From the NCBI GenBank assembly GCA_002368155.1, contig AP018180.1:1893947-1957946 (forward strand): DNA of 64,000 bases. Reading direction: 5' to 3'. Position 1 is the stretch's first letter. Each line of letters opens with the position of its first letter. A program made the translations under genes and the position numbers. This stretch comes from Nostoc carneum NIES-2107. Its GTDB lineage: Bacteria; Cyanobacteriota; Cyanobacteriia; Cyanobacteriales; Nostocaceae. The notes beneath the pieces are model-generated. The model was not told where the DNA came from. It did not search any database and saw only the letters and a list, made by a program, of their open reading frames with translations. This document shows, piece after piece, positions 1 to 64,000 of the stretch.

Positions 1-583
1 TAATTTGTGATTTGACCCTAGTTACTTCTGATAAGATTTGGGTTTTTACTTCTTGAGGGCTTTTACCATCTAATGAACGCCCTTGTTCTCTTAAAATATT
101 ACCTATTTGTTCTGGGCTAGCCTGATTTAATCTTTGTTCTACTTGTTCTGCTTGAGATATTTGTTGTTTAGATGCATTGCTAATTTGAGCTGCACTCTGC
201 CTACTCAAACGAACAGTATTACCAACTCCCAAAGGAATCATTAACAAAAACACTACTGCTAATAATAAAGTTAACCAAGATATTAGCTTTAAACTGAGAA
301 ATTCCCATTTGTTGCGAGAATGCATCTCTCCATAAAATACCAGTGCTAACCCAATTAAAGGTACAGGTACTCTTTCAACCAGCGATCCAAAAGTTTGAAA
401 TTCCCACGCAGGATTCATAAAATTTGGTGGGACAAACATCTCAACCACATCGAATAATGCTAATATCAGCAGTCCATAGCCAAGCATTCGTAAAATCTTC
501 GTTGACCCTGTTTGACTAAAAGCAAACTCCTGTAGTTCTTGTACTAATCCGGGGAGGAATTTATCACTACTTGATTTCGTCAT
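1..583 (-). CDS. HpsJ-like membrane protein, 3' part missing at window edge
   Basis: The frame opens with ATG at 583 and runs without a stop to base 1, so the C-terminus lies outside the window. The visible 194 residues show three hydrophobic segments (about residues 31-52, 70-86 and 100-125), followed by a Gln/Ser/Ala-rich region likely to form a coiled coil. This layout, and the cyanobacterial setting, resemble the HpsJ-like proteins linked to hormogonium polysaccharide or cyanoexosortase loci. The assignment is by overall look, not by a catalytic motif. A membrane protein of unknown function is the safe alternative. Confidence 0.6.
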   Translation of the reverse strand, partial: MTKSSSDKFLPGLVQELQEFAFSQTGSTKILRMLGYGLLILALFDVVEMFVPPNFMNPAWEFQTFGSLVERVPVPLIGLALVFYGEMHSRNKWEFLSLKLISWLTLLLAVVFLLMIPLGVGNTVRLSRQSAAQISNASKQQISQAEQVEQRLNQASPEQIGNILREQGRSLDGKSPQEVKTQILSEVTRVKSQI

Positions 584-752
584 GTTCCTAGCACAATAAA
601 AAGAAAGATTTGAAAAAAGGAGATTCCCAGGTTGGCGATCAAGGTGTTACCTTGATTATTTCAAATAACACCAGACGGTTTCTAAAACATTCTAGTTATA
701 GAAATTAGCAAATATATTTTTTTTGCATAAAACCTTAATCTAGTGCTCACCC

Positions 753-950
753 TTATTGGCTCCTGATAAGGGGAAATTTGCTCGTCTGCGTATCATTTTC
801 AAACGATGCAACGGTATAAAATTCACCCTGAGATTGTTCTGATTTTGGCTTTTCTATAGTTGTAGTCAGCAAAACTTTCACTAAAACTAACAGTACTCCA
901 CCCAAGGTGAGAGCCAAAACTATAATTCGCAGTTGTTTCCACAGATCCAT
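753..950 (-). CDS. Small single-pass membrane protein, unknown function
   Basis: A 65-residue frame with a short charged N-terminus, one strong hydrophobic segment (about residues 8-28) and a polar, Ser/Gln-rich tail. An AAGG sequence lies a few bases before the ATG and could serve as ribosome binding site. I do not recognise the family. The membrane segment and start context favour a real gene over chance. The overlapping minus-strand frame at 823-1119 has no such support. Confidence 0.45.
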   Translation of the reverse strand: MDLWKQLRIIVLALTLGGVLLVLVKVLLTTTIEKPKSEQSQGEFYTVASFENDTQTSKFPLIRSQ

Positions 951-1601
951 TACCTTGAAAACTCCGCAACATCCTAAATTTGCTAATTTCTACTGTAGAC
1001 GCACGAAAAGGTAAAATGACCCCAAAACTAACACCGCGATCGCCACTACGGGAAAATGTATAAAAGCTAATGGTAGTTATATCCCTGGTAAAGCCCCGAT
1101 CAACCCTATTCGATAACAAAATATGAGGTAACTCATATCGGTTTCGTTATGACTGTAATTGGATTTTTACGTAATTATCCTGAAAAAGCCGTAATTATCA
1201 TTACGTGTAACCTATTTATAATCAAGAATTTTATTTGATTTTTACCAAATCTTCATGTTAATAATATTGTCTACATCCAGTCTATTTTATACCAAAACCC
1301 TTACTCTATAAAGATTAGCAAAACAAGACCTTCTGATTTCTGATAAAGTTTGTGTAAATATATGCTGTTAAGCAAGGTAATTAGTATTATTTTATACAGT
1401 AAATTATATCAATCAAGATTACTTTGGATTTTATATAGTGTATGAGAGTGAATCTCAAGTATTGAAGTGTCATTTCTAAAACTATCACCAACACGCAGCA
1501 CATAAGTACTCACGCAAAATTATGTCATTGCGATCGCCAACGCAATGACAAATGTATATTTACTTTTCCACAACTACTTACTTTATTGATAAGCAACTAT
1601 A
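951..1601. other. Intergenic, AT-rich, no gene seen
   Basis: About 650 bases without a convincing coding frame. The part near 1150-1210 repeats short GTAATTAT/ATTACGT words, and one GCGATCGC site occurs near 1036. The segment ends at the left end of the IS630 copy. Confidence 0.5.
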
Positions 1602-1603
1602 TA

Positions 1604-2728
1604 TAGCAATCCTAAATCATTTGTGAAAAATCACAGTTGTTGATATGGTGAACATTAGAAGTCATTGATAGGGTGCATGGCAGCACAAATGGAAGAGTTG
1701 ATAGAGTTCATTCAGGCTACCTCAGACTCCAGAGAACTAAAACGGGCACTGGCAGTACAAATGGTGATGCAAAACTATAAACATTCAAAGATTGGAAATA
1801 TTCTCGGAGTGTCTGTTGGTTTTGTAAACAAATGGAAATATATATTTATAGAACAGGGTATAACCGGATTGAGGCTAAAATACAAAGGGTCAAAAAGTTA
1901 TCTTGACTCTGCACAAAGACAAGTAGTATTAAACTGGCTTCAACAGAAAAACTATTGGCATTTATCAGAATTAAAGGAGTACGTAGAAGATAATTTTGAT
2001 GTTGTATTTGAGTCAAATCAAAGCTATTACGATCTCTTTAAAGACGCTAATATAAGTTGGAAAAAAACACAAAAAAAGAATCCTAAAAAAGACGCAGAAC
2101 TAGTAGCTAAAAAAAAACTAGAAATAACCGCATGGCTGACGGCACATGAGCGTGAGATAGTATCTGGGGAACTCATAGTTTTTTTTGAAGATGAATGTCA
2201 CCTATTATGGGGAGATATTTGTGGTTATATTTGGGGAAATACGAAAGAACGGATTGAAGTTCCAGTGATCAATGAACGACAAAGACAAACCTATTTTGGC
2301 GCTCTAAATTATTACACACAAGAGTTTCTAATTAAGCCTTGTAAAAAAGGTGATTCTAGCAACGCGATTGCTTTTGTACAATATTTAATTTCCCAGTATC
2401 CAAAAAGCCGTATTGCTTTAATTTGGGATGGAGCTAGTTATCATCGTTCTGCTGAATTTAAAGCTTACTTAGATAATCTGAATCAAGGATTAAGTGAAGA
2501 TGAATGGAAAGTTACTTGTATGAGATTTGCACCCAATGACCCAACGCAAAATCCTGTAGAAGACATCTGGTTGTACGCTAAAAAATTTATTCGAGAGTTT
2601 TACCACTTATGTAAATCCTTTTCTCAGGTCAAGAGATTATTTGAACTCGTTACTAATCATCAAGTTTTTAATTTTCCCAAAATATTTATGTATGGTTCAT
2701 TTTTTTCACAACTCATTTAGGATTGCTA
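1604..2728 (+). mobile_element. IS630-family insertion sequence, copy 1
   Basis: The 1125-bp element has terminal inverted repeats beginning TAGCAATCCTAAAT; the right end reads as its reverse complement, with a few mismatches further in. TA dinucleotides flank it (1602-1603 and 2729-2730), the target duplication expected of IS630/Tc1-mariner elements. The single intact transposase gene nearly fills it. A second copy of the same length, encoding an identical protein, lies at 52929-54053 inside the nifD element, so transposition was recent. Confidence 0.9.
1665..2720 (+). CDS. IS630-type DDE transposase
   Basis: A 351-residue transposase. The N-terminal third is a helix-turn-helix DNA-binding region (about residues 20-65, with a winged-helix-like part to about 150). 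The catalytic domain shows the DDE set: Asp in FFEDECHL (about 175), Asp in LIWDGASYH (about 255) and Glu in NPVEDIW (about 300). The nominal start is an alternative codon, and the in-frame ATG four codons later (1677) may be the true start. The stop codon lies inside the right terminal repeat. The frame is intact, so the copy may be active. Confidence 0.92.
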   Translation: MIGCMAAQMEELIEFIQATSDSRELKRALAVQMVMQNYKHSKIGNILGVSVGFVNKWKYIFIEQGITGLRLKYKGSKSYLDSAQRQVVLNWLQQKNYWHLSELKEYVEDNFDVVFESNQSYYDLFKDANISWKKTQKKNPKKDAELVAKKKLEITAWLTAHEREIVSGELIVFFEDECHLLWGDICGYIWGNTKERIEVPVINERQRQTYFGALNYYTQEFLIKPCKKGDSSNAIAFVQYLISQYPKSRIALIWDGASYHRSAEFKAYLDNLNQGLSEDEWKVTCMRFAPNDPTQNPVEDIWLYAKKFIREFYHLCKSFSQVKRLFELVTNHQVFNFPKIFMYGSFFSQLI

Positions 2729-2748
2729 TATGAGTTGCAATATTTACC

Positions 2749-3429
2749 TTAGACCTGACTTTTAGCCTTTTTTTGCTGCTTTTGTTTGTAACGTAAAGTC
2801 ACGCCTAAACCAGCTGCTGTCAATGTACCCAATATACTTAAAGGTTCAGGAACAGATTCAGACTTATTATAGGTAAAGTTATCAAGCACAAAATGCGTAC
2901 CACCACCGTTATAACCTGCATTAATACCACCGTAAGAAGTGAATTTTAAATTATCAATGCCAAGGAAGTTGAAATTAAACAATGTAGGAGAAGTAGACCC
3001 TACATTTATAGTTCGTGAATACTTTGTGATCCCTTGGAATAAACCCTCTACCTGAATATTTAGTCCATTGTTCCAAGCGCCTGTCAGATAAGCACTATTG
3101 AAATCAAACTGACCAGAATTAATACTTATAGAAGCGGGATCTCCAGATGAATTAAATGCGACGTTTGGATTTGAAACTGTTCCATTTTTATAGCCCGACT
3201 GGTTGTCATAATTAACACTATTTAAATATGCAAAATTATTCCACTTAAATCCCTTATATCCATTTTGTATCCAGTCTATATCCCCGGGCAGATCATCAAA
3301 ATCTAGGACTACGGCTTGCGCTTTGCTTATGCTCAGTATTCCTGCGATCGCAGTAGTCAAAACTGCTAAGGTACTAACCTGCATTAAATTCTTGTTGATT
3401 GCTAATCTGGTCATCAAGCTAACTCCCAT
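2749..3429 (-). CDS. PEP-CTERM sorting-signal protein, exported
   Basis: A 226-residue secreted protein with an N-terminal signal peptide (hydrophobic stretch about residues 18-38, ending SKAQA). A Gly/Asn-rich beta-type body follows. The C-terminus has the classic tripartite sorting signal: VPEP at about 193, a hydrophobic helix, then a Lys/Arg/Gln-rich tail. Such proteins are processed by exosortases and exported to the surface or matrix. An internal ATG five codons downstream (MTRLAIN) is an equally good start. The substrate or partner is unknown. Confidence 0.85.
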   Translation of the reverse strand: MGVSLMTRLAINKNLMQVSTLAVLTTAIAGILSISKAQAVVLDFDDLPGDIDWIQNGYKGFKWNNFAYLNSVNYDNQSGYKNGTVSNPNVAFNSSGDPASISINSGQFDFNSAYLTGAWNNGLNIQVEGLFQGITKYSRTINVGSTSPTLFNFNFLGIDNLKFTSYGGINAGYNGGGTHFVLDNFTYNKSESVPEPLSILGTLTAAGLGVTLRYKQKQQKKAKSQV

Positions 3430-4025
3430 TAACAGATAAAGGTTGATGGTAGATGAACCCTTAAGTACAATTAGCTACCATTGACTCCGAGTTTGCTGTC
3501 AACGATGAGTAGCCCATTAGCTGATAAACACAACTACCGTTGGAGATAGCGTCATTGTTGAATTTCGATTTTGTCTGCTTTTTTCGTCAAAATCAGCAAA
3601 CTGATTTTTTTATTATTGTATAAATTTTAAATTACTTAGAAGTAATTACTTATGTTTACAAAAACTTTAAAATACGTTTTTATACTTTACTTAATCTTAA
3701 TACGAACCAAAGCTATACAGGTAAAGTACTTTCATATTTAAAGTAGAGTATTTTATCTATCAGTATATAAATTCTTGGTGAATTTACTCTAGGTAATTAA
3801 TAAAATCGTTCTATATGCAAGTATAATCTTGCTCTTAAAAACATAAATTCGTTAATTAGCGTATAAGCGGTATACAAGCACAAGTGTTTACACAGCGTTC
3901 TTGTAGGGTAGTCGTGATAGAGTTTTAGATTGTGAAATATTGATGAACTAAGCTTTTGAGCAAGCAATTTGTCACAATCATTTTTAAAACTGCTAGGATT
4001 ACCAGAAAATTAGGCCAGAATGAGC
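3430..4025. other. Intergenic, no gene seen
   Basis: About 600 AT-rich bases between the PEP-CTERM gene start and the next minus-strand terminator. No supported frame, RNA or array was seen. It probably holds the PEP-CTERM promoter. Confidence 0.4.
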
Positions 4026-4049
4026 AAAAAAGGTGGGAAAAACCCACCT
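4026..4049 (-). terminator. Rho-independent terminator of the 173-aa gene
   Basis: Read on the minus strand this is a 7-bp stem (AGGTGGG/CCCACCT) with a five-base loop followed directly by six T residues. It lies about 40 bases beyond the stop codon of the 4091-4612 gene. Confidence 0.8.
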
Positions 4050-4090
4050 AGTTCTGACTATGTACGATAATTCAATCGAGAATGAAGTAC

Positions 4091-4612
4091 TTATTTATGT
4101 CTACCTAGCCACTTGGCTGCGGCAATACCGATAATGCCTGCAACTACGGGATTACTGAGAAACTTAATAATTCCCGGTTGCTCTGCTAATACCTCACGGA
4201 AAATATCCGGGTGATTGTGATAGACAAAGGATGCAAGCTTACTAACATCATCAGCGCTCATGCGGCTGGCATGATGAGTAGAGAGTCCCAGTTGTTGTTC
4301 TAGATGGCGTTCATCTAGTCCTCTTTCCTTGAGATGCTTGAAAAAGGCTCTGGCTACATCATCCCTTTCATTGGGTTTAATTTGCGCGATCGCCTGTTGT
4401 AATTCCGGCTCCATTTGACTAGCGGGAATTTTGTCTGGATGTAAAGACCGACCAAATAATTGACGACGCTGATCTGTGGTGGTGCGTTGAGCAAAATCGT
4501 CAAAGTTTTCGTATTCGGTCGTTGAATCGGTTTTGACATCATCTAAAGATTCGACATTTCCCTTTGCCAAATCTTTCATAATTTCACGCCTGTACTGTTC
4601 GCTGCTGGTCAC
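4091..4612 (-). CDS. Conserved hypothetical protein with C-terminal membrane helix
   Basis: A 173-residue, largely charged and helical protein ending in a Gly/Ala/Ile-rich hydrophobic segment (about residues 152-168) and a short basic tail, as in tail-anchored proteins. I do not recognise the family. It lies with a lipoprotein and a CsbD-like gene on the same strand, a small group that looks stress-related rather than an obvious operon, as the spacers exceed 100 bases. A good terminator follows it. Confidence 0.65.
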   Translation of the reverse strand: MTSSEQYRREIMKDLAKGNVESLDDVKTDSTTEYENFDDFAQRTTTDQRRQLFGRSLHPDKIPASQMEPELQQAIAQIKPNERDDVARAFFKHLKERGLDERHLEQQLGLSTHHASRMSADDVSKLASFVYHNHPDIFREVLAEQPGIIKFLSNPVVAGIIGIAAAKWLGRHK

Positions 4613-4722
4613 TTTGGTGTTCTCCTTTTTCCGGTCTATTATTTAATCCCCTAAAATTCCGAGAAATTTTAGTTATTTGCAGGGATTAAGCTTGCTTTAG
4701 TTTGTTATTACTAATTCAGCTA

Positions 4723-5163
4723 TTAGGTGTACTGAATTTTGCTAGTTTGAGTGTCGTACTTAGCAGTGACTATGAGTTTTTTATCGGGAGCATAAATCAA
4801 AACTGTTAAGTCTTGATTGGGGAAATTCTTGCGAAAGCCTTGTACTAAGGATTTTGCTAAAGGTCGCACTTCATTAGGACGCACATCTGGTGAAATAACA
4901 ACGCCTAGTTTGTTGTTATCGCGTACATAGGCATCTTTAATTAATCCCTGAGATGTTTGCACAACCCAGTTACCAAAACTTTGTCCTGAAGGAGTACTCC
5001 CACGCTCTAATTGTGAGTAAGCTACATCTCGACCTATGGCAGGAGCGCTGGCTGGACGGTCAAGTTGAGCAACGTTACTACCACCACAGGCAGTAGTAAT
5101 TGTTAGAACCAAAATCAAGATGCCAGCCATCAAGATTTTGCGACTCTGCTGGAGCAGAATCAT
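4723..5163 (-). CDS. Small lipoprotein, unknown function
   Basis: A 146-residue protein with a lipoprotein signal peptide: basic start, hydrophobic core and a lipobox ending in Cys at about residue 26 (TITTAC-GG). The mature part has a pattern of alternating strands and helices with no motif I can name. The start is fixed by a perfect AGGAGG ribosome binding site seven bases before the ATG. It is likely anchored in a membrane facing the periplasm. Confidence 0.75.
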   Translation of the reverse strand: MILLQQSRKILMAGILILVLTITTACGGSNVAQLDRPASAPAIGRDVAYSQLERGSTPSGQSFGNWVVQTSQGLIKDAYVRDNNKLGVVISPDVRPNEVRPLAKSLVQGFRKNFPNQDLTVLIYAPDKKLIVTAKYDTQTSKIQYT

Positions 5164-5300
5164 GTGTTTACCTCCTAAAAAATATTGCAGGTTAGTTGAA
5201 ATAAAGCAGCTTTTTAGGCTGAATAGATAATTTTTATTAGCCTATCTTTAAAAATATTTTCAATATTAAAATACTCAAGAGTTCGCGCAAGATAGGCTAT

Positions 5301-5342
5301 AATACCCCTACTATTTCCATTGATAGAGATAGTAGAGGTATT
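5301..5342. terminator. Hairpin between csbD-like and lipoprotein genes
   Basis: A 14-base inverted repeat (AATACCCCTACTAT and its near complement) separated by a 14-base loop. It could end minus-strand transcription from the upstream CsbD-like gene, but no clear T-run follows. A second 12-bp inverted repeat (GCATTAGTTATA) spans 5371-5413. Confidence 0.4.
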
Positions 5343-5428
5343 AATAGATTAATAACCAGCCTTGATTTTCGCATTAGTTATATAAATTTATTTTCTACTC
5401 CCTATAACTAATGCAAAAATAATTAGCT

Positions 5429-5611
5429 CTAGTCAAGCTTTTTCTTGACGTTGTCTTTTACATCCTCGATGCCATGACGAACTTCACTTTCAGCTTGTTT
5501 AGCTTTACCTTCAGCCTTATCTTCTGGGTCTCCAGTAACGTTGCCTAAAGCTTCTTGAGCTTTACCTTCAATATTTTTACCTGCAGCTTTTGCACGATCC
5601 TCTATACTCAT
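5429..5611 (-). CDS. CsbD-family stress protein
   Basis: A 60-residue, Lys/Glu/Ala-rich, very hydrophilic protein. It shows the CsbD pattern: repeated GKxxEGKAxEALGxxTGDPxxKAEGKAxQ units over residues 10-42, then an amphipathic Lys-rich tail. Family members are small, general-stress-induced proteins of unknown biochemical role. Length and composition match the family well. Confidence 0.85.
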   Translation of the reverse strand: MSIEDRAKAAGKNIEGKAQEALGNVTGDPEDKAEGKAKQAESEVRHGIEDVKDNVKKKLD

Positions 5612-5952
5612 TTTGTACTCCTTAATTTAATAGGGATTTGTTGCAAATTTCGGTTGCAACTCTCAACTTTTTTGTTGACTTTTACACGGTAGCTTAATCT
5701 TTTCTCCCTAGCCTTCCACCACAAGATATATTAGTTATCTCTGTTAAAAGAGAGATACTAAATGGAGTAAATTATATTTTCTTGTTAGGTTTTAGCCGAT
5801 ATAGGTAGTATGAAATCATTTCAGATAATTCATACATTTATTTGGGCTATATGATGAATAATGATATTTTCTAAACACAATGACTCTCCAATAAAATTAG
5901 ATAATAAATTATTAAGTATTCCCTATTTTTATTGTAAATAGTTGATATAAAT

Positions 5953-5980
5953 AACCCGCCCTCTGTATAGAAGACGGGTT
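5953..5980 (-). terminator. Hairpin after the 20-residue-repeat gene
   Basis: An imperfect 12-bp stem (AACCCG... / ...CGGGTT), 29 bases beyond the stop of the 6009-6479 gene on the minus strand. It is followed by an AT-rich run rather than a pure T tract. The rest of 5612-6008 holds no gene I can support. Confidence 0.5.
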
Positions 5981-6008
5981 GATAAGCTTATGAAAATGAT
6001 TCTTATGT

Positions 6009-6479
6009 CTAATCTAGAAAACCCATCAAGTTTTCGGAATTGTCAATCTCATTTGATGCTATCGGACGGTTACCGAATGTTGAGTAACTCTCAGAAATTA
6101 CCAACGAACTTGAGCTAACTGGGCGAATACCAGAGAGATTAATACTTTCAACAACTTGGAATGTATTAGCACCAATTGGGCGAATACCCATTGCGTTATA
6201 GGTTTCAACAACTTCTAATGTACTGGTGCTAACGGGACGCACTCCAGCAATGGAGAGTTTTTCAGCAACTTCTAAATCACTAGCACCTATGGGACGAATT
6301 CCAGATATTGCGAGTGTTCCTGGATTTTCGTTCTGCACTGGCTTCTCTGTACCTTGTTCGACTTTATCTGTATTCAAGCTATTACCCTGATTATTTTCTA
6401 CTTCCACTGTACTTTCTCCTTTTAGCTTGGCACGTTTTTGTCGAGGACTGACTGCTTTGCCAGTGCTACTAATTGTCAT
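6009..6479 (-). CDS. Protein with five tandem ~20-residue repeats
   Basis: A 156-residue protein. Residues 1-55 are basic, then Gln/Asn/Glu-rich. From about residue 57 there are five tandem units of roughly 20 residues, each built on (I/V/M)xG(I/V/N)RP(I/V)(G/S/A)xxxLxVxE. There is no signal peptide or membrane segment, and I do not recognise the family. The regular period suggests a beta-solenoid-like or ligand-presenting repeat. A near-consensus ribosome site (AGGAGT) lies before the ATG. Confidence 0.7.
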   Translation of the reverse strand: MTISSTGKAVSPRQKRAKLKGESTVEVENNQGNSLNTDKVEQGTEKPVQNENPGTLAISGIRPIGASDLEVAEKLSIAGVRPVSTSTLEVVETYNAMGIRPIGANTFQVVESINLSGIRPVSSSSLVISESYSTFGNRPIASNEIDNSENLMGFLD

Positions 6480-6728
6480 AACTGAACTCCTGCGGTTTGT
6501 TAAGTGGTTTTTACAATAATTAAACTGACGTGAATTTTTTTGTATATATGAGAGTTTAACCTTAAAAAACCAGAGATAGGTATAATTATCTTTAAAAAGT
6601 ACACATAAGTAAATGCTATAAGTAAAAATTTATAAATAAAGATTGCCATATATTCGTTTACCTAATCTGGTTCCACGAGTGCATAGTCTGATCGTTACTA
6701 TGGGAGAGGGTATTTCTGGCACAACTGT

Positions 6729-8726
6729 ATGACAGAATTTAGTCTGCAAGCTCCCTTTAGTCCAACAGGCGATCAACCACAAGCGATCGCACAATTAGCA
6801 GCCAGTATCAAAGCTGGGAATCGTTATCAAACTTTACTGGGTGCTACGGGAACCGGTAAGACATATTCAGTAGCAGCCGTGATTGAGAAAGTTGGTAGGC
6901 CTACCTTGGTGCTGGCGCATAACAAAACGTTAGCGGCACAGCTTTGTAACGAGTTGCGGGAGTTCTTTCCCAATAACGCTGTTGAGTATTTCGTGAGTTA
7001 CTACGATTATTATCAGCCGGAAGCGTACATTCCTGTTACCGATACTTATATTGAGAAAACAGCTTCGATTAATGATGAAATAGATATGTTGCGGCACTCA
7101 GCCACGCGATCGCTTTTTGAACGTCGTGATGTGATTGTCGTTGCTTCCATCAGCTGTATCTACGGTTTGGGAATGCCGGCTGAGTATTTCAAAGCGGCCA
7201 TACCTCTACAAATAGGCATGGAAGTAAACCAACGCCAGATTTTACGAGACTTGGCATCTGTGCAGTATAGCCGCAACGATTTAGAAATGGGTCGCGGAAA
7301 ATTTCGCGTCCGGGGTGATGTCTTAGAAATTGGCCCAGCCTACGAAGACCGCATTATTCGGGTAGAATTTTTTGGCGATGAAATTGACGCAATTCGCTAT
7401 ATCGACCCCGTGACAGGTGAAATTATTAATAGCCTGCAAGCAGTCAATATCTACCCTGCACGTCACTTTGTCACCCCAGAAGAACGTTTAGGAGTAGCTT
7501 GTGATGATATTGCAGCTGAATTAAAACAACGCAAAGCTGAATTAGAGGAAGCGGGGAAATTATTAGAAGCGCAACGCATAGATCAGCGCACTCGTTATGA
7601 CTTAGAAATGTTGCGCGAAGTTGGTTACTGTAACGGCGTAGAAAACTATTCGCGCCATCTCGCCGGTAGACAAGCAGGGGAACCACCAGAGTGTTTAATT
7701 GATTATTTTCCTAAAGATTGGCTGTTAGTTATTGATGAATCTCACGTCACAGTACCGCAAATTCGTGGGATGTATAACGGTGACCAAGCTAGGAAGAAAG
7801 TGTTAATTGAACATGGATTTCGTTTGCCTAGTGCTGCTGATAACCGTCCATTAAAAGCAGAAGAATTTTGGCAAAAGGTAAATCAGTGTATTTTCGTTTC
7901 TGCTACTCCAGGAACTTGGGAATTAGAAATTTCTGATAGCAATATAGTTGAGCAGGTAATTCGACCCACGGGTGTTATTGATCCAGAAATTTTCGTGCGT
8001 CCTACGGAAGGTCAAATTGATGATTTATTAGGAGAAATTAAAGACAGAGTTGACCGCCACGAAAGAGTTTTGGTAACTACCTTAACTAAGCGAATGGCGG
8101 AAGATTTAACAGAATATTTGGAAGATAACGGTATTCGCGTCCGCTATTTGCATTCAGAAATTAACTCCATTGAACGGATTGAAATTTTACAAGATTTGCG
8201 TTCAGGTAAGTTTGATGTCTTAGTAGGAGTCAACTTATTGCGGGAAGGTTTGGATTTACCAGAAGTTTCCCTCGTAGCAATCATGGATGCAGATAAAGAA
8301 GGATTTTTGCGCGCTGAACGTTCTTTAATTCAAACAATTGGTAGAGCTGCACGTCATATTAAGGGACAGGCAATCATGTATGCTGATAATCTCACAGATA
8401 GCATGATTAAAGCCATTGAAGAAACAGACAGAAGGCGGGGAATTCAAACGGCTTATAACCGAATGCATGGCATTACACCTCAGCCAATCGTGAAGAAATC
8501 AAGTAACGCGATTTTGTCTTTTTTAGATGTTTCGCGACGATTAAATGCTACAGATTTAAAAGTAGTAGACGAACATATCGATGAACTACCTTTAGAAGAG
8601 ATTCCCGACTTGATTGCTAAACTCGAAGCGCAGATGAAAGAAGCCGCGAAAAAACTAGAATTTGAAGAAGCAGCAAGTTTGCGCGATCGCATTAAGCACC
8701 TGCGGGATAAAATGCTAGGACATTAG
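6729..8726 (+). CDS. uvrB: Excinuclease ABC subunit B
   Basis: UvrB takes DNA from UvrA, checks for damage and recruits UvrC in nucleotide excision repair. The 665-residue length is normal. Visible features are Walker A GATGTGKT (38-45), the Tyr-rich beta-hairpin [10 protein letters not shown] (about 91-100), the DESH box (about 337), helicase motifs V/VI (about 505-545, ending QTIGRAAR) and a C-terminal UVR coiled-coil domain (about 625-660). It is transcribed alone, with an upstream spacer and its own terminator. Confidence 0.98.
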
Positions 8727-8736
8727 TTAGAGATTC

Positions 8737-8775
8737 AGGATAGCAATTAAGAGCAAGCTCTTTTTTCGCTATCCT
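8737..8775 (+). terminator. uvrB terminator
   Basis: An outer stem AGGATAGC/GCTATCCT encloses a smaller hairpin (AAGAGC/GCTCTT) followed by six T residues, starting 11 bases after the uvrB stop. Confidence 0.65.
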
Positions 8776-8802
8776 AGATAAAAATGATCGTTACCTAATC
8801 CA

Positions 8803-9387
8803 ATGGTTGCTTTACCTGATCGCATTTTCATGAGTGCTGAACAATATCTAGTTTGGGAACCCACCCAAGAACTACGCTACGAATATTGGGATGGCGAAGT
8901 TGTGGCGATGAGTGGTGGTACGCGCAACCATAATCGGGTGTCTGCAAATTTTTTTAAGCTTTTAGATGATGCCTTAGGCGATCGCTCTTGTGAAGTATAT
9001 ATTGTAGATGTCAAAGTGCAGGTAGAACCAGGACAACAGTATTTTTATCCCGATGTGGTGGTAACTTGCGATGAGCGAGATACCGATCCACAATTGGTGC
9101 AATTTCCCTGCATAATTATCGAAGTGCTTTCACCTTCAACAGAAGCAGCCGATAGGGGGAAAAAGTTTGCCAAATATCGCCAATCTCCAACCTTGCAAGA
9201 ATATGTCTTAGTACAAGTCACTCAACCTGGTGTGGAAGTATTTCGGCGCAACGAACAGGGGAAATGGGTGCTTTCCGAATATAGTTTGGATGATAAATTA
9301 CGCCTGGAATCGGTGGATGTAGAAATTGCGATCGCTAATTTGTACCGCCAAGTTCAGTTTGAAACCGAAGCCAATCCTAATAATTAG
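8803..9387 (+). CDS. Uma2-family (PD-(D/E)XK) nuclease-like protein
   Basis: A 194-residue protein with the Uma2 fold pattern: an N-terminal helix with YLVWEP, then the core motif Asp in FYPDVVV (about residue 86) and Glu in IIEVLSPS (about 108). These fit a PD-(D/E)XK active site. The family is greatly expanded in cyanobacteria and its role is not settled; some members may derive from mobile elements. It stands alone on the plus strand, seven bases from the convergent TPR gene. Confidence 0.85.
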   Translation: MVALPDRIFMSAEQYLVWEPTQELRYEYWDGEVVAMSGGTRNHNRVSANFFKLLDDALGDRSCEVYIVDVKVQVEPGQQYFYPDVVVTCDERDTDPQLVQFPCIIIEVLSPSTEAADRGKKFAKYRQSPTLQEYVLVQVTQPGVEVFRRNEQGKWVLSEYSLDDKLRLESVDVEIAIANLYRQVQFETEANPNN

Positions 9388-9393
9388 ATGATT

Positions 9394-10029
9394 TTAAGAC
9401 CATTGTCGCAAGATTTTATGTACCTGCGCTAAGTACCACATATAATCATCAATTTTATAATTATCAGCAGCTTTAACTATATATTCCTGAGCTAATTCCA
9501 TACTATTCTCAGCTTCATAATATAATCCTAAATAAAGATGGCTGTAAAAATTACCTTTTACACCTTCAGATTGACCAACATTTAAAACATCATCAGTTGT
9601 ACAATTCCCTGCATATAAATCGTATACACTCCGCATAATTCGCCGGGGGTCATTTCTGACAGTTAATAGCGAATTACGTGCTTTCTCTACACCATCAAGG
9701 CGAGCTATGCAGAGATATCGCCATACTGTTTCTTCGACATCTTGAGCATTAACAGTTAAGTCAATCTCAAATTGTTCAGCACCTTCAGCAAACTTCTCTG
9801 CATAGTAATAAGATAATCCACGTTGCCATAAATATGGTTTAAGGCGTGGATCTATTTTTTCTGCTGTATCAAAATCTTGAATTGATTCATCAATTTTAGC
9901 AAGCTGAAAGTGAACCATTCCACGTCTAATGTAAGCATTAGGATTTTGTGGCTGATTACGAATAATATCGTTCCAACGCTGAAGTTGATTTTCTAAAGAG
10001 TTAGTCAAAAACATGATTTTGAACAGCAA
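9394..10029 (-). CDS. Tetratricopeptide-repeat protein
   Basis: A 211-residue helical protein with at least three TPR-like units near residues 25-60, 60-95 and 160-200 (for example NAYIRRGMVHFQLAKIDESI). TPR domains mediate protein-protein contacts, and the partner is unknown. The start could be the first Met or the internal Met six residues on. It converges with the Uma2 gene. Confidence 0.75.
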   Translation of the reverse strand: MLFKIMFLTNSLENQLQRWNDIIRNQPQNPNAYIRRGMVHFQLAKIDESIQDFDTAEKIDPRLKPYLWQRGLSYYYAEKFAEGAEQFEIDLTVNAQDVEETVWRYLCIARLDGVEKARNSLLTVRNDPRRIMRSVYDLYAGNCTTDDVLNVGQSEGVKGNFYSHLYLGLYYEAENSMELAQEYIVKAADNYKIDDYMWYLAQVHKILRQWS

Positions 10030-10113
10030 ATTTTTATTTCTGTATATGAACAGATAATACCATTTTTGATTTAGATTAAAAATTTTCTGATTAACTACCC
10101 CCTCATTTTCTCT

Positions 10114-11532
10114 TTATGGTAAACCTACAAGTGTAAACATTCCCCAATCTTGAGGATTGGGATATTTTTTCATTGTTACTAACATTGCTTGATGCAAAGC
10201 AGCAGCTTTATCAGGATTTTTAGTTAAATTACTATGAAATTCCGTCATCAATATCGCCGTTGATTCATCAGAAATCTTGCCATACGAAGCAATTACACTG
10301 TTAGCACCTGCAATTAAAAATGCACGCGATAAGCCAATTACACCATCACCTGTAATTTTGCCTAAAGCAGAATCACAACTACTCAAAATAACTAGTTCGG
10401 CTTTCAGCTTTAGTTTGCTAACCTCAGCCGCAGTTAACCAACCATCATCTTGGCTAGAAGGTGCAAAGGCTAGTAAGCCGGGATTTTCTATTGAGTTCCC
10501 CAACAATCCTGATGTTGCTAAATGAATAATCCTGGCGTTGGACATTCGCTTTACAACTGTGGTTTCAGTTGCAGCATCTCCTATCAACGCTTGGGTATTA
10601 TAGATACTGGCAATATTTTTTGCTTCTTTTTCTGCACCTGGTAGTGGAGATAGCTTACTAAATGACTCACCAGGATTTAGCGGTTTAGTTGGCATAGTAG
10701 GATTACCAACTATCAACACATCTTGAGTAGATTTTGTATTTGCAGTGCGTCGTTTTGCCAGTAAATCTAAAGCTTGAATTGATGGTGCAGTAGAAATTGT
10801 GTGTTTCTCAATCAAATATTTATTGTTCTCATCTTGTAAAGTTGCAAAAGGTACAAGAAATAATTTATCTTGAGGTATAAAAATGACTCTTGCTTCTGGC
10901 TTTGTGGGTAAAATGTCAGATATTGGTTGAATAAGTAATTCATGTAGTTGTTTTCTAGCTAATGAAGAACTATTTTGGGTATTATCTGATATTTTTATTA
11001 TGCCTTTATGTCGCTCAAGTTCCTGACTATGACTTTGTTGAAAGTGATTAATCGCATCTGCCAGATTAGTCTTATTCTTTGATTGCCAAGCTTTTAAATC
11101 AACTTGTTTTAGAGAAATTTCTCCTGTAGGTTGAATTACCGAAATTACCAAATCAGATACTTGAGTTTGTAGTTTACCTGCAACATTCACATCTTGGTTT
11201 AGTAGTGAATATTGTACAATTGTCGCATCTTGATTTTTAGCAACTTGCTTAATTATCTCAGTGGTTGGCGCGTTAACATTTCTTGTTGGAAAACTCTGTG
11301 CTAACAAATCTACTAAAGCTTGATTGGGACTATGTTCTAAAATTTTTAATGCTGATGTCGTTTGATTTTTGCTAAGAAGCGATTTAATTTGTTGTTGATA
11401 GGTTAGTGCTTGTTTATCTAATGCTATGGTTGAATTTGAAGGTAATGTTAAACAACTGAGAAAGCTGAGAAATACCGGAGCCCATGTTAGTTTTACTAAA
11501 GAATATGCTATCTTCGACTTTTTCATATTCAC
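10114..11532 (-). CDS. CHAT-domain (caspase-like) protein, exported
   Basis: A 472-residue protein. It has an N-terminal hydrophobic segment (about 14-38) consistent with export, a middle region of unclear fold, and a C-terminal CHAT domain. The likely catalytic His lies in IIHLATSG (about 338) and Cys in LSSCDSAL (about 386), followed by GLSRAFLIAGANSVIAS. The TPR repeats often found before CHAT domains are missing; the TPR gene next door, on the same strand, is a possible partner. No substrate can be predicted. Confidence 0.85.
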   Translation of the reverse strand: MNMKKSKIAYSLVKLTWAPVFLSFLSCLTLPSNSTIALDKQALTYQQQIKSLLSKNQTTSALKILEHSPNQALVDLLAQSFPTRNVNAPTTEIIKQVAKNQDATIVQYSLLNQDVNVAGKLQTQVSDLVISVIQPTGEISLKQVDLKAWQSKNKTNLADAINHFQQSHSQELERHKGIIKISDNTQNSSSLARKQLHELLIQPISDILPTKPEARVIFIPQDKLFLVPFATLQDENNKYLIEKHTISTAPSIQALDLLAKRRTANTKSTQDVLIVGNPTMPTKPLNPGESFSKLSPLPGAEKEAKNIASIYNTQALIGDAATETTVVKRMSNARIIHLATSGLLGNSIENPGLLAFAPSSQDDGWLTAAEVSKLKLKAELVILSSCDSALGKITGDGVIGLSRAFLIAGANSVIASYGKISDESTAILMTEFHSNLTKNPDKAAALHQAMLVTMKKYPNPQDWGMFTLVGLP

Positions 11533-11780
11533 CTGACATCTAATAATTTTGTTGTCTCCACTAATATATAGTTCTCAGGCTAGTAAAGCTTATGCAGTTG
11601 CAGTGAGTAAAGAGAGATATCCAAAAATTAGCACCCGTCCATATCAACAGGTGCAATACACCTCCAACAATCACCACTGTAATATCTTTATTTCTTCAAT
11701 ATGAACAATGTGTAGGATGCGTTAGCGATAGCGTAACACTCCTCTGGTAAGAGACTATTTATTTATAAAATAAATTTTAA

Positions 11781-11928
11781 GTAGGGTGTGTTACGGCTAT
11801 GAAAGAATTTGAGACAAAGAGACAATGAAATTTAGCCGTAACGCACCGTCGCGTGGATGGTGCGTTAGGCGCTAGGATAATTATTCCGAGACAAATTATC
11901 TTGAAAGTCAGTGCCTAACACACCCTAC
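11781..11928. repeat. 148-bp MITE-like repeat, copy 1
   Basis: Bounded by GTAGGGTGTGTTA and its complement TAACACACCCTAC, with internal complementary stretches, so the whole unit can fold. The reverse complement matches 48385-48532 closely over its full length. The rest of the 11533-12114 gap is AT-rich with no gene. Confidence 0.8.
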
Positions 11929-12114
11929 ATTAATTTTATTTTTACTTTATAAATAACCTCTAACAATTTTAGTGTGTTACTAAATATATTAATAATCGAA
12001 AAAATTGTAGATATTTGATTACTAGTAGTAGTTTAACATACTAAAACTGCTTGATATAGTGCGTTAATCTTGCTTTACGCATTACGAAAAAACTGAAATT
12101 TACAAGGTAAGATT

Positions 12115-12537
12115 GTGTCTGATATCGCCCTACATAAATATCTTCCGCTTCTTCCTGACGCTGCACTCCAAGAATTTACAGAATGGTGTGTATTAGAGCA
12201 GTCAAAAGCAGCAGGATGTGATTTTAAGCCTGATACTACTAAGTTAAATAACCTAGCACCAGCAGATTATATACCGAAACTTGTCGATCAGTTCATGAAA
12301 GTGAAACCAGACCCTATTAAAGCAGGTTTAGTAGCTGCGATCGCAGGTAAAGAAGCAGACGCACACGCTTTATCTGGTGTAGCAATTATCGCTGATTTTG
12401 TCTCAATATATGTCAAATATTTAATTCCTAAAGATGGTACAAAACCAGAAGATGCAGACGCACTTTTACTCAAAGCTGGACAAGAACAGTGTGAGAAGCT
12501 GGTTGAAATTGCCAAAAAATATGGAGTAGAGTTTTAG
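12115..12537 (+). CDS. Conserved hypothetical protein upstream of hupW
   Basis: A 140-residue soluble protein starting at GTG, with AAGGTAAG as possible ribosome site. It is mostly helical, with a Lys/Asp-rich surface and no named motif. It precedes the hydrogenase protease gene in the same direction, with about 330 bases between. A role linked to uptake hydrogenase is only a guess from position. Confidence 0.65.
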   Translation: MSDIALHKYLPLLPDAALQEFTEWCVLEQSKAAGCDFKPDTTKLNNLAPADYIPKLVDQFMKVKPDPIKAGLVAAIAGKEADAHALSGVAIIADFVSIYVKYLIPKDGTKPEDADALLLKAGQEQCEKLVEIAKKYGVEF

Positions 12538-12664
12538 TTTCTAATTAACCTACTTTAGATACAATAAATAGTAGGGACACAATTGATTGTGCCCCTAAAA
12601 ACCATCTTCATATTAAAAATAGTAAATCAGGGCTTACGCAACTGGCATAGTAATCTTCTGGCAT

Positions 12665-12735
12665 AAGAGTCAAGAGTCAAGAGTCAATGGTCAAAAATTT
12701 AGGTTTTTTGGACTCTTGACATTTGACCCTTGACA
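12665..12735. repeat. Heptamer repeats forming an inverted pair
   Basis: Tandem AGAGTCA-type heptamers are followed by their complements (GACTCTTGACATTTGACC), able to form a long imperfect hairpin. The same heptamer family recurs at 20653-20746, 21660-21765, 24726-24782 and 46163-46206. The remainder of 12538-12867 shows no gene. Confidence 0.7.
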
Positions 12736-12867
12736 AACTTAAACGAGAAAGATAAGACACTTGCGTAAGTTCTATAAATATTAAGTAAATAACTATTGTA
12801 TTTTGTGCATTTTCTGCTTACAGTAACCCATCAAAATACAGGCTGATTCTCAAAACGCGATCAACAA

Positions 12868-13341
12868 ATGCTAACTATTATTGGTTGTGGTAATCTTAAT
12901 CGCAGTGATGATGCTGTAGGCGTTATCGTTGCTCAACGCTTACAGCAATTTCTCGCTGAAAATCCTCATCCCAACGTCCGAGTTTATGACTGTGGAACCG
13001 GAGGGATGGAAGTGATGTTTCAAGCCAGAGGAAGCAAACAATTAATTATTATTGATGCAAGTTCCACAGGTTCTGAACCAGGCGCAGTATTTAAAGTCCC
13101 TGGGAAAGAACTTGAAGCTTTACCAGAACCTAGTTATAACTTGCATGATTTTCGTTGGGATAATGCTTTAGCTGCTGGACGGAAAATTTTTCAAAATGAC
13201 TTTCCTCAAGAGGTAACAGTCTACCTCATTGAAGCAGCAAATCTTAATTTAGGCCTGGAATTAAGTCCTACTATCGAGCATTCTGCTAATCTGGTGTTTG
13301 CGGAAGTAGCCGCAATCATCAGACAGAATTTTCAGGTTTAA
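12868..13341 (+). CDS. hupW: Hydrogenase maturation protease
   Basis: This endopeptidase removes the C-terminal peptide of the NiFe-hydrogenase large subunit after nickel insertion. The 157-residue length is typical. The N-terminal GCGNLNRSDDAVG motif (residues 6-18) supplies a conserved Asp that binds nickel, YDCGTGG (about 41-47) is characteristic, and His in NLHDF (about 93) fits the second metal ligand. Heterocysts use an uptake hydrogenase to recycle hydrogen made by nitrogenase, which fits the nif neighbourhood; hupSL are not in the window. Confidence 0.88.
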   Translation: MLTIIGCGNLNRSDDAVGVIVAQRLQQFLAENPHPNVRVYDCGTGGMEVMFQARGSKQLIIIDASSTGSEPGAVFKVPGKELEALPEPSYNLHDFRWDNALAAGRKIFQNDFPQEVTVYLIEAANLNLGLELSPTIEHSANLVFAEVAAIIRQNFQV

Positions 13342-13388
13342 TTAACAATCCAGATGCCAAAATCCCACATCTAAAACATAGAATAAGA

Positions 13389-13760
13389 TTAGATATCGTC
13401 TCCGTAAATCGACAATTCATCTACCCTCATTTCAAAGGGTATGCCTTGGCTCTCGGGAGGGCAAACACGAATTTTAGCACTGCTAACAATCTTATAAAGT
13501 AACTTACCCATTGGCACGATTTTTTGTAGAATCCGCCAGTTAGTAACTTCATCGGGACATTCAATTACCAACACCATCACACTAGCATCGGTAGTGACAT
13601 ACCAACGACAAGTAGATAAGAGGTTTTGGATAAAGCGATCGCAGGCTTCATAGAAGTACCTGCTAATAGAATACTCTAGTTGCTGACGCAGGATAATATC
13701 TGCTGAAGTCAGCTGCATAGGGTGTGAATCATCTTCTTGGGAGTAAATTTCTTTAGCCAT
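13389..13760 (-). CDS. Conserved hypothetical protein of the nif-distal cluster
   Basis: A 123-residue soluble protein of mixed alpha/beta pattern with no motif I recognise. It lies 18 bases downstream of the SagB-type gene on the same strand, so the two are probably cotranscribed. Its start is preceded by AGAGATGGC rather than a strong ribosome site. Confidence 0.6.
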   Translation of the reverse strand: MAKEIYSQEDDSHPMQLTSADIILRQQLEYSISRYFYEACDRFIQNLLSTCRWYVTTDASVMVLVIECPDEVTNWRILQKIVPMGKLLYKIVSSAKIRVCPPESQGIPFEMRVDELSIYGDDI

Positions 13761-13778
13761 CTCTGTTGATTTCCTAAG

Positions 13779-15065
13779 TTATATGCCAATTGCGATCGCA
13801 TAGAGTACATCTTGATTAGTTCCTAAAAATTCTTGGGTTTCATCATCATAGAAAGCTCCAATCCCACTACAATGAATGCCCATAAAGTTGCTAATAAGAT
13901 AAACTCTTTGCCCTAAAAAACCAGCTATTAACATAGCTGTTTGATAATTTATATAGTCGGACGTAAAAAATAAAGTTACAGCGCTATCTCTAACTATTGC
14001 TTGATTGATGCACAAGTAACCTGTTTTTTCACTAAAATTGCCCGCCTTTAATAGATGCTTCCCTTTATATATCCCTGGAGTCATTCCTCTGACATGATGT
14101 ACAACAGAGTAAATTTCTATCTCCTCAAAATTTTCGGTTGGTATTGGCTGCTGAAAATGCTGCCATAGCTGCCAATAACTTTCTTGAGGAATTGACTGTT
14201 TATAAAAACGTCTAATTGAGCGTCTAATCCAAACAGTCTGAAAAAATTTATCTTTGTCAAAGTTGAACTGGGGATGCACTAATTTCTGCTGGCGACTCGG
14301 CTGAAGAGATGTGTTTTGATAGCCTTGTTCAATGAATTCATTGGCTTCAAAATAATCGGTGCCACAGACAAAAGGAACTTTTAACCTTAAATTTCTGACT
14401 TTCTTGTCTTCGATTTCTCCCGAAATCGCACAAGCAGTAATAAACTCTTTATTCTCAAATCCTAAATCTGTATTGAGAGCGAGTTTATCAAAATCGAAAA
14501 TTAACTGTATCTCTCTGTCGTGAATATAGGCTGAAGCAGCAATCGCACCTAAATGGTGTCCGCTATCCAGCCAGCAATATCTCAGGCTCCTGTCTTTGTA
14601 TTTCCAGCTAGACCTATAATAAACACAACTAATTAAAAAAATGAATCCATTTATACTTTTGCTAGGTATAATATAACTCTCTAAGCCATCATCAATTAAT
14701 TCATAGATTAGAGTTAGACAATTATTCTCAACTTCTAAATGATATATGCCGTTAATAAAGCCTTCGATATTGCGAATCTGGATATAAACTTCTGTGGGAT
14801 ATAAAGCGCCAGCAGACGGATTTACACGCAATTTCACAGCGCCTTCTTTATACATTTTTTCTAGAGTTACAGCACTAGTAAGGCTGATAAACGAGTGAAT
14901 TTGATTATTGAGATTTAATTTCACTCGCCGATAAAACTTTGGGTAAACTTTAAATGAAGATGGTTGAGTGGCAGCATCCACATAATTTGGATCGATCTGC
15001 ACAGATAAGTAAGAATGCTTGGTTGCTTGATGATAGATTCGCTTAGAGATAGGACTTTGAGGCAT
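13779..15065 (-). CDS. SagB-type nitroreductase-family dehydrogenase
   Basis: A 428-residue protein made of two nitroreductase-like halves. The first half has the NPSAGALYPTEVYI signature (about 82-95), typical of SagB/thiazole-oxazole dehydrogenases that bind FMN. The second half starts near RRSIRRFYKQSIP (about 285) and ends with a second, degenerate nitroreductase fold. No precursor peptide or cyclodehydratase genes are near, so a tailoring role is not shown. It overlaps the ankyrin gene by 23 bases, indicating translational coupling. Confidence 0.78.
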   Translation of the reverse strand: MPQSPISKRIYHQATKHSYLSVQIDPNYVDAATQPSSFKVYPKFYRRVKLNLNNQIHSFISLTSAVTLEKMYKEGAVKLRVNPSAGALYPTEVYIQIRNIEGFINGIYHLEVENNCLTLIYELIDDGLESYIIPSKSINGFIFLISCVYYRSSWKYKDRSLRYCWLDSGHHLGAIAASAYIHDREIQLIFDFDKLALNTDLGFENKEFITACAISGEIEDKKVRNLRLKVPFVCGTDYFEANEFIEQGYQNTSLQPSRQQKLVHPQFNFDKDKFFQTVWIRRSIRRFYKQSIPQESYWQLWQHFQQPIPTENFEEIEIYSVVHHVRGMTPGIYKGKHLLKAGNFSEKTGYLCINQAIVRDSAVTLFFTSDYINYQTAMLIAGFLGQRVYLISNFMGIHCSGIGAFYDDETQEFLGTNQDVLYAIAIGI

Positions 15066-15516
15066 TTTTGAGAATCCTTAAGACTTCTACATTACTCGCA
15101 AAATCTATTGCTTTAAAATCGTCTAAGTTTTTTAAATTTATGTTAGGATGATGTTGTAACAGCAAATTAACTACTTCTGTCTTTCCGGCTGAAGCGGCAT
15201 ACATCAATACAGTAGCTCCATTATCATTTTGATTATCAATATTGATATGTGCGGCAAGTAACAAATTCATCAAATCGAAGTGGTTTCCAAAACAAGCAAA
15301 CCATAGAGCATTATTACCATCATTGTTTCTGGCATTAATATCTACGCCTAAACTAATTAACTCTTGGACTACTGCGTAAAAGCCTTCTCTTGTAGCTTTC
15401 ATCAAAGGTGTATCTCCATTTTCACCTCTTTGGTTTAAGTCATCACAACTGTAGCTTTTAGTGAGTAACCATTGCTTTGTTGTGTCACTCAGATTTTGCT
15501 GATTTTGAGAAATCAT
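15043..15516 (-). CDS. Ankyrin-repeat protein
   Basis: A 157-residue protein with about four ankyrin repeats between residues 30 and 150, recognisable from GDTPLMKATREGF, GNNALWFACFGNH and GATVLMYAASAGK. Ankyrin repeats bind other proteins. Its 3' end overlaps the start of the SagB-type gene, so the two products may work together. No signal peptide is seen. Confidence 0.88.
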   Translation of the reverse strand: MISQNQQNLSDTTKQWLLTKSYSCDDLNQRGENGDTPLMKATREGFYAVVQELISLGVDINARNNDGNNALWFACFGNHFDLMNLLLAAHINIDNQNDNGATVLMYAASAGKTEVVNLLLQHHPNINLKNLDDFKAIDFASNVEVLRILKNASKSYL

Positions 15517-15926
15517 AAATATCCTGCCTTATGGATATAAATACACACAAATAATCGACATAACATTTCTTAGAAAAGGTAATGGTGGGCATTACCCACC
15601 ATGTACAAGAAATGCTATGAGACCCAATTAACTATGAGGATGGTGTGGTGGCTGTTAACTGTTATGCCTCAACAATTAACAGTAAATGCACCAGAATCAC
15701 GAACCATTATTCAGTCAGAGAAAGAGAGAAAGAGAAAAAGAGCAACAATTTATTAGTATGAGATAGCAGAAATACCCAACTCGGTATCTATCTAAACTAG
15801 ATAAGTAATTCAGCTTTCGTGTTAGCAGCAGAGAAGGCTGGAAGCAGATAGAAAATAGTAGGGTTCTAAGTTATTCAATCAATAAATTGCTGCTCTAAAC
15901 AGTACATCGTTGAAAAATCAAATCTC
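15517..15926. other. Intergenic, no gene seen
   Basis: About 410 bases with purine-rich GAGAAAGAGA tracts near 15718-15745. It presumably carries the promoter of the ankyrin/SagB-type pair. Confidence 0.4.
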
Positions 15927-16523
15927 TTAGCCTACAGATACATATTCTCTACCTTCAGAGAATAGCTGTCTTGCAGTTTTTTCTGGTTTAGGTACGCCAT
16001 AATAACCAGCTTCGGCTTCGAGTTCTTCTACTAAATCCCAAGCTTCTTCGGCTCTCTTAGAATCTGCACCATAGTTAGCCACAACTGAGCGCGCATTCGA
16101 GATAGCTTTTTGAAGCTCTTTTTGGATAAATTTAATTTTTGGTTTTTCCATGAAGTCGCCCTTGGTGATAATATCTGTGACAGAAATAATGCCCAGTAAT
16201 TCACCTTGGATCACAGGCGCACGCCATACACCAGTATTAGCGAATAAACGCGCCACATATTCTACATCTAGGTCAGGATTAACCACAATGCAGGGTTTGC
16301 TCATAACTTCATAGACATGCATCCGTTGAGGATCTTTGCCATAGGCAACAACCTTGGATACAATATCGGTTTCGGTAATAATACCGTAAGCATCACCACT
16401 GTGGCGAGGTTCTACAATTAATGCCCGTAATTCTTTGAGCCGCATTAATTTGACTGCTTCTGCTACAGTAGCGGAACCGCGAATAGTAGCTACATCTTGA
16501 GTCATGATTTGTTTAGCTTTCAT
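15927..16523 (-). CDS. CBS-pair protein with CP12-like C-terminal domain
   Basis: A 198-residue protein. Two CBS domains (about residues 1-57 and 65-125) form a nucleotide-binding Bateman module. The tail (about 130-198) resembles CP12, with the AWDLVEELEAEAGYY signature. Plain CP12 ties GAPDH and phosphoribulokinase together through Cys pairs; this tail has no Cys, so redox control of that kind is not expected. CBS-CP12 fusions are known in cyanobacteria. Placement beside nif and fdxH suggests use in heterocysts or under nitrogen stress. Confidence 0.82.
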   Translation of the reverse strand: MKAKQIMTQDVATIRGSATVAEAVKLMRLKELRALIVEPRHSGDAYGIITETDIVSKVVAYGKDPQRMHVYEVMSKPCIVVNPDLDVEYVARLFANTGVWRAPVIQGELLGIISVTDIITKGDFMEKPKIKFIQKELQKAISNARSVVANYGADSKRAEEAWDLVEELEAEAGYYGVPKPEKTARQLFSEGREYVSVG

Positions 16524-17427
16524 AATTCTGGCTCCTTAAATTAGTTTTGCAAGTAAGGGAATTAGTTCTAAACTGCTGCAATGCTTCCCAAACTGCATTT
16601 CATTTAGGCAACTTATTCAAATTCCAACTAAATTGTTATAAATTGAATTCGTCGCATGAAAAAGTGGTTACGGAAGTTAGACATTCCGAGAGAGAAATAC
16701 CAACATATTTCACTACTTAATTACTCTGGTAATTTGAAGACAGAAGACTTACGCATTTCCCCTCTTCCTTCCTTGAAGATCTCAGATTTTCTGCCTCATC
16801 TTTGAACTTAACCAGCATTAAGTTAGGAATGTCTGAGTTAAGTCTGTAATCGCTTTTGCTGAAGTCTGGTTGACTGGCAACAATTTAGCTTACTTATATA
16901 GTATCACTCTCATAAGTTGGAATTATGAATGCTTTATAAAGATCCCCTGATATTTAATGGATAAAATGCTTAAAAAACGCCGATAAGTATTAGCATGAAC
17001 TTTTTATTTTTTAAAAATAAGCTATTTAGCGAATTGAGACCAGAAAATTATTTGAGTAACTAATAATAAATTGCTAGTCTGTCAATAAAAATAATCATTA
17101 AAATCTACAAATATGATTTATTTAAGTAAAAATATCGATTGACTATTACTCTATTATATTGATATAGCTTTTTAGCTTTTTCTTAATGTTCCTACTGAAT
17201 AGGAAATGCTATCGATCATTTGAATAATTAGTAAAGACACAATAATTTTTTGCCTCTACTTGTGTAGTTTATTTAGCTAAAGAATTTTGTAAGTATAATA
17301 TCTTATTTTTATTTACTCATTTATATAAATAACTTGCTTTATTAAAAAAAAGTAAAAAAATTATCTGCTTACTATTATTGTTTGCTAGGGTTATCAAGTA
17401 TACACAAAACAAAAAAGGTATCCAGGG
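16524..17427. other. Long AT-rich divergent spacer
   Basis: About 900 bases between the divergent CBS-CP12 and mop genes, with no supported coding frame or RNA. It is very AT-rich from 16900 onward. Promoters for both genes must lie here, but I could not single out a regulator site with confidence. Confidence 0.4.
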
Positions 17428-17637
17428 ATGGAAATTAGCGCTCGTAATTCTTTAAAAGCTACTGTTAAAAAAGTTGTTGCCGGCTCTGTGAATAGTGAAG
17501 TTACTTTAGAACTAGCACCTGGTGTAGAAGTAGTAGCAATTATCACAAAGTCTTCAGCAGATAAGCTGGGATTGGCAGAAGGTAAGGCAGCTTATGCTGT
17601 GGTTAAAGCATCAGATGTGTTAGTTGCTGTTGATTAA
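17428..17637 (+). CDS. Molybdate-binding TOBE/Mop protein (molbindin)
   Basis: A 69-residue single TOBE/Mop domain, recognised from the start MEISARNSLKATVKKV and the later ELAPGVEVVAIITKSSADKLGL. Molbindins assemble into rings that bind and store molybdate, which nitrogenase needs for FeMo-cofactor. AAGGTATCCAGGG precedes the ATG. It is transcribed opposite to the nif genes around it. Confidence 0.92.
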   Translation: MEISARNSLKATVKKVVAGSVNSEVTLELAPGVEVVAIITKSSADKLGLAEGKAAYAVVKASDVLVAVD

Positions 17638-17665
17638 GCAATAGTAAAAAATTATCTCTTATTTT

Positions 17666-17849
17666 GTAGGGTGTGTTATGCCGTAGGCTAACGCACCTTA
17701 AATTTTTGAACAATAGTTCTTTGACGGTACAAGCCCTCAGATTTATCTGTATAATCAATCTAAAATCTAAAATCCAAAATCTAAAATCCAAAATCTAAAA
17801 TTGTTTTATGGCTTGCTGGTGCGTTGCGCTACGCGACAACACACCCTAC
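17666..17849. repeat. MITE-like repeat with GTAGGGTGTGTTA ends
   Basis: Ends are GTAGGGTGTGTTA and AACACACCCTAC, as in the 148-bp family at 11781 and 48385, but the interior differs. It contains a tandem run of AAAATCTAAAATCC units (about 17758-17802). It lies between the convergent mop and feoA-like genes. Confidence 0.7.
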
Positions 17850-17864
17850 AAATTTATTTAAATA

Positions 17865-18116
17865 TTAGCTATCAAGAATGCGTACATAAATTACGCGGGC
17901 TATTTCTTTATCTATTGAGAAACTTATATTATTAACTTCGATTTGAAATGTAGGAGATTTTTCTTTAACAAGAATACTTCTTCCTACGGATATTCCCATT
18001 GCTATTAGTTCTTGACGGCACTTTTCATTGGGAATTTTACAGAAAGCTACAATTCCTTGCTCGCCAGGTTTCAGCAATTCTAATGAACAGCCCTTAATAG
18101 TAAAGGGAGTAAACAT
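17865..18116 (-). CDS. FeoA-like small protein
   Basis: An 83-residue protein with the FeoA SH3-like pattern: Gly-rich loop near LKPGEQGIVAF (about 15-25), then ELIAMGISVGRSILVKEKSP (about 37-56). FeoA domains associate with ferrous iron transport or regulation, but no feoB is seen here. Its place just after fdxH, separated by about 100 bases, suggests a role in supplying or sensing iron for Fe-S proteins. Confidence 0.78.
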   Translation of the reverse strand: MFTPFTIKGCSLELLKPGEQGIVAFCKIPNEKCRQELIAMGISVGRSILVKEKSPTFQIEVNNISFSIDKEIARVIYVRILDS

Positions 18117-18170
18117 AAGTAGTATGAATAGTATATTTGTAGATGCCTTGAATCAAGCTTGCCCCAGGCT

Positions 18171-18193
18171 AGGATGAAGATACTTTTCATCCT
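18171..18193. terminator. Hairpin between fdxH and feoA-like gene
   Basis: AGGATGAA pairs with TTCATCCT across a seven-base loop. No T-run follows on the minus strand, so it may be an RNA-stability or attenuation hairpin rather than a full terminator. Confidence 0.35.
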
Positions 18194-18222
18194 TAATCCT
18201 AGGTTCAAGCGATAACTACACC

Positions 18223-18522
18223 TTATACAAGATATGGTTCTTGGTGAGTCTTGATTGTGCAGTTAGAACGGGGATAGGTAACACATAGTAAAGCAAATCC
18301 CTTAGACATTTGCTCGTCATCTAAGAAGATTTGATCAGATTGATCAACTTCACCTTCTACAACCTTACCAACACAGCTAGAGCAAGATCCAGAGTGGCAA
18401 GAGAAAGGTAGTTCAATACCGTTTTCTGCTGCTCCTTCGAGGATGGTTGTATCTTCATCAATCTCGATTGTGGTGTCGAGGTCTTCTTTTTTGTTGATCA
18501 ATCTAACTTGGTAGCTAGCCAT
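18223..18522 (-). CDS. fdxH: Heterocyst-type [2Fe-2S] ferredoxin
   Basis: A 99-residue plant-type ferredoxin. The cluster ligands are visible in [14 protein letters not shown] (about residues 40-53), with the fourth Cys in ALLCVTYP (about 78-85). FdxH is the heterocyst electron donor to nitrogenase reductase. The gene follows hesA and hesB on the same strand, as in Nostoc/Anabaena nif clusters. Confidence 0.95.
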
Positions 18523-18727
18523 TTTCCGATTCTCCTCAAACTTTCTACAATTAGGTTTAATTACCAGAGTTGGTAGTCTCCCGCTTTTACTCTTGATGCA
18601 GCTACACGGAGCGCTTCTGCAGCAGAATCGACACTATTACCGCTAGGCGAAATTCAATTTTTTTACGACGGATTTTGCTTGAATTCCGCGAAGCGGTTTT
18701 TATGTGTTGATTAAATCTGAAACAGTA

Positions 18728-19099
18728 TTAGCTGCAAGGAACACCATTAGGTGTGCAATCACCGGTTTTGAAGGATTTACCACAACCACAGGTATCGGTT
18801 GCATTGGGGTTAGTAAACTTAAAACCGCTGTCCATTACCCCATCAACAAAATCGATGACAACACCTTCCAATAACGGTGCGCTTTGAGCGTCAACGTAAA
18901 GTTGTACTTTTCCTTGCTGAATTACTAAATCATCTGGTTGTGGCTTGCTAGTAATCTCCATGCCATACTCATAGCCACTGCAACCACCATCTTTTACAGA
19001 GATGCGAACGCCTTTAGTTGCAACATTGGAGTCGGGGGCAGAACCGACTAAGAACGCCCGCAGACGAAATTCAGCTTTTTCTGTCAAAGTAACAGTCAT
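18728..19099 (-). CDS. hesB: HesB, A-type Fe-S cluster carrier
   Basis: A 123-residue IscA/HesB-family protein. The three conserved Cys are in GGCSGY (about 43) and CGCGKSF (about 107-113). It carries Fe-S clusters, probably for nitrogenase or FdxH maturation. I choose ATG at 19099 because AGGAGA lies just upstream and the family sequence starts here. The open frame extends further upstream (to 19273), but that part looks non-coding. Confidence 0.92.
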   Translation of the reverse strand: MTVTLTEKAEFRLRAFLVGSAPDSNVATKGVRISVKDGGCSGYEYGMEITSKPQPDDLVIQQGKVQLYVDAQSAPLLEGVVIDFVDGVMDSGFKFTNPNATDTCGCGKSFKTGDCTPNGVPCS

Positions 19100-19315
19100 C
19101 ACATCTCCTGATTTGTTGCGATAGTGGTTGTAATTACAGGTGTGGTTTCTTAAGTCGTGAAGCGTTTTAATTGCATATTTGTCCTTAATAATCAGCCATT
19201 TGTAATTTGTATTTACAAAGGAATTAAGATTGACTTTGTATTTACAATGGGCAGAAAACAAATGACTAATCAAGGGCTAAACGAAGAGATATGCAATTCA
19301 ACGCAATGAAGCTGA

Positions 19316-20116
19316 TTATTTTGTGAAATTACTGGTGGGTTCCATAGAACCTGATTGTGCGTATCTCCAGGGTGCGCTATTTCCGCAGACAGGACAGGCG
19401 CGATCGCGGTGAGAACGCCGTTTAGCAAATTCCATCCGATTGAGGTCGATTGTCAACAGTTGTGACAGTAACGGTTGACTAAACCCAGTGATCAGCTTGA
19501 TCGCTTCTAGCGCTGTTAAACAAGCCAGTGTTCCAGAAACAGCCCCCAGAACTGAAAAGCCACGCCGATCCCAATCAGGTTTTTCTGGAAACAGACAAGA
19601 CAAGCAAGGAGTCACCCCAGGAATAATCGTAGTCAGGTAAGCCTCCATTCCGTCCATTGCTGCTTCCACCATCGGCTTACGCCAACGCACACAAGCCGCA
19701 TTCAACAAATTACGCTCTGTAAAATTGTGGGCGCAATCAAGAGCCATATCAGCGGACTGTACCAACGCGTCTACATTTTCCGGGGTGATGTAATCATGAA
19801 CTGCTTCCACTTGGACATCAGGATTAATCGCTTCCAAAGTTTCTTTAGCTTTGAATACCCTTGGCTGACCTACCCAATCGTCTGTCATGAGAACTTGACG
19901 ATTCATATCATCTAGCCGTAGGTCACCACCTCGTACTAAGATTAGCCGCCCAACGCCCGCTACAGCTAAGTAAAGCGCCGCTGTACCGCCTAATCCCCCC
20001 ACACCTGTAACCAAAACCGTCGCTGACTTCAGGCGCTTCTGAGCTAATTCGCCAAAATTAGGGAGCATCAATTGGCGACTATAGCGTTCTAATTCGGTAG
20101 GCGTTAGGTTTACCAC
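19316..20116 (-). CDS. hesA: HesA, ThiF/MoeB-family adenylyltransferase
   Basis: A 266-residue E1-like enzyme. The nucleotide-binding GVGGLGG motif is at about 38-44 and the Cys pairs at CLSCLFPE (about 170) and CPVCGN (about 241) fit a structural zinc site. Relatives activate the C-terminus of small sulfur carriers; HesA is the version found in cyanobacterial nif clusters and probably serves sulfur or cofactor supply. It sits between nifW and hesB, with an 11-base gap to nifW. Confidence 0.92.
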   Translation of the reverse strand: MVNLTPTELERYSRQLMLPNFGELAQKRLKSATVLVTGVGGLGGTAALYLAVAGVGRLILVRGGDLRLDDMNRQVLMTDDWVGQPRVFKAKETLEAINPDVQVEAVHDYITPENVDALVQSADMALDCAHNFTERNLLNAACVRWRKPMVEAAMDGMEAYLTTIIPGVTPCLSCLFPEKPDWDRRGFSVLGAVSGTLACLTALEAIKLITGFSQPLLSQLLTIDLNRMEFAKRRSHRDRACPVCGNSAPWRYAQSGSMEPTSNFTK

Positions 20117-20126
20117 TTTTTACCTC

Positions 20127-20444
20127 CTAATCAGAAGTGATTTCTGTCAGCTTGACTACATTTTTCGGCTTATCATTAAACACCTTAAACAGCTTTTGTT
20201 CTTGAGGTGTTGACTCGATAAATACCTCATAGGCTTTTTGCAAAGCTATGGCATATTGTTCGAGTTTTTCTTCTGGTTTTAAATCAGGAGAATTCTCATC
20301 TACTTCTCTCATGAATTGAGAGAATTTTTTTAGAATATGTAAACGATTAACATTCACAAATGTTTGGTCGTAGGGCATTTCAAAAAATTGAAAGAATTCC
20401 TCTGCGTCTACGAGTTTCTTAAACTCATCAATATTACGGCTCAT
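20127..20444 (-). CDS. nifW: NifW, nitrogenase stabilising/protective protein
   Basis: A 105-residue protein with the NifW pattern: FKKLVDAEEFFQFFEMPYDQ at the N-terminus, then a helical bundle. NifW associates with the MoFe protein and helps its maturation or oxygen protection. Its ATG overlaps the stop of the upstream CCE_0567-like gene, indicating translational coupling. Confidence 0.92.
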   Translation of the reverse strand: MSRNIDEFKKLVDAEEFFQFFEMPYDQTFVNVNRLHILKKFSQFMREVDENSPDLKPEEKLEQYAIALQKAYEVFIESTPQEQKLFKVFNDKPKNVVKLTEITSD

Positions 20445-20641
20445 TCACCCTTCTCCATTTTTTTAAGCTGTTGCTTAAGTTCATCTAGCTCGCGATAGAT
20501 AGCATAAGTTTCAGCTGCAACATCCATCAATTTTTCAAAGTCTGTGGGTAATCCCTCTGCTAAGTCGTGCAGATCCATTTTCATTTGACCTGCTTTACTA
20601 TTGAGCCGTCTGATTTTTCCCTTGAGTTCTTCAGTTGTCAT
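20441..20641 (-). CDS. CCE_0567-like small helical protein (nif-linked)
   Basis: About 66 residues, two long amphipathic helices (KGKIRRLNSKAGQMKMDLHDLAEG and a second over the last 30 residues, shown here in part only), matching the small metalloprotein-like family found between nifX-associated genes and nifW in cyanobacteria. The upstream in-frame extension to 20662 is made of spacer heptamer repeat, so I prefer ATG at 20641. The stop overlaps the nifW start. Confidence 0.8.
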   Translation of the reverse strand: MTTEELKGKIRRLNSKAGQMKMDLHDLAEGLPTDFEKLMDVAAETYAIYRELDELKQQLKKMEKGE

Positions 20642-20652
20642 TTGTCCAGAGT

Positions 20653-20746
20653 CTAAAGTCAAGAGTCCAGAGTCAAGAGTCCAAAGTCAAGAGTTAAGAG
20701 TCCAAAATCTGATAAGTCTTGACTATTGACCATTGACTATTGACTA
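20653..20746. repeat. Tandem heptamer repeats in nif operon spacer
   Basis: Repeated GAGTC(A/C)AAAGTCAAGAGTC-type heptamers, followed by TTGACTATTGACCATTGAC. They fill the gap between two nif cluster genes and could fold in the transcript. Confidence 0.75.
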
Positions 20747-20751
20747 ATTAA

Positions 20752-21228
20752 TTAAAGCTTGCCAACTTCGGGGAAACGATTTACTAAATCGATGCCTTTG
20801 TCTATTAGCTTGGCTCCCTCTTCTGCAACTTTTTCTAGAGAATCAAAGCCAAAGCGATGGGCATCACGTATGGTTCTTGTGACTAACAAAAGGCGACCGG
20901 TGAAAACAAGTACCCAACCAAACCCTTCATGGTTAATATCAACTACAACCTGGGATATGAGACCTGTTTCCTTTTCAATACAAGCGGCTACAGCTCGATA
21001 AAATGCCATGATCCGTGCTTGAGTAATCGGATCTACATCACCATCAATAGGAATTTCCCGTTTCTTTGCTTTAGGAACTACATAGGGTTTAAGAATCAAA
21101 TCATCAGACCACTTCCGGTATGTTCCATAGGTATCTTGTCCACGGATTTGTTGGATGATCGCCTTCAGGAAAGGTGAGCTAGAGACTGTACTGCTGGCAG
21201 TCCCGTTAACACTATTATCTATACTCAT
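20752..21228 (-). CDS. NifX-associated nitrogen fixation protein (DUF269)
   Basis: A 158-residue protein of the NifX-associated (DUF269) family, recognised from FLKAIIQQIRGQDTYGTYRKW near residue 20 and DLVNRFPEVGKL at the end. It is regularly encoded beside nifX and is thought to act in FeMo-cofactor assembly or nitrogenase maturation. Its start overlaps the nifX stop by four bases. Confidence 0.92.
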   Translation of the reverse strand: MSIDNSVNGTASSTVSSSPFLKAIIQQIRGQDTYGTYRKWSDDLILKPYVVPKAKKREIPIDGDVDPITQARIMAFYRAVAACIEKETGLISQVVVDINHEGFGWVLVFTGRLLLVTRTIRDAHRFGFDSLEKVAEEGAKLIDKGIDLVNRFPEVGKL

Positions 21229-21638
21229 ACTGTTGCTTCATTTTCTAATTCATCGGCAAAATTTGTGTCCTTTTGCTTTAAAGCTTTACGCAACCAAGGT
21301 GGAGGATTACCTTTGAGTGTTTGGACTAATTTAGTTAATACTTCCGCGATTTCTTCTTCTTCCGATCGCGCTTTAATTGGGGTAACACCTTTTTTGATTA
21401 AACGAGCAGCAGCACTACCACCAATTGCTAATACATAAACAATTGTGCAATCACCTAGCGCTTCTAGTTTTGGGGTGATTTTATCCTCGTTACCATCTTC
21501 TTTGAGGTCACCCTCAAAGTTTAAAGTCTCAACAAATGTATATCCCTCGTCGGAGACTTCATAAACCTCAATTTGTCTTGCCCATCCGAAGTGAGCATTA
21601 ATATGAACTCGGTCACTTGTCGTAAAGGCAATTTTCAT
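21225..21638 (-). CDS. nifX: NifX, FeMo-cofactor precursor carrier
   Basis: A 137-residue NifX/NafY-fold protein: start MKIAFTTSDRVHINAHFGWA, then YVLAIGGSAAARLIKKGVTPI near residues 66-86. NifX binds the NifB-cofactor and cofactor intermediates passing between NifB and NifEN. It is preceded by a 125-base spacer that includes a GACGCGATTAATCGCGTC palindrome and heptamers. Confidence 0.94.
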   Translation of the reverse strand: MKIAFTTSDRVHINAHFGWARQIEVYEVSDEGYTFVETLNFEGDLKEDGNEDKITPKLEALGDCTIVYVLAIGGSAAARLIKKGVTPIKARSEEEEIAEVLTKLVQTLKGNPPPWLRKALKQKDTNFADELENEATV

Positions 21639-21763
21639 TGTTACTCGTCCTTTGTCATTTGTTTTTGGTCAAGAGTCGGAGAGACGCGATTAATCGCGTC
21701 TGTACAAGAATCAAGAGTCAATGTTTATATACTTTTGACTATTGACTTTTTGACCCTTGACTA

Positions 21764-23083
21764 CTACCAATCTCCGTGGAAGTGTTTTACTCTCTCTTCT
21801 TCGGCTTCTAAAAAGAGGTTGCCCATGCCAAATAAAAGCTCCATTGTGCCGCGGTAGCCGACTTTGGTAAATTGACCATTACCTAAGCGATCGTAAATGG
21901 GTATTCCGAGGCGATAGAGGGGAATGGATAGCCGTTTAGCGATCGCACCTACGTTAGAATTGCCAATTAACAAGTCAGAGCCTACTGCTAGTTCCTCAAA
22001 GTCTTCCAAATCCCCGATTGTGACGCTTTTAATGGGGAGTTTTTCTAACAGAGGCGATCGCGTTGTGGTGACTGCAGCATGAATTTGCGCTCCCATTGAT
22101 TGCAAGAAATGCACTGCTGACCACAACAAATCAGGTTCTAAAGCTAAAGATACGCGTTTAGCACCAAAATAAAAGTGAGTATCTAACATTGCGTCTTGCA
22201 GTTGGCGACGTTGGCGGCGATATTTTTCCGGGACGCTGTTACCGCTAAGAATCGCTAAAGCTTGCAAAAACTCATCCACAGGTTCTAAGCCTGTGAGTTG
22301 TCCAAAAACTTCATAGGGAATGCCAAACCGTTCTTGCAGAATCCGTGCTGCACCGCGCATACTTTCACCAAGTGCGATCGTGAAAGCAGAACCGCCAACT
22401 TCCCGCAGTTGCGCCAAAGTTGTGCCACTGGCTGTAATTGCACTATAGGAATCTTCTAAGTGTCCATCTAAGGAAGCACTTAAGTCTGGGACAACGATAG
22501 GAACTAGCCCAAAGCTAGTTACCATTTCTTTAATTTCTTGGATATCCCCAGGGGTAAAAGACGAACCCGCTAAGATGGTGACTTGTTCAATTCTGGTGGC
22601 ACAAAGTCGCGGAATTTCTTTAACAATGCTTTCCACTGCGACAGCGAAACCATCTTGTAAAGCACCTTTAAAATCAGGTGTGGGTGCAAAAACAATTGGT
22701 AGCTTATCTAATTCTGGGTGACGTTCCCGAATCTCTTTTAGGAAACGTTCAATATCATCGCCTCGAGTTTCCGTTAACCCAGTGCTACATAAACCGATAA
22801 TTTCTGGTTGAGATTTTTCTACCAGGGTGAGAATAGCTTGTTCCACATTTTCTTCACCACCCAAAATGGTAGTCACTTCCGTCATGGCTGTAGTTGCTAG
22901 GGGAATTGCTTCCCGAAAATGCCGTACTAAAACAACTTTGGCAAAAGCAGTACAACCTTGAGAGCCGTGAAATAAGGGAATCATGCCCTTTAATCCCAAG
23001 AAAGCTAAAGATGCACCCAAAGCTTGGCTTTGCTTTAAAGGATTAACTGTAACTGGTTTGTTGGGAGTAGTAACGATCGCCAT
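21764..23083 (-). CDS. nifN: NifN, FeMo-cofactor scaffold subunit
   Basis: A 439-residue NifN, complete. With NifE it forms the scaffold on which the NifB-cofactor matures to FeMo-cofactor. Seen: GSQGCTAFAKV with a conserved Cys (about 44), TAMTEVTTILGG, and GLCSTGLTETRGDD (about 97-110). The C-terminal LLIGNSNVGAIAKRL and YDRLGN motifs are present. The gene is intact, unlike its partner nifE, and follows the nifE 3' fragment by 107 bases. Confidence 0.96.
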   Translation of the reverse strand: MAIVTTPNKPVTVNPLKQSQALGASLAFLGLKGMIPLFHGSQGCTAFAKVVLVRHFREAIPLATTAMTEVTTILGGEENVEQAILTLVEKSQPEIIGLCSTGLTETRGDDIERFLKEIRERHPELDKLPIVFAPTPDFKGALQDGFAVAVESIVKEIPRLCATRIEQVTILAGSSFTPGDIQEIKEMVTSFGLVPIVVPDLSASLDGHLEDSYSAITASGTTLAQLREVGGSAFTIALGESMRGAARILQERFGIPYEVFGQLTGLEPVDEFLQALAILSGNSVPEKYRRQRRQLQDAMLDTHFYFGAKRVSLALEPDLLWSAVHFLQSMGAQIHAAVTTTRSPLLEKLPIKSVTIGDLEDFEELAVGSDLLIGNSNVGAIAKRLSIPLYRLGIPIYDRLGNGQFTKVGYRGTMELLFGMGNLFLEAEEERVKHFHGDW

Positions 23084-23121
23084 TTAACTAATACCAAGTT
23101 TGAGTATCGAGAGATGAGATA

Positions 23122-23151
23122 GCAGGGGGCAGGGGGCAGGGGGCAGGGGGA
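23122..23151. repeat. Tandem GGGGGCA heptamer repeat
   Basis: About four copies of a G-rich heptamer in the nifE-nifN spacer. It is one of several heptamer classes in this window, and the G-runs could form unusual structures. Confidence 0.75.
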
Positions 23152-23190
23152 GCAGGATAGGAATTTTCTACCTCATCCCCCTCATCTACC

Positions 23191-24042
23191 TCATCCTTCC
23201 CATACTTCAGTAAGTACAGCCGATTCCTCAACCTCATCCCAAGGCGCTGGCTTGCGAATTTGTTCCCAAATTGGGCTGTAGAGTGCTTCGTATAATTCTC
23301 TAGCCATTTCCACCATACCTACATAACCTGCGTAGGGATGGTGACGTTCTTGGTTAATGTCGAGGAAGGGAATCCGGGCTTTGAGGGCTGTATATTGGTT
23401 ACGACCCCCAGCAATTAACATATCGGCGTTGGTGTCTTTCACCAGTTGCAGCAATTCTTTAGCATTGCCTTTTTCCAGCATGATGCCATCGTTACCGATT
23501 AATTTTTTAATCTTGGCTTTGTCTTCTTCTGTACTCTTGCGGGTGCTGGTGGCGACTACTTCTATGCCTAGGTCTTTTGCTGCGGAGATAATTGACCAAC
23601 TCTTAACACCGCCTGTATACAAGACAACGCGCTTGCCTTTGAGTCGCGCACGATAGGGAGCCAAAGCCAAATCTAGAGCAGCTGTTTCTTCAGCAATTAG
23701 CTTTTCTGTGCGCTCTTGTAAATCGCGATCGCCTAATTTAGCGGCAATATTTCGCAGACAACGATTCATATCATCGATGCCGTAGAAAGACTCTTCAATG
23801 TAAGGAATGCCGTAACGTTCCTCCATTTTTCTCGCCATGTTCAGCAAAGCGCGCGAGCAGATCATGACATTCAGCTTGGCGCGGTGAGCGTAGGTAATTT
23901 CTTGATAGCGAGCATCACCTGTAATTTTTGATAAAACACGAATGCCCAATTTTTCCAATAGTGGTGTCACTCCCCACATTTCGCCGGCGATGTTGTACTC
24001 ACCGATTAAGTTAATATCATAAGGTGTAGTATATTCAGGTTC
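23191..24042 (-). CDS. nifE: nifE 3' fragment (NifE C-terminal 283 residues)
   Basis: Encodes NifE from about residue 187 to the end: EPEYTTPYD, then [19 protein letters not shown] and the C-terminal [20 protein letters not shown] few codons upstream the homology stops at GAACCTGAA, the sequence at which the 5' half (33759-34325, on the OTHER strand) also stops. Joined there, the two give one open frame of 469 residues. This is thus an unassembled half gene, not a decayed one. The formal TTG start of this half (24048) belongs to the element. Confidence 0.95.
24034..24042 (-). other. nifE recombination core, 3' copy
   Basis: GAACCTGAA on the minus strand, the exact junction between nifE homology and foreign sequence. 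The element side (reading away from the gene) has CAACACCATCAG about 16 bases out, resembling CAACACCGCTGA beside the other copy. The partner core is at 34317-34325 on the plus strand, an inverted arrangement. Confidence 0.85.
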
Positions 24043-24222
24043 ACACAAACGCTTACTACAACACCATCAGTTTCAATTGCAGACATCTGGAAAAAAGAAC
24101 GTAATATTGCTCAATGTAGTTGATCTGACGAAAGCTATACAATCCCGTTGTAAGTTCAACTATAGTTGATGTACAAGTGTGACTATAAATACTTGTAATT
24201 AAGCAATATCCCGGCATCAAAA

Positions 24223-24711
24223 GTGGAGAAAAAAATGCTATTACGCTCTGTTGCTATTGCTTCAAGTGTAACTGTGTCAATTATATTAGGTATATTTGTA
24301 GAGGTTCAACCTAGTACTAGCCAACTTTCCCAAGTAAATAATCAAGAAGTTCCAGAAAGCAAATTGGAAATAGTTAAAAATCGTAATGATTTAATGCGTC
24401 TTAATGGTCAACGAGTGAAACTCATTGGACGTTACACATCTAGAAGTTGGAAGCCCAACCCAGAATCTACCGGAATACCAGGGTTTCAAGGACTTTATAT
24501 CAAGTCGCAAGTTGTGTTGGAGGATGAAACCAAGGTCAGTATTTACCCATCTTGGAATAAACAATCGTTGCGATCGCCTGATGAAGTAGAAAAATATAAT
24601 AATCAAATCGTTGAAGCTATTGGTGTGGTAGAGTTTGATGCTGCGCCCTTTCCAAATTCATCGACAAGGGAATCATTTATTAATTTAACGCAATTAAACT
24701 TATACAAATAG
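24223..24711 (+). CDS. Exported hypothetical protein
   Basis: A 162-residue protein with an N-terminal signal-like hydrophobic segment (about residues 8-28). The mature region has several beta-strand-like stretches (RVKLIGRYTSRSW, QVVLEDETKVSIYP, IVEAIGVVEF), resembling small OB-like periplasmic domains. No family is recognised. It is the first cargo gene next to the nifE 3' junction, with AGTGGAG before the start codon. Confidence 0.6.
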   Translation: MEKKMLLRSVAIASSVTVSIILGIFVEVQPSTSQLSQVNNQEVPESKLEIVKNRNDLMRLNGQRVKLIGRYTSRSWKPNPESTGIPGFQGLYIKSQVVLEDETKVSIYPSWNKQSLRSPDEVEKYNNQIVEAIGVVEFDAAPFPNSSTRESFINLTQLNLYK

Positions 24712-24854
24712 TAATAATTAATCAAAGTCAAAAGTCAAAAGTCCTAGCTATCCTTTGACCTTGGAATCTTGACCCTTGACAGTCCTAACGCCAGAATATT
24801 TCATCTAGGTGCGTAACAGCTTACTTATTCCAGAAAAATCTATCTATTAAATGT

Positions 24855-25733
24855 ATGATCAATAATTTGTTTGGAATATCAAATAATGTCTCTGACGGTA
24901 AACCTGGTTGGTCATTAAAGGAGCGAGATACCCAGTTTATAGAGAGGTTAATGCCTATAGGGCAATGGTTTTATCGTTACTACTTTCAAGTAAAAACTGA
25001 TGGCTGGGATTATATACCAAAAGAAGGCAAGGTATTACTAGTTGGTTCTCATAACGGTGGGATGGCTTCTCCCGACTTGATTGTGATGATGTATGACTGG
25101 TTTTCTCGCTTTGGAACTGAGCGTTTGGTTTATGGTTTAATGCATCCTTACGCCTGGGAAGTCAGTCCCATAATAGGTAACTTAGCTCAAAAATTAGGAG
25201 CGATTGTTGCCCATCCAAAAATGGCTAGTGCGGCTTTTAATTTAGGTGCTAGCGTTTTGGTTTACCCAGGAGGGCAATATGATATGTTTCGTCCTTATAG
25301 CCAACGCCATAAAATTAATTTTGCAGGCAATAAGGGCTTTATAAAACTAGCTCTAAAAGAAGAAGTACCAATTATTCCTTTAATATCTGTAGGCGCTCAT
25401 GATACTTTGATAGTTTTATTTGACTGTTATGATTTAGTCAAACAATTACATCAGTGGGGACTACCTTGGTTATATCAATTAGACCCAGGAGTATTTCCCA
25501 TTTATTTAGGTTTACCTTGGGGTTTATCTATTGGCCCTTTACCTAATATTCCTTTACCTGTGCAAATTCATACTCGTGTATGTCCTCCAATTATTTTTGA
25601 GCGATATGGCAAAGATGCAGCGAGGGATAGGGATTATGTAAATACTTGTTATGAGTTAGTTAATGTTCAAATGCAGCAAGAGTTAGATAAATTAGTTAGG
25701 GATTCTAGCGTGAAGCTAGGAGTTATAGGCTAA
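24855..25733 (+). CDS. Acyltransferase of the PlsC-like superfamily
   Basis: A 292-residue protein. GSHNGGMASPD (about 56-66) resembles the His/Asp acyltransferase motif with longer spacing, and VYPGGQYDMFRP (about 136-147) the glycerolipid-binding block. YRHKINFAGNKGFIKLALKEEVPIIPLISVG follows that order in the diacylglycerol-acyltransferase-like branch (only in part shown exact). It probably transfers an acyl chain to a glycerolipid or similar acceptor at a membrane. It is cargo of the nifE element, and a role in heterocyst glycolipids is only speculation. Confidence 0.78.
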   Translation: MINNLFGISNNVSDGKPGWSLKERDTQFIERLMPIGQWFYRYYFQVKTDGWDYIPKEGKVLLVGSHNGGMASPDLIVMMYDWFSRFGTERLVYGLMHPYAWEVSPIIGNLAQKLGAIVAHPKMASAAFNLGASVLVYPGGQYDMFRPYSQRHKINFAGNKGFIKLALKEEVPIIPLISVGAHDTLIVLFDCYDLVKQLHQWGLPWLYQLDPGVFPIYLGLPWGLSIGPLPNIPLPVQIHTRVCPPIIFERYGKDAARDRDYVNTCYELVNVQMQQELDKLVRDSSVKLGVIG

Positions 25734-25858
25734 TAAAGAGATTGATAAAAATGTTTTCTGATAACATTTAAGATTTATTCTTCTGTTATTTGCATTTCTT
25801 AAAGCAAATCTACTGGGCGCGATAATGCTTAATATTACGATGATATAAGCATGAAAGC

Positions 25859-26713
25859 GTGAATACACAACTCCTCATTTCTCCTCAAGAACTCACGTCG
25901 CTGTTAGCAGAAAATTCATCACAGGTTGTCATTATCGATACGCGCAGTCCAGAAGAATATGCTGTTTCGCATATTCCTAACTCTATTAATATCAGAGATT
26001 TTTTTACCTATCTTTTAGATAATTCTTATCCAGCAGGGTTAAATAAACTGCAAGAGCATTTTCAAGAAATTCTCAGCAGTGTTGGAATTAGTGGTGCAGA
26101 ATGGTTAATTGTTTATGAGGATGCTTTTAATAAAGGTTATGGTCAATCTTGCCGAGCAGCTTTTCTATTAAAATATTTAGGCTGCGCTCAGGTATCTGTT
26201 TTACATGGAGGATATAGAGCATGGCTGAAAGCAGAATTACCTATTACTGATGAAGTCCCATTACGTGAACGCAGCATATTTAAATTGCATCCCAACTCTG
26301 AGATGATGGTGACTACCACCGAGATGTTGCAAGCAATTGATAATCCAGCAATTATAAAATTAGATGTGCGCGATCGCGAAGAATGGCTGGGGTTGAGTTC
26401 TTCTCCCTATGCTCCTGATTTTTGTCCCCGTAAAGGTAGAATTCCTCATGCTTTGTGGCTAGAATGGCATCGTTTAATGATATCTGATGCGGAAATACCG
26501 ATGTTTCGCTCAAAAGCGGAAATTTTAGAAATTTGTGAATCTATAGGTATTACTTCAGATTCTATAGTATATGTTTACTGCTTCAAAGGTTCTAGGGCGG
26601 CGAATACTTTAATTGCTTTACAAACCGCAGGAATTTACGCCAAAAATTATTTTGGTTCTTGGAATGAATGGTCTCGCGACTTTTCACTACCTATTGATAG
26701 TAAAGTCATGTGA
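25859..26713 (+). CDS. Two-domain rhodanese-like sulfurtransferase
   Basis: A 284-residue protein with two rhodanese domains (about 5-130 and 145-280), starting at GTG. The second domain keeps the active-site loop with Cys in VYCFKGSRAAN (about 240), so it can carry persulfide; the first has DAFNKGYGQ at the matching place and no Cys, the usual inactive N-domain. Sulfur transfer could serve Fe-S or cofactor assembly, but substrate and link to nif are inference from position. Confidence 0.88.
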   Translation: MNTQLLISPQELTSLLAENSSQVVIIDTRSPEEYAVSHIPNSINIRDFFTYLLDNSYPAGLNKLQEHFQEILSSVGISGAEWLIVYEDAFNKGYGQSCRAAFLLKYLGCAQVSVLHGGYRAWLKAELPITDEVPLRERSIFKLHPNSEMMVTTTEMLQAIDNPAIIKLDVRDREEWLGLSSSPYAPDFCPRKGRIPHALWLEWHRLMISDAEIPMFRSKAEILEICESIGITSDSIVYVYCFKGSRAANTLIALQTAGIYAKNYFGSWNEWSRDFSLPIDSKVM

Positions 26714-26731
26714 AAAAGCCAGCCTGGACTA

Positions 26732-27532
26732 TTAGCCTTTGAAAATAATATCGTAAAGTGACAGCAGAATCTCTACCACAATTAAAATTACTACATACCA
26801 CTCAACTCGCTGGCTGCTACTATGCTGCATAAACTCCAGTACTGTTTGTGCAGTTTGGGAAATTAGGTCTAGTTTACGTTCCAAAGCATGGTGACGTTCG
26901 CGGATTTCGTATTCATCTTCTAATCGCAGATATAAGTTTTCTAACTGTGGGGATTCCCAGAGTAACTCCGGTTTATCAATAATCTCTACTCGTCCTACAA
27001 TTTTATGTTGAACTAACAACGTAGTGCCAAGTTGACGCAATAATTCCCGACTCTGGCGTGAACTTCTGTGTTCACTCTGGAGGCTAGCCGCAAATGGTTC
27101 AATTTGATCAAATACAGTCGCTAAGCTAGTTTCATAATGAGATAACACCACACTTTTAGCGAGAATATCAGCTACTATCTGCAAGCGTTCTACACTAAAG
27201 TCTTGCAACAAAATTTTTCCTTCCTTAACTCTCTCACTTTCGGCAAGTTTGAGCTTAATTTCCACTTCTTCTGTTTCTGGGTTGGCAAAAGCGTCACTAA
27301 CTTGTGAGGATAGTTTAGTTAAGAAGTCTACTTTTTCTACAGGCTCAAGGTTAAATAGAACAACTGCACCATAGTCGAACAGTACTGCACCACCCTGTTC
27401 ACCTACTGTAACCATCACTGGCATAGTTGCCAAGCAAATGTAATTCTCCAATGTTTTGAGATTAATTTTTTTACCAAGGAATAGGGCCTGCGCGCTAAAG
27501 CTATCTCTGTCATTAAAAAGTAATTTTTGCAT
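26732..27532 (-). CDS. RMD1/DUF155-family protein
   Basis: A 266-residue protein of the RMD1/sporulation-type DUF155 family: GGAVLFDYGAVVLFNL (about 47-62), ending in a long helical region and a C-terminal membrane helix (about 245-262) after SSQRVEWYVV. Fungal relatives are mitochondrial; bacterial function is unknown. It converges on the rhodanese gene. Confidence 0.82.
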   Translation of the reverse strand: MQKLLFNDRDSFSAQALFLGKKINLKTLENYICLATMPVMVTVGEQGGAVLFDYGAVVLFNLEPVEKVDFLTKLSSQVSDAFANPETEEVEIKLKLAESERVKEGKILLQDFSVERLQIVADILAKSVVLSHYETSLATVFDQIEPFAASLQSEHRSSRQSRELLRQLGTTLLVQHKIVGRVEIIDKPELLWESPQLENLYLRLEDEYEIRERHHALERKLDLISQTAQTVLEFMQHSSSQRVEWYVVILIVVEILLSLYDIIFKG

Positions 27533-27751
27533 TTTTGCCCTATGCTATGTTCTGCCTGTTAATCTATGGGGTAGTGATAGAAATGAATAAATTATCCCAA
27601 TTTTGAAGTCAACACGAATGTTTTTTCCCCATACACTCTAGTGTAAATAAGATGGGATATTTTTTAGTTGGCAGTTCCTAAACTTGTGGGTGATTTACCA
27701 GCAATACGCTTTGGTGAATAGCATGAAAGATTAATTTATTAGTGGTTGAAC

Positions 27752-27886
27752 AAGCCAGCAGAATTGGGGGAGAATCCCCCAAACCCCCGATTGGGGGACG
27801 GTTGCGTCCCCCAAACCCCCTCCAAAATTAGCGTTAGGTTTTTTGTTGAATAACTTAGTACACTACGGCGTAAATAAACAGACCAT
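27752..27886 (-). repeat. Composite repeat, left arm of inverted pair
   Basis: About 135 bp; read on the minus strand it matches 36108-36240 on the plus strand, nearly perfectly over the C/G-rich 80 bp (GGAGGGGGTTTGGGGGACGC and onward) and less well at the ATGGTCT end. The two arms bracket the inverted nif block, so homologous recombination between them would flip it. Confidence 0.9.
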
Positions 27887-27957
27887 CTGTAATTGCTAAA
27901 AGGCTTGTGCTATAACTATTCTTTCTTTTTACTTTTTACTTTTGCCTTGTTGTACTA
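27856..27957 (-). repeat. TAGTACA-type MITE, copy in nifK/E region
   Basis: About 102 bp with ends TAGTACAACAAGGC and TAGTACACTACGGC (inverted). It resembles copies at 36031-36138 and 52820-52928. It supplies the last nine codons and stop of the 27929-28333 gene. Confidence 0.7.
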
Positions 27958-28333
27958 GGCTATTTGTTTTCATTCGGCGATCGCAGTTTGCCTGAGTTCC
28001 CGATCGCTCTCTTCCAGGTCTTACCCAAGCAATATCTTGATCTGAATCAAGGGTCATTTGGGTGTCTCGCTCTATATCACTGTGAAATCCGCCACGGGTG
28101 GGAAATCCTGCATTATTGCGTGGGCTGGTGAACATATGATAAACAATGACTGCCTCAGTTTTCTCAACAAGATACTGTTGTGCTAGGGTATCTGCACCTT
28201 TAGCATCGCCAACTATAAAACACTCATTTTGGGCGATCGCGCGATCAATCAAAGGACGGTAATACATCTCAAATTCCGCCTGAGTTAGGTCGAGATGCCC
28301 ACTGATAAAATTGACAAGTCTTTTACTGTTCAT
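27929..28333 (-). CDS. SLOG-like hypothetical protein with MITE-derived tail
   Basis: A 134-residue protein. ISGHLDLTQAEF (about 10-21) and FIVGDAKGADTLAQQYL (about 39-55) resemble the nucleotide-binding Gly-rich face of SLOG/DprA-like folds, so a nucleotide or NAD-type ligand is likely. The final residues (LVQQGKSKK) are encoded by the inserted MITE, so the original C-terminus has been replaced. No partner gene is apparent. Confidence 0.65.
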   Translation of the reverse strand: MNSKRLVNFISGHLDLTQAEFEMYYRPLIDRAIAQNECFIVGDAKGADTLAQQYLVEKTEAVIVYHMFTSPRNNAGFPTRGGFHSDIERDTQMTLDSDQDIAWVRPGRERSGTQANCDRRMKTNSLVQQGKSKK

Positions 28334-28669
28334 CGACTGTTGTTAATTTTCTTACAACTCTCGAATCAGTTGCTTTAGTACATTTATACTGTTATAATAC
28401 CGCTGAACGCTGAAGCTTTCACCTAAACATTACCAAAGTCTGATCTCAAAACTATTAAAACAACTCGGCAACAATGTTTCTGTTTGCAGATAGAAGCATT
28501 GTTTAAGCTAATGCGCGCCTAAATTGCATAACTACTCAAGAAGGCTGTTAACTGTTAACGGTCAACGGTTAACGGTCAACGGTCAACATTCCTCATGAGG
28601 GATTGTGCAACTTAAAGGCAGAATAGCTTACTTTGCCATGAATTCCCACAAGTAGATGGAGGATTAGGT
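28334..28669. other. Intergenic with ACGGTCA heptamer repeats
   Basis: Contains tandem GGTCAAC/GGTTAAC heptamers at about 28544-28588. No gene seen. The downstream gene has a GGAGG ribosome site at its 3' end. Confidence 0.5.
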
Positions 28670-29095
28670 ATGGATAATAGTCCCAGTATTCTCTCACATA
28701 TATCGATTGGCACGAATGATTTTGCAAGAGCGATCGCATTCTACGACAAAGTACTGCCCACCCTTGGCTGTAAGCGGATTATGGAACATCCGGGTGCGGT
28801 TGCTTATGGTAAGCAGTTTCCAGAATTTTGGGTACAAACACCATTCGATGGTAAACCTGCAACCGTCGGCAATGGTACCCATATTGGCTTTATCGCACCA
28901 ACTAAAGAATCAGTTCATGCGTTTTATCAAGCAGCATTAGCTGCGGGAGGCGTAGATGATGGTGCGCCAGGCCCAAGACCGCACTATGGTGAACCATACT
29001 ATGGCTGCTTTGTCCGCGATCCCGATGGTCACAAAGTAGAAGCTACCTATTGGGATATGCAACTGATTCAGGAACTTTATGTTGATGAAGTCTAG
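28670..29095 (+). CDS. VOC-family (glyoxalase-like) protein
   Basis: A 141-residue protein with the paired beta-alpha-beta-beta-beta fold: LSHISIGTNDFARAIAFYDKV at the N-terminus (His about 10), FWVQTPFDG and GTHIGFIAP in the middle, and CFVRDPDGHKVEATYWD at the C-terminus with a conserved Glu. VOC proteins are metal-dependent lyases, dioxygenases or binding proteins; the substrate cannot be told. GGAGG precedes the ATG. Confidence 0.9.
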   Translation: MDNSPSILSHISIGTNDFARAIAFYDKVLPTLGCKRIMEHPGAVAYGKQFPEFWVQTPFDGKPATVGNGTHIGFIAPTKESVHAFYQAALAAGGVDDGAPGPRPHYGEPYYGCFVRDPDGHKVEATYWDMQLIQELYVDEV

Positions 29096-29235
29096 GCAAG
29101 ATTAGACTTTAAGCTAATCGTCATTTAAATTGCATCATTTTCATATTGGTAAAAGCTGCAAACCCTCTCCCTTACCCCCTGCTCCCTGCCCCCCTGCAGC
29201 CTCAATGTACAAATTAAATGGTTAACAGCTTATTT

Positions 29236-29973
29236 CTATTTGGCTAGCTTGATAGATAAAACTTGATAACCAGCGCCTTGAGGCATACATTGACCATCAG
29301 CATCTAAAGGACAAGCAACTTGATTGGGTGATGGACGAGTTCCTGCAACGTACTCGGCGGTAATTTCTACTTCTTGATTCTGAAGCGATCGCAATTGATC
29401 GCGAGAAACTTGCACAGATGGACGCAACACTAACCGGCTTTGGTTTGGGGTGTGAGAAATGAGAAAAAATTCCTCTCCAAGATATGCTCTAACTGACATC
29501 ACGGGAGGAATTTCTTCATAAATTAATTTTCCCCGCCAAGATAATATTTTTTGTTGATTCATAGCGTTATTTGATTGTTGCCATAATCCCCAACGATGAT
29601 TTTTAGCATTAGCTTCAGCAATTAAATATTGGGTTTTGCTCTCCGAGCAATTTTGTAAAGATTCTTGGTCAACAACCGCATTACCAGACTCTACCATCAG
29701 CAGATTAATTGAGCGATTATTCACAAACACTTCACCAACGATGCGATCGCTTCCTAGTTTTTCTGTGCGTCTAATCACAACAGAACTGAAAGGTGGTAAT
29801 AACTTTTTCAGCCTTTGTGTTGCTGGTATCGCCTGAGCAGTCGCTTTTGGTACATGAATACAGGCTAGTTGGAGTGTAATTTTTTGTCCTGTATTATCTT
29901 TAATGCGAATTGTTTCAGCATCTACAACCCCTACTATTGTAGCTAGCACTAAAATTATTTCTAGTAGCTCCAT
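29236..29973 (-). CDS. Staphylococcal-nuclease-like domain protein
   Basis: A 245-residue protein, possibly exported (hydrophobic first 15 residues). Residues 15-135 follow the thermonuclease/SNase fold: VDAETIRIKDNTGQKITLQL, RIVGEVFVNNRSINLLMVESG, then AEANAKNHRWGLW. The key Arg/Glu residues look incomplete, so activity is doubtful. The C-terminal 100 residues form an extra strand-rich domain ending near the Cys pair in ACPLDADGQC. Confidence 0.75.
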   Translation of the reverse strand: MELLEIILVLATIVGVVDAETIRIKDNTGQKITLQLACIHVPKATAQAIPATQRLKKLLPPFSSVVIRRTEKLGSDRIVGEVFVNNRSINLLMVESGNAVVDQESLQNCSESKTQYLIAEANAKNHRWGLWQQSNNAMNQQKILSWRGKLIYEEIPPVMSVRAYLGEEFFLISHTPNQSRLVLRPSVQVSRDQLRSLQNQEVEITAEYVAGTRPSPNQVACPLDADGQCMPQGAGYQVLSIKLAK

Positions 29974-30344
29974 GTATTTTTGTATAGTTATTTATGTATA
30001 GATTTATAATTTTATAGCACGTACTAGGCGATCGCCTGCTGCGGTTGTCTCTAACCATTGCAAATTCTACTTCTACGGCTATTTTGCCAATACTTATACA
30101 CTGACTATTAGCTACTTGACAAGCAGATGATGTACTTATATACATAAGATTATTCAGAAAACTTCTCGGTTTTTTTACCGATTTGCTGTATCCTAGTTAA
30201 TCCAACCAAAATTTTTCACAACTATACTTCATAAAAGATTCTTACGGGTCTGTCTGAAGATTCTTGAATAAATACATGAATGACTATCACAATTTATGTA
30301 ACAATTTTCATTGCCTAAATTTATAAAATTACAAGAAGAGTGCC

Positions 30345-30611
30345 ATGAAACTGATCAAAAAATCCGAAAAACTCCTGCTCCAGAAAATGAAAGATATGGA
30401 GGAAATTGAAGACATTAATCTTCAAGAAGATCCTCTCGACCCTCTTGAGTCTCCAGAATTAATAGAAGCAGAACAACCAGCATTGAATCTTGAATATCGA
30501 GAACCTGACTATATTCCTTACCGTCATTACCCTGTAGTGCAATCAGTGGGGAATACAGGTTGGCAGGTTTCGGAAATTTGGAAGGAAATAAGATTAGATA
30601 ATTTCTCGTAA
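30345..30611 (+). CDS. Small acidic hypothetical protein
   Basis: An 88-residue protein: basic start, then a Glu/Asp/Leu/Pro-rich middle (about 18-60), ending aromatic (WQVSEIWKEIRLDNF). I do not recognise it. It has its own terminator hairpin, which supports a real transcript. It is cargo of the nifK-side element. Confidence 0.5.
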   Translation: MKLIKKSEKLLLQKMKDMEEIEDINLQEDPLDPLESPELIEAEQPALNLEYREPDYIPYRHYPVVQSVGNTGWQVSEIWKEIRLDNFS

Positions 30612-30649
30612 TGCTTAATGACCATAGGCATCACGAGAAATTATCTGAT
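30593..30649 (+). terminator. Hairpin at the end of the 88-aa gene
   Basis: A 22-base imperfect stem (ATTAGATAATTTCTCGT and complement) with a 13-base loop that includes the gene stop codon in its left arm, followed by TTTT. Confidence 0.7.
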
Positions 30650-30770
30650 TTTCAATGTAGAACAAATTAGAGGTGAAAAACTCATACTCTGAACTTTGTC
30701 AGATAGTGGCAGTTATTTTTACCCTAAAGTATTAATACCAGTTTTAAACGAGAATGCGACAAGTACATGA

Positions 30771-30887
30771 GTAGGGGCGCAAAACTTTGCGCCCCTACAA
30801 ATGTTTGATATTTTGCTAATATTTCTAGCGTAGAATAACACTTACGCGAGATTTAGATCCCCGACTTTTTAAAAAAGTGGGGGATCT
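30771..30887. repeat. Two palindromes in intergenic DNA
   Basis: GTAGGGGCGCAAA pairs with TTTGCGCCCCTAC (30771-30798), and AGATCCCCGACTTTTT pairs with AAAAAGTGGGGGATCT (30855-30887). They look like decayed small repeats. The rest of 30650-31086 holds no gene. Confidence 0.7.
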
Positions 30888-31086
30888 GCGTAGCACTTGA
30901 GTAGGATGTGTTGGATTTTGTCCTAAAGCATCCAAGATTTTTTAGAATTAAAATTTTGATTTTTGGAAGGGTTCAGTATCCTTTTATTCTTTATCGGCTT
31001 TCTCTGAAATCAGCAGTTAATCTTTACTACCTAAAAAAAGCTTACAGTTAACAGAAATTTTGAGGTTACTAGCTATTTTTAGAGTA

Positions 31087-31245
31087 ATGATGGAGCCGCT
31101 ACAAATGAAACGATGTGAAACACTAGCTGAATTGATAGCACGCACTGTGGTTGAATTTGAGCAACGGGAGCTAGAACTGGAAAAAGCTCAGATGCAGCCC
31201 CAGGAAAAAAGCACTAAGAAGCGTAAATCTAAAAAAGTTGCTTAG
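31087..31245 (+). CDS. Small convergent ORF at the 3' end of serine recombinase A
   Basis: About 52 residues, charged and helical (ETLAELIARTVVEFEQREL), ending in a Lys-rich tail. Its stop overlaps the recombinase stop by four bases, tail to tail. ATG ATG at 31087 is a better start than the TTG at 31060. Similar convergent small frames lie at the 3' ends of the two other serine recombinases here, hinting at a conserved accessory factor. No homology recognised. Confidence 0.45.
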   Translation: MMEPLQMKRCETLAELIARTVVEFEQRELELEKAQMQPQEKSTKKRKSKKVA

Positions 31246-32792
31246 TGTAAATATAGTAGTTCAACTCCTGTTACCAGGTTGCCATCTACCAGTATTTTTT
31301 TGATACTCCCTTTAAGTAAAGCTTGTTTGTCTTCTGGTTGTAATCCTTCCCAGTATCTTGGGTTAGAAAATGCCATCACAATTCTTTCTTTAGCTATCAG
31401 ATATTGTTTAGACGCGTTGTTTGTAGTAGCGATCGCATTGGCGATTTGCATCCTGATATCTTCTTTAGCTTTGGCAATTGCTGGATTTGATGGTAACGCT
31501 TCTAGGGTATTTAATGATGCGCGTAATGTTTTGATTTCTGGTGATTCTTCTGGAGAATCAACTTTTTGTTCTATTAGTCCAGCTAACTTTTCCGCTTCAA
31601 GAATTAGATGATTAATTACCTGTTTTTCTAATTCATCAGAAGCAATCATCCGGCCGTTTTGACAAGCGCCAGTCCGATAAAAGCTGCATTGATAGTGATG
31701 ACGTACAAAACCTTTGCGTTTGACTAATTTCTTGCACTGGCGACTATAAGCTGCACCACAATGAGCGCATTTCACTAAATTGGCGAAGGGATTGACATAT
31801 TTTTGCTCGGTAGCCCAGCGGTTATTTCGATTCTCACGAATCATAGCTTTGATGCGTTCGTGTTCTTCACGGCTGATAATCGCTTCGTCTTCGTGGGTTC
31901 CCCATGTCACTTCCCATTCATCAAAGGGTTTGCGGTGTCCTTTAGGACGAACTAATGTGTTGTATAGTGTCCCTCCTGCATAGATGGGGTTGACAAGTAT
32001 CGATCGCAATCCCGAAACTGACCATTTCAACCCCGTGTGGGGATAACGCAGATTTAACGCCCCTCCACGCGATTTGTTGATATTCTCGAGTACAATTTCT
32101 TCTTCCTCTTCTAAAAGGTTAATCCTCGTATCGGTAGCTTTGGGGACGGCGTTGGCTTGGATACCAAAAGTATCATGCAGTACTTTAACTGTTTGGGAGA
32201 CTGTGCCTACTGTGAAGAATGTATCAAAGACAAATCGCATCAGTTGCGATCGCGTCAACTCTCTCTTACCTGCAATTAAACATACGCAAAGCCTTTCATC
32301 TCGTTGATATTTGTCATCCTCAACGATATAGCCCAAAGGTGCATTCCAATGAGGCTTTTTATTGGCTTTGCGGGTGTCGCGCTCTTTTTTAACTCGCATT
32401 GCTAGCATTTTCACTTCATACTTAGATGCTGCTAGTCTCACATCAATAGTTAACTCGCCACCAATACTCGATAAGTCAAACGGTTCATCTAACGCATAAG
32501 GCTGTATACCTTTCTTTTTTAACGCATCCATCAACCGATAAAAGGTCATTGATGAAGATGTTAAGCGATCAATCCGGATAAATAACAGCTTCGATACTTT
32601 TCCTGGCGCAGATGTGTTGATATCTTCAATTAACTGTAACAGCCCTTTCCTTTGATCGCTGGTACGGCTTTCTACGTCGTAATATATGTGCGTTGCGCCA
32701 GCATCACGCAACCGACGCATCTGTTTAATTAACGAGCCTTGATCTTCAGCTTGTTCATCTGTGGAAACCCGCGCATAACCCCAAACGTCCAT
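31242..32792 (-). CDS. Large serine recombinase A, XisF-like (nifK side)
   Basis: A 516-residue large serine recombinase. The catalytic Ser is in GYARVSTDEQ (residue 10), with the resolvase-domain Arg motif in FIRIDRLTSSSM (about 72). The recombinase domain spans about 165-330, a zinc ribbon follows (CAHCG and CSF... about 345-385), then a coiled-coil segment. It resembles XisF of the fdxN element. Its start lies 51 bases from the nifK 3' core and it reads away from nifK, so it most likely acts on the nifK cores. Confidence 0.93.
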   Translation of the reverse strand: MDVWGYARVSTDEQAEDQGSLIKQMRRLRDAGATHIYYDVESRTSDQRKGLLQLIEDINTSAPGKVSKLLFIRIDRLTSSSMTFYRLMDALKKKGIQPYALDEPFDLSSIGGELTIDVRLAASKYEVKMLAMRVKKERDTRKANKKPHWNAPLGYIVEDDKYQRDERLCVCLIAGKRELTRSQLMRFVFDTFFTVGTVSQTVKVLHDTFGIQANAVPKATDTRINLLEEEEEIVLENINKSRGGALNLRYPHTGLKWSVSGLRSILVNPIYAGGTLYNTLVRPKGHRKPFDEWEVTWGTHEDEAIISREEHERIKAMIRENRNNRWATEQKYVNPFANLVKCAHCGAAYSRQCKKLVKRKGFVRHHYQCSFYRTGACQNGRMIASDELEKQVINHLILEAEKLAGLIEQKVDSPEESPEIKTLRASLNTLEALPSNPAIAKAKEDIRMQIANAIATTNNASKQYLIAKERIVMAFSNPRYWEGLQPEDKQALLKGSIKKILVDGNLVTGVELLYLH

Positions 32793-32822
32793 ATATCAAA
32801 CCATAGCAGCGTTAGTTCATTT

Positions 32823-32849
32823 TATCTGATAGCCAACGCATTAGTTCAC
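32823..32849. other. nifK recombination site, 3' copy (arm plus core)
   Basis: The core GTTCAC (32844-32849) marks where nifK homology begins. The element arm to its left reads TATCTGATAGCCAACGCATT and is nearly identical to the arm at the other nifK core (37765-37787). The joined circle site would be an imperfect palindrome, as serine recombinases require. Confidence 0.85.
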
Positions 32850-33103
32850 TGTTGTTCACCGAGCCAGTTGACCTATTAATCGGTAACTCCTACGGTAAGT
32901 ACCTGTGGCGCGATTGCAAGGTTCCTTTAGTAAGAATCGGCTATCCCATCATGGATCGTCACCACCTGCACCGCTACAGCACCATTGGTTACCAAGGTGT
33001 AATCAACCTCCTCAACTGGGTTGTTAACACAATCTTCGAGGACATCGATCAACGCACCAACATTCCTTCCAAGACTGACATTTCTTACGACTTAGTTCGA
33101 TAG
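32844..33103 (+). CDS. nifK: nifK 3' fragment (C-terminal 84 residues), inverted
   Basis: Encodes the NifK C-terminus: LLFTEPVDLLIGNSYGKYLW, then RIGYPIMDRHHLHRYSTIGYQG to the end. It is on the plus strand while the 5' part (37788-39069) is on the minus strand. Joining at GTTCAC gives exactly 1536 bases, a 511-residue NifK in frame (HLRS-LLFTEP). There is no start of its own; the TTG near 32852 is spurious. This is an unassembled half gene. Confidence 0.95.
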
Positions 33104-33196
33104 AAATTAAAGTCACTCGCGGCATATTTAAAAAGTAAAAAGTAAAAGATATTTCTTTTTACTTTTTACTTTTTCCTTGTACCTGAGGTATTGATT

Positions 33197-33529
33197 ATGG
33201 CAAGTATTAGTCAGGGTCACTCTCATCCTCATCCTAATTACCATCCACCAAACTATAAACGCTCTGGTTCTTTTGATATTCTCCAACCTTTGCGCCGTCT
33301 GGTAGATGGTATTCCGGTAAAAAATGCTCGTTTTGCCCATATACTCTGTAGAGTAATACCTTGCTGTTGCCCGTTTGAGCGCGATATCAATTTATTTGGG
33401 CGGACTTACCATATTCCAGCACTGTGCAAATTTAATCCTTTGTATGACGAAGTCGTTAGTTTGCGCTTGCGGGCTTTATCTTTTCTTGCCGATGAATGTG
33501 GTGAGGATGTGACGAAATACATCTGTTAG
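33197..33529 (+). CDS. Mo-dependent nitrogenase C-terminal-domain protein
   Basis: A 110-residue protein of the small family annotated as Mo-dependent nitrogenase C-terminus. It has a His/Pro-rich start (HSHPHPNYHPP), a CCCPFERD Cys cluster (about 50-57) and RTYHIPALCKFNPLYDE. It normally lies between nifK and nifE in heterocystous cyanobacteria, as it does within this block. ATG at 33197 has GAGGT upstream. It has been carried along in the inversion, so it is transcribed opposite to the operon until the block flips. Confidence 0.9.
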   Translation: MASISQGHSHPHPNYHPPNYKRSGSFDILQPLRRLVDGIPVKNARFAHILCRVIPCCCPFERDINLFGRTYHIPALCKFNPLYDEVVSLRLRALSFLADECGEDVTKYIC

Positions 33530-33539
33530 CTTTAGACAT

Positions 33540-33730
33540 TAATCAATACCCATTACCTATTACCATTAGTCATAACTTATTAGTCATTGGTCATTAGTCA
33601 TTAGTTCTTAATTTATTTAAATGACAAATGACAAAGGAAAGAGAACACTTAACACCAATTTCAAAATCATAAATTCTAGAAAACTCAGGTTTTCTTAATT
33701 TTGAATTTTGAATTTTGAATTTTGAATTGT
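33540..33730. repeat. Heptamer tracts in the spacer before nifE
   Basis: TTAGTCATTGGTCA-type heptamers (about 33563-33606) and a TTGAATTT tandem (33700-33730). The same TTCAAAA unit appears reversed at 36048-36078 and in the nifD-nifK spacer at 39174-39230. Confidence 0.7.
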
Positions 33731-33758
33731 TATACTGCCATCCAGCAAGAGAAGAGAG

Positions 33759-34325
33759 ATGAAAATCACCCAAGGCAAAATTAACGAGCTGCTTAGTGAG
33801 CCAGGATGCGAGCATAATCAGCACAAGCAGAGCGAAAAGAAAAATAAATCTTGTAGCCAACAAGCACAACCAGGCGCAGCTCAAGGGGGTTGTGCTTTTG
33901 ATGGCGCAATGATTGCTCTAGTACCAATTACTGATGCTGCTCATTTAGTCCACGGGCCGATCGCCTGTGCTGGTAACTCCTGGGGTAGTCGTGGTAGTCT
34001 CTCTTCTGGCCCCATGCTCTACAAAACGGGCTTTACCACAGACTTAAGCGAAAATGATGTCATCTTTGGTGGCGAGAAAAAGCTCTACAAAGCTATTGTA
34101 GAAATACATAAGCGCTACAACCCAGCAGCCGTGTTTGTTTACGCCACCTGTGTGACGGCTTTGATTGGTGATGATATAGATGCTGTTTGCAAAACTGCGG
34201 CAGAAAAATTAGGGACTCCTGTGATCCCAGTAATTGCGCCGGGATTTATTGGCAGCAAAAACCTGGGTAATCGCTTTGGCGGTGAAGCTTTGCTGGAATA
34301 TGTAGTTGGTACAGCAGAACCTGAA
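33759..34325 (+). CDS. nifE: nifE 5' fragment (N-terminal 189 residues), inverted
   Basis: Encodes the NifE N-terminus with cofactor/cluster Cys in GGCAFDGAM (about 43), [14 protein letters not shown] (about 66) and [13 protein letters not shown] (about 130). Homology ends at GAACCTGAA; after it the frame runs into the element and stops at 34346. Fusion at that core to the 3' half at 24042-23191 gives 469 residues with no gap ([11 protein letters not shown]). AAGAGAAGAGAG before the ATG is a plausible ribosome site. Confidence 0.95.
34317..34325 (+). other. nifE recombination core, 5' copy
   Basis: GAACCTGAA on the plus strand, with CAACACCGCTGA nine bases into the element. It is inverted relative to its partner at 24034-24042. 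Confidence 0.85.
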
Positions 34326-34381
34326 CACTTTCAACAACACCGCTGATGATATGATTTTCCGACTGATTTGAATGGATTCCC

Positions 34382-35788
34382 ATGAAAGTTTACGGTTACG
34401 CCCGCGTGAGTACACAAGAACAAGCTGAGGAATTTGACGCGCTAAATCAGCAAGTAGCCAGATTAAAAGCAGCGGGTGCAACAGAAGTTTTAATAGATAT
34501 CGAGTCAGGACGCAACGATGAGAGAAAACAGTATAACGAGTTGCTGAAGTTGGTACAACAAAACCAAGTTGATGAACTTATCATCACTCGCGTTGATCGC
34601 TTGGGTAGAAGTGTGATTACTATCCATAAAGCGATCGATGTTTTTGTGAGGCATAATGTCAATCTGCGGATATTGGATGCACCCGTTGACCCCAATTCCC
34701 CCTTTGGCTGGTTTAGTATTAATCAAATGTCGGGGTTGGCAGAATTTGAATCCAGGCTGTTATCCCAACGAATTCGCCACGGAAATAATTATTTTCGCCA
34801 GCAGTTAAAATATTGCGTTCCTCCCTTCGGATATACGAAAGACGAAAATCAGCGGTTAACCCCTAACCATAATATTCACCCCCAATCAGGGAAGACTTAC
34901 TTTGAGCTAGCCAAGATAATTATCGACTTAACCCTGTCGATGCGATCGCTTAAGGATGTGTGCGATTATATTTACACCGAATATGAAATAGTTTTTAGTG
35001 TCGCTGGCTTGCGAGATTGGGTAAGAAACCCCGCACTACAAGGGCATACAGCTTATTTTTTCCGTAAAAAGAAAGGCGTTAATCGGGAACCAATTATTAA
35101 TTTCAATACCCACGAAGCCTTAATTACCGCCGCCACAGTAGAAGCTATCCAACGCAAGCTGTCAGAAAATAAGAAGTATCGCAGTTCTGCAACATCAACC
35201 CGTGGCGACTATCCACTCGCTGGTTTAATTAAATGCGCCCACTGTGGCGGCAGTATGTATCGTAACCTTTCCCGCCACAAAACCAAAGTTGAGTACATCC
35301 GCTGCGTTAATTACAATAAACCGGGAAAATATCACTGCGAAAACTCCAAATGTACCCGACTGCGGGAAATCATCGCCCAGACGATCGCAACTTTATGTGA
35401 AAATGCACCCCATTTAATCGAACATCTAGAAACTCAGTCAACCACAATGCAGGTGACGAATACCAAAGAAATTGACAAATTCACCAATGAATTATCCGTA
35501 TTGCGGGGACTTCGCAGTTCTAACCCCGATATCATGGAAGCGATCGCCAAAATCGAGGCGACAATTAACACCCTATCAACACCCACTAGAATTGTTGATA
35601 GGGATGCTTTTGAAAATGCCAAGCGAAAAATAGCGATCGCTTCTCAAGCTACATTCTGGGAATCGCTGGATGATTCAGAACTGCGATCGGCGTTGGCTGA
35701 GTTCGTAGAGAAAGTTGAGGTGGACTCTTCAGGAACTATCACTCCTACCTTTAAATTGCCATTAACCCTATCCTCAATGCGCCCATAG
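34382..35788 (+). CDS. Large serine recombinase B, XisF-like (nifE side)
   Basis: A 468-residue large serine recombinase. Catalytic Ser in GYARVSTQEQ (residue 10), TRVDRLGRS (about 73), recombinase domain about 135-265, zinc ribbon CAHCGG...C (about 283-325) and a C-terminal helical part ending ATFWESLDDSEL. It starts 57 bases from the nifE 5' core, reading away from nifE. It is most like recombinase C (59761-61107), and its likely target is the nifE core pair. Confidence 0.93.
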   Translation: MKVYGYARVSTQEQAEEFDALNQQVARLKAAGATEVLIDIESGRNDERKQYNELLKLVQQNQVDELIITRVDRLGRSVITIHKAIDVFVRHNVNLRILDAPVDPNSPFGWFSINQMSGLAEFESRLLSQRIRHGNNYFRQQLKYCVPPFGYTKDENQRLTPNHNIHPQSGKTYFELAKIIIDLTLSMRSLKDVCDYIYTEYEIVFSVAGLRDWVRNPALQGHTAYFFRKKKGVNREPIINFNTHEALITAATVEAIQRKLSENKKYRSSATSTRGDYPLAGLIKCAHCGGSMYRNLSRHKTKVEYIRCVNYNKPGKYHCENSKCTRLREIIAQTIATLCENAPHLIEHLETQSTTMQVTNTKEIDKFTNELSVLRGLRSSNPDIMEAIAKIEATINTLSTPTRIVDRDAFENAKRKIAIASQATFWESLDDSELRSALAEFVEKVEVDSSGTITPTFKLPLTLSSMRP

Positions 35789-35910
35789 GTTTTAATGAAC
35801 TCTTCTGGAGACATATTCCCAACCTCCAAGTCCCCGTAGTATCTTTCATAAGCTGCGAGTAACTTGTCATTGAGCATTTTTAGCACTTTTTGAGAATGTG
35901 TTGAACTCAT
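35644..35910 (-). CDS. Small convergent ORF overlapping recombinase B
   Basis: An 88-residue frame whose last 48 codons lie antisense to the recombinase 3' end. The non-overlapping part (MSSTHSQKVLKMLNDKLLAA, then a helical stretch with MSPEEFIKTYGR) looks like a real soluble helical protein. Its Ser-rich tail is forced by the opposite strand. Compare the equivalents at 31087-31245 and 60987-61169. Function unknown; a directionality factor is one possibility. Confidence 0.5.
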   Translation of the reverse strand: MSSTHSQKVLKMLNDKLLAAYERYYGDLEVGNMSPEEFIKTYGRIEDRVNGNLKVGVIVPEESTSTFSTNSANADRSSESSSDSQNVA

Positions 35911-36030
35911 AAAACATTCTGTAGCGATGTTTTTAGGTTATTTCTTGGGTGGAATTTTTCTGTTAGCAGTGAACGACTTTCACAACGCTAAGTTCAAGCA
36001 CAGAGACGCTTGCAGCTAAAATTTTCACAC

Positions 36031-36138
36031 TAGTACCGCTGCGCGGAATTCAAAATTCAAAATTCAAAATTCAAAATGAATACAGCGTTAGGTTTCCTTG
36101 ATTTGGAATGGTCTATTTATTTCCGCCGTGCTGTACTA
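36031..36138 (+). repeat. TAGTACA-type MITE with TTCAAAA tandem
   Basis: Ends TAGTACCGC and GCTGTACTA are inverted; the right 40 bp (TTATTTCCGCCGTGCTGTAC) recur at 52909-52928 and in altered form at 27856. The interior holds four AATTCAAA units. Confidence 0.65.
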
Positions 36139-36240
36139 GTTACTCCACAAAAAATAGAAAATAATTTTGGAGGGGGTTTGGGGGACGCAACCGTCACCCA
36201 ATCGGGGGTTTGGGGGATTCTCCCCCAATTCTTCTGGCTT
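36108..36240 (+). repeat. Composite repeat, right arm of inverted pair
   Basis: The plus-strand partner of 27752-27886. The best-conserved part is 36166-36240, with only a few mismatches. It lies on the nifK side of the inverted block. Confidence 0.9.
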
Positions 36241-36872
36241 TTTTAATAAGTGAAAAATCAATCACAAATGAACTTAACCCAAGCGTATTGGGCTATATTA
36301 TTGATATTTTTTCAAAAATCAAATCAGATTCCTATAGTTTGATTTAAAAAATTACTAGTATCTAATAGTAAAATTTTATCAAATAATGGCTAATTTTCCA
36401 CTTAGAATAATTTGTATTTTCAGGCTGAAATAGTCAGCCATTTATTTAGATGAACCTCTATCTTGCTTATAGTTAAAACTAACAAAGCCCCGAAATAAAT
36501 TCAGGGCTTCGCTATATAAACCACTTATTAAATGCCAGCTATAAATCTTTGCCAGCGCTTTTATCTATGTAACTATCTTCGCTCAATTTTTTGCTGAAAG
36601 CTAGGGGAGATCTACCCAACTTTTACCTAATTTTGCTTAGGTAGCTCTTTAATAATTTTTTTAGCTTTGACAACACCCCACTTTTCTGTATTTCATCACA
36701 ACACTCAGTATAATTAGCTAGAAGCTTAAGCAAGTAGAGAGTAATATAAATGAGCTAAAGTCTACAGATAACCAATTTTCAATCATCATCAAACCCTGAA
36801 ATTGTAGGGTAAGTTAGCCTATGGCGTAACCCACCCTACTGAATTGATAGCCCCAATTTTGTCACACAACTT
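36241..36872. other. Intergenic, no gene seen
   Basis: AT-rich. It contains a hairpin AAGCCC(C)GAA / TTCAGGGCTT near 36485-36510 and a short GTAGGGTAAGTTA...TAACCCACCCTAC repeat at 36804-36839, the small cousin of the 148-bp family. Confidence 0.5.
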
Positions 36873-37265
36873 TTACTGCTGTTGTCTCAGTTGCTGTTGG
36901 AGTCTCAATGTTTCCATTTGCTGTCTTTGTTGATTTAGTTGAAATTGTTCAAAGGGTTGCTGTCTTAATTGATTTTGGAGTCTACGTTGTCCAAATGGTT
37001 GTTGTGGATTGAGTTGATTTTGCAATCTAAATTGTTCAAATCGTTGTTGCTGTCGGAGCATTTGTTCATCTTGCTGCTGCCTAAAGTTTTGCCATAGTTT
37101 TTGAGAAGATGATTGATTGGTTAAGTTTTGGCTTTGTTGTTGTAGCTGCGGTTGGTTTGGAAGTATCGTTTCATTTATATCAGCTCGTGCAGCAGAAGTA
37201 ATCACAAACTCTGTTGCCAAGGCAACAAGTATTAACCCTGATTTAACTATCAATGAATAATTCAT
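36873..37265 (-). CDS. Exported glutamine-rich protein
   Basis: A 130-residue protein with a signal peptide (about residues 7-28, ending ARA-D). The mature part is over one third Gln with phased Gln-Arg-Leu-Phe units (QQPFGQRRLQNQL, QQPFEQFQLNQQ). This composition suggests a periplasmic or outer coiled or aggregating protein. No family recognised. It is cargo between recombinase B and the nifK 5' junction. Confidence 0.65.
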   Translation of the reverse strand: MNYSLIVKSGLILVALATEFVITSAARADINETILPNQPQLQQQSQNLTNQSSSQKLWQNFRQQQDEQMLRQQQRFEQFRLQNQLNPQQPFGQRRLQNQLRQQPFEQFQLNQQRQQMETLRLQQQLRQQQ

Positions 37266-37764
37266 ACAGTTTTCTCAAAAAGGCAGTTTTTTGTTGCTGT
37301 GGCTACGTTAAACAATAGTTTTGTTGATGATTTTGGCTAAATCTTCTACTTCATCACTCTTCAATACCTAAAATGCTGCCAATTAAATTGCAAATCGTAG
37401 CCCAATTAATTAGAATCCACCAGCCTCTCATAATTGCGACTAGGTAATTCTTGTTTCTCAATGGCTTTTAGATATTGACCATTGAGGCTATATTTTAATT
37501 TTATCGTAATTTAATTTGATTCGGAAAAAATCTAACTATATATATAGTGTGTGATTACTGAGATTACTGCATTGACAAGATTGCTAGGTGAGCTACTCCA
37601 AAGCCTTGATATGGCTATATTATAAGTAGTGCGATCGCTCACACCATAACCATAATTTTTCTTGACAACTTTAACGCATAATATACAATCTAAATGCGTA
37701 GAAGCTAATTATGGTTAGCATATTTCCCCAGTTACAAAAAATAATTTGTCGCTACACTCTAAAA
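37266..37764. other. Intergenic, element side of nifK junction
   Basis: About 500 AT-rich bases with no supported gene, ending in the recombination arm at 37765. Confidence 0.4.
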
Positions 37765-37793
37765 TTATCTTGATAGCAAGCGCATTGGTGAAC
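37765..37793. other. nifK recombination site, 5' copy (arm plus core)
   Basis: The arm reads TTATCTTGATAGCAAGCGC then ATTG, followed by core GTGAAC (37788-37793), the complement of GTTCAC. The arm matches the one at 32823-32843 in the same orientation while the core is reversed, which shows that the two sites now stand inverted. Confidence 0.85.
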
Positions 37794-39069
37794 GTAAGTG
37801 CCACAAGTCTTTACCTGCCCAGATTTTAGCTTCCTTACCGAATGGGCTAGAATCTAGCAATGCTTGCAGTTCTTTTTCAAATACATCGTTGGAGTTGTGA
37901 ACCAAAATGTGAACAGGTTCAGCACCCAATTCCAGCATGAAGCTAACAACACTGTAAACCAAATCGGGATCGCCGTAGATAGCGAAGCGCTTACCGTGAA
38001 CCCAAGCATGGGAGTCAGTCATTGCGTCAACTGCACGACCGCGTTCGATTTCTAGTTCTTCAGGAATGGGTTTACCAGTCAGTTCGCTGAGTTTCATCAG
38101 GAACTCATCAGTACCCTTGATACCCCAAGGACGAGAAACGACTACATCTTGCTTCCATTCTTTAGTGATGTAATCACGGGTCTTAGGAGTAGAGTGAGCT
38201 TGCAGAACAACTGTAGCTTTAGCATTAATTGCATCTGCTGCATCTTCCAACTTAGTACCACCTGGGTACATATTAAATTCACCATCATTGGGTGAATCTA
38301 CATAGTCGCTGCTATCTGAGAGCAGGGTGTAGTCAAAGCCCATCACAGAAGCGATACGCTTGATTTCGCGGTAATTGCCTACATAGGTGTCAAAACCAGC
38401 GATAAAGTTGATTTTGCCGTTGCTGCTGGATTTCTTCTTACCTGCTGTTAAGGTAGTCAGAATCCCTTTCATCATGTTGTCATAGCCAGTGATGTGGGAA
38501 CCCACAAAGCTAGGAGTATGAGCGTAAGGAACTGGGAAATCTTGAGGAACTGAACCAGCACTCTTAGCGTTGTTAATAAACGCTTGTAAGTCATCCCCGA
38601 TAACCTCAGCCATACAGGTGGTGCAGACTGCAATCATTTTGGGCTTGTACAGAGTGTAAGAGTTTGCCAAGCCATCAATCATGTTTTGCAGACCACCAAA
38701 CACGGCTGCGTCTTCAGTCATAGAAGAAGACACACCAGAGAATGGTTCTTTGTAGTGACGGGTTAAGTGGGTACGGAAGTAAGCCACGCAACCTTGAGAA
38801 CCTTGAACAAAAGGTAGAGTACCTTCAAAGCCAGCAGCAGCGAACATAGCGCCTAAAGGTTGGCAACCTTTAGCTGGGTTAACTGTCAACGCTTCACGAG
38901 CGAAGTTCTTTTCACGATAATCCCAGCTTTTTGTCCATTCTGCAACCCGTTCTACTTCAGCGGGGTCATGACCGTTTTCAAACTCTTTCTTGTTTTGAAA
39001 AAGTTGTTTGTACTCGGGTTGGTGGAACAGTTGAACGTGATCTTGAATGTTATCTGGATTCTGAGGCAT
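37788..39069 (-). CDS. nifK: nifK 5' fragment (N-terminal 427 residues)
   Basis: Beta subunit of the MoFe protein. P-cluster Cys are visible in [10 protein letters not shown] (about 69), [12 protein letters not shown] (about 94) and [12 protein letters not shown] (about 152), with the Ser in [13 protein letters not shown]. Homology stops at HLRS; the open frame continues seven codons into the element (PMRLLSR) and stops at 37765. Without rearrangement it would make a truncated NifK. GGAGAT precedes the ATG. It follows the nifD 3' piece by a 225-base spacer. Confidence 0.96.
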
Positions 39070-39173
39070 TTCTGGATCTCCAAGCTGACTGAATTCGTGA
39101 CTGACTGGTCAAAGATGAGGATTTCGAGCGTGGGTAGGTGATGAGAGTTAAGGGTGGGAGTGGGAATATTATT

Positions 39174-39266
39174 CAAAATTCAAAATGCAAAACCAAAATT
39201 GACAATTTTGAATTTTTAATTTTGAATCTTGGATTCCCAAATCCCCCTGGGGTTTTAAGCCCCAGG
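39174..39266. repeat. nifD-nifK spacer: tandem repeat and hairpin
   Basis: AATTCAAAAT repeats with an inverted AATTTTGAA stretch (39174-39230), then a CCTGGGG/CCCCAGG hairpin with TTTTAAG loop (39246-39266). It could act in mRNA processing between nifD and nifK. Confidence 0.6.
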
Positions 39267-39294
39267 CCCCTTCTAAACTCTCGATTCCATTTCC

Positions 39295-39439
39295 CTAAAC
39301 GGCAGCTTTAGCTTTAGCGCCAGCTTTCTTGCTCCAAGGAGCGCCGATTAGACCCCAGGTTGGGCTGTTGAGTGCCAAATCCATATCACGGGCGAAGATA
39401 GCAAATCCGTCATAACCGTGATAAGGGCCGGAGTAATCC
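39295..39439 (-). CDS. nifD: nifD 3' fragment
   Basis: Encodes the last 44 residues of the MoFe alpha subunit: [20 protein letters not shown], then the Ala/Lys-rich C-terminus. It starts at the XisA core (GGATTACTCCG, coding WDYSG). It joins in frame to the middle piece at 59131-59703; together these cover 239 codons including stop. It is too short to look like a gene by itself. Confidence 0.95.
39429..39439 (-). other. nifD element direct repeat (XisA core), 3' copy
   Basis: GGATTACTCCG on the minus strand, identical and in the same orientation as 59121-59131. This is the classic 11-bp core of the Anabaena nifD element. Confidence 0.95.
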
Positions 39440-39557
39440 TTTTTATGGTTCAATTACTTTCAGTAGCCTAATGTTCGCTGTAATCAATGTCATTCCTAAA
39501 CATTGTTCGCCCAGAACACATTTATTTTTAGGCTAAATCTAGGCTAAAAATACCGCG

Positions 39558-40976
39558 ATGCATAACCAGGGTCAAGACAAATATCAACAAGCTTTCGCTG
39601 ACTTAGAGCCTGTTTCATCTACCGATGGCAGTTTTTTCGGCTCTAGTCTGCAAGCACAGCAGCAAAGAGAACACATGAGAACAAAAGTCCTGCAAGATTT
39701 AGAGAAGGTAAATCTGCGTTTAAAGTCTGCAAAGACAAAGGTAACAATTCGCGAATCTAACGGAAGTTTGCAGTTACGGGCGACGTTACCCGTTAAACCA
39801 GGGGATACAGATAAAAACGGCACTGGTAGAAAACAATATAATATTAGCTTGAATATTCCCGCCAATTTAGATGGACTGAAGACGGCGGAAGAAGAAGCCT
39901 ATGAGTTAGGCAAGTTAATTGCCCGTAAAACCTTTGAATGGAATGATAAATATTTAGGCACTGAGGCGATTAAAAAAGAATTTAAAACTATAGGGGAATT
40001 ACTCGCCAAGTTTGAAGATGAGTATTTTAAAACTCATAAACGCACTACAAAAAGCGAACATACCTTTTTTTATTATTTCTCGAGAACACAGAGATTTACT
40101 AATTCTCAAGATATTGCCACAGCAGAAAATTTGATAAGTTATATTGACAAAATTGATAAAGAATGGTCTAAATATAATGCAGCAAGAGCTATAGCCGCAT
40201 TCTGTCAAACATTCAAAATCGAAATTGATTTATCCAAATATTCCAAAATGCCCGATCGCAATTCTCGGAACATCCCCACAGATGGCGAAATAGCAGCGGG
40301 AATTGCCAAGTTTGAAGAATATTTGCATAGTCGAGGTAATCAAGTCAACCAAGATGTAAAAAATAGCTGGCAGCTATGGCGCTGGGCTTATGGAATGTTA
40401 GCAGTTTTTGGTTTACGTCCACGAGAATTATTTATTAATCCGGATATTGATTGGTGGTTAAGCCTAGAAAATGTAGATTTGACTTGGAAAGTCCATAAAG
40501 ATTGTAAGACAGGGGAAAGACAAGCTTTACCTTTACATAAACAATGGATTGAAGAATTTGATTTAAGGAATCCCAAGTATTTAGAAATGCTGGCAACAGC
40601 GATTAGTAAAAAAGATAAAACAAATCATGCAGAAATTACAGCATTAACACAAAGAGTTAGTTGGTGGTTTCGGAAAATTGGTTTAGATTTTAAGCCCTAC
40701 GATTTACGTCATGCTTGGGCAATTAGGGCGCATATTTTGGGAATACCAATTAAAGCAGCGGCGGATAATTTAGGGCATAGTGTGCAAGTGCATACGCAAA
40801 CTTATCAACGTTGGTTCTCGCTGGATATGCGAAAGTTGGCGATTAATCAAGCTTTGAGTAAACGGGATGAAGTTGAGTTGATTAGAGAAGAGAATGCAAA
40901 GTTGCGGATGGAGAATGAAAAATTGAAGTTGGAGATTGAGAAGTTGAAAATGGAGTTGGTTTATAAGCGGAGTTAA
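39558..40976 (+). CDS. xisA: nifD element site-specific recombinase (tyrosine type)
   Basis: A 472-residue tyrosine recombinase of the XisA/XisC type. Catalytic residues are visible: Arg in FGLRPRELF (about 288), the H-x-x-R block in YDLRHAWAIRAH (about 382-393), and the C-terminal GHSVQVHTQTYQRWF with nucleophile Tyr (about 419). A coiled coil (REENAKLRMENEKLKLEIEK) ends the protein. It sits 118 bases from the nifD 3' core and is needed to excise the element during heterocyst formation. The start could also be Met at an internal position. Confidence 0.95.
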   Translation: MHNQGQDKYQQAFADLEPVSSTDGSFFGSSLQAQQQREHMRTKVLQDLEKVNLRLKSAKTKVTIRESNGSLQLRATLPVKPGDTDKNGTGRKQYNISLNIPANLDGLKTAEEEAYELGKLIARKTFEWNDKYLGTEAIKKEFKTIGELLAKFEDEYFKTHKRTTKSEHTFFYYFSRTQRFTNSQDIATAENLISYIDKIDKEWSKYNAARAIAAFCQTFKIEIDLSKYSKMPDRNSRNIPTDGEIAAGIAKFEEYLHSRGNQVNQDVKNSWQLWRWAYGMLAVFGLRPRELFINPDIDWWLSLENVDLTWKVHKDCKTGERQALPLHKQWIEEFDLRNPKYLEMLATAISKKDKTNHAEITALTQRVSWWFRKIGLDFKPYDLRHAWAIRAHILGIPIKAAADNLGHSVQVHTQTYQRWFSLDMRKLAINQALSKRDEVELIREENAKLRMENEKLKLEIEKLKMELVYKRS

Positions 40977-41046
40977 ATTATCTCAATAAATCATCTTTTT
41001 TCATGATATATTATGATTAATATTCAGAATAAAAAAATAATATAAC

Positions 41047-41310
41047 ATGGCAAAAATCATACTAAACCAAATAATTGAGCAGCTTAAAAGTTTAGAGATG
41101 GAAGAACTTGAGCAGCTGCATCAGACAGTTGAAAAATATATTGCCAATAGAGAAGAAACTGTGAAGCAAGCAGCTTTTCACAAAGCTTTAATCGATGGTG
41201 GCTTAGTGAAGCAAATAAAGCATCCTTTATATGAAGCAATAACGGAGAGAAGACTAATTCAGACTGAGGGTAAACCTATTTCGGAAACTATCATTGAGGA
41301 ACGCCGTTAG
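41047..41310 (+). CDS. Antitoxin-like protein of a PIN toxin pair
   Basis: An 87-residue helical protein that ends exactly where the PIN-domain gene starts (stop then ATG, no gap). Size, the helical N-terminus (LNQIIEQLKSLEMEELEQL) and pairing fit a VapB-like antitoxin that binds and blocks the toxin and represses the operon. Confidence 0.78.
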   Translation: MAKIILNQIIEQLKSLEMEELEQLHQTVEKYIANREETVKQAAFHKALIDGGLVKQIKHPLYEAITERRLIQTEGKPISETIIEERR

Positions 41311-41775
41311 ATGGCAATTTACTTTATAGATAGTAGCGCATTAGTTAAACGTTATATTAGGGAAACTGGCTCAAGTTGGGTATTGAGTTTATTCGATCCA
41401 TCTCTTAATAATGAAGTATTTATTGCGGCAATTACTGGTGTGGAAATTATCGCAGCCATTACCAGACGCTCACGCAGTGGCAGTATTAGCATTACAGATG
41501 CAGCCATCACACGTAATCAATTCAAAAGTGATTTACAAAAAGACTATCAAATTGTTGAAATTACAGACAATATTATTAATTCGGGAATGGTATTGTCTGA
41601 AACTTACGGCTTACGAGGTTATGACGCTGTTCAATTAGCAGCAGGTGGTGCAGTTAATAGGCTGTGTATTGCTAATGGATTACCTCCTATTACTTTTGTT
41701 TCCGCAGATAATGAGTTGAATACAGCAGTTTTAAGTGAAGGATTATTGATTGAAAATCCTAACAATTACCCATAG
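41311..41775 (+). CDS. PIN-domain toxin, VapC type
   Basis: A 154-residue PIN ribonuclease. The acidic residues are in YFIDSSALVKRY (Asp about 6), TGVEII (Glu about 45), RGYDAVQLAAG (Asp about 105) and FVSADNEL (Asp about 131). VapC toxins cleave tRNA or rRNA. This is the only complete toxin-antitoxin pair in the nifD element and could penalise its loss by excision in dividing cells. Confidence 0.88.
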   Translation: MAIYFIDSSALVKRYIRETGSSWVLSLFDPSLNNEVFIAAITGVEIIAAITRRSRSGSISITDAAITRNQFKSDLQKDYQIVEITDNIINSGMVLSETYGLRGYDAVQLAAGGAVNRLCIANGLPPITFVSADNELNTAVLSEGLLIENPNNYP

Positions 41776-41935
41776 TAAAGACTCTGACTGGGTTGAAGCG
41801 GAGAATTAACAGATGTTAATGCGTTGCGCGACAACACACCCTACGTTAATTTGGAGAGGTGAGGCGATCGCTCTCCTTTTGCTGTCAAGGCTTCGATATC
41901 ATAAGAGTATCGTGTTCTGGTGTGCAGATTGGGTT

Positions 41936-42211
41936 ATGGAAAGCATTAAGCTGAGAACATATATTGGTGATGATGGAATTCTGCAAATCCAACTTCCGCC
42001 GGAAATTGCTAACCAAGAATTAGATGTAGTGATTGTCTTTCAACCTGTGATTACAGAATCCTCACCATCTGCAATCAAAACTCCCCAAGAACTAGGATAC
42101 TCATACAGATTTGTGGAAGAAGTAGTAGGTAGTTGGGAAGGTGAACCGCTTGAACGTCCAGAACAACTACCCTTTGAGGAACGGGAGGAGATTCAATGGC
42201 CTACCTCCTAG
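41936..42211 (+). CDS. VapB-like antitoxin with truncated partner
   Basis: About 91 residues from ATG 41936; the upstream open frame is repeat-derived. MESIKLRTYIGDDGILQIQLPPEI matches the start of small cyanobacterial antitoxins with a swapped-hairpin-like DNA-binding N-terminus, and the tail is acidic. Its stop overlaps the start of a truncated PIN gene. Confidence 0.7.
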   Translation: MESIKLRTYIGDDGILQIQLPPEIANQELDVVIVFQPVITESSPSAIKTPQELGYSYRFVEEVVGSWEGEPLERPEQLPFEEREEIQWPTS

Positions 42212-42321
42212 ATACAAATGCTTGTATCCAAGGGAAGGTGTACCTAAACATGATATTGCGATCGCATATCATACACCTCATGTGCGGCAGTATACAGAGT
42301 TTACTGTCGGATAAGTCTTAG
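42196..42321 (+). pseudogene. Truncated PIN toxin remnant
   Basis: Begins ATG GCC TAC CTC CTA GAT ACA AAT (MAYLLDTN), the canonical PIN start with its first Asp, overlapping the antitoxin stop. After about 12 codons PIN resemblance is lost and the frame stops at 42321. The toxin has been deleted while the antitoxin remains. Confidence 0.7.
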
Positions 42322-42377
42322 GTGATATTGGGCGAATCAGTAAAGTGGGCGATCGCCTGACTATCTACTACTTTAAC

Positions 42378-43019
42378 TTACTTACGACCAAAATCAGCAG
42401 GAATTTCACCCCATTCGGGTGTATTCCATTTCAAAATAGGATTTAAATATTCGTTATTATTGAGCCAAGTTAATGCTCTTTCTACTAAATTAAATATTTC
42501 TTTATTGGTTGTATCTGGTATTAATTTAGTTCGTACTTTCTTATTAATTACCCAAATAATAGCCGTTTCTGAATCGGAATATATAGGTAGATTGCTTTCT
42601 TGCTTTTTTAAATGAGCTAGAGCGTGAACTATTGCTAAAAATTCTCCTAAATTATTTGTACCGTTTGGCATGGGACGCTTATGAAAAATTACCTGACGTG
42701 TGGCTGTGTACATCCCTCTGTATTCAACATCGCCAGGATTGCCAATACATGAAGCATCAACACAAACACTATCCAGAATTAACTCATTTGCAGGGACAAT
42801 TTTCTCTCTTTTTTGCTGCAATTTAGTTTCATCCTGATTAATTGGCAGAATTGATAGTTGTTCAATCATTCCTAATGCTGCTTCCGCTTCACCTCTGGTT
42901 TTAAATGACTTATATACCGCGCCGCTAAAACCTTTGATTTGCTTTTCACATTCTGCCCAACTGGTAAATATGCCTGTTTCTCTACCATGCAAGACGGCGT
43001 AATACTTCTGGGATGCCAT
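42378..43019 (-). CDS. Viroplasmin-domain ribonuclease H
   Basis: A 213-residue protein. Residues 1-50 form a caulimovirus viroplasmin / RNase HI N-domain (KYYAVLHGRETGIFTSWAEC, KGFSGAVYKSFKT). Residues 80-210 are an RNase H fold with likely acidic sites Asp in VDASC (about 88), Glu in NLGEFLAIVHAL (about 124) and Asp in IYSDSETA (about 146). It degrades RNA in RNA-DNA hybrids. It is cargo of the nifD element. Confidence 0.9.
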   Translation of the reverse strand: MASQKYYAVLHGRETGIFTSWAECEKQIKGFSGAVYKSFKTRGEAEAALGMIEQLSILPINQDETKLQQKREKIVPANELILDSVCVDASCIGNPGDVEYRGMYTATRQVIFHKRPMPNGTNNLGEFLAIVHALAHLKKQESNLPIYSDSETAIIWVINKKVRTKLIPDTTNKEIFNLVERALTWLNNNEYLNPILKWNTPEWGEIPADFGRK

Positions 43020-43296
43020 ATTATTTCACTGTAGACTACCAATAGTAGGATTCCCATTTTTAGTTTACGTCGCTAAAGGCGTTGCCCGCAGGGGTGGCTG
43101 TAGATATCGCATTTCTCCCAATACGGTTCGCTTAATAATTTTTCGTCGTGATTTTGGGGTTGTGGAGACGCGATTCATCGCGTCTCTACAGGATTTAAAC
43201 GTCAATCGATTTGTCTTATCCGAACCTTATTGGCATTTCTCCCATTTGGTGCGTAGCTGGAAACATCAATTTTCCTATGGCAAATTCTGATTTACA

Positions 43297-43473
43297 ACTC
43301 GTGAATCAGGTTCACGAACTCGTGCATCAAGTTTACAACTTGTGAATCAAGTTCACGAACTCGTGCATCAAGTTTACAACTTGTGAATCAAGTTCACGAA
43401 CTCGTGCATCAAGTTCACGAACTCGTGCATCAAGTTTTCTATTCGTGCCGCAAGTTCACAATTCGTGAATCAA
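43297..43473. repeat. Degenerate 20/21-bp tandem repeats
   Basis: About nine units built on AACT(C/T)GTGAATCA(A)GTTCACG, alternating between 20 and 21 bp, with the internal palindrome CACGAACTCGTG. Length changes and stop codons rule out a continuous coding frame. No gene is seen in 43020-43701 besides. Confidence 0.85.
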
Positions 43474-43701
43474 AATCAGCAGGTGTAAATCGAGGATAAG
43501 ATGCTCAAAATTCGATATTGAAAGCAAATATAGCAAATTTAACCGCAATTCTGCTGTTCCCAAATGCGGAGGTTATCAAATTTCTGTAGCTTTACTCAGG
43601 CTGATGTGTCTACTGATTGCGTATTTTGATGATAGGTAGCGAACTCGGTATAAAGTACTATCAGGGTTCTCTATGTGAAATTCATCCGCATAGGAAAACT
43701 T

Positions 43702-44073
43702 ATGAGGCAACAGAAACGAAATTCCAGGGCATTAACCAAAGCTGAACGTCGGATTGAAGGGTTACAGATGATTGACCCTGACCTAGATTTTGGTAATGAG
43801 TTTTCAATTTCTACTTATAACAATATGGTACAGCAGTTGCGAGAGAAGCTAGCTGCTTATAACCAAGCAAAAACGTTAGTAGACAAGACACAGACTGCAT
43901 TAGTTGATGCTGAACGTGTCTTAAATAATTATTCTGAGCATATGCTGTTGAATGTTGCCTCTCGTTTTGGCAAGAATAGTGATGAGTATGGGATGGCTGG
44001 TGGAACGCGCAAGTCAGAACGACGAAAACCACGCCCAACCGCCAAGTCATCTGTGACACCTACGGAAGCTTAG
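43702..44073 (+). CDS. Small basic hypothetical protein
   Basis: About 123 residues from ATG 43702 (TAGGAAAACTT upstream). It is largely helical (ALTKAERRIEGLQMIDPD, VQQLREKLAAYNQAKTL) with a basic, Arg/Lys/Pro-rich tail from about 95. I do not recognise it; the helices and tail would suit a coiled-coil nucleic-acid-associated protein. Confidence 0.6.
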   Translation: MRQQKRNSRALTKAERRIEGLQMIDPDLDFGNEFSISTYNNMVQQLREKLAAYNQAKTLVDKTQTALVDAERVLNNYSEHMLLNVASRFGKNSDEYGMAGGTRKSERRKPRPTAKSSVTPTEA

Positions 44074-44177
44074 GTTGAGGGGTAAAGGGAAAAAGGGGAA
44101 TGGGAAAAGGGAAAGAAAAAACCTTTAACCTTTAACCTTTTTCCCAAAACCAATTTTGAGTTCTAAACGCTTAACTG

Positions 44178-44363
44178 ATACCAATTTAAAAAAAGAATGC
44201 GACAGATGCGTAGGTTGGGGAGCCAGTGCGTTGCGGGGGTTCCCCCCGTTGTAGCAACTGGCGTTTGAACGGAGTGAAACCCAACATATACAAGGCTTTG
44301 AGGTGTTGGGTTTCGTCCCTCAACCCAACCTACATCTGTAGCGATCATTCTTCAAATTGGTAT
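44178..44363. repeat. MITE with ATACCAATTT ends, long form
   Basis: A 186-bp unit bounded by ATACCAATTTAAAAAAAGAA and the complement TTCAAATTGGTAT. It has the same ends as 47314-47412 and 56052-56151 but a different interior containing GTAGGTTGGG...CCCAACCTAC sub-repeats. Confidence 0.8.
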
Positions 44364-44571
44364 GAGTAGTATGGGGATGCGGTGTTGATTGCTGTAAGCA
44401 TCGCATCCCTTACCCCATTATTAGTATTTGCTGAATTGTGTTTATATGCTTTGAGACTTAGAAATATTAAATACTTAACCTTGTGTAATCTTACGCAGCA
44501 GCCATTTACGATTTTGCTGGTTACAATTGTGTCGTCATTTGTAGCCCAAGAACGGAGGCGAGAATTATTAC

Positions 44572-45246
44572 ATGGCTCTTTCTGAAACAATTATTGAATT
44601 AGTTGTTGATAAAGTATTAATTGGTGGGATTGTTTTAGTTGCAGGTTACTGGCTGAATAAGAGATTTGAGATATTTAAGAATGAAACTAATGAAAAATAT
44701 CATCAAAGACAACTAATTGCAGAGCTTGAGCATCAACAGCAGCAACAAATATCTGAGCTAGAAAATCAGATTACTATGGCTAGGCATAATGCAGAGCTTG
44801 AGTTTATCGAAAGACAAATATCTGAATTTTACTGGCCTATATACTTGCGGCTAGAAAAAGATAATGTCATGTGGAAGCGAATTAAATCCTTGAGTAATGA
44901 ACAAAATGTTTTACCTGAAGCTGCAAGTATGGCGATAGAGAAAGAATTTATTCTCAAGAATCATCAAGAAATAGTTGATATTATCGAATCTAAAATTCAT
45001 TTGGCGGAAAATGCAAATAATGGTAAAGATTTGACTAATGAGCTATTAAAATATATCAAGCACGTTGCAGTCTATAAAACAATCCGTTCTGTCAAAGAAC
45101 TCGAAAGATTTAATCCTGTAGATATGAATGAACCATTCCCCGAAAAGCTTTTTCCTTTAATTGAAAGTAACTTTCGCAACTTACAGCATAAATATGAATA
45201 CCTGAGAAATGTGAAATTTGGTGAACTTAGTAAAGAAATTTATTAA
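44572..45246 (+). CDS. Membrane-anchored coiled-coil protein
   Basis: A 224-residue protein: one N-terminal membrane segment (about 10-28), a Gln/Glu-rich coiled coil (about 40-80) and a helical cytosolic part with FYWPIYLRLEKDNVMWKRI (about 88-106). It resembles widespread hypothetical phage- or stress-linked anchors, but no function can be given. It is similar in design to 58182-58883 in the same element. Confidence 0.65.
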   Translation: MALSETIIELVVDKVLIGGIVLVAGYWLNKRFEIFKNETNEKYHQRQLIAELEHQQQQQISELENQITMARHNAELEFIERQISEFYWPIYLRLEKDNVMWKRIKSLSNEQNVLPEAASMAIEKEFILKNHQEIVDIIESKIHLAENANNGKDLTNELLKYIKHVAVYKTIRSVKELERFNPVDMNEPFPEKLFPLIESNFRNLQHKYEYLRNVKFGELSKEIY

Positions 45247-45277
45247 TAATAATTTTGTATGAGGCTGGATGAAATTA

Positions 45278-45354
45278 GATCCCCCCAACCCCCCTTAAAA
45301 AGGGGGGCAAAAATCTCTGAAAGTCCCCCTTTTTAAGGGGGATTTAGGGGGATC
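45278..45354. repeat. G/C-rich foldback MITE (Nezha-like)
   Basis: Ends GATCCCCCCAACCCCCCTTA and complement GATTTAGGGGGATC; two further inner stems (CCCCTTAAAAAGGGG, CCCCTTTTTAAGGGG). This resembles the Nezha-type foldback MITEs of Anabaena; the name is by look only. Confidence 0.75.
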
Positions 45355-45449
45355 GAGATATGTGTAACTTCACCTTCAATTTGTATAACAATAAAAAGCC
45401 TGCTTGCGATCGCGCTCCGCAAACAGACTTATTGGTTCTAGGGTTCTAA

Positions 45450-45989
45450 TTAAGCTTGTTCCCAAAGTTCACGTACATGATCGGGAAGCCAGCTAGCAAT
45501 TTCCTGAATCCGTTCTTGGGAGAGTTCGTCTTTAGTGGCAGAAAATACCGCTTTTACTGCTTGCTCTCTTTCAACTGTACGTGGCATTCCGCTTTCATTT
45601 GCAACTCGGAACAGAAAGCGATCGGAATCAATTTTGAAAATACCAGGGCCTTGCCAAGGTGGACGAACCCGGCTTAAAAATCCGACAATTGGATTGGTGT
45701 CTTTCCAAAGATCAGCTACTTCAAACTGGAGTGCTTTTTCATCTGTAGGTACAGCTTCTGTATGCAATTCTGACTCAACGCGATCGCTAGCTTCTGTTGT
45801 CATTAAGTCGCGCATGACGCGAAAGACAACTTCGGTAAAGTCTCTAGCATCATATAAATCGGCAAATCCGCTTCTTACCATAACTTTTTCTAGGAAAGAG
45901 CGATGTTCGTCTGCGATCGCAGTTCTAGAATCTTCAATCTCTGTGGGGTCAACTTCTGGTATGTTTTGTCTGAATGTTTGATCGGGCAT
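45450..45989 (-). CDS. DUF2267-family protein
   Basis: About 179 residues from ATG 45989 (MPDQTFRQ); the frame extends further up but without support. The central part (EHRSFLEKVMVRSGFADLYDARDFTE...) follows the DUF2267 helical repeat, with a second unit near residues 145-178 (SQERIQEIASWLPDHVRELW). The family is often stress-induced and of unknown role. Confidence 0.8.
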   Translation of the reverse strand: MPDQTFRQNIPEVDPTEIEDSRTAIADEHRSFLEKVMVRSGFADLYDARDFTEVVFRVMRDLMTTEASDRVESELHTEAVPTDEKALQFEVADLWKDTNPIVGFLSRVRPPWQGPGIFKIDSDRFLFRVANESGMPRTVEREQAVKAVFSATKDELSQERIQEIASWLPDHVRELWEQA

Positions 45990-46303
45990 GGTTTTTCTTT
46001 TAGTTCTGAATATTGAGTTTTTATGCTTACCTATGTAAGGTCGCACAAATCAAAAACCCTTGGTCTCATCCAGAAGTTCGAGATATCATCAAACCAAAAG
46101 TAAGAAATTCCATAGAGAAAAGGACTTACCCAAGTGTCGTATTTTTCCCGCAATGCTTGTCCAGAGTCAAAAGTCAAAAGTCCAATTTTTGACACTTGAC
46201 TCTTGACTACCACCGTAGAAAATATTTGTGCCAGTTGTGTATCGACCCATCTATGTGAAAAAACAGTCAGAATAGATACATCCCCTACCTGTTTCAGGAA
46301 GCA

Positions 46304-47233
46304 ATGAGAACAGTAGAGCAAAGGCTGAAAGTTATCGATTACCGTCAAGAGAAAGCATCAAATGCGTTTGTACCTCAACCTGCTGTTCTCTCAAGTTCGG
46401 GATGGGATGGTATACATTTTGAACTCCATCAACAGCCAAAGTTTGAGATAGCGGAACATCAACACACAATGCACGTAATTGCGGCGGGAATTTCTGAGTT
46501 ATCAAAGGGTTACTCATCAGGCGAACGATGGTTAGATGGAAAGCTAGTAAAAGAAAGGCGCAATTCGGGCGACATTGCCATTATTCCTGAAGGTATTGCT
46601 CACCGTTGCAATTGGAATACCCCAGCACAGTTTATGATTTTGGCATTTGATGCGGCACTGCTCAAGCAAGTTGGGGAAGATTTAGTTAATTGCGATCGCA
46701 TTCAACTTATCCCTCATTTTATGAGTAGGCAAGATGAATTAATCCAAGGTATTTTTTGGGCTTTAAAAGCAGAATTAGAATCAGGAAAGATGGGAGGTTA
46801 TTTACTAATTGATAGCCTGAAAACCACATTAGCTATTCATTTATTACGCAACTATTGCACTACACAACCTAAATTTTCTAGTTATACTGATGGCTTATCT
46901 CAATTAACCTTGCAACAAGTAAAAGAGTATATTAAAGAACATTTACATCAAGATATAAAGCTGAGTGAGATAGCTGCGATCGCTCAGATGAGTCAATATC
47001 ACTTTTTGCGTTTATTTAAGCAAAGTCTGGGTATCACACCTCACCAATATATTTTGCAATGTCGGATTAATCAAGCTAAATATTTATTGCAATACAGTCA
47101 ACTGAGTATTGCAGACATAGCTGTGAGAGTCGGTTTTTGCGATCAAAGTCATTTGACTCGATATTTTAAGCGCGTTGTAGGCGTAACACCAAAACAATTT
47201 ATTGAAAGCGGCGGGAAACTTCATCCCTTATAG
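46304..47233 (+). CDS. AraC-family transcriptional regulator
   Basis: A 309-residue regulator: an N-terminal cupin-like sensing domain (about 25-130, EHQHTMHVIAAG, then IPEGIAHRCNW) and a C-terminal DNA-binding domain with two helix-turn-helix units (KLSEIAAIAQMSQYHFLRLF and SIADIAVRVGFCDQSHLTRY). The inducer is unknown. It precedes the dienelactone hydrolase gene, which may be its target. Confidence 0.92.
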   Translation: MRTVEQRLKVIDYRQEKASNAFVPQPAVLSSSGWDGIHFELHQQPKFEIAEHQHTMHVIAAGISELSKGYSSGERWLDGKLVKERRNSGDIAIIPEGIAHRCNWNTPAQFMILAFDAALLKQVGEDLVNCDRIQLIPHFMSRQDELIQGIFWALKAELESGKMGGYLLIDSLKTTLAIHLLRNYCTTQPKFSSYTDGLSQLTLQQVKEYIKEHLHQDIKLSEIAAIAQMSQYHFLRLFKQSLGITPHQYILQCRINQAKYLLQYSQLSIADIAVRVGFCDQSHLTRYFKRVVGVTPKQFIESGGKLHPL

Positions 47234-47313
47234 GTGTAAAGCAATAGTCGCCCAGCCGCTTGGGGCATTGGGCAATGGGAACTTCTTCTCCATGCCCGAT
47301 TTTTAAGCTAGTT

Positions 47314-47412
47314 ATACCAATTTGAAAAAAGAATGTAACAGATTGTAGGGGCAAGGCACTGCCTTGCCCTCTAGAATATCTTGATGTATCGAAACATTAT
47401 TTGAACTGGTAT
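47314..47412. repeat. 99-bp MITE with ATACCAATTT ends
   Basis: Near-identical to 56052-56151 over its full length, including a GGGGCAAGGCA(C)TGCCTTGCCC internal hairpin. Bounded by ATACCAATTTG and its complement. Confidence 0.88.
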
Positions 47413-47511
47413 TATTCGTACCAGGCAAGGTTTTGGCACAACCAAGCATGAAAATTTTTCTTTCCCATGCCCAATGCCCAATGCCCCATGCCCTAATCGC
47501 AAAAATATACT

Positions 47512-48315
47512 ATGACTCCGCAACTTTTTTCTAGAGTCATGGATAGCCAGCTTCTTAAGCTATCAGTAACAGAGAAAATTGCAGAGGCGGAGGTAATAAT
47601 GCAAATCGAGCAGACAGAGGTGATGATTTCCACGCCTGACGGAAAAATGCCAGCTTGGTTATGTACATCTACTGGAGGTAAACGCCAGCCAGCAATCCTT
47701 TTGCTGATGGAAGCATTTGGTTTAACATCACATATTAAAGATGTCGCCGCCAGAATTGCTCAGGAAGGGTATGTGGTTCTGGCTCCAGATTTGTATTATC
47801 GTGAATTGCCAAACAATAAATTTGGATACGACGAAGTTGAGCAAGCAATGGCGATGATGTATCGCCTCGATTTTGGCAAACCGATGGAAGAAGATATTCG
47901 GGCAGCATTAGCTTATGTAAAATCACGAGCCGATGTGTATCCAAATCAAGTGGGCGTGACTGGCTTTTGCTTAGGTGGTGGGTTGAGTTTTTTCACCGCT
48001 TGCTATTTATCACCAGAGATTACGGCTGTGGCTCCTTTTTATGGAATGGTTCTGGATGAGTGGCTATTTGCCGTCAAAAACATTACAGTACCAGTTTACT
48101 TATTTTTTGGTGGTAAAGATCCATTTATTCCAGGCGATCGCATTAAACAAATCGACTCTCGCTTTCTAGAACTTGGCAAAGAATATACCTTGAAAGTTTA
48201 TCCTGATGCCGATCATGGATTTTTCTGTAATGAACGTTCTACTTACAATCCCTCAGCAGCCGCAGATGCTTGGCAGGAACTGACACAATTTTTCCATAAG
48301 CATCTCCGGGAGTGA
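47512..48315 (+). CDS. Dienelactone-hydrolase-family protein
   Basis: A 267-residue alpha/beta hydrolase. The nucleophile is Cys in GFCLGGG (about 154), the acid Asp in FGGKDPFIPGD (about 200) and the base His in PDADHGFF (about 235), the classic dienelactone hydrolase triad. A start near residue 30 (MQIEQTEVMISTPDG) is the one typical of the family. Substrate unknown. Confidence 0.88.
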   Translation: MTPQLFSRVMDSQLLKLSVTEKIAEAEVIMQIEQTEVMISTPDGKMPAWLCTSTGGKRQPAILLLMEAFGLTSHIKDVAARIAQEGYVVLAPDLYYRELPNNKFGYDEVEQAMAMMYRLDFGKPMEEDIRAALAYVKSRADVYPNQVGVTGFCLGGGLSFFTACYLSPEITAVAPFYGMVLDEWLFAVKNITVPVYLFFGGKDPFIPGDRIKQIDSRFLELGKEYTLKVYPDADHGFFCNERSTYNPSAAADAWQELTQFFHKHLRE

Positions 48316-48384
48316 AACTGTGTAAACATTGGGTTTTCGCCAATGTGAATATACCCTGTTTTCAGAGACCATTTCATTTATTAA

Positions 48385-48532
48385 GTAGGGTGTGTTAGGC
48401 GCTGATTTCCAATATGAATTGTCACTAAATAACTATCCTCGCGCCTAACGCACCATCCACGCGGTGGTGCGTTACGGCTAAATTTCATTGTCTCTAAGTC
48501 CCAAATACTTTCATAGCCGTAACACACCCTAC
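48385..48532. repeat. 148-bp MITE-like repeat, copy 2
   Basis: The reverse complement of the 11781-11928 unit. Both are 148 bp with GTAGGGTGTGTTA ends. The rest of 48316-48784 holds no gene. Confidence 0.8.
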
Positions 48533-48784
48533 AGTAACTTTATAAAATAAATAACCTCTCAAAGTTCTTATATATCATAAACAAGCAAAATATTTACTTT
48601 TTTACCCCAAATATTTTGTGACATAAAACTGTCGATAGACCAAAAACCTGAGTGCCTAAAACCGGATTTGTTATTAGTGAATTCTGATATTACTGCATAT
48701 TTACAATAGTACCCTTGGGGGTACTACACGTTTGAAATTTTGTTAATTACAGTGTATTTAGATTACTCAATCACAAGAAAACTT

Positions 48785-49372
48785 ATGGCACTCGTTTCTA
48801 CATTTGAAGTATTATTAAAGCCACAATTACCACCCGTTAAAGGGCTAGAAAATCTTAGCCGTAAGGTAATTCAAGGCTATTTCTTGACCATTGCTAATGT
48901 GAACTTTTTCCCTGTTACACTATCTGTAGTATTTACAGTCAAATTTCCCAGCGATCCAAATAATGCAGGAGCGCTACCTAAAAATTTTGATGATTTTCTC
49001 GAAGCTGTAGATATTTCAGGAGTAAACATCATCTCAAATTCTTCACTGGTACCTGAAAAAGTTCCACAAAATAACAAAGCACGGCTGACTTTTACCATTC
49101 CTGAAAATGGGACTAGTTTACTGCTTTTGCAACCTGATATTACAAAATCTTCTGTAACTTCAGGAGCAAACTTTGAGGCTCGTGGGTATGTAGAAATTTT
49201 CTTGTCTTCACTTTCTGGTTCAGATTCAGCTACTTTACTTGTAACACCTGAACACCGTGGTACTTTCTTCAAAGATATAACAAGTAATAACCCAGATAAG
49301 ATTTCGCTCGATCAAATAGCTTATGCTCTCCCAGTCAGCAATGGAGGAGTATTTAAGCTCTCTAATCAGTAA
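48785..49372 (+). CDS. Conserved hypothetical protein
   Basis: About 195 residues from ATG 48785; the open frame extends 15 codons upstream without support. A strand-rich protein with a LLKPQLPPVKGLENLSRKVI start and no signal peptide. It resembles small cyanobacterial beta-sandwich hypotheticals. No function recognised. Confidence 0.65.
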   Translation: MALVSTFEVLLKPQLPPVKGLENLSRKVIQGYFLTIANVNFFPVTLSVVFTVKFPSDPNNAGALPKNFDDFLEAVDISGVNIISNSSLVPEKVPQNNKARLTFTIPENGTSLLLLQPDITKSSVTSGANFEARGYVEIFLSSLSGSDSATLLVTPEHRGTFFKDITSNNPDKISLDQIAYALPVSNGGVFKLSNQ

Positions 49373-49475
49373 GTAATTTTTCATTAACTTGCTGTAATTA
49401 ATTAGTTGGGGGATAGATTTAATCTATCCCCCAATATTGAGCTTTTATTAAAATCAAATTTTTGACAATTTTCAT

Positions 49476-50294
49476 TTATCTCAAAAATTGATTGAGTAGC
49501 CGTCCAAATTCACCGGCTTTAAAATTACCCTCAGCAGGTTTTCGGTTTTGCTGTGCTGGTTCTAAATAAAGGTATTTACAAGAAACATTAGTAAATTGAT
49601 TATGCTGTTGAATCACCCATTTAAAAATACAGGCTCCCGTTAACACAGCAAAAGAAAAATCTGTATTTTGCAACTCGGAATGGCTAAAATCAGCATCAGT
49701 TAAATTGGCTTTTCTAAAAGATGTTCCGGGATGGCTTTCGATAGATTGAATCAGCCATTGAAAAATTCGGAAGGTGACAATTGCAGAAAATATCATTAGC
49801 AGTAACAGAAAAAATCCCTGAATTGCTACTCCATCACCAAAGCTATAAAAACTCACTAAAGCCAAACAGATTGTGAACACTAGCATCACTGCAAACAATC
49901 CTGAAATTGCTCCAATGCCAAAAAAAGTTGTAACTTGGGGAAAATTCAAGCTGATACTATCTCTCAGAAAAATTTCCGCCAAAAAAGCTAATATCGGCAG
50001 TACACTAAATAAGAATTTGATAGCGCGATCGCTCAACAATAGATTTAACAGATAGGCGAAGATAATACAGGAGCCGAATAAAACTACAGGACTAACTATA
50101 GCGCTAACAATCAGCATCATAGCTTGGCGATCGCTCTGTCCAGTTTTGACTTGTTGTAAGTTTGCTCCTGTTAAAGTTGCACCAGAGAAATTACATCCCC
50201 GCAAATCTGAACCACTAAAATCTGCGCCAGCCAAATCTTGTCCTTTAAAAGAGCAATTTTGCAAGTTCTGGTTGCTATAGTTGAGATTAGCCAT
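49476..50294 (-). CDS. Membrane pentapeptide-repeat protein
   Basis: A 272-residue protein with pentapeptide repeats at both ends (NLQNCSFKGQDLAGADFSGS at 6-25 and ADFSHSELQNTDFSFAVL near 205) forming quadrilateral beta helices. Between them lie about four membrane segments (60-180). Splitting the repeat by a membrane domain is a known cyanobacterial layout. Role unknown. Confidence 0.85.
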   Translation of the reverse strand: MANLNYSNQNLQNCSFKGQDLAGADFSGSDLRGCNFSGATLTGANLQQVKTGQSDRQAMMLIVSAIVSPVVLFGSCIIFAYLLNLLLSDRAIKFLFSVLPILAFLAEIFLRDSISLNFPQVTTFFGIGAISGLFAVMLVFTICLALVSFYSFGDGVAIQGFFLLLLMIFSAIVTFRIFQWLIQSIESHPGTSFRKANLTDADFSHSELQNTDFSFAVLTGACIFKWVIQQHNQFTNVSCKYLYLEPAQQNRKPAEGNFKAGEFGRLLNQFLR

Positions 50295-50442
50295 TGTTGG
50301 TTGATTTGATCCAGATAAATGGTGAGAGTGCGCTCGCTGTTCTTGTAGATGAACTCAATAATTACTAATTCGTAATTAAATGCAATATCTACTCGCTCAA
50401 TCAAAGATTTATTAGCGTTCAACCATAGTTATGGCATAAGTT

Positions 50443-50799
50443 TTAGGATATGTTATGTCGATCATAGCGATCGCGCAATTCAGCAACTTCCGAAAAATGC
50501 ACTTTCGACCAAGCGGCGATTTCTTGTAAAGGCTCCAGCAACGTCACCCCTAAGGATGTGAGAGAGTACTCTACATTTTTTCGCTCCACTAACCCATGTC
50601 TCTCGAGATTTCGCAATGTCTGCGTTAAAACTTTTTGAGAAATTCCCTCAATGCGGCGCTGAATCTGACTGTAGCGTTTAGATCCATAGGCAAGGCAATA
50701 TATAACAATAACACTCCACTTATCTGCAATTACATCAAGAATCTGTTGCGTGGGACAGTCGAGGGTAAATAGTTCTGGTTCGGGAAAATTACGCACCAT
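50443..50799 (-). CDS. HxlR-type winged-helix regulator
   Basis: A 118-residue regulator of the HxlR family: CPTQQILDVIADKWSVIVIY (about 14-33), RYSQIQRRIEGISQKVLTQTLRNLERHGLV and the wing EYSLTSLGVTLLEPL. A Cys at about 14 sits where redox-sensing relatives have theirs. It is divergent from the alkene reductase gene, 116 bases away, so it probably controls that gene and itself. Confidence 0.9.
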   Translation of the reverse strand: MVRNFPEPELFTLDCPTQQILDVIADKWSVIVIYCLAYGSKRYSQIQRRIEGISQKVLTQTLRNLERHGLVERKNVEYSLTSLGVTLLEPLQEIAAWSKVHFSEVAELRDRYDRHNIS

Positions 50800-50915
50800 T
50801 TGGTTAGTTACAAACTGTTGATTTTTACTTGTGGGGAATCAAAAGTTTATTCTACCCTTGGGCGAGAGTCACTGATTTTTCTGACAGCTACATCATCTCA
50901 ACAGAGGTACTATAG

Positions 50916-52001
50916 ATGGATTTATTCTCGCCTGTGCAGCTTGGTGCTTTAACTTTACCCAACCGTATAGTTATGGCACCTATGACACGCTTGCGTGCAG
51001 TTGGCTCAATTCCCACAGCTTTAATGGCAACTTATTATGCACAAAGAGCGACTGCTGGCTTAATTATTACCGAATGTACGATGGTATCTCCTCTGAGTAA
51101 CGGCTACATGAATTGTCCGGGAATTTACTCACCGGAACAGATAGCAGGATGGCAGCAAGTTACTCAAGCAGTACATGACAAAGGCGGCAAAATTTTCTTG
51201 CAACTATGGCATAGTGGACGCATCGCTCATCCTAGCTTATTAAATGGCGAAATGCCGATTGCGCCCAGTGCGATCGCAGCTACAGGCACATTACATACTC
51301 CCATTGGTAAAGTAAATTTAGACACACCACGCGCTTTAGAAACTGAGGAAATTCCCCAAATAGTCGAGCAGTTTCGCCAGGGTGCAATCAACGCCCAGCA
51401 AGCAGGTTTTGATGGCATTGAATTACATGGTGCTTTCGGCTACCTCATCGACCAATTTCTCCAGGATGGTTCCAATCAAAGAAGTGATAAATATGGTGGT
51501 TCAGTAGAAAATCGCGCACGGTTCCTACTAGAAATCGTAGCAGCAGTCAGCAGCGTTTTCGGAAGCGATCGCGTCGGCATTAAATTATCGCCTAGCAATA
51601 CATTTTACGGAATGTACGACTCAAACCCACAAGCAACTTTTGGCTATGTAATAGGGGAACTGAATAAATTTAACCTCGCCTATGTACATTTAATGGAAGC
51701 AAACGAAGTTGATTTAAACACCCGCGAAGTTCTCAACCCTGTGCTGCCAATCTTCCGCCCATTATATCAAGGTACAATGATTACCAATGGCGGCTACGAC
51801 AAATCGCAAGGCAATGCTGTTTTAGCAAAAGGTGATGCTGAATTAGTCTCTTTTGGTAAGTTATTCATCGCTAACCCCGACTTACCCCAACGCTTTGCAG
51901 TTGATGCTGACTTCAACACACCCAACCCCGCAACCTTTTACGGTATAGGCGACAAAGATTTAGAAACAGGCTACACAGATTACCCATTTCTAGATTCATA
52001 G
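50916..52001 (+). CDS. Alkene reductase of the old yellow enzyme family
   Basis: A 361-residue FMN enzyme: NRIVMAPMTRLRA (about 16-28), His/Asn-type HGAFGYLIDQFLQDGSNQRS (about 170-189) with the RSDKYGGS signature. These reduce activated C=C bonds of enones, quinones or nitro-compounds using NAD(P)H. It resembles NemA/XenA and pairs with the HxlR regulator. Confidence 0.93.
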   Translation: MDLFSPVQLGALTLPNRIVMAPMTRLRAVGSIPTALMATYYAQRATAGLIITECTMVSPLSNGYMNCPGIYSPEQIAGWQQVTQAVHDKGGKIFLQLWHSGRIAHPSLLNGEMPIAPSAIAATGTLHTPIGKVNLDTPRALETEEIPQIVEQFRQGAINAQQAGFDGIELHGAFGYLIDQFLQDGSNQRSDKYGGSVENRARFLLEIVAAVSSVFGSDRVGIKLSPSNTFYGMYDSNPQATFGYVIGELNKFNLAYVHLMEANEVDLNTREVLNPVLPIFRPLYQGTMITNGGYDKSQGNAVLAKGDAELVSFGKLFIANPDLPQRFAVDADFNTPNPATFYGIGDKDLETGYTDYPFLDS

Positions 52002-52009
52002 TTTAAACC

Positions 52010-52092
52010 TTGTAGAGACGCGATTCATCGCGTCTATCAAAAATCGCGTCTATCAAAAATCGCAGAGACGCGATCAATCGCGTCTGTACAAG
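52010..52092. repeat. GAGACGCGATTCATCGCGTC-type palindromes
   Basis: Repeats of AGACGCGAT(T)(C/A)ATCGCGTCT, also at 21683-21705 and 43165-43190. It is a small dispersed palindrome family of this genome. Confidence 0.75.
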
Positions 52093-52243
52093 AGTTAATG
52101 TCTCCCTTTTTCCGTTATTACCCTTCCCCTTTTCCCTTTTCCCTTTTCCCCAATCCCCAATCCCCAGTCCCCAATCCCCATAAATTTGATATCATTGACC
52201 AAAAGCAGCGATTGCACCTTTTCCGCAGATTTGCAAAAACACC

Positions 52244-52822
52244 ATGACAAAGCGTAAAAAAAGCAATCTCCAGTGGATTAAAGAAACGCTTGAACTAAAA
52301 CCCGATCATCACTGGGAATCACCATCAGGTTACAAAATTTTTGTAGCTAATCGCGGGGCTGTTCGCTTCAATGTTCCGCAAAATTGGCATTTTGAACCAC
52401 AAGAAAAATCATTTAAGTTCCTCGATAAAAAACCGCCCAATGATGATTGTTGCTTAGAAGTATCTTTTAATCATCTCCCTCCTAACGACTGGAGTATGTT
52501 TCCCCTCAAGTCCACATTGAAAAAAATTATGGACGACGACAGCCGTGATGTCATTGAGAGAGGAGAAATCATTACTGTCAAACGCCAAACCGCCAAGATT
52601 GTCTGGACACAGATTAAGTTTATCGACACCCAAGCAGAACCACGGGAAGCTTTTTCGCGTACTTGCATCGCTTTGGGGTCGAATATTCAGTGCTTGATTA
52701 CCTTCGATTATTGGGCAGATCAGGCAGAAAAGCTCATACCCGTTTGGGATGAAGCCATCCGTAGTTTGACATTAGGATTATATATTCGTGACCCCAGGAC
52801 TGGTTTAGCTTATCCTGACTAG
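52244..52822 (+). CDS. Conserved hypothetical protein
   Basis: A 192-residue soluble protein (YKIFVANRGAVRFNVPQNWHF near residue 30-50, DYWADQAEKLIPVWDEAIRSLTLG near 165). It resembles cyanobacterial proteins of unknown role with a compact alpha/beta fold. ACACC precedes the ATG; no strong ribosome site. Confidence 0.65.
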   Translation: MTKRKKSNLQWIKETLELKPDHHWESPSGYKIFVANRGAVRFNVPQNWHFEPQEKSFKFLDKKPPNDDCCLEVSFNHLPPNDWSMFPLKSTLKKIMDDDSRDVIERGEIITVKRQTAKIVWTQIKFIDTQAEPREAFSRTCIALGSNIQCLITFDYWADQAEKLIPVWDEAIRSLTLGLYIRDPRTGLAYPD

Positions 52823-52928
52823 TACAACAAGTAAAAAGTAAAAAGGCAAAAGTAAAAAGAAATAATGATGATTTTGTAAGCTTTTCGCTTATTTTAAATG
52901 GGTGGCTTATTTCCGCCGTGCTGTACTA
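52820..52928. repeat. TAGTACA-type MITE, interrupted at its end by IS630
   Basis: A 109-bp unit bounded by TAGTACAACAAG and GCTGTACTA. The IS630 copy 2 lies against its right end, with TA as target. Confidence 0.75.
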
Positions 52929-54053
52929 TAGCAATCCTAAATCATTTGTGAAAAATCACAGTTGTTGATATGGTGAACATTAGAAGTCATTGATAGGGTG
53001 CATGGCAGCACAAATGGAAGAGTTGATAGAGTTCATTCAGGCTACCTCAGACTCCAGAGAACTAAAACGGGCACTGGCAGTACAAATGGTGATGCAAAAC
53101 TATAAACATTCAAAGATTGGAAATATTCTCGGAGTGTCTGTTGGTTTTGTAAACAAATGGAAATATATATTTATAGAACAGGGTATAACCGGATTGAGGC
53201 TAAAATACAAAGGGTCAAAAAGTTATCTTGACTCTGCACAAAGACAAGTAGTATTAAACTGGCTTCAACAGAAAAACTATTGGCATTTATCAGAATTAAA
53301 GGAGTACGTAGAAGATAATTTTGATGTTGTATTTGAGTCAAATCAAAGCTATTACGATCTCTTTAAAGACGCTAATATAAGTTGGAAAAAAACACAAAAA
53401 AAGAATCCTAAAAAAGACGCAGAACTAGTAGCTAAAAAAAAACTAGAAATAACCGCATGGCTGACGGCACATGAGCGTGAGATAGTATCTGGGGAACTCA
53501 TAGTTTTTTTTGAAGATGAATGTCACCTATTATGGGGAGATATTTGTGGTTATATTTGGGGAAATACGAAAGAACGGATTGAAGTTCCAGTGATCAATGA
53601 ACGACAAAGACAAACCTATTTTGGCGCTCTAAATTATTACACACAAGAGTTTCTAATTAAGCCTTGTAAAAAAGGTGATTCTAGCAACGCGATTGCTTTT
53701 GTACAATATTTAATTTCCCAGTATCCAAAAAGCCGTATTGCTTTAATTTGGGATGGAGCTAGTTATCATCGTTCTGCTGAATTTAAAGCTTACTTAGATA
53801 ATCTGAATCAAGGATTAAGTGAAGATGAATGGAAAGTTACTTGTATGAGATTTGCACCCAATGACCCAACGCAAAATCCTGTAGAAGACATCTGGTTGTA
53901 CGCTAAAAAATTTATTCGAGAGTTTTACCACTTATGTAAATCCTTTTCTCAGGTCAAGAGATTATTTGAACTCGTTACTAATCATCAAGTTTTTAATTTT
54001 CCCAAAATATTTATGTATGGTTCATTTTTTTCACAACTCATTTAGGATTGCTA
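52929..54053 (+). mobile_element. IS630-family insertion sequence, copy 2
   Basis: 1125 bp, same ends and length as 1604-2728; TA duplications at 52927-52928 and 54054-54055. It lies in the nifD element. Confidence 0.9.
52990..54045 (+). CDS. IS630-type DDE transposase, copy 2
   Basis: Amino-acid sequence identical to the copy at 1665-2720 (351 residues, intact DDE residues). The identity shows that one copy was made recently, or that gene conversion is at work. Confidence 0.92.
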   Translation: MIGCMAAQMEELIEFIQATSDSRELKRALAVQMVMQNYKHSKIGNILGVSVGFVNKWKYIFIEQGITGLRLKYKGSKSYLDSAQRQVVLNWLQQKNYWHLSELKEYVEDNFDVVFESNQSYYDLFKDANISWKKTQKKNPKKDAELVAKKKLEITAWLTAHEREIVSGELIVFFEDECHLLWGDICGYIWGNTKERIEVPVINERQRQTYFGALNYYTQEFLIKPCKKGDSSNAIAFVQYLISQYPKSRIALIWDGASYHRSAEFKAYLDNLNQGLSEDEWKVTCMRFAPNDPTQNPVEDIWLYAKKFIREFYHLCKSFSQVKRLFELVTNHQVFNFPKIFMYGSFFSQLI

Positions 54054-54098
54054 TATAGTACCGCTAATAATCTCCGTGGCTTTTAGCCTGGAGAGTTG

Positions 54099-54698
54099 TC
54101 ATCCTTGGATTCCTTGATATAGAATCCCGACAATCTTACTTAATTCTTTAATATAATAGTTATTTAAATCAACAAATAAATTAATACCTTCTAGCTTCAT
54201 AAATTTCCAAATATCTCCCGTAGTTACTGCTCCGTAAATAGTTTTTATTTCATTCTTCTCCTGTTCATTAAAAATTTGTGCAGCTAACATTGCCGCCATA
54301 CATTGACCTAAGCCGCTTTTAATATTTTCATTTTTTGCCTCAACAATAATAATTACAGGTGCATTAATTGTTAGCTGTTCTTTAGAACGACTAATCACAA
54401 AATCACAATATCCGTTTAGTCCTTTCTCTGCATCAACATTAAAATCCGAGCCAGAAAACAGACTAATTTGATAGTTAGCCTTCCGCCTAATTTCTAATAA
54501 AATAGGTGTAATAATCATTTCAGACCTAGCTTTTTCTGTATTAATAGCTAATGCTAGCTCTGTAGTTTCTTCCAGAGTAGTTAAAAGTTGATTGCTTATT
54601 TCTCTAGGTTCAATATCAGCAAATAAATCAACTTCCTCATCAATATAAATATTGAAATCCTTTTTAAACTTATTCAGAGTAAAGTCGCTATAAGCCAT
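54099..54698 (-). CDS. PD-(D/E)XK nuclease-like hypothetical
   Basis: A 199-residue protein; LNGYCDFVISRS (Asp about 98) and VIIIVEAKNEN (Glu and Lys about 118-120) fit a PD-(D/E)XK nuclease core, followed by GQCMAAMLAAQ. It resembles restriction-like housekeeping nucleases found in cyanobacterial genomes. No methylase partner is near. Function unknown. Confidence 0.7.
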   Translation of the reverse strand: MAYSDFTLNKFKKDFNIYIDEEVDLFADIEPREISNQLLTTLEETTELALAINTEKARSEMIITPILLEIRRKANYQISLFSGSDFNVDAEKGLNGYCDFVISRSKEQLTINAPVIIIVEAKNENIKSGLGQCMAAMLAAQIFNEQEKNEIKTIYGAVTTGDIWKFMKLEGINLFVDLNNYYIKELSKIVGILYQGIQG

Positions 54699-54827
54699 TG
54701 GTATTAACCTTATACTATCGAAAGACTGAATTTAACTAATAACTTTTGATGATACAACCTCTGCCTAGAGCAAGATTTGGTTGATGAGCCATCTGAAGTA
54801 AAAATAGAATGCGAAAACTAATGGAGA

Positions 54828-55283
54828 TTGTATTCTATGCAACTAAATTATTTCACAAAGGTGATTTCTACTGTAAAAAACTGGATGACTACAGCACTGC
54901 TGTGTGCTTTAGCAATGGCTTTTGCTTGGCAAGGTGCGTTTTTCGCCAACAACACAGCAATGGCTGATCAAGGAAGCTTAATTGCAACCATAGACAACAG
55001 CGATCAAGCAAAAAACAAAGTTAGCGAAGATACTGGACGCACAAAGAATTTTATCAGAAAAACCGCAGATAAAGTTGAGGAAGCTGCCAGCAGCAATGCA
55101 TCGAAAGTTGAAGACGCAACCGATAACAATGGTAGCTTCGTTGAGCGCAAAGCTAAGAGAGATGCCGCTACAATTCATAAGAGAGCAGAAGAAGATGCAG
55201 CTCGCACTCAAAAAGCAGTAGACAACACTAAGAATGTTGTTGAAAAAGCTATTGACAACGTCAAAGATGCTTTTGGTAAATAG
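54828..55283 (+). CDS. Exported coiled-coil, Lys/Ala/Asp-rich protein
   Basis: A 151-residue protein with a signal peptide or anchor (about 20-45, ending AMA-D) and a mature part of low complexity rich in Asp, Lys, Ala and Asn. The repeated VE(E/D)A(A/T) and TKNVVEKAIDNVKDAF pattern resembles LEA/CsbD-like, stress-linked helices. Function unknown. Confidence 0.65.
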   Translation: MYSMQLNYFTKVISTVKNWMTTALLCALAMAFAWQGAFFANNTAMADQGSLIATIDNSDQAKNKVSEDTGRTKNFIRKTADKVEEAASSNASKVEDATDNNGSFVERKAKRDAATIHKRAEEDAARTQKAVDNTKNVVEKAIDNVKDAFGK

Positions 55284-55365
55284 TGACTAGCTCATTTAAA
55301 TAAAATTCTCGTAAGGACACAGCATTGCTGTGTCCTTATGCCGTGTTATAGTTACGAAAAACGCT

Positions 55366-55950
55366 ATGACATTATTTGAAAATCAACTAGAAACAGTTTA
55401 CGCCCAAGACCGTCAAGAATGGCGAGAATGGTTGCAGAAAAATCATCAAAATGCTATCGGTGTGTGGCTGATTTACTATAAAGTTAAAAGTGGTAAACCA
55501 AGCATTAAATATAGCGAAGCTGTAAAAGAAGCTTTATGTTTTGGCTGGATTGACAGCAAAGTCAAAACCATAGACACAGAACGCTATATGCAAATATTTA
55601 CACCCCGCAAACCAAAAAGTGTCTGGTCAAAATTAAACAAGCAATATATTGAAGAACTCATTGCTAAAAACTTGATGACTGAAGCAGGATTACAAAAGAT
55701 TGAAATTGCCAAACAAAATGGTTCTTGGATTAGCTTAGATGCGATTGAAACATTAACAATCCCAGCCGATTTACAACTAGCATTAGCAGCGAATGAAACC
55801 GCCAATAAATATTTTGTATCTTTGAGTAATTCATCTAAGAAAAATATCCTCAAGTGGATTGATAGTGCTAAACGTCCAGAGACAAGGTTGAAGAGAATTG
55901 AGCAAACCATCACTTCAGTAGCGCAAAATAAAAATCCCTTGCTGCGTTGA
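55366..55950 (+). CDS. YdeI/OmpD-associated family protein
   Basis: About 194 residues from ATG 55366. WLQKNHQNAIGVWLIYYKVK and EALCFGWIDSKVKTID (about 20-75) match the YdeI-type family sometimes annotated as bacteriocin-protection. The C-terminal KNILKWIDSAKRPETRLKRI follows. Role in this organism unknown. Confidence 0.88.
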   Translation: MTLFENQLETVYAQDRQEWREWLQKNHQNAIGVWLIYYKVKSGKPSIKYSEAVKEALCFGWIDSKVKTIDTERYMQIFTPRKPKSVWSKLNKQYIEELIAKNLMTEAGLQKIEIAKQNGSWISLDAIETLTIPADLQLALAANETANKYFVSLSNSSKKNILKWIDSAKRPETRLKRIEQTITSVAQNKNPLLR

Positions 55951-56051
55951 GATAAGGGACTTCCAAATAAAAAAATAATCAATCGCTTTGGCAAGCAGAG
56001 GAAGCAGAGAAGGAACAATACAATTATGGTCTTCGCTCCCAAAAATAGATA

Positions 56052-56151
56052 ATACCAATTTGAAAAAAGAACGAGACAGATTGTAGGGGCAAGGCAGTGC
56101 CTTGCCCTCTAGAATATATTGATGTGTCGCCAACATTATTTGAATTGGTAT
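56052..56151. repeat. 100-bp MITE with ATACCAATTT ends
   Basis: Near-identical to 47314-47412; the few substitutions include compensating changes in the GCA(G/C)TGC loop of its hairpin. Confidence 0.88.
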
Positions 56152-56293
56152 AATTTAATTTCTGGAAGTCCCTAACTAAACATCTAACTGAAAATAATAT
56201 TTTTTGAGGACACAATTTAGATTGGACTAAAGTTCCTCAATTATGCTCGAAGGTAGAGTATAGTCGATTATTTACAGTAAATTCTCCAAAGCG

Positions 56294-57109
56294 ATGCGTA
56301 AAACAGTCCTCATTACCGGAACATCCAGTGGTATTGGTAAACTGGCTGCAATCTACTTTGCTCAACAAGGCTGGAACGTTGCTGCAACTATGCGTAACCC
56401 TAGCCAAGACAAAGATTTGTGCAACATCTCCAACATCAAATTATATTCCTTAGACGTAACAGACAATAACAGTATTCAAACTGCGATCGCATCTGCTATC
56501 CAAGATTTTGGTCAAATTGATGTCTTAGTTAACAACGCAGGTTTTGCTTTCGATGGCGTATTTGAAGCGATGACAGATGAAATTCTAGAACAGCAATTCA
56601 ATACTAATGTGTTTGGATTAATGCGCGTCACCAGAGCCATCATTCCCTATATGCGCCAACAAGGTGGCGGTACAATTATTCAAATCGCCAGTATGGGAGG
56701 TCGAGTTACTTTCCCGTTATACAGCATTTATCACAGTTCTAAATGGGCAGTAGAAGGATTTAGTGAAGCCTTACATTATGAATTAGAACCCTTCAATATC
56801 AAAATTAAAATCATTGAACCAGGCGTAATTAAAACAGAATTTTATGGCAGCAGTCGCAAGTTTATCATGAGTGATGCTTTACCCATGTATAAACCTTTGG
56901 TAGATATCGTAGAAAAGGTTTCCCAAGAAGCTGGTAAAAATGGTGAGCCACCGGAATTAGTGGCTAAGGCAATTTTTCAAGCGGCGTGCGATCGCAGTCG
57001 CAAAATGCGTTATTCTGTAGGTCAACCTGCGCCAATTCTGCTGATGCTGCGTAAATTACTGCCTGATAGTTGGTATTTTTCGCTCATCAAAAGCGTCTAT
57101 AAAATTTAA
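56294..57109 (+). CDS. Short-chain dehydrogenase/reductase
   Basis: A 271-residue classical SDR: TGTSSGIG cofactor motif (8-15), NNAG (about 84), catalytic Ser/Tyr/Lys in ASMGGR and IYHSSKWAVEG (about 130-155). An NAD(P)H-dependent oxidoreductase of unknown substrate. Length is normal for the extended-tail type. Confidence 0.9.
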   Translation: MRKTVLITGTSSGIGKLAAIYFAQQGWNVAATMRNPSQDKDLCNISNIKLYSLDVTDNNSIQTAIASAIQDFGQIDVLVNNAGFAFDGVFEAMTDEILEQQFNTNVFGLMRVTRAIIPYMRQQGGGTIIQIASMGGRVTFPLYSIYHSSKWAVEGFSEALHYELEPFNIKIKIIEPGVIKTEFYGSSRKFIMSDALPMYKPLVDIVEKVSQEAGKNGEPPELVAKAIFQAACDRSRKMRYSVGQPAPILLMLRKLLPDSWYFSLIKSVYKI

Positions 57110-57285
57110 TATCAGATTTTGAGAACAAGGCGATCGCTCTATAGTGCTTCTCATGTTCCAAACTCCGTAAACTGTGGTGGGGAAATCTGCGTTTCTTTGG
57201 GCACTCAAAGCACAAGAAAGTTGCCACCCTTGACTCTGACTCGTTATTCTTCAGATAGGCATTATGCTCTTAGGGAGAACCTCAA

Positions 57286-57500
57286 ATGTCAACCAATACT
57301 TCTCTGGAAGAACGTCTTGCATCTGTAGAAGCAGCAGTGACAGAGTTACAAAAACAAGTAGCAGTTTCTTAACCAACAAATTGGCTGCAACAAATTACAG
57401 CTTCCTTCAAAGACGAACCTGCATTTGAAGAAGTGCTCGCTTATGGACGTGCAATTCGTCAAGGCGATGAATCAATCATCGATGTTCAGGATGAGCCATG
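57286..57500 (+). pseudogene. Antitoxin gene with internal stop
   Basis: The frame starts ATGTCAACCAATACTTC, is stopped by TAA at 57370, then continues in the same frame (NWLQQITASFKDEPAFEEVL and onward) and ends four bases into the toxin start. One base change has cut the antitoxin in two. Confidence 0.7.
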
Positions 57501-57940
57501 AAATATTTGTTGGATACAGATCATCTGAGCATTATCCAGCGACAGACAGGTCAAGACTACGTCAATCTTTCGACTCGCATGGCTCAATATTCGTTATCAG
57601 ATTTTGCAATTTCAATTGTGACATTTCATGAACAACTTCTGGGCAGTCATACTTTAGTATTAGTCGCGCCCGTAATCAGAGTGAGGTAGTGAAAGGTTAT
57701 GAGATCATGGTACGCCTTGTAAATGATTTTAAGGTTCTACCGCTTGTGCCCTTTGATGCTATAGCGTTTCCCAGGCTACTGAAGTATACACAAACCTTTT
57801 ATATCAAAACAAGTAGCTTTAAAAATGTACCTCACTAGATTGAGAAACGCTATAATGCAGCTACTACATTGAGTCAATTACAAGCTCAACGCATTCAAAT
57901 TGCAAAAATGGATTCGCGGATCGCTGCGTAGGCGCAGCCC
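57498..57940 (+). pseudogene. PIN toxin (VapC-like) broken by frameshift and MITE
   Basis: Begins MKYLLDTDHLSIIQRQ, the PIN start, with SDFAISIVTFHEQLLG (about 34-49). A frameshift near 57655 ends the open frame at 57689, though a shifted frame continues to LPLVPFDAIA. There a 95-bp MITE interrupts it; TTLSQLQAQRIQIAKMD after the MITE resumes the PIN pattern. Toxin and antitoxin are both dead. Confidence 0.75.
57760..57854. repeat. 95-bp MITE with TATAGCGTTTC ends, inside toxin remnant
   Basis: TATAGCGTTTC at the left and GAAACGCTATA at the right, precisely splitting the PIN frame. Confidence 0.8.
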
Positions 57941-58181
57941 GTCGTAGACATCGCCTAGTTTATTGTCGACAGAGGGCGATCACAACAACTATCTACTTCT
58001 TGTACATCTCACACACAATCTCTAAATATGCAGTGGACTGTTGAGTTGGGGCGATTGACTACAGGGATGTTAGATGGAAAAATTCTGGATAACCACCCCA
58101 AATTAGGTAATTAGACGCAAACTTTCTATAGAATATTCAAATATGGGTATTCAAGGAGATTCCAGAGGTTAGCTCAAAGTA

Positions 58182-58883
58182 ATGCCGAAATTCAGAACCA
58201 TTGCGTTTATCGCTACTATTGCACTCACTTTAATTATTGTGATTGTCGTAATTTATTCTGCCATTCACAATCTTACACCTGATAAAAAAGCTGAACTTCT
58301 ATTCACCTTTGTATCGAATATTTTTGGAACTATTATTGGTGCATTGCTGGCTTATTTTATTGCGCTAAGTCAATTCAAAGTGCAGTCGGATGCAGAAACA
58401 AAGAAGAATCAGGTTGATACAACATTCTCTTTTCATGAAGAGATGATTAATGTTGAAGTATCTCAGGCTCGAAGTGAAACTGCAAAAATCTTCACTGACC
58501 ATATAAAAAGCAGCAATCTTAGTGAGTTTTACTCTGATTTGTCGCAGGATGAAAAACGCCCAATTCGTCTAGTTCTTTCCTTTTTTCGACGTTTACAATT
58601 GGCCATTGAGTATAATCGAATCGATGAAAAAATAGCTGTAGATTTATTGAGTGGAGAATTTATGGAATGGTATCACAAGTGGCTTGACCATATGGTGCCA
58701 GATAGATGGACAACCAGAGGTCAAATTGATAAGTTAAATGAATGGATGAAGCAAAATTTGTCAAAAGCTGAGTATGAACGAATGAAAAATGACGCACTTG
58801 AATCACGACATAGACTGTTAGCTAAGGCGGACAAAGATGTTGCTAATTACAAGCCTCAAAAAAACGATATTGCCAAGCACTAG
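58182..58883 (+). CDS. Membrane-anchored hypothetical protein
   Basis: A 233-residue protein with two membrane segments (about 5-25 and 45-65) and a long helical soluble part with FSFHEEMINVEVSQARSETA near 85-104 and FMEWYHKWLDHMV near 165. It resembles other small phage-defence or stress-type anchors, but nothing specific is known. Confidence 0.65.
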   Translation: MPKFRTIAFIATIALTLIIVIVVIYSAIHNLTPDKKAELLFTFVSNIFGTIIGALLAYFIALSQFKVQSDAETKKNQVDTTFSFHEEMINVEVSQARSETAKIFTDHIKSSNLSEFYSDLSQDEKRPIRLVLSFFRRLQLAIEYNRIDEKIAVDLLSGEFMEWYHKWLDHMVPDRWTTRGQIDKLNEWMKQNLSKAEYERMKNDALESRHRLLAKADKDVANYKPQKNDIAKH

Positions 58884-59120
58884 TGAAAATCGCACCATTT
58901 AATCTAAAAAATGTCATTCAAATTAGTTTTTAATTTAACAATTTTAATTTAAAACTCATGCAGGTAATATCTCAAAACCAGACAGAGTAAGGGCTATATT
59001 GTCTTAGTTATCATTAGTCGATTATGCTGTAACTTGCATTTAGGCTAGAAATAGAAGCTTTTTTCTACAGCTGCTAAAAAACCTAGTATAATCTTGAGTT
59101 CTAAGAGCGATCGCTAGGTT

Positions 59121-59131
59121 CGGAGTAATCC
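59121..59131 (-). other. nifD element direct repeat (XisA core), 5' copy
   Basis: GGATTACTCCG on the minus strand, same orientation as 39429-39439. The codons read WDYSG; beyond it the frame drifts into element sequence (EPSDRS, stop). Confidence 0.95.
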
Positions 59132-59703
59132 CAAGAGTGCATTTGGCGGAAAGGAAGACCCATCTTTTGGAAAACGTACTTCTCTTTCACACCAGAAGCA
59201 ATCAAATCTGGCTTGAGTGCTTTAACAAACTCTTCAAATTCGTAAGCGGTAACGTCGTCATAAACGATGGTGCCGTTGTCGATGTAGTGAGTGGTACGTT
59301 TGTAGTCGTCGTTATGAGCAAACTCATAACCAGTACCAATCATCTTCATACCTAAGTCGTAGAAAGCGGGTACAACGTGGCGAGGACGTAGACCACCAAC
59401 CATCATAGCGACGGTCTTACCTTCCAAACGGGGGCGATACTTAGAAATGATCGCATCCATTGTAGGCTGGTACTTAGCAATGATCTTCTCAGCGTTTTCT
59501 TGGATCTTAGAGTCAAACTTAGAAGCGATTTCCCGTAAGGATTCAGCAATCTTAGTAGGCCCAAAGAAGTTGTATTCTAACCAGGGAATACCATACTTCT
59601 CTTCCATGTGACGGCTGATGTAGTTCATCGACCGGTAGCAGTGGATGAGGTTAATTTTTACGTTTGGTGTCAGCATCATTTCGTTGATGGTGCCATCACC
59701 AGA
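59121..59703 (-). CDS. nifD: nifD middle fragment, bearing both FeMo-cofactor ligands
   Basis: Encodes about 195 residues of NifD starting at SGDGT(I)[24 protein letters not shown] includes the FeMo-cofactor Cys (Cys275 in Azotobacter numbering) and [10 protein letters not shown] the His (His442), just before the XisA core. The 5' side is cut by a second element at 59699-59706, and the N-terminal half of nifD is not in the window. No start of its own; the ATG at 59679 is internal. Confidence 0.95.
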
Positions 59704-59706
59704 CCT
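59699..59706. other. Junction of nifD with a second interruption element
   Basis: nifD homology ends around the codons for (W/F)SGDGT; beyond this lies foreign sequence and recombinase C. The core must fall near GGTCTGG, but its partner is outside the window, so its length cannot be set. Confidence 0.75.
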
Positions 59707-59760
59707 TGAGGGCGCGGTATGATTAACTAGACATAGACACTAACACTTTTCGCAATCGCT

Positions 59761-61107
59761 ATGATTTACGGGTATGCCCGCGTTAGCACAGTGGAACAAA
59801 GTTTAGAATACGATGCGCTGAAACAGCAAGTGAATCGATTGGAGAATGCTGGTGCGGAAACGGTATTGATTGATGTAGAGAGCGGGCGTTCAGATAAGCG
59901 CAAAGAGTTCAACAAGCTTTTAAAGTTCGTACAAGAAGGAAAGGTCAGAGAAATTATTGTGACGCGCATTGATCGGCTTGGCAGAAGCGATATCGACGTA
60001 ATAAAAAATATTCAAATGTTTAATGACTGTGGAGTCATACTGAGAATTCTTGATGCACCCATTGATGTTAGTTCATCGTTTGGTCGTTTCAGCGCGTCCC
60101 AAATGGCAGCGCTCGCGGACTTTGAATCTCGGCTGTTGAGCGAACGTACCAGGCATGGGATGAATTACTTTAGGTCACAAGGTAAGTTGCAAAAAGCCTG
60201 CTTTGGCTATCAGCTTAATAGCGATCGCAAACTGGAACCGCACCCGACTAACTTTCCGATAGCCAGAAAAATTATCGATCTGCTGTTGCAGGGATACAGC
60301 TATGGGGCAATTAGTAAGCTGCTTTTTGAGCAATACAGGATTGAATTCTCGCTGTCAGGATTGCGGCATTGGGTGAAGAATCCTGCAATCCTTGGTCATA
60401 CTCGATACTTCACCGAGATGGAATATCGCAGAAACCCGAAAAATCCACGCCCGCCCCAAATTACCAGGAATACCCATCAGGCGATCGCAACCGAGGTGGA
60501 AATCAATACAATAAGACGCAATGCCAAAACCAAGCCGCGATTATCGGGCAAGAGAGAGAAGGATTATCCTCTTAAGGGATTGCTCCGGTGCGCCCACTGT
60601 GGCGGCGGGATGTATCGCGTTATTTCTAAATACAAATCTGGGGAAACACACTGGGTAAGATGCGCCCGCCACGCCCAAAATATCCATTTTTGCCCAAACA
60701 AAACCAATGCGAGGTTGACTACCTTAACTGAGCAGGTAATAGAACGAATTACCCAAAAAGCAGTGGAGATTACAGAGCAATCTAATGTGGGTGATCGCAA
60801 TGAAGAGTCGGAAGCGCTCATTGACCTTAAACAGCAATTGGCAGGCTTAGTAGCGATGAACTCAAGTAACCCTGCCATCATTGCGGCGATGCGGGATATC
60901 CAAGCCCAGATCGATGCTGAGGAAATACGGCTAAAATCTGCCTCGAAGATTGACGCTGACAGGCTGAAACTAGCCTGGTCGTACAATCAGGCGACCTTTT
61001 GGGAATCATTGGATGATGGCGATTTACGGCTGGCATTTAGGTCGTTCGTTGAGGTGGTGTTTGTGGATTCCACTGGTAATGTTGCGTCCGTTGAGTTTGG
61101 GTGGTGA
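59761..61107 (+). CDS. Large serine recombinase C, XisF-like
   Basis: A 448-residue serine recombinase. Catalytic Ser in GYARVSTVEQ (residue 9), TRIDRLGRSD (about 72), recombinase domain about 135-250, zinc ribbon CAHCGG...C (about 278-315), ending ATFWESLDDGDL. It begins about 55 bases from the nifD junction, as recombinases A and B do from theirs. Presumably it excises the right-hand element from nifD. Confidence 0.93.
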   Translation: MIYGYARVSTVEQSLEYDALKQQVNRLENAGAETVLIDVESGRSDKRKEFNKLLKFVQEGKVREIIVTRIDRLGRSDIDVIKNIQMFNDCGVILRILDAPIDVSSSFGRFSASQMAALADFESRLLSERTRHGMNYFRSQGKLQKACFGYQLNSDRKLEPHPTNFPIARKIIDLLLQGYSYGAISKLLFEQYRIEFSLSGLRHWVKNPAILGHTRYFTEMEYRRNPKNPRPPQITRNTHQAIATEVEINTIRRNAKTKPRLSGKREKDYPLKGLLRCAHCGGGMYRVISKYKSGETHWVRCARHAQNIHFCPNKTNARLTTLTEQVIERITQKAVEITEQSNVGDRNEESEALIDLKQQLAGLVAMNSSNPAIIAAMRDIQAQIDAEEIRLKSASKIDADRLKLAWSYNQATFWESLDDGDLRLAFRSFVEVVFVDSTGNVASVEFGW

Positions 61108-61169
61108 AGGTCGTAAAACTCAATTGCAAGTTTCCTTAGACGCTTTAAGAATTCTTCCTTAGTAGACAT
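60987..61169 (-). CDS. Small convergent ORF overlapping recombinase C
   Basis: About 60 residues starting ATG 61169, with AGGAGAG placed correctly before it. The start MSTKEEFLKRLRKLAIEFYD is basic and helical; the second half overlaps the recombinase antisense, which fixes its Ser-rich sequence. The good ribosome site argues for translation. Confidence 0.6.
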   Translation of the reverse strand: MSTKEEFLKRLRKLAIEFYDLHHPNSTDATLPVESTNTTSTNDLNASRKSPSSNDSQKVA

Positions 61170-61228
61170 TTTTCTCTCCTGAAGCGATATTTCAAGGTTA
61201 ATCAAAAATCAAAAAATTTCTGTATCAG

Positions 61229-64000
61229 CTAGATCGCGGATAGATCCCCAGCCTCGTAATGTTTGTCGCATTCATCTGTCCAGGAGACTGGAAACAGTTC
61301 ATCTGATACCACTTTGCTGACTTCTCCTATTTGATTGAAGCGGACACTGTAGGGGTCGGATATCGTCACGCGATCGCCAACCTTAAAAGCAGCACCCAGT
61401 TCCTCAGCTTGAGGCTCAACACTGGGGATGGCTGCGGTTGATTCTAGGGGTATCTGTGGGGCGAATTCAGTTACAGATTCTCTGGATTCCACAGGTGTGG
61501 CTACAGGCAGTTCATTTTGACCATTGGGTGAACCATTGGGCTGCTGTGATGTAGACGGGGCGGCATCGGTAGCCGCAAATGGTTCCTCTTCAGTTCGCTT
61601 GACGATTTCAGGGGACTTTCGCGTTACGTTAACCGCGATCGCTAGAGGCGTTTTCTCGGAAATATTAGTGATATCTATTACTGGATATACTACGTGTTCT
61701 ACGTGTTTGATGCCATTGTCAACGCTTTTGTCAACGCTTTTTACAGGCATTGTCAACGCTTTACTTTGAGAATAAATCCCCATTTTTAGCGCAACTCCGT
61801 AGCTATTTTGTTCATTGTCAACATTGTCAACGCTTTTTGACCCCCTATGAATTCCTGTAAAATTATTTGCGACTAATTTTACGCTTCTACCACTCCGTAC
61901 AATCTTGCAGTAGCCCTCTGTTTCTGCTTTCTGAAATAGCTGCTCTGTGTACACTGCAATATCTACTCCCGATTCCTTAGCCAGTGGTTCTAGGCTCCTC
62001 CGCATGGCGCGGTAAGTGTCCCTTAGCGTAATTCCGGCTGGTGCTTGACGGGCGCGATCAATGATTTGCAGCAGAATGGTGCTTAACTCGTCGCTAGTGC
62101 TTACCTTTTCCTGTAGGAACTGGAAACTAGCGCGGTAATACTGACCAATGGTTAAAGCCCGTTCTAGGGTTTTTTCCCCCAGTGGGTGGGCTATGCCTGG
62201 GCAATTGGAGTAAAAGCTTTCGATGGCGTGAAGGATAAGAGCAATCCGCATAATATGCGTCGCCCACTTAGCCAGCCACGCTCTTTCGGATGCGTTGGTC
62301 GCTTTTGTATACTCAGCCTCAGCCAAATCTATGATTCGCCCGTAAAGAGCGTCAGCTTTGGGGGATAGCGTGACATTGGTTTGTGGCAGAGCCGCCAGCC
62401 AATCGTAAAGCAGGGGCAGCTTTTCACTTAGGGAGCAATAGCCCTTAGATTTTTTCTGGGGCAGGCGCTGAGGAACGGCGAACAAAAAACGCGCTTGCAA
62501 TCCATTGCTGTCTTCAGGATCTTGAAATAGCTTGCGAAAAACCCCTGGTTGAATTCCTCCGCTCAAGCTTAAAGCTGAATCCTCTACAAAAAAGCTGTCG
62601 TTAATTGAAACGCGATCAGAGGAAATAACCCCACCATTCCAAACTTTCAATAAAATTTGCAAACCCTCATCAGATCCGCCTTTTGCAAACTGCCCTAATG
62701 ATTTAAAAAGACCATCAAGTTCATCCCGTGCCCACACTGCGCCATTGTCGCCAACTTCAGAAAGGCGCTTTACTACAGCCTGGATAGTAGCTATATCAAA
62801 GATGAATTTCCGAAAAGTAGGCGCGGCAGGTTCATCGCCTTGGTGACCACCCTTTTCCCACTCTCGGTAATCAAACTGAAACTGCTTTTGTGCTTCCTGA
62901 TATCGGGCATTTTCCCGTGCCTGCCTTTCCCTTAATGGATAAAAAATCAAGTCATCCCCTCTAGATTTACCGCCACCAGTCTCCAGGACGGTCGCAGTCC
63001 AGGTGATAGCTGGTATTTTGTGGGATTCGACATCTAGGTGACACCTTACACCTATAAGGCTAGCCACAGAGGGTAGCAAAGATTGCCACAAAACAACCGG
63101 ATCAATATTCCTTATTTCAGCATCGCGGCACATATCACGCGCTAACGAGGCGGGCAGCACTTCACTCCAGTTAATCGTCGCACCGCCAGCGCTCAAAAGT
63201 GCTTCCAGCCGTTGCTTTTCGCTGCTAGCCAATTCTTGTGCCTTTAGAGTTTCGGTCGCAACTATGCGGTCGAAAACTTTTCTGTCGAATTTTTGTTTAC
63301 CACTAATTTCTATGTACAATTCGTCTATTTTGCTACTCTTGTCCATTACAGAAAAGGTAGACCCCAAAATAGCGTTGACAGTGGTGACAATAGCCTCAAA
63401 CGTATATTTGATACCATTTTTATGGTCAACACTAGGCGTTGACAATACCCCATTGTCAACGTTGACAATGGCACTTTGTACTGAATTTACATTTTTATTG
63501 AGTAATGGTTGTTGCTTCTTTAACCATGCTTCGTAGCAACCCCGCAGCTTCTCATCATCCAAAGATGGGTGTTTGGCGATCGCCTCAGCATTTTTCCACC
63601 ACCCAAGAGCTTCGCCGCGAACATCAGATCCAAGAGGTGGGGTGCATCGGGAGCAAAAATCGTCGTATAGCTGTCGGGGTGTGCCGCTATAGGGGAGACT
63701 CAATTCGTCTAGCCGTCGGGCAGTGGCTACTAAATTCAGGCTAAGTTTCTGGGCTGCATCATTACGAGCGCCGTTGCCTGTTCCGCTTTCTACTAAACTG
63801 CGATCGTCTCTACCCAGGTATATCTCTAATGGTGGGCTTCCAACTGGGCTTCCAGTAATAGCCTGTGCTTGTGTTGGCGTGGGTGCAGCAAATCTGGGTG
63901 TATTCGCTGCTTGATGACGCTCAATCATTAGATCGAGTAACCACATCGGGCAGTTGGCAATTCCAATTTCTTGTGGCGATCTCACCCAATGATAACTACC
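61229..64000 (-). CDS. DUF3987 helicase-primase-like protein, N-terminus beyond edge
   Basis: The frame is open to the window end and the sequence reads SYHWVRSPQEIGIANCPMWL, a pattern seen after bifunctional primase/polymerase domains; so the GTG at 63985 is probably not the start. The DUF3987 domain spans about 250-640 (residues counted from 63985), with ETGGGKSRGDD as a Walker-A-like loop (about 335-345) and WARDELDGLF as Walker-B-like (about 422). The tail is low-complexity, ending in a small SH3-like domain (FKVGDRVTISDPYSV). It suggests plasmid- or phage-like replication of the element. Confidence 0.8.
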   Translation of the reverse strand, partial: GSYHWVRSPQEIGIANCPMWLLDLMIERHQAANTPRFAAPTPTQAQAITGSPVGSPPLEIYLGRDDRSLVESGTGNGARNDAAQKLSLNLVATARRLDELSLPYSGTPRQLYDDFCSRCTPPLGSDVRGEALGWWKNAEAIAKHPSLDDEKLRGCYEAWLKKQQPLLNKNVNSVQSAIVNVDNGVLSTPSVDHKNGIKYTFEAIVTTVNAILGSTFSVMDKSSKIDELYIEISGKQKFDRKVFDRIVATETLKAQELASSEKQRLEALLSAGGATINWSEVLPASLARDMCRDAEIRNIDPVVLWQSLLPSVASLIGVRCHLDVESHKIPAITWTATVLETGGGKSRGDDLIFYPLRERQARENARYQEAQKQFQFDYREWEKGGHQGDEPAAPTFRKFIFDIATIQAVVKRLSEVGDNGAVWARDELDGLFKSLGQFAKGGSDEGLQILLKVWNGGVISSDRVSINDSFFVEDSALSLSGGIQPGVFRKLFQDPEDSNGLQARFLFAVPQRLPQKKSKGYCSLSEKLPLLYDWLAALPQTNVTLSPKADALYGRIIDLAEAEYTKATNASERAWLAKWATHIMRIALILHAIESFYSNCPGIAHPLGEKTLERALTIGQYYRASFQFLQEKVSTSDELSTILLQIIDRARQAPAGITLRDTYRAMRRSLEPLAKESGVDIAVYTEQLFQKAETEGYCKIVRSGRSVKLVANNFTGIHRGSKSVDNVDNEQNSYGVALKMGIYSQSKALTMPVKSVDKSVDNGIKHVEHVVYPVIDITNISEKTPLAIAVNVTRKSPEIVKRTEEEPFAATDAAPSTSQQPNGSPNGQNELPVATPVESRESVTEFAPQIPLESTAAIPSVEPQAEELGAAFKVGDRVTISDPYSVRFNQIGEVSKVVSDELFPVSWTDECDKHYEAGDLSAI

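What the first reader, a model, noticed from the sequence alone, without database searches (positions are those of the whole stretch)
24034..37793. nifK and nifE halves lie inverted: operon repair needs an inversion plus a deletion
nifE 5' (33759-34325) and nifK 3' (32844-33103), with the small gene between them, are on the plus strand, while their other halves (23191-24042 and 37788-39069) are on the minus strand. Joining at the shared cores gives 469- and 511-codon open frames without any gap, so neither gene is decayed. Ordinary nif elements have direct repeats and need deletion only. Here either recombinase would first have to INVERT the 10.3-kb (nifE cores) or 4.9-kb (nifK cores) segment; after that the other pair becomes direct and can be deleted, releasing about 12.3 kb. 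A two-step, order-free inversion/deletion path for gene assembly would be a new variation.
Basis: partly seen in the sequence, partly recalled or inferred. Interest (0 to 1): 0.97.

Follow-up and report, generated by a model that had tools for sequence, protein, structure and literature searches.

The report
Scrambled nitrogenase operon needing inversion
In this filamentous cyanobacterium and some of its relatives, a piece of the nitrogenase operon lies backwards between two DNA inserts, so two genes could only be rebuilt by flipping one stretch of DNA and then cutting another out, a step beyond the simple cutting-out known so far.

Summary
Joining at the cores (nifE GAACCTGAA, nifK GTTCAC) gives open frames of 469 and 511 codons. 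A script that recombines the sites in either order gives one identical product (inversion of 4.95 or 10.29 kb, then deletion of 12.28 kb), collinear at 95% over 7.5 kb with a relative (G015) whose nifK and nifE are intact. Assembly error is unlikely: the same inverted block lies in Tolypothrix PCC 7910 and in Tolypothrix PCC 7712, a gap-free Nanopore/Illumina genome of a strain with measured nitrogenase activity and one Mo-type nifK; Nostoc linckia FACHB-104 fits. Calothrix brevissima NIES-22 has both elements in ordinary direct order. Among the four inverted genomes both split genes and both large serine recombinases show purifying selection (dN/dS 0.03-0.13). G015 nests inside the inverted clade, as if the predicted repair had once happened in a dividing lineage. 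Other lineages show related cases: a nifD/nifK version (G173), and reversal of the whole nifE-to-fdxH stretch (Calothrix NIES-3974, PCC 6303). Hilton et al. 2016 saw seven opposite-facing gene halves and judged them likely mis-assembly. New variant of a known kind; rearrangement in heterocysts is inferred, not seen.

The parts
23191..24042 (-). nifE 3' part (from codon 187), normal operon orientation with nifN downstream
24034..24042 (-). nifE core GAACCTGAA, 3' copy
   Evidence: overlap of G015 alignment blocks
24043..24065 (-). element arm of the nifE 3' site; the part of insert A beside nifE 3' that still aligns to Calothrix brevissima NIES-22 (G012)
24043..32843 (.). insert A (8.8 kb): absent from the operon of uninterrupted relative G015; carries xisK at its nifK 3' end plus chromosomal-type genes
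27702..27855 (+). copy 1 of an abundant dispersed repeat of about 150 bp, inverted relative to the copy in insert B; candidate breakpoint of the ancestral inversion
31242..32792 (-). xisK, large serine recombinase (Resolvase + Recombinase + Zn ribbon), beside the nifK 3' site
32844..32849 (+). nifK core GTTCAC, 3' copy
32844..33103 (+). nifK 3' part, inverted relative to nifK 5'
33191..33529 (+). Mo-nitro_C gene, inside the inverted block
33759..34325 (+). nifE 5' part, inverted relative to nifE 3'
34317..34325 (+). nifE core GAACCTGAA, 5' copy
34326..37787 (.). insert B (3.46 kb): absent from the operon of G015; carries xisE at its nifE 5' end
34382..35788 (+). xisE, large serine recombinase, beside the nifE 5' site
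35644..35910 (-). 88-aa ORF overlapping the end of xisE, found with the nifE element in 8 of 8 relatives examined (one only in part); candidate accessory (directionality) factor, function untested
36135..36290 (-). copy 2 of the dispersed repeat
37760..37787 (-). element arm of the nifK 5' site; the part of insert B beside nifK 5' that still aligns to G012
37788..37793 (-). nifK core GTTCAC, 5' copy
37788..39069 (-). nifK 5' part, normal operon orientation

Best explanation
Two interruption elements, one in nifK with recombinase XisK and one in nifE with XisE, once sat in the usual direct orientation. An inversion with one end in each element turned round the block between them (nifK 3', the small gene, nifE 5'). 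In cells that become heterocysts, XisK or XisE recombines its two sites. Because these are now inverted, the first reaction flips 4.95 kb (nifK sites) or 10.29 kb (nifE sites), rebuilds one gene and turns the other pair of sites direct. The second recombinase then deletes 12.28 kb as one fused circle and rebuilds the other gene, restoring nifK, Mo-nitro_C, nifE, nifN in a row. Shown: anatomy, intact frames, order-free outcome on paper, the same block in two other species (a third fits), purifying selection, and a clean uninterrupted relative inside the clade. Inferred: that both reactions happen during heterocyst development, that these two recombinases do them, and how the inversion arose.
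For: Either order gives the same product, collinear with G015's intact operon (7505 bp, 95%); G015's joined sequences match the predicted ones at both junctions. Same inverted order and inserts in G013 and G018. G014 fits: its nifE halves are inverted on one contig, nifK 5' is on another, and both contigs end inside a copy of the dispersed repeat. G013 is Tolypothrix PCC 7712: gap-free Nanopore/Illumina genome, heterocysts and acetylene reduction reported, one nifK, the next best full-length match being 37%. G012 has both elements direct. dN/dS among the four inverted genomes, all 6 pairs each: nifE 0.030-0.125, nifK 0.061-0.104, xisE 0.063-0.089, xisK 0.048-0.079. Tree of three genes: G000, G013, G014, G015, G018 form a clade (100), and G014+G015+G018 group (99), so intact G015 lies inside the inverted clade; G015 has no close XisE or XisK (best 39% and 43%). 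XisE sits after nifE 5' in the same direction and XisK before nifK 3' in the opposite direction, the placements Hilton et al. report as usual. G173 has the same topology for nifD and nifK.
Against: No read, PCR product or transcript of a joined gene was seen. No directionality factor was proved. The window genome, by size Nostoc carneum NIES-2107, was assembled from short reads with 8-kb mate pairs, and holds other nif and vnf-like genes. PCC 7712 also has vnf-like genes, which could in principle carry nitrogen fixation; it and PCC 7910 also have other intact nifE-like genes of 70% and 63% identity. PCC 7601, 99.98% identical to PCC 7712 and said to have identical nif genes, makes no heterocysts and fixes no nitrogen, so the arrangement alone proves no function. 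nif genes recombine between strains of the clade (25 sites in nifK support a grouping other than the species tree, against 1 and 2), so G015's intact state could have been acquired from an unsampled relative. The single-gene trees disagree on the order of G014 and G018. The nifE arms show no significant dyad in my ungapped test (3564 of 5000 shuffles as good; nifK arms 11 of 5000).
Confidence: 0.84

Rival explanations
1. Assembly error: the block was placed backwards, for example across the inverted copies of the dispersed repeat at 27.7 and 36.2 kb.
For: The window genome was assembled from short reads; an inverted repeat lies in exactly the two inserts; Hilton et al. judged their seven opposite-facing cases likely mis-assembly.
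Against: The repeat copies are about 85% alike over 129 nt, shorter than the 300-bp reads. The same order is in the Nanopore/Illumina PCC 7712 chromosome, described as without gaps, and in PCC 7910. G014 fits.
Confidence: 0.03
2. The locus is a dead remnant: fixation depends on the second nif cluster or on the vnf-like genes, and the split genes are never rebuilt.
For: The window genome has an intact second nif set at C1:5.915-5.922 Mb and vnf-like genes near 1.0 Mb.
Against: No stop or frameshift in either gene of the window; dN/dS 0.03-0.13 for genes and recombinases between four species that share the inversion; PCC 7910 has no other nifK and no vnf-like hits.
Confidence: 0.07
3. The block flips back and forth in vegetative cells, by homologous recombination at the dispersed repeat or by the recombinases; heterocysts come from cells that happen to have it the usual way round and need deletions only.
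For: Inverted repeat copies bracket the block in the right places.
Against: G013 and G018 were also assembled in the inverted state, and G014 fits it; none of the four assemblies holds a joined junction. The repeat is short and its two copies about 85% alike.
Confidence: 0.06

Closest known systems
nif interruption elements of heterocystous cyanobacteria (fdxN/XisF, nifK, nifE, nifD/XisA, hupL/XisC; Hilton et al. 2016, PMC4874684)
   Same: Element inside a nif gene, recombinase gene at one end, short core repeats, gene rebuilt by site-specific recombination; nifK and nifE are known targets.
   Different: Known elements have direct repeats and are excised in one deletion. Here both core pairs are inverted and linked: one must invert before the other can be deleted, and the two elements would leave as one fused circle.
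'Odd assembly' cases of Hilton et al. 2016
   Same: Two sections of an interrupted gene in opposite orientation, 7 cases.
   Different: Judged likely mis-assembly and not characterised further; here a gap-free long-read genome, conservation between species and selection argue that the state is real. I could not see their supplementary figure, so I do not know whether PCC 6303 nifE is among them.
skin/sigK and SP-beta/spsM in Bacillus (PMC4191935 and PMC5025042, abstract starts in search listings; details recalled)
   Same: A site-specific recombinase rebuilds a gene in a cell type during development.
   Different: Single deletion, no inversion step.
Serine DNA invertases (Hin, PinQ in the search listing; Gin recalled)
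   Same: Serine recombinase acting on inverted sites inverts.
   Different: They are switches for variation (recalled); here inversion would be an obligatory step in assembling a gene.
Scrambled genes of spirotrich ciliates (recalled)
   Same: Gene pieces stored out of order and reversed, put right in a specialised nucleus.
   Different: No site-specific recombinase with defined cores; RNA-guided in ciliates (recalled).

Membership tests
Heterocyst interruption element | Interrupts a gene used in heterocysts; uninterrupted allele known in relatives | tested here: met
   G015, G016, G017 have full-length nifE and nifK; exact empty sites in G015
Heterocyst interruption element | Encodes its own xis recombinase near an element end | tested here: met
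   XisK and XisE, large serine recombinases beside their sites; relatives
Heterocyst interruption element | Direct repeats bracket the element | tested here: not met
   Both core pairs are inverted in the window; the gene halves are direct in G012
Heterocyst interruption element | Excised during heterocyst development | not testable with these tools
   No reads or expression data; G015 shows only a clean uninterrupted state in its assembly
Large serine integrase att sites | Inverted-repeat arms around a short asymmetric core | tested here: inconclusive
   nifK arms similar (11 of 5000 shuffles as good); nifE arms not significant (3564 of 5000); no palindromic dinucleotide in either core (by eye)
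DNA invertase switch | Reversible inversion giving two alternative states | not tested
   Only one state in each assembly; no population reads available

The most novel reading that the evidence does not exclude
Heterocystous cyanobacteria carry scrambled nif operons whose assembly needs programmed inversion, arisen more than once (nifK/nifE block, nifD/nifK block, nifE-to-fdxH stretch), in which linked recombinases act in either order; some strains (NIES-3974, PCC 6303) would rebuild nifE by a single inversion with nothing deleted.
Probability: 0.7. Interest if true: 0.88.

Novelty: new variant of a known kind. Interest (0 to 1): 0.83.

Why it matters
Developmental gene repair in bacteria is described as excision. 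Here the stored gene order is scrambled and an inversion must come first. It makes cases earlier judged mis-assembled testable, and shows how two neighbouring elements become coupled: neither can be removed alone by plain excision. A long-read run on nitrogen-starved, publicly held strains (PCC 7712, PCC 7910, NIES-3974) would decide it.

Tried and rejected
Assembly error: rejected on the PCC 7712 long-read genome and conservation. Dead genes: rejected on open frames and dN/dS. Composite element holding both recombinases from the start: not favoured, because G012, G198 and G078 have separate direct nifK and nifE elements (XisE of G078 is broken into two frames). Ancestral gene content as a test of the breakpoint: uninformative; the other genes of insert A (24223-30611) have no match in the nifE and nifK elements of G012, and relatives of the acyltransferase, rhodanese and DUF155 genes lie elsewhere in G012, G016 or G017. 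So the breakpoint at the dispersed repeat is a guess. First tree was wrong because loci were in mixed orientation; redone. In one search the G012 nif joins failed (its cores differ), so G012 nif rows were dropped; its xis rows stand. Dyad test of nifE arms was negative. In one search my core for PCC 6303 nifE picked a wrong second place, so that join is judged by eye only.

Papers: ten searches, most listings capped. Those aimed at inversion with heterocysts (8 and 27 found nothing; 64 listed 20 of 54) and at element surveys (28 listed 25 of 33; 37 listed 15 of 280; 74 listed 3) showed no title or abstract start that describes an inversion step in heterocysts; I opened only four papers. Hilton parts 1-4 of 5 read; PMC9679502 parts 1-4 of 6; PMC8634303 outline, two sections and a term search; PMC10308936 passages, with no hit for nifK, nifE or nifD.
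Full report
Observation. The finding is correct in every coordinate that I checked. nifE 5' and nifK 3' lie on the plus strand with a Mo-nitro_C gene between them, and their partners lie on the minus strand on either side. The joined frames have 469 and 511 codons. The block is flanked by insert A (24043-32843, 8.8 kb) and insert B (34326-37787, 3.5 kb). Each insert carries one large serine recombinase gene beside the gene half it serves: xisK next to nifK 3' and xisE next to nifE 5'.

Empty site. Relative G015 of the same genus has uninterrupted nifE and nifK. Its operon aligns to the window in three blocks whose ends coincide with the cores, the middle block reversed. A script that recombines at the cores gives, for nifK first, inversion of 4950 bp and deletion of 12278 bp; for nifE first, inversion of 10292 bp and deletion of 12278 bp; the products are identical and align to G015 in one piece of 7505 bp at 95%. 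G015 carries the predicted joined sequences at both junctions; the four inverted genomes carry neither.

Not an artefact. By size and scaffold number the window genome fits Nostoc carneum NIES-2107, assembled from Illumina reads and 8-kb mate pairs. The same inverted block with the same inserts is in G018, identified as Tolypothrix PCC 7910 by an identical plasmid piece, and in G013, identified as Tolypothrix PCC 7712 by a plasmid piece and its chromosome length of 9,007,860. Aligned insert segments are 77-96% alike; PCC 7712 also holds about 5.7 kb in insert B that does not align to the window. The PCC 7712 paper describes a Nanopore plus Illumina assembly without gaps, heterocysts without nitrate, and acetylene reduction; it does not discuss this arrangement in the parts that I read (1-4 of 6). 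How PCC 7910 was sequenced I did not find. G014 (Nostoc linckia FACHB-104) has the nifE halves inverted on one contig; nifK 5' lies on another, and both contigs end inside a copy of the dispersed repeat, so it fits but does not prove the full order.

Ancestry. Calothrix brevissima NIES-22 (G012) has both elements in ordinary direct order, the nifK element about 116 kb long. The recombinases were sought in 217 held genomes of the family. Of 21 genomes with an XisE of at least 77% identity, 13 have both nifE halves on one contig: 7 inverted (G000, G013, G014, G018, G096, G169, G188) and 6 direct (G012, G078, G184, G192, G193, G198); the other 8 are split over contigs or lack a half. Of 38 genomes with an XisK of at least 73% identity, 24 have the 5' (or middle) and 3' parts of nifK on one contig: 4 inverted (G000, G013, G018, G173) and 20 direct; 14 are split over contigs or lack a part. 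The counts are of genomes, not of events; four of the seven nifE cases are one lineage.

Other lineages. In G173 the block nifD 3'-nifK 5' is reversed between nifK 3' and nifD 5', the same two-step topology with other genes; its nifK core is very short, by eye GTAG, and its nifD sites were not examined. In Calothrix NIES-3974 (G096) and Calothrix PCC 6303 (G169, named by plasmid) the stretch from nifE 3' to fdxH is reversed relative to nifE 5', so that one inversion at the nifE cores would restore it with nothing deleted; the NIES-3974 join is open for 467 codons. In both, the split nifE is the only nifE that I can make out among the nitrogenase-family hits. NIES-3974 was also a short-read, mate-pair assembly. 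G188 is a metagenome assembly and tentative.

Selection. Over all six pairs of the four inverted genomes, dN/dS is 0.030-0.125 for nifE, 0.061-0.104 for nifK, 0.063-0.089 for xisE and 0.048-0.079 for xisK. The divergence has accrued since the shared inversion, unless the block moved between strains. xisK and insert A follow the split G000+G013 against G014+G018 (41 against 7 and 8 sites; 58 against 23 and 21). xisE and nifE do not decide (10, 10, 7; 8, 4, 6), and nifK supports another grouping (1, 2, 25), a sign of exchange in the nif genes.

A natural repair. On rpoB and two DNA_topoisoIV-family genes joined together, the five genomes G000, G013, G014, G015 and G018 form a clade with support 100, G000+G013 100, and G014+G015+G018 99 (the branch joining G014 and G015 has 54). 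The single-gene trees keep the clade (100, 96, 100) and place G015 with G018, G014 and G018 (51, 99, 99), but differ on the rest. The intact G015 thus lies inside the inverted group. The simplest reading is that the inversion is ancestral and G015 lost both elements cleanly, which the two-step path would give. Import of an intact allele from an unsampled member of the clade is not excluded.

Mechanism. Neither core holds a palindromic dinucleotide (by eye), so inverted sites should give inversion. The arms of the nifK sites resemble an inverted repeat (11 of 5000 shuffles as good); those of nifE do not in an ungapped test (3564 of 5000). An 88-aa ORF overlapping the end of xisE is found with the nifE element in 8 of 8 relatives examined, in one only in part, with no family match of weight; it is a candidate accessory factor only. 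The ancestral inversion could have used the dispersed repeat found once in each insert in opposite orientation; this is a guess.

Known and new. Hilton et al. [quoted passage not shown] The evidence here argues that at least one such arrangement is real, shared between species and under selection. It would work like an interruption element but fails the direct-repeat feature, hence a new variant.

Limits. Nothing here shows recombination in heterocysts. The window strain has a second nif cluster and vnf-like genes; PCC 7712 has vnf-like genes but one Mo-type nifK; PCC 7910 has one nifK and no vnf-like hits, but I found no statement of its nitrogen fixation. PCC 7601, nearly identical to PCC 7712, does not fix nitrogen, for reasons its authors could not find.

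Noticed in passing
G096:C1:3914430-3944042 (L068, L069) and G169:C3:242071-258392 (L070): Stretch from nifE 3' to fdxH reversed relative to nifE 5' in Calothrix NIES-3974 and PCC 6303; one inversion would rebuild nifE with nothing deleted.
   Followed up: partly
G173:C1:3435-19522 (L106): Block nifD 3'-nifK 5' reversed between nifK 3' and nifD 5'; an ndhH-like gene (397-aa ORF, named by eye) lies within the segment.
   Followed up: partly
L075, G184:C1:6956034-6958438: In Calothrix parasitica NIES-267 the nifE halves are direct, but xisE sits beside nifE 3' in reverse, as if the element had been flipped in place.
   Followed up: partly
35644-35910: 88-aa ORF antisense to the end of xisE, found with nifE elements of relatives, sometimes in two copies (G037, G192) or apart from xisE (G096, part only).
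   Followed up: partly
24855-27532: Acyltransferase, rhodanese and DUF155 genes lie in insert A and would leave with the circle; relatives of them sit elsewhere in G012, G016 or G017.
   Followed up: partly
39558-40976 and 59764-61086: A tyrosine recombinase-like gene and a third large serine recombinase, the latter beside a middle piece of nifD (59125-59706); nifD appears split more than once in this genome.
   Followed up: no
   Followed up: no
G031 (contigs C53 and C160): This assembly holds one locus with intact nifK and another with split nifK, both with split nifE; perhaps two strains.
   Followed up: no
Tolypothrix PCC 7601 (paper PMC9679502): Nearly identical to PCC 7712 but without heterocysts or nitrogen fixation, unexplained by its authors; whether its nif rearrangements run is untested.
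   Followed up: no
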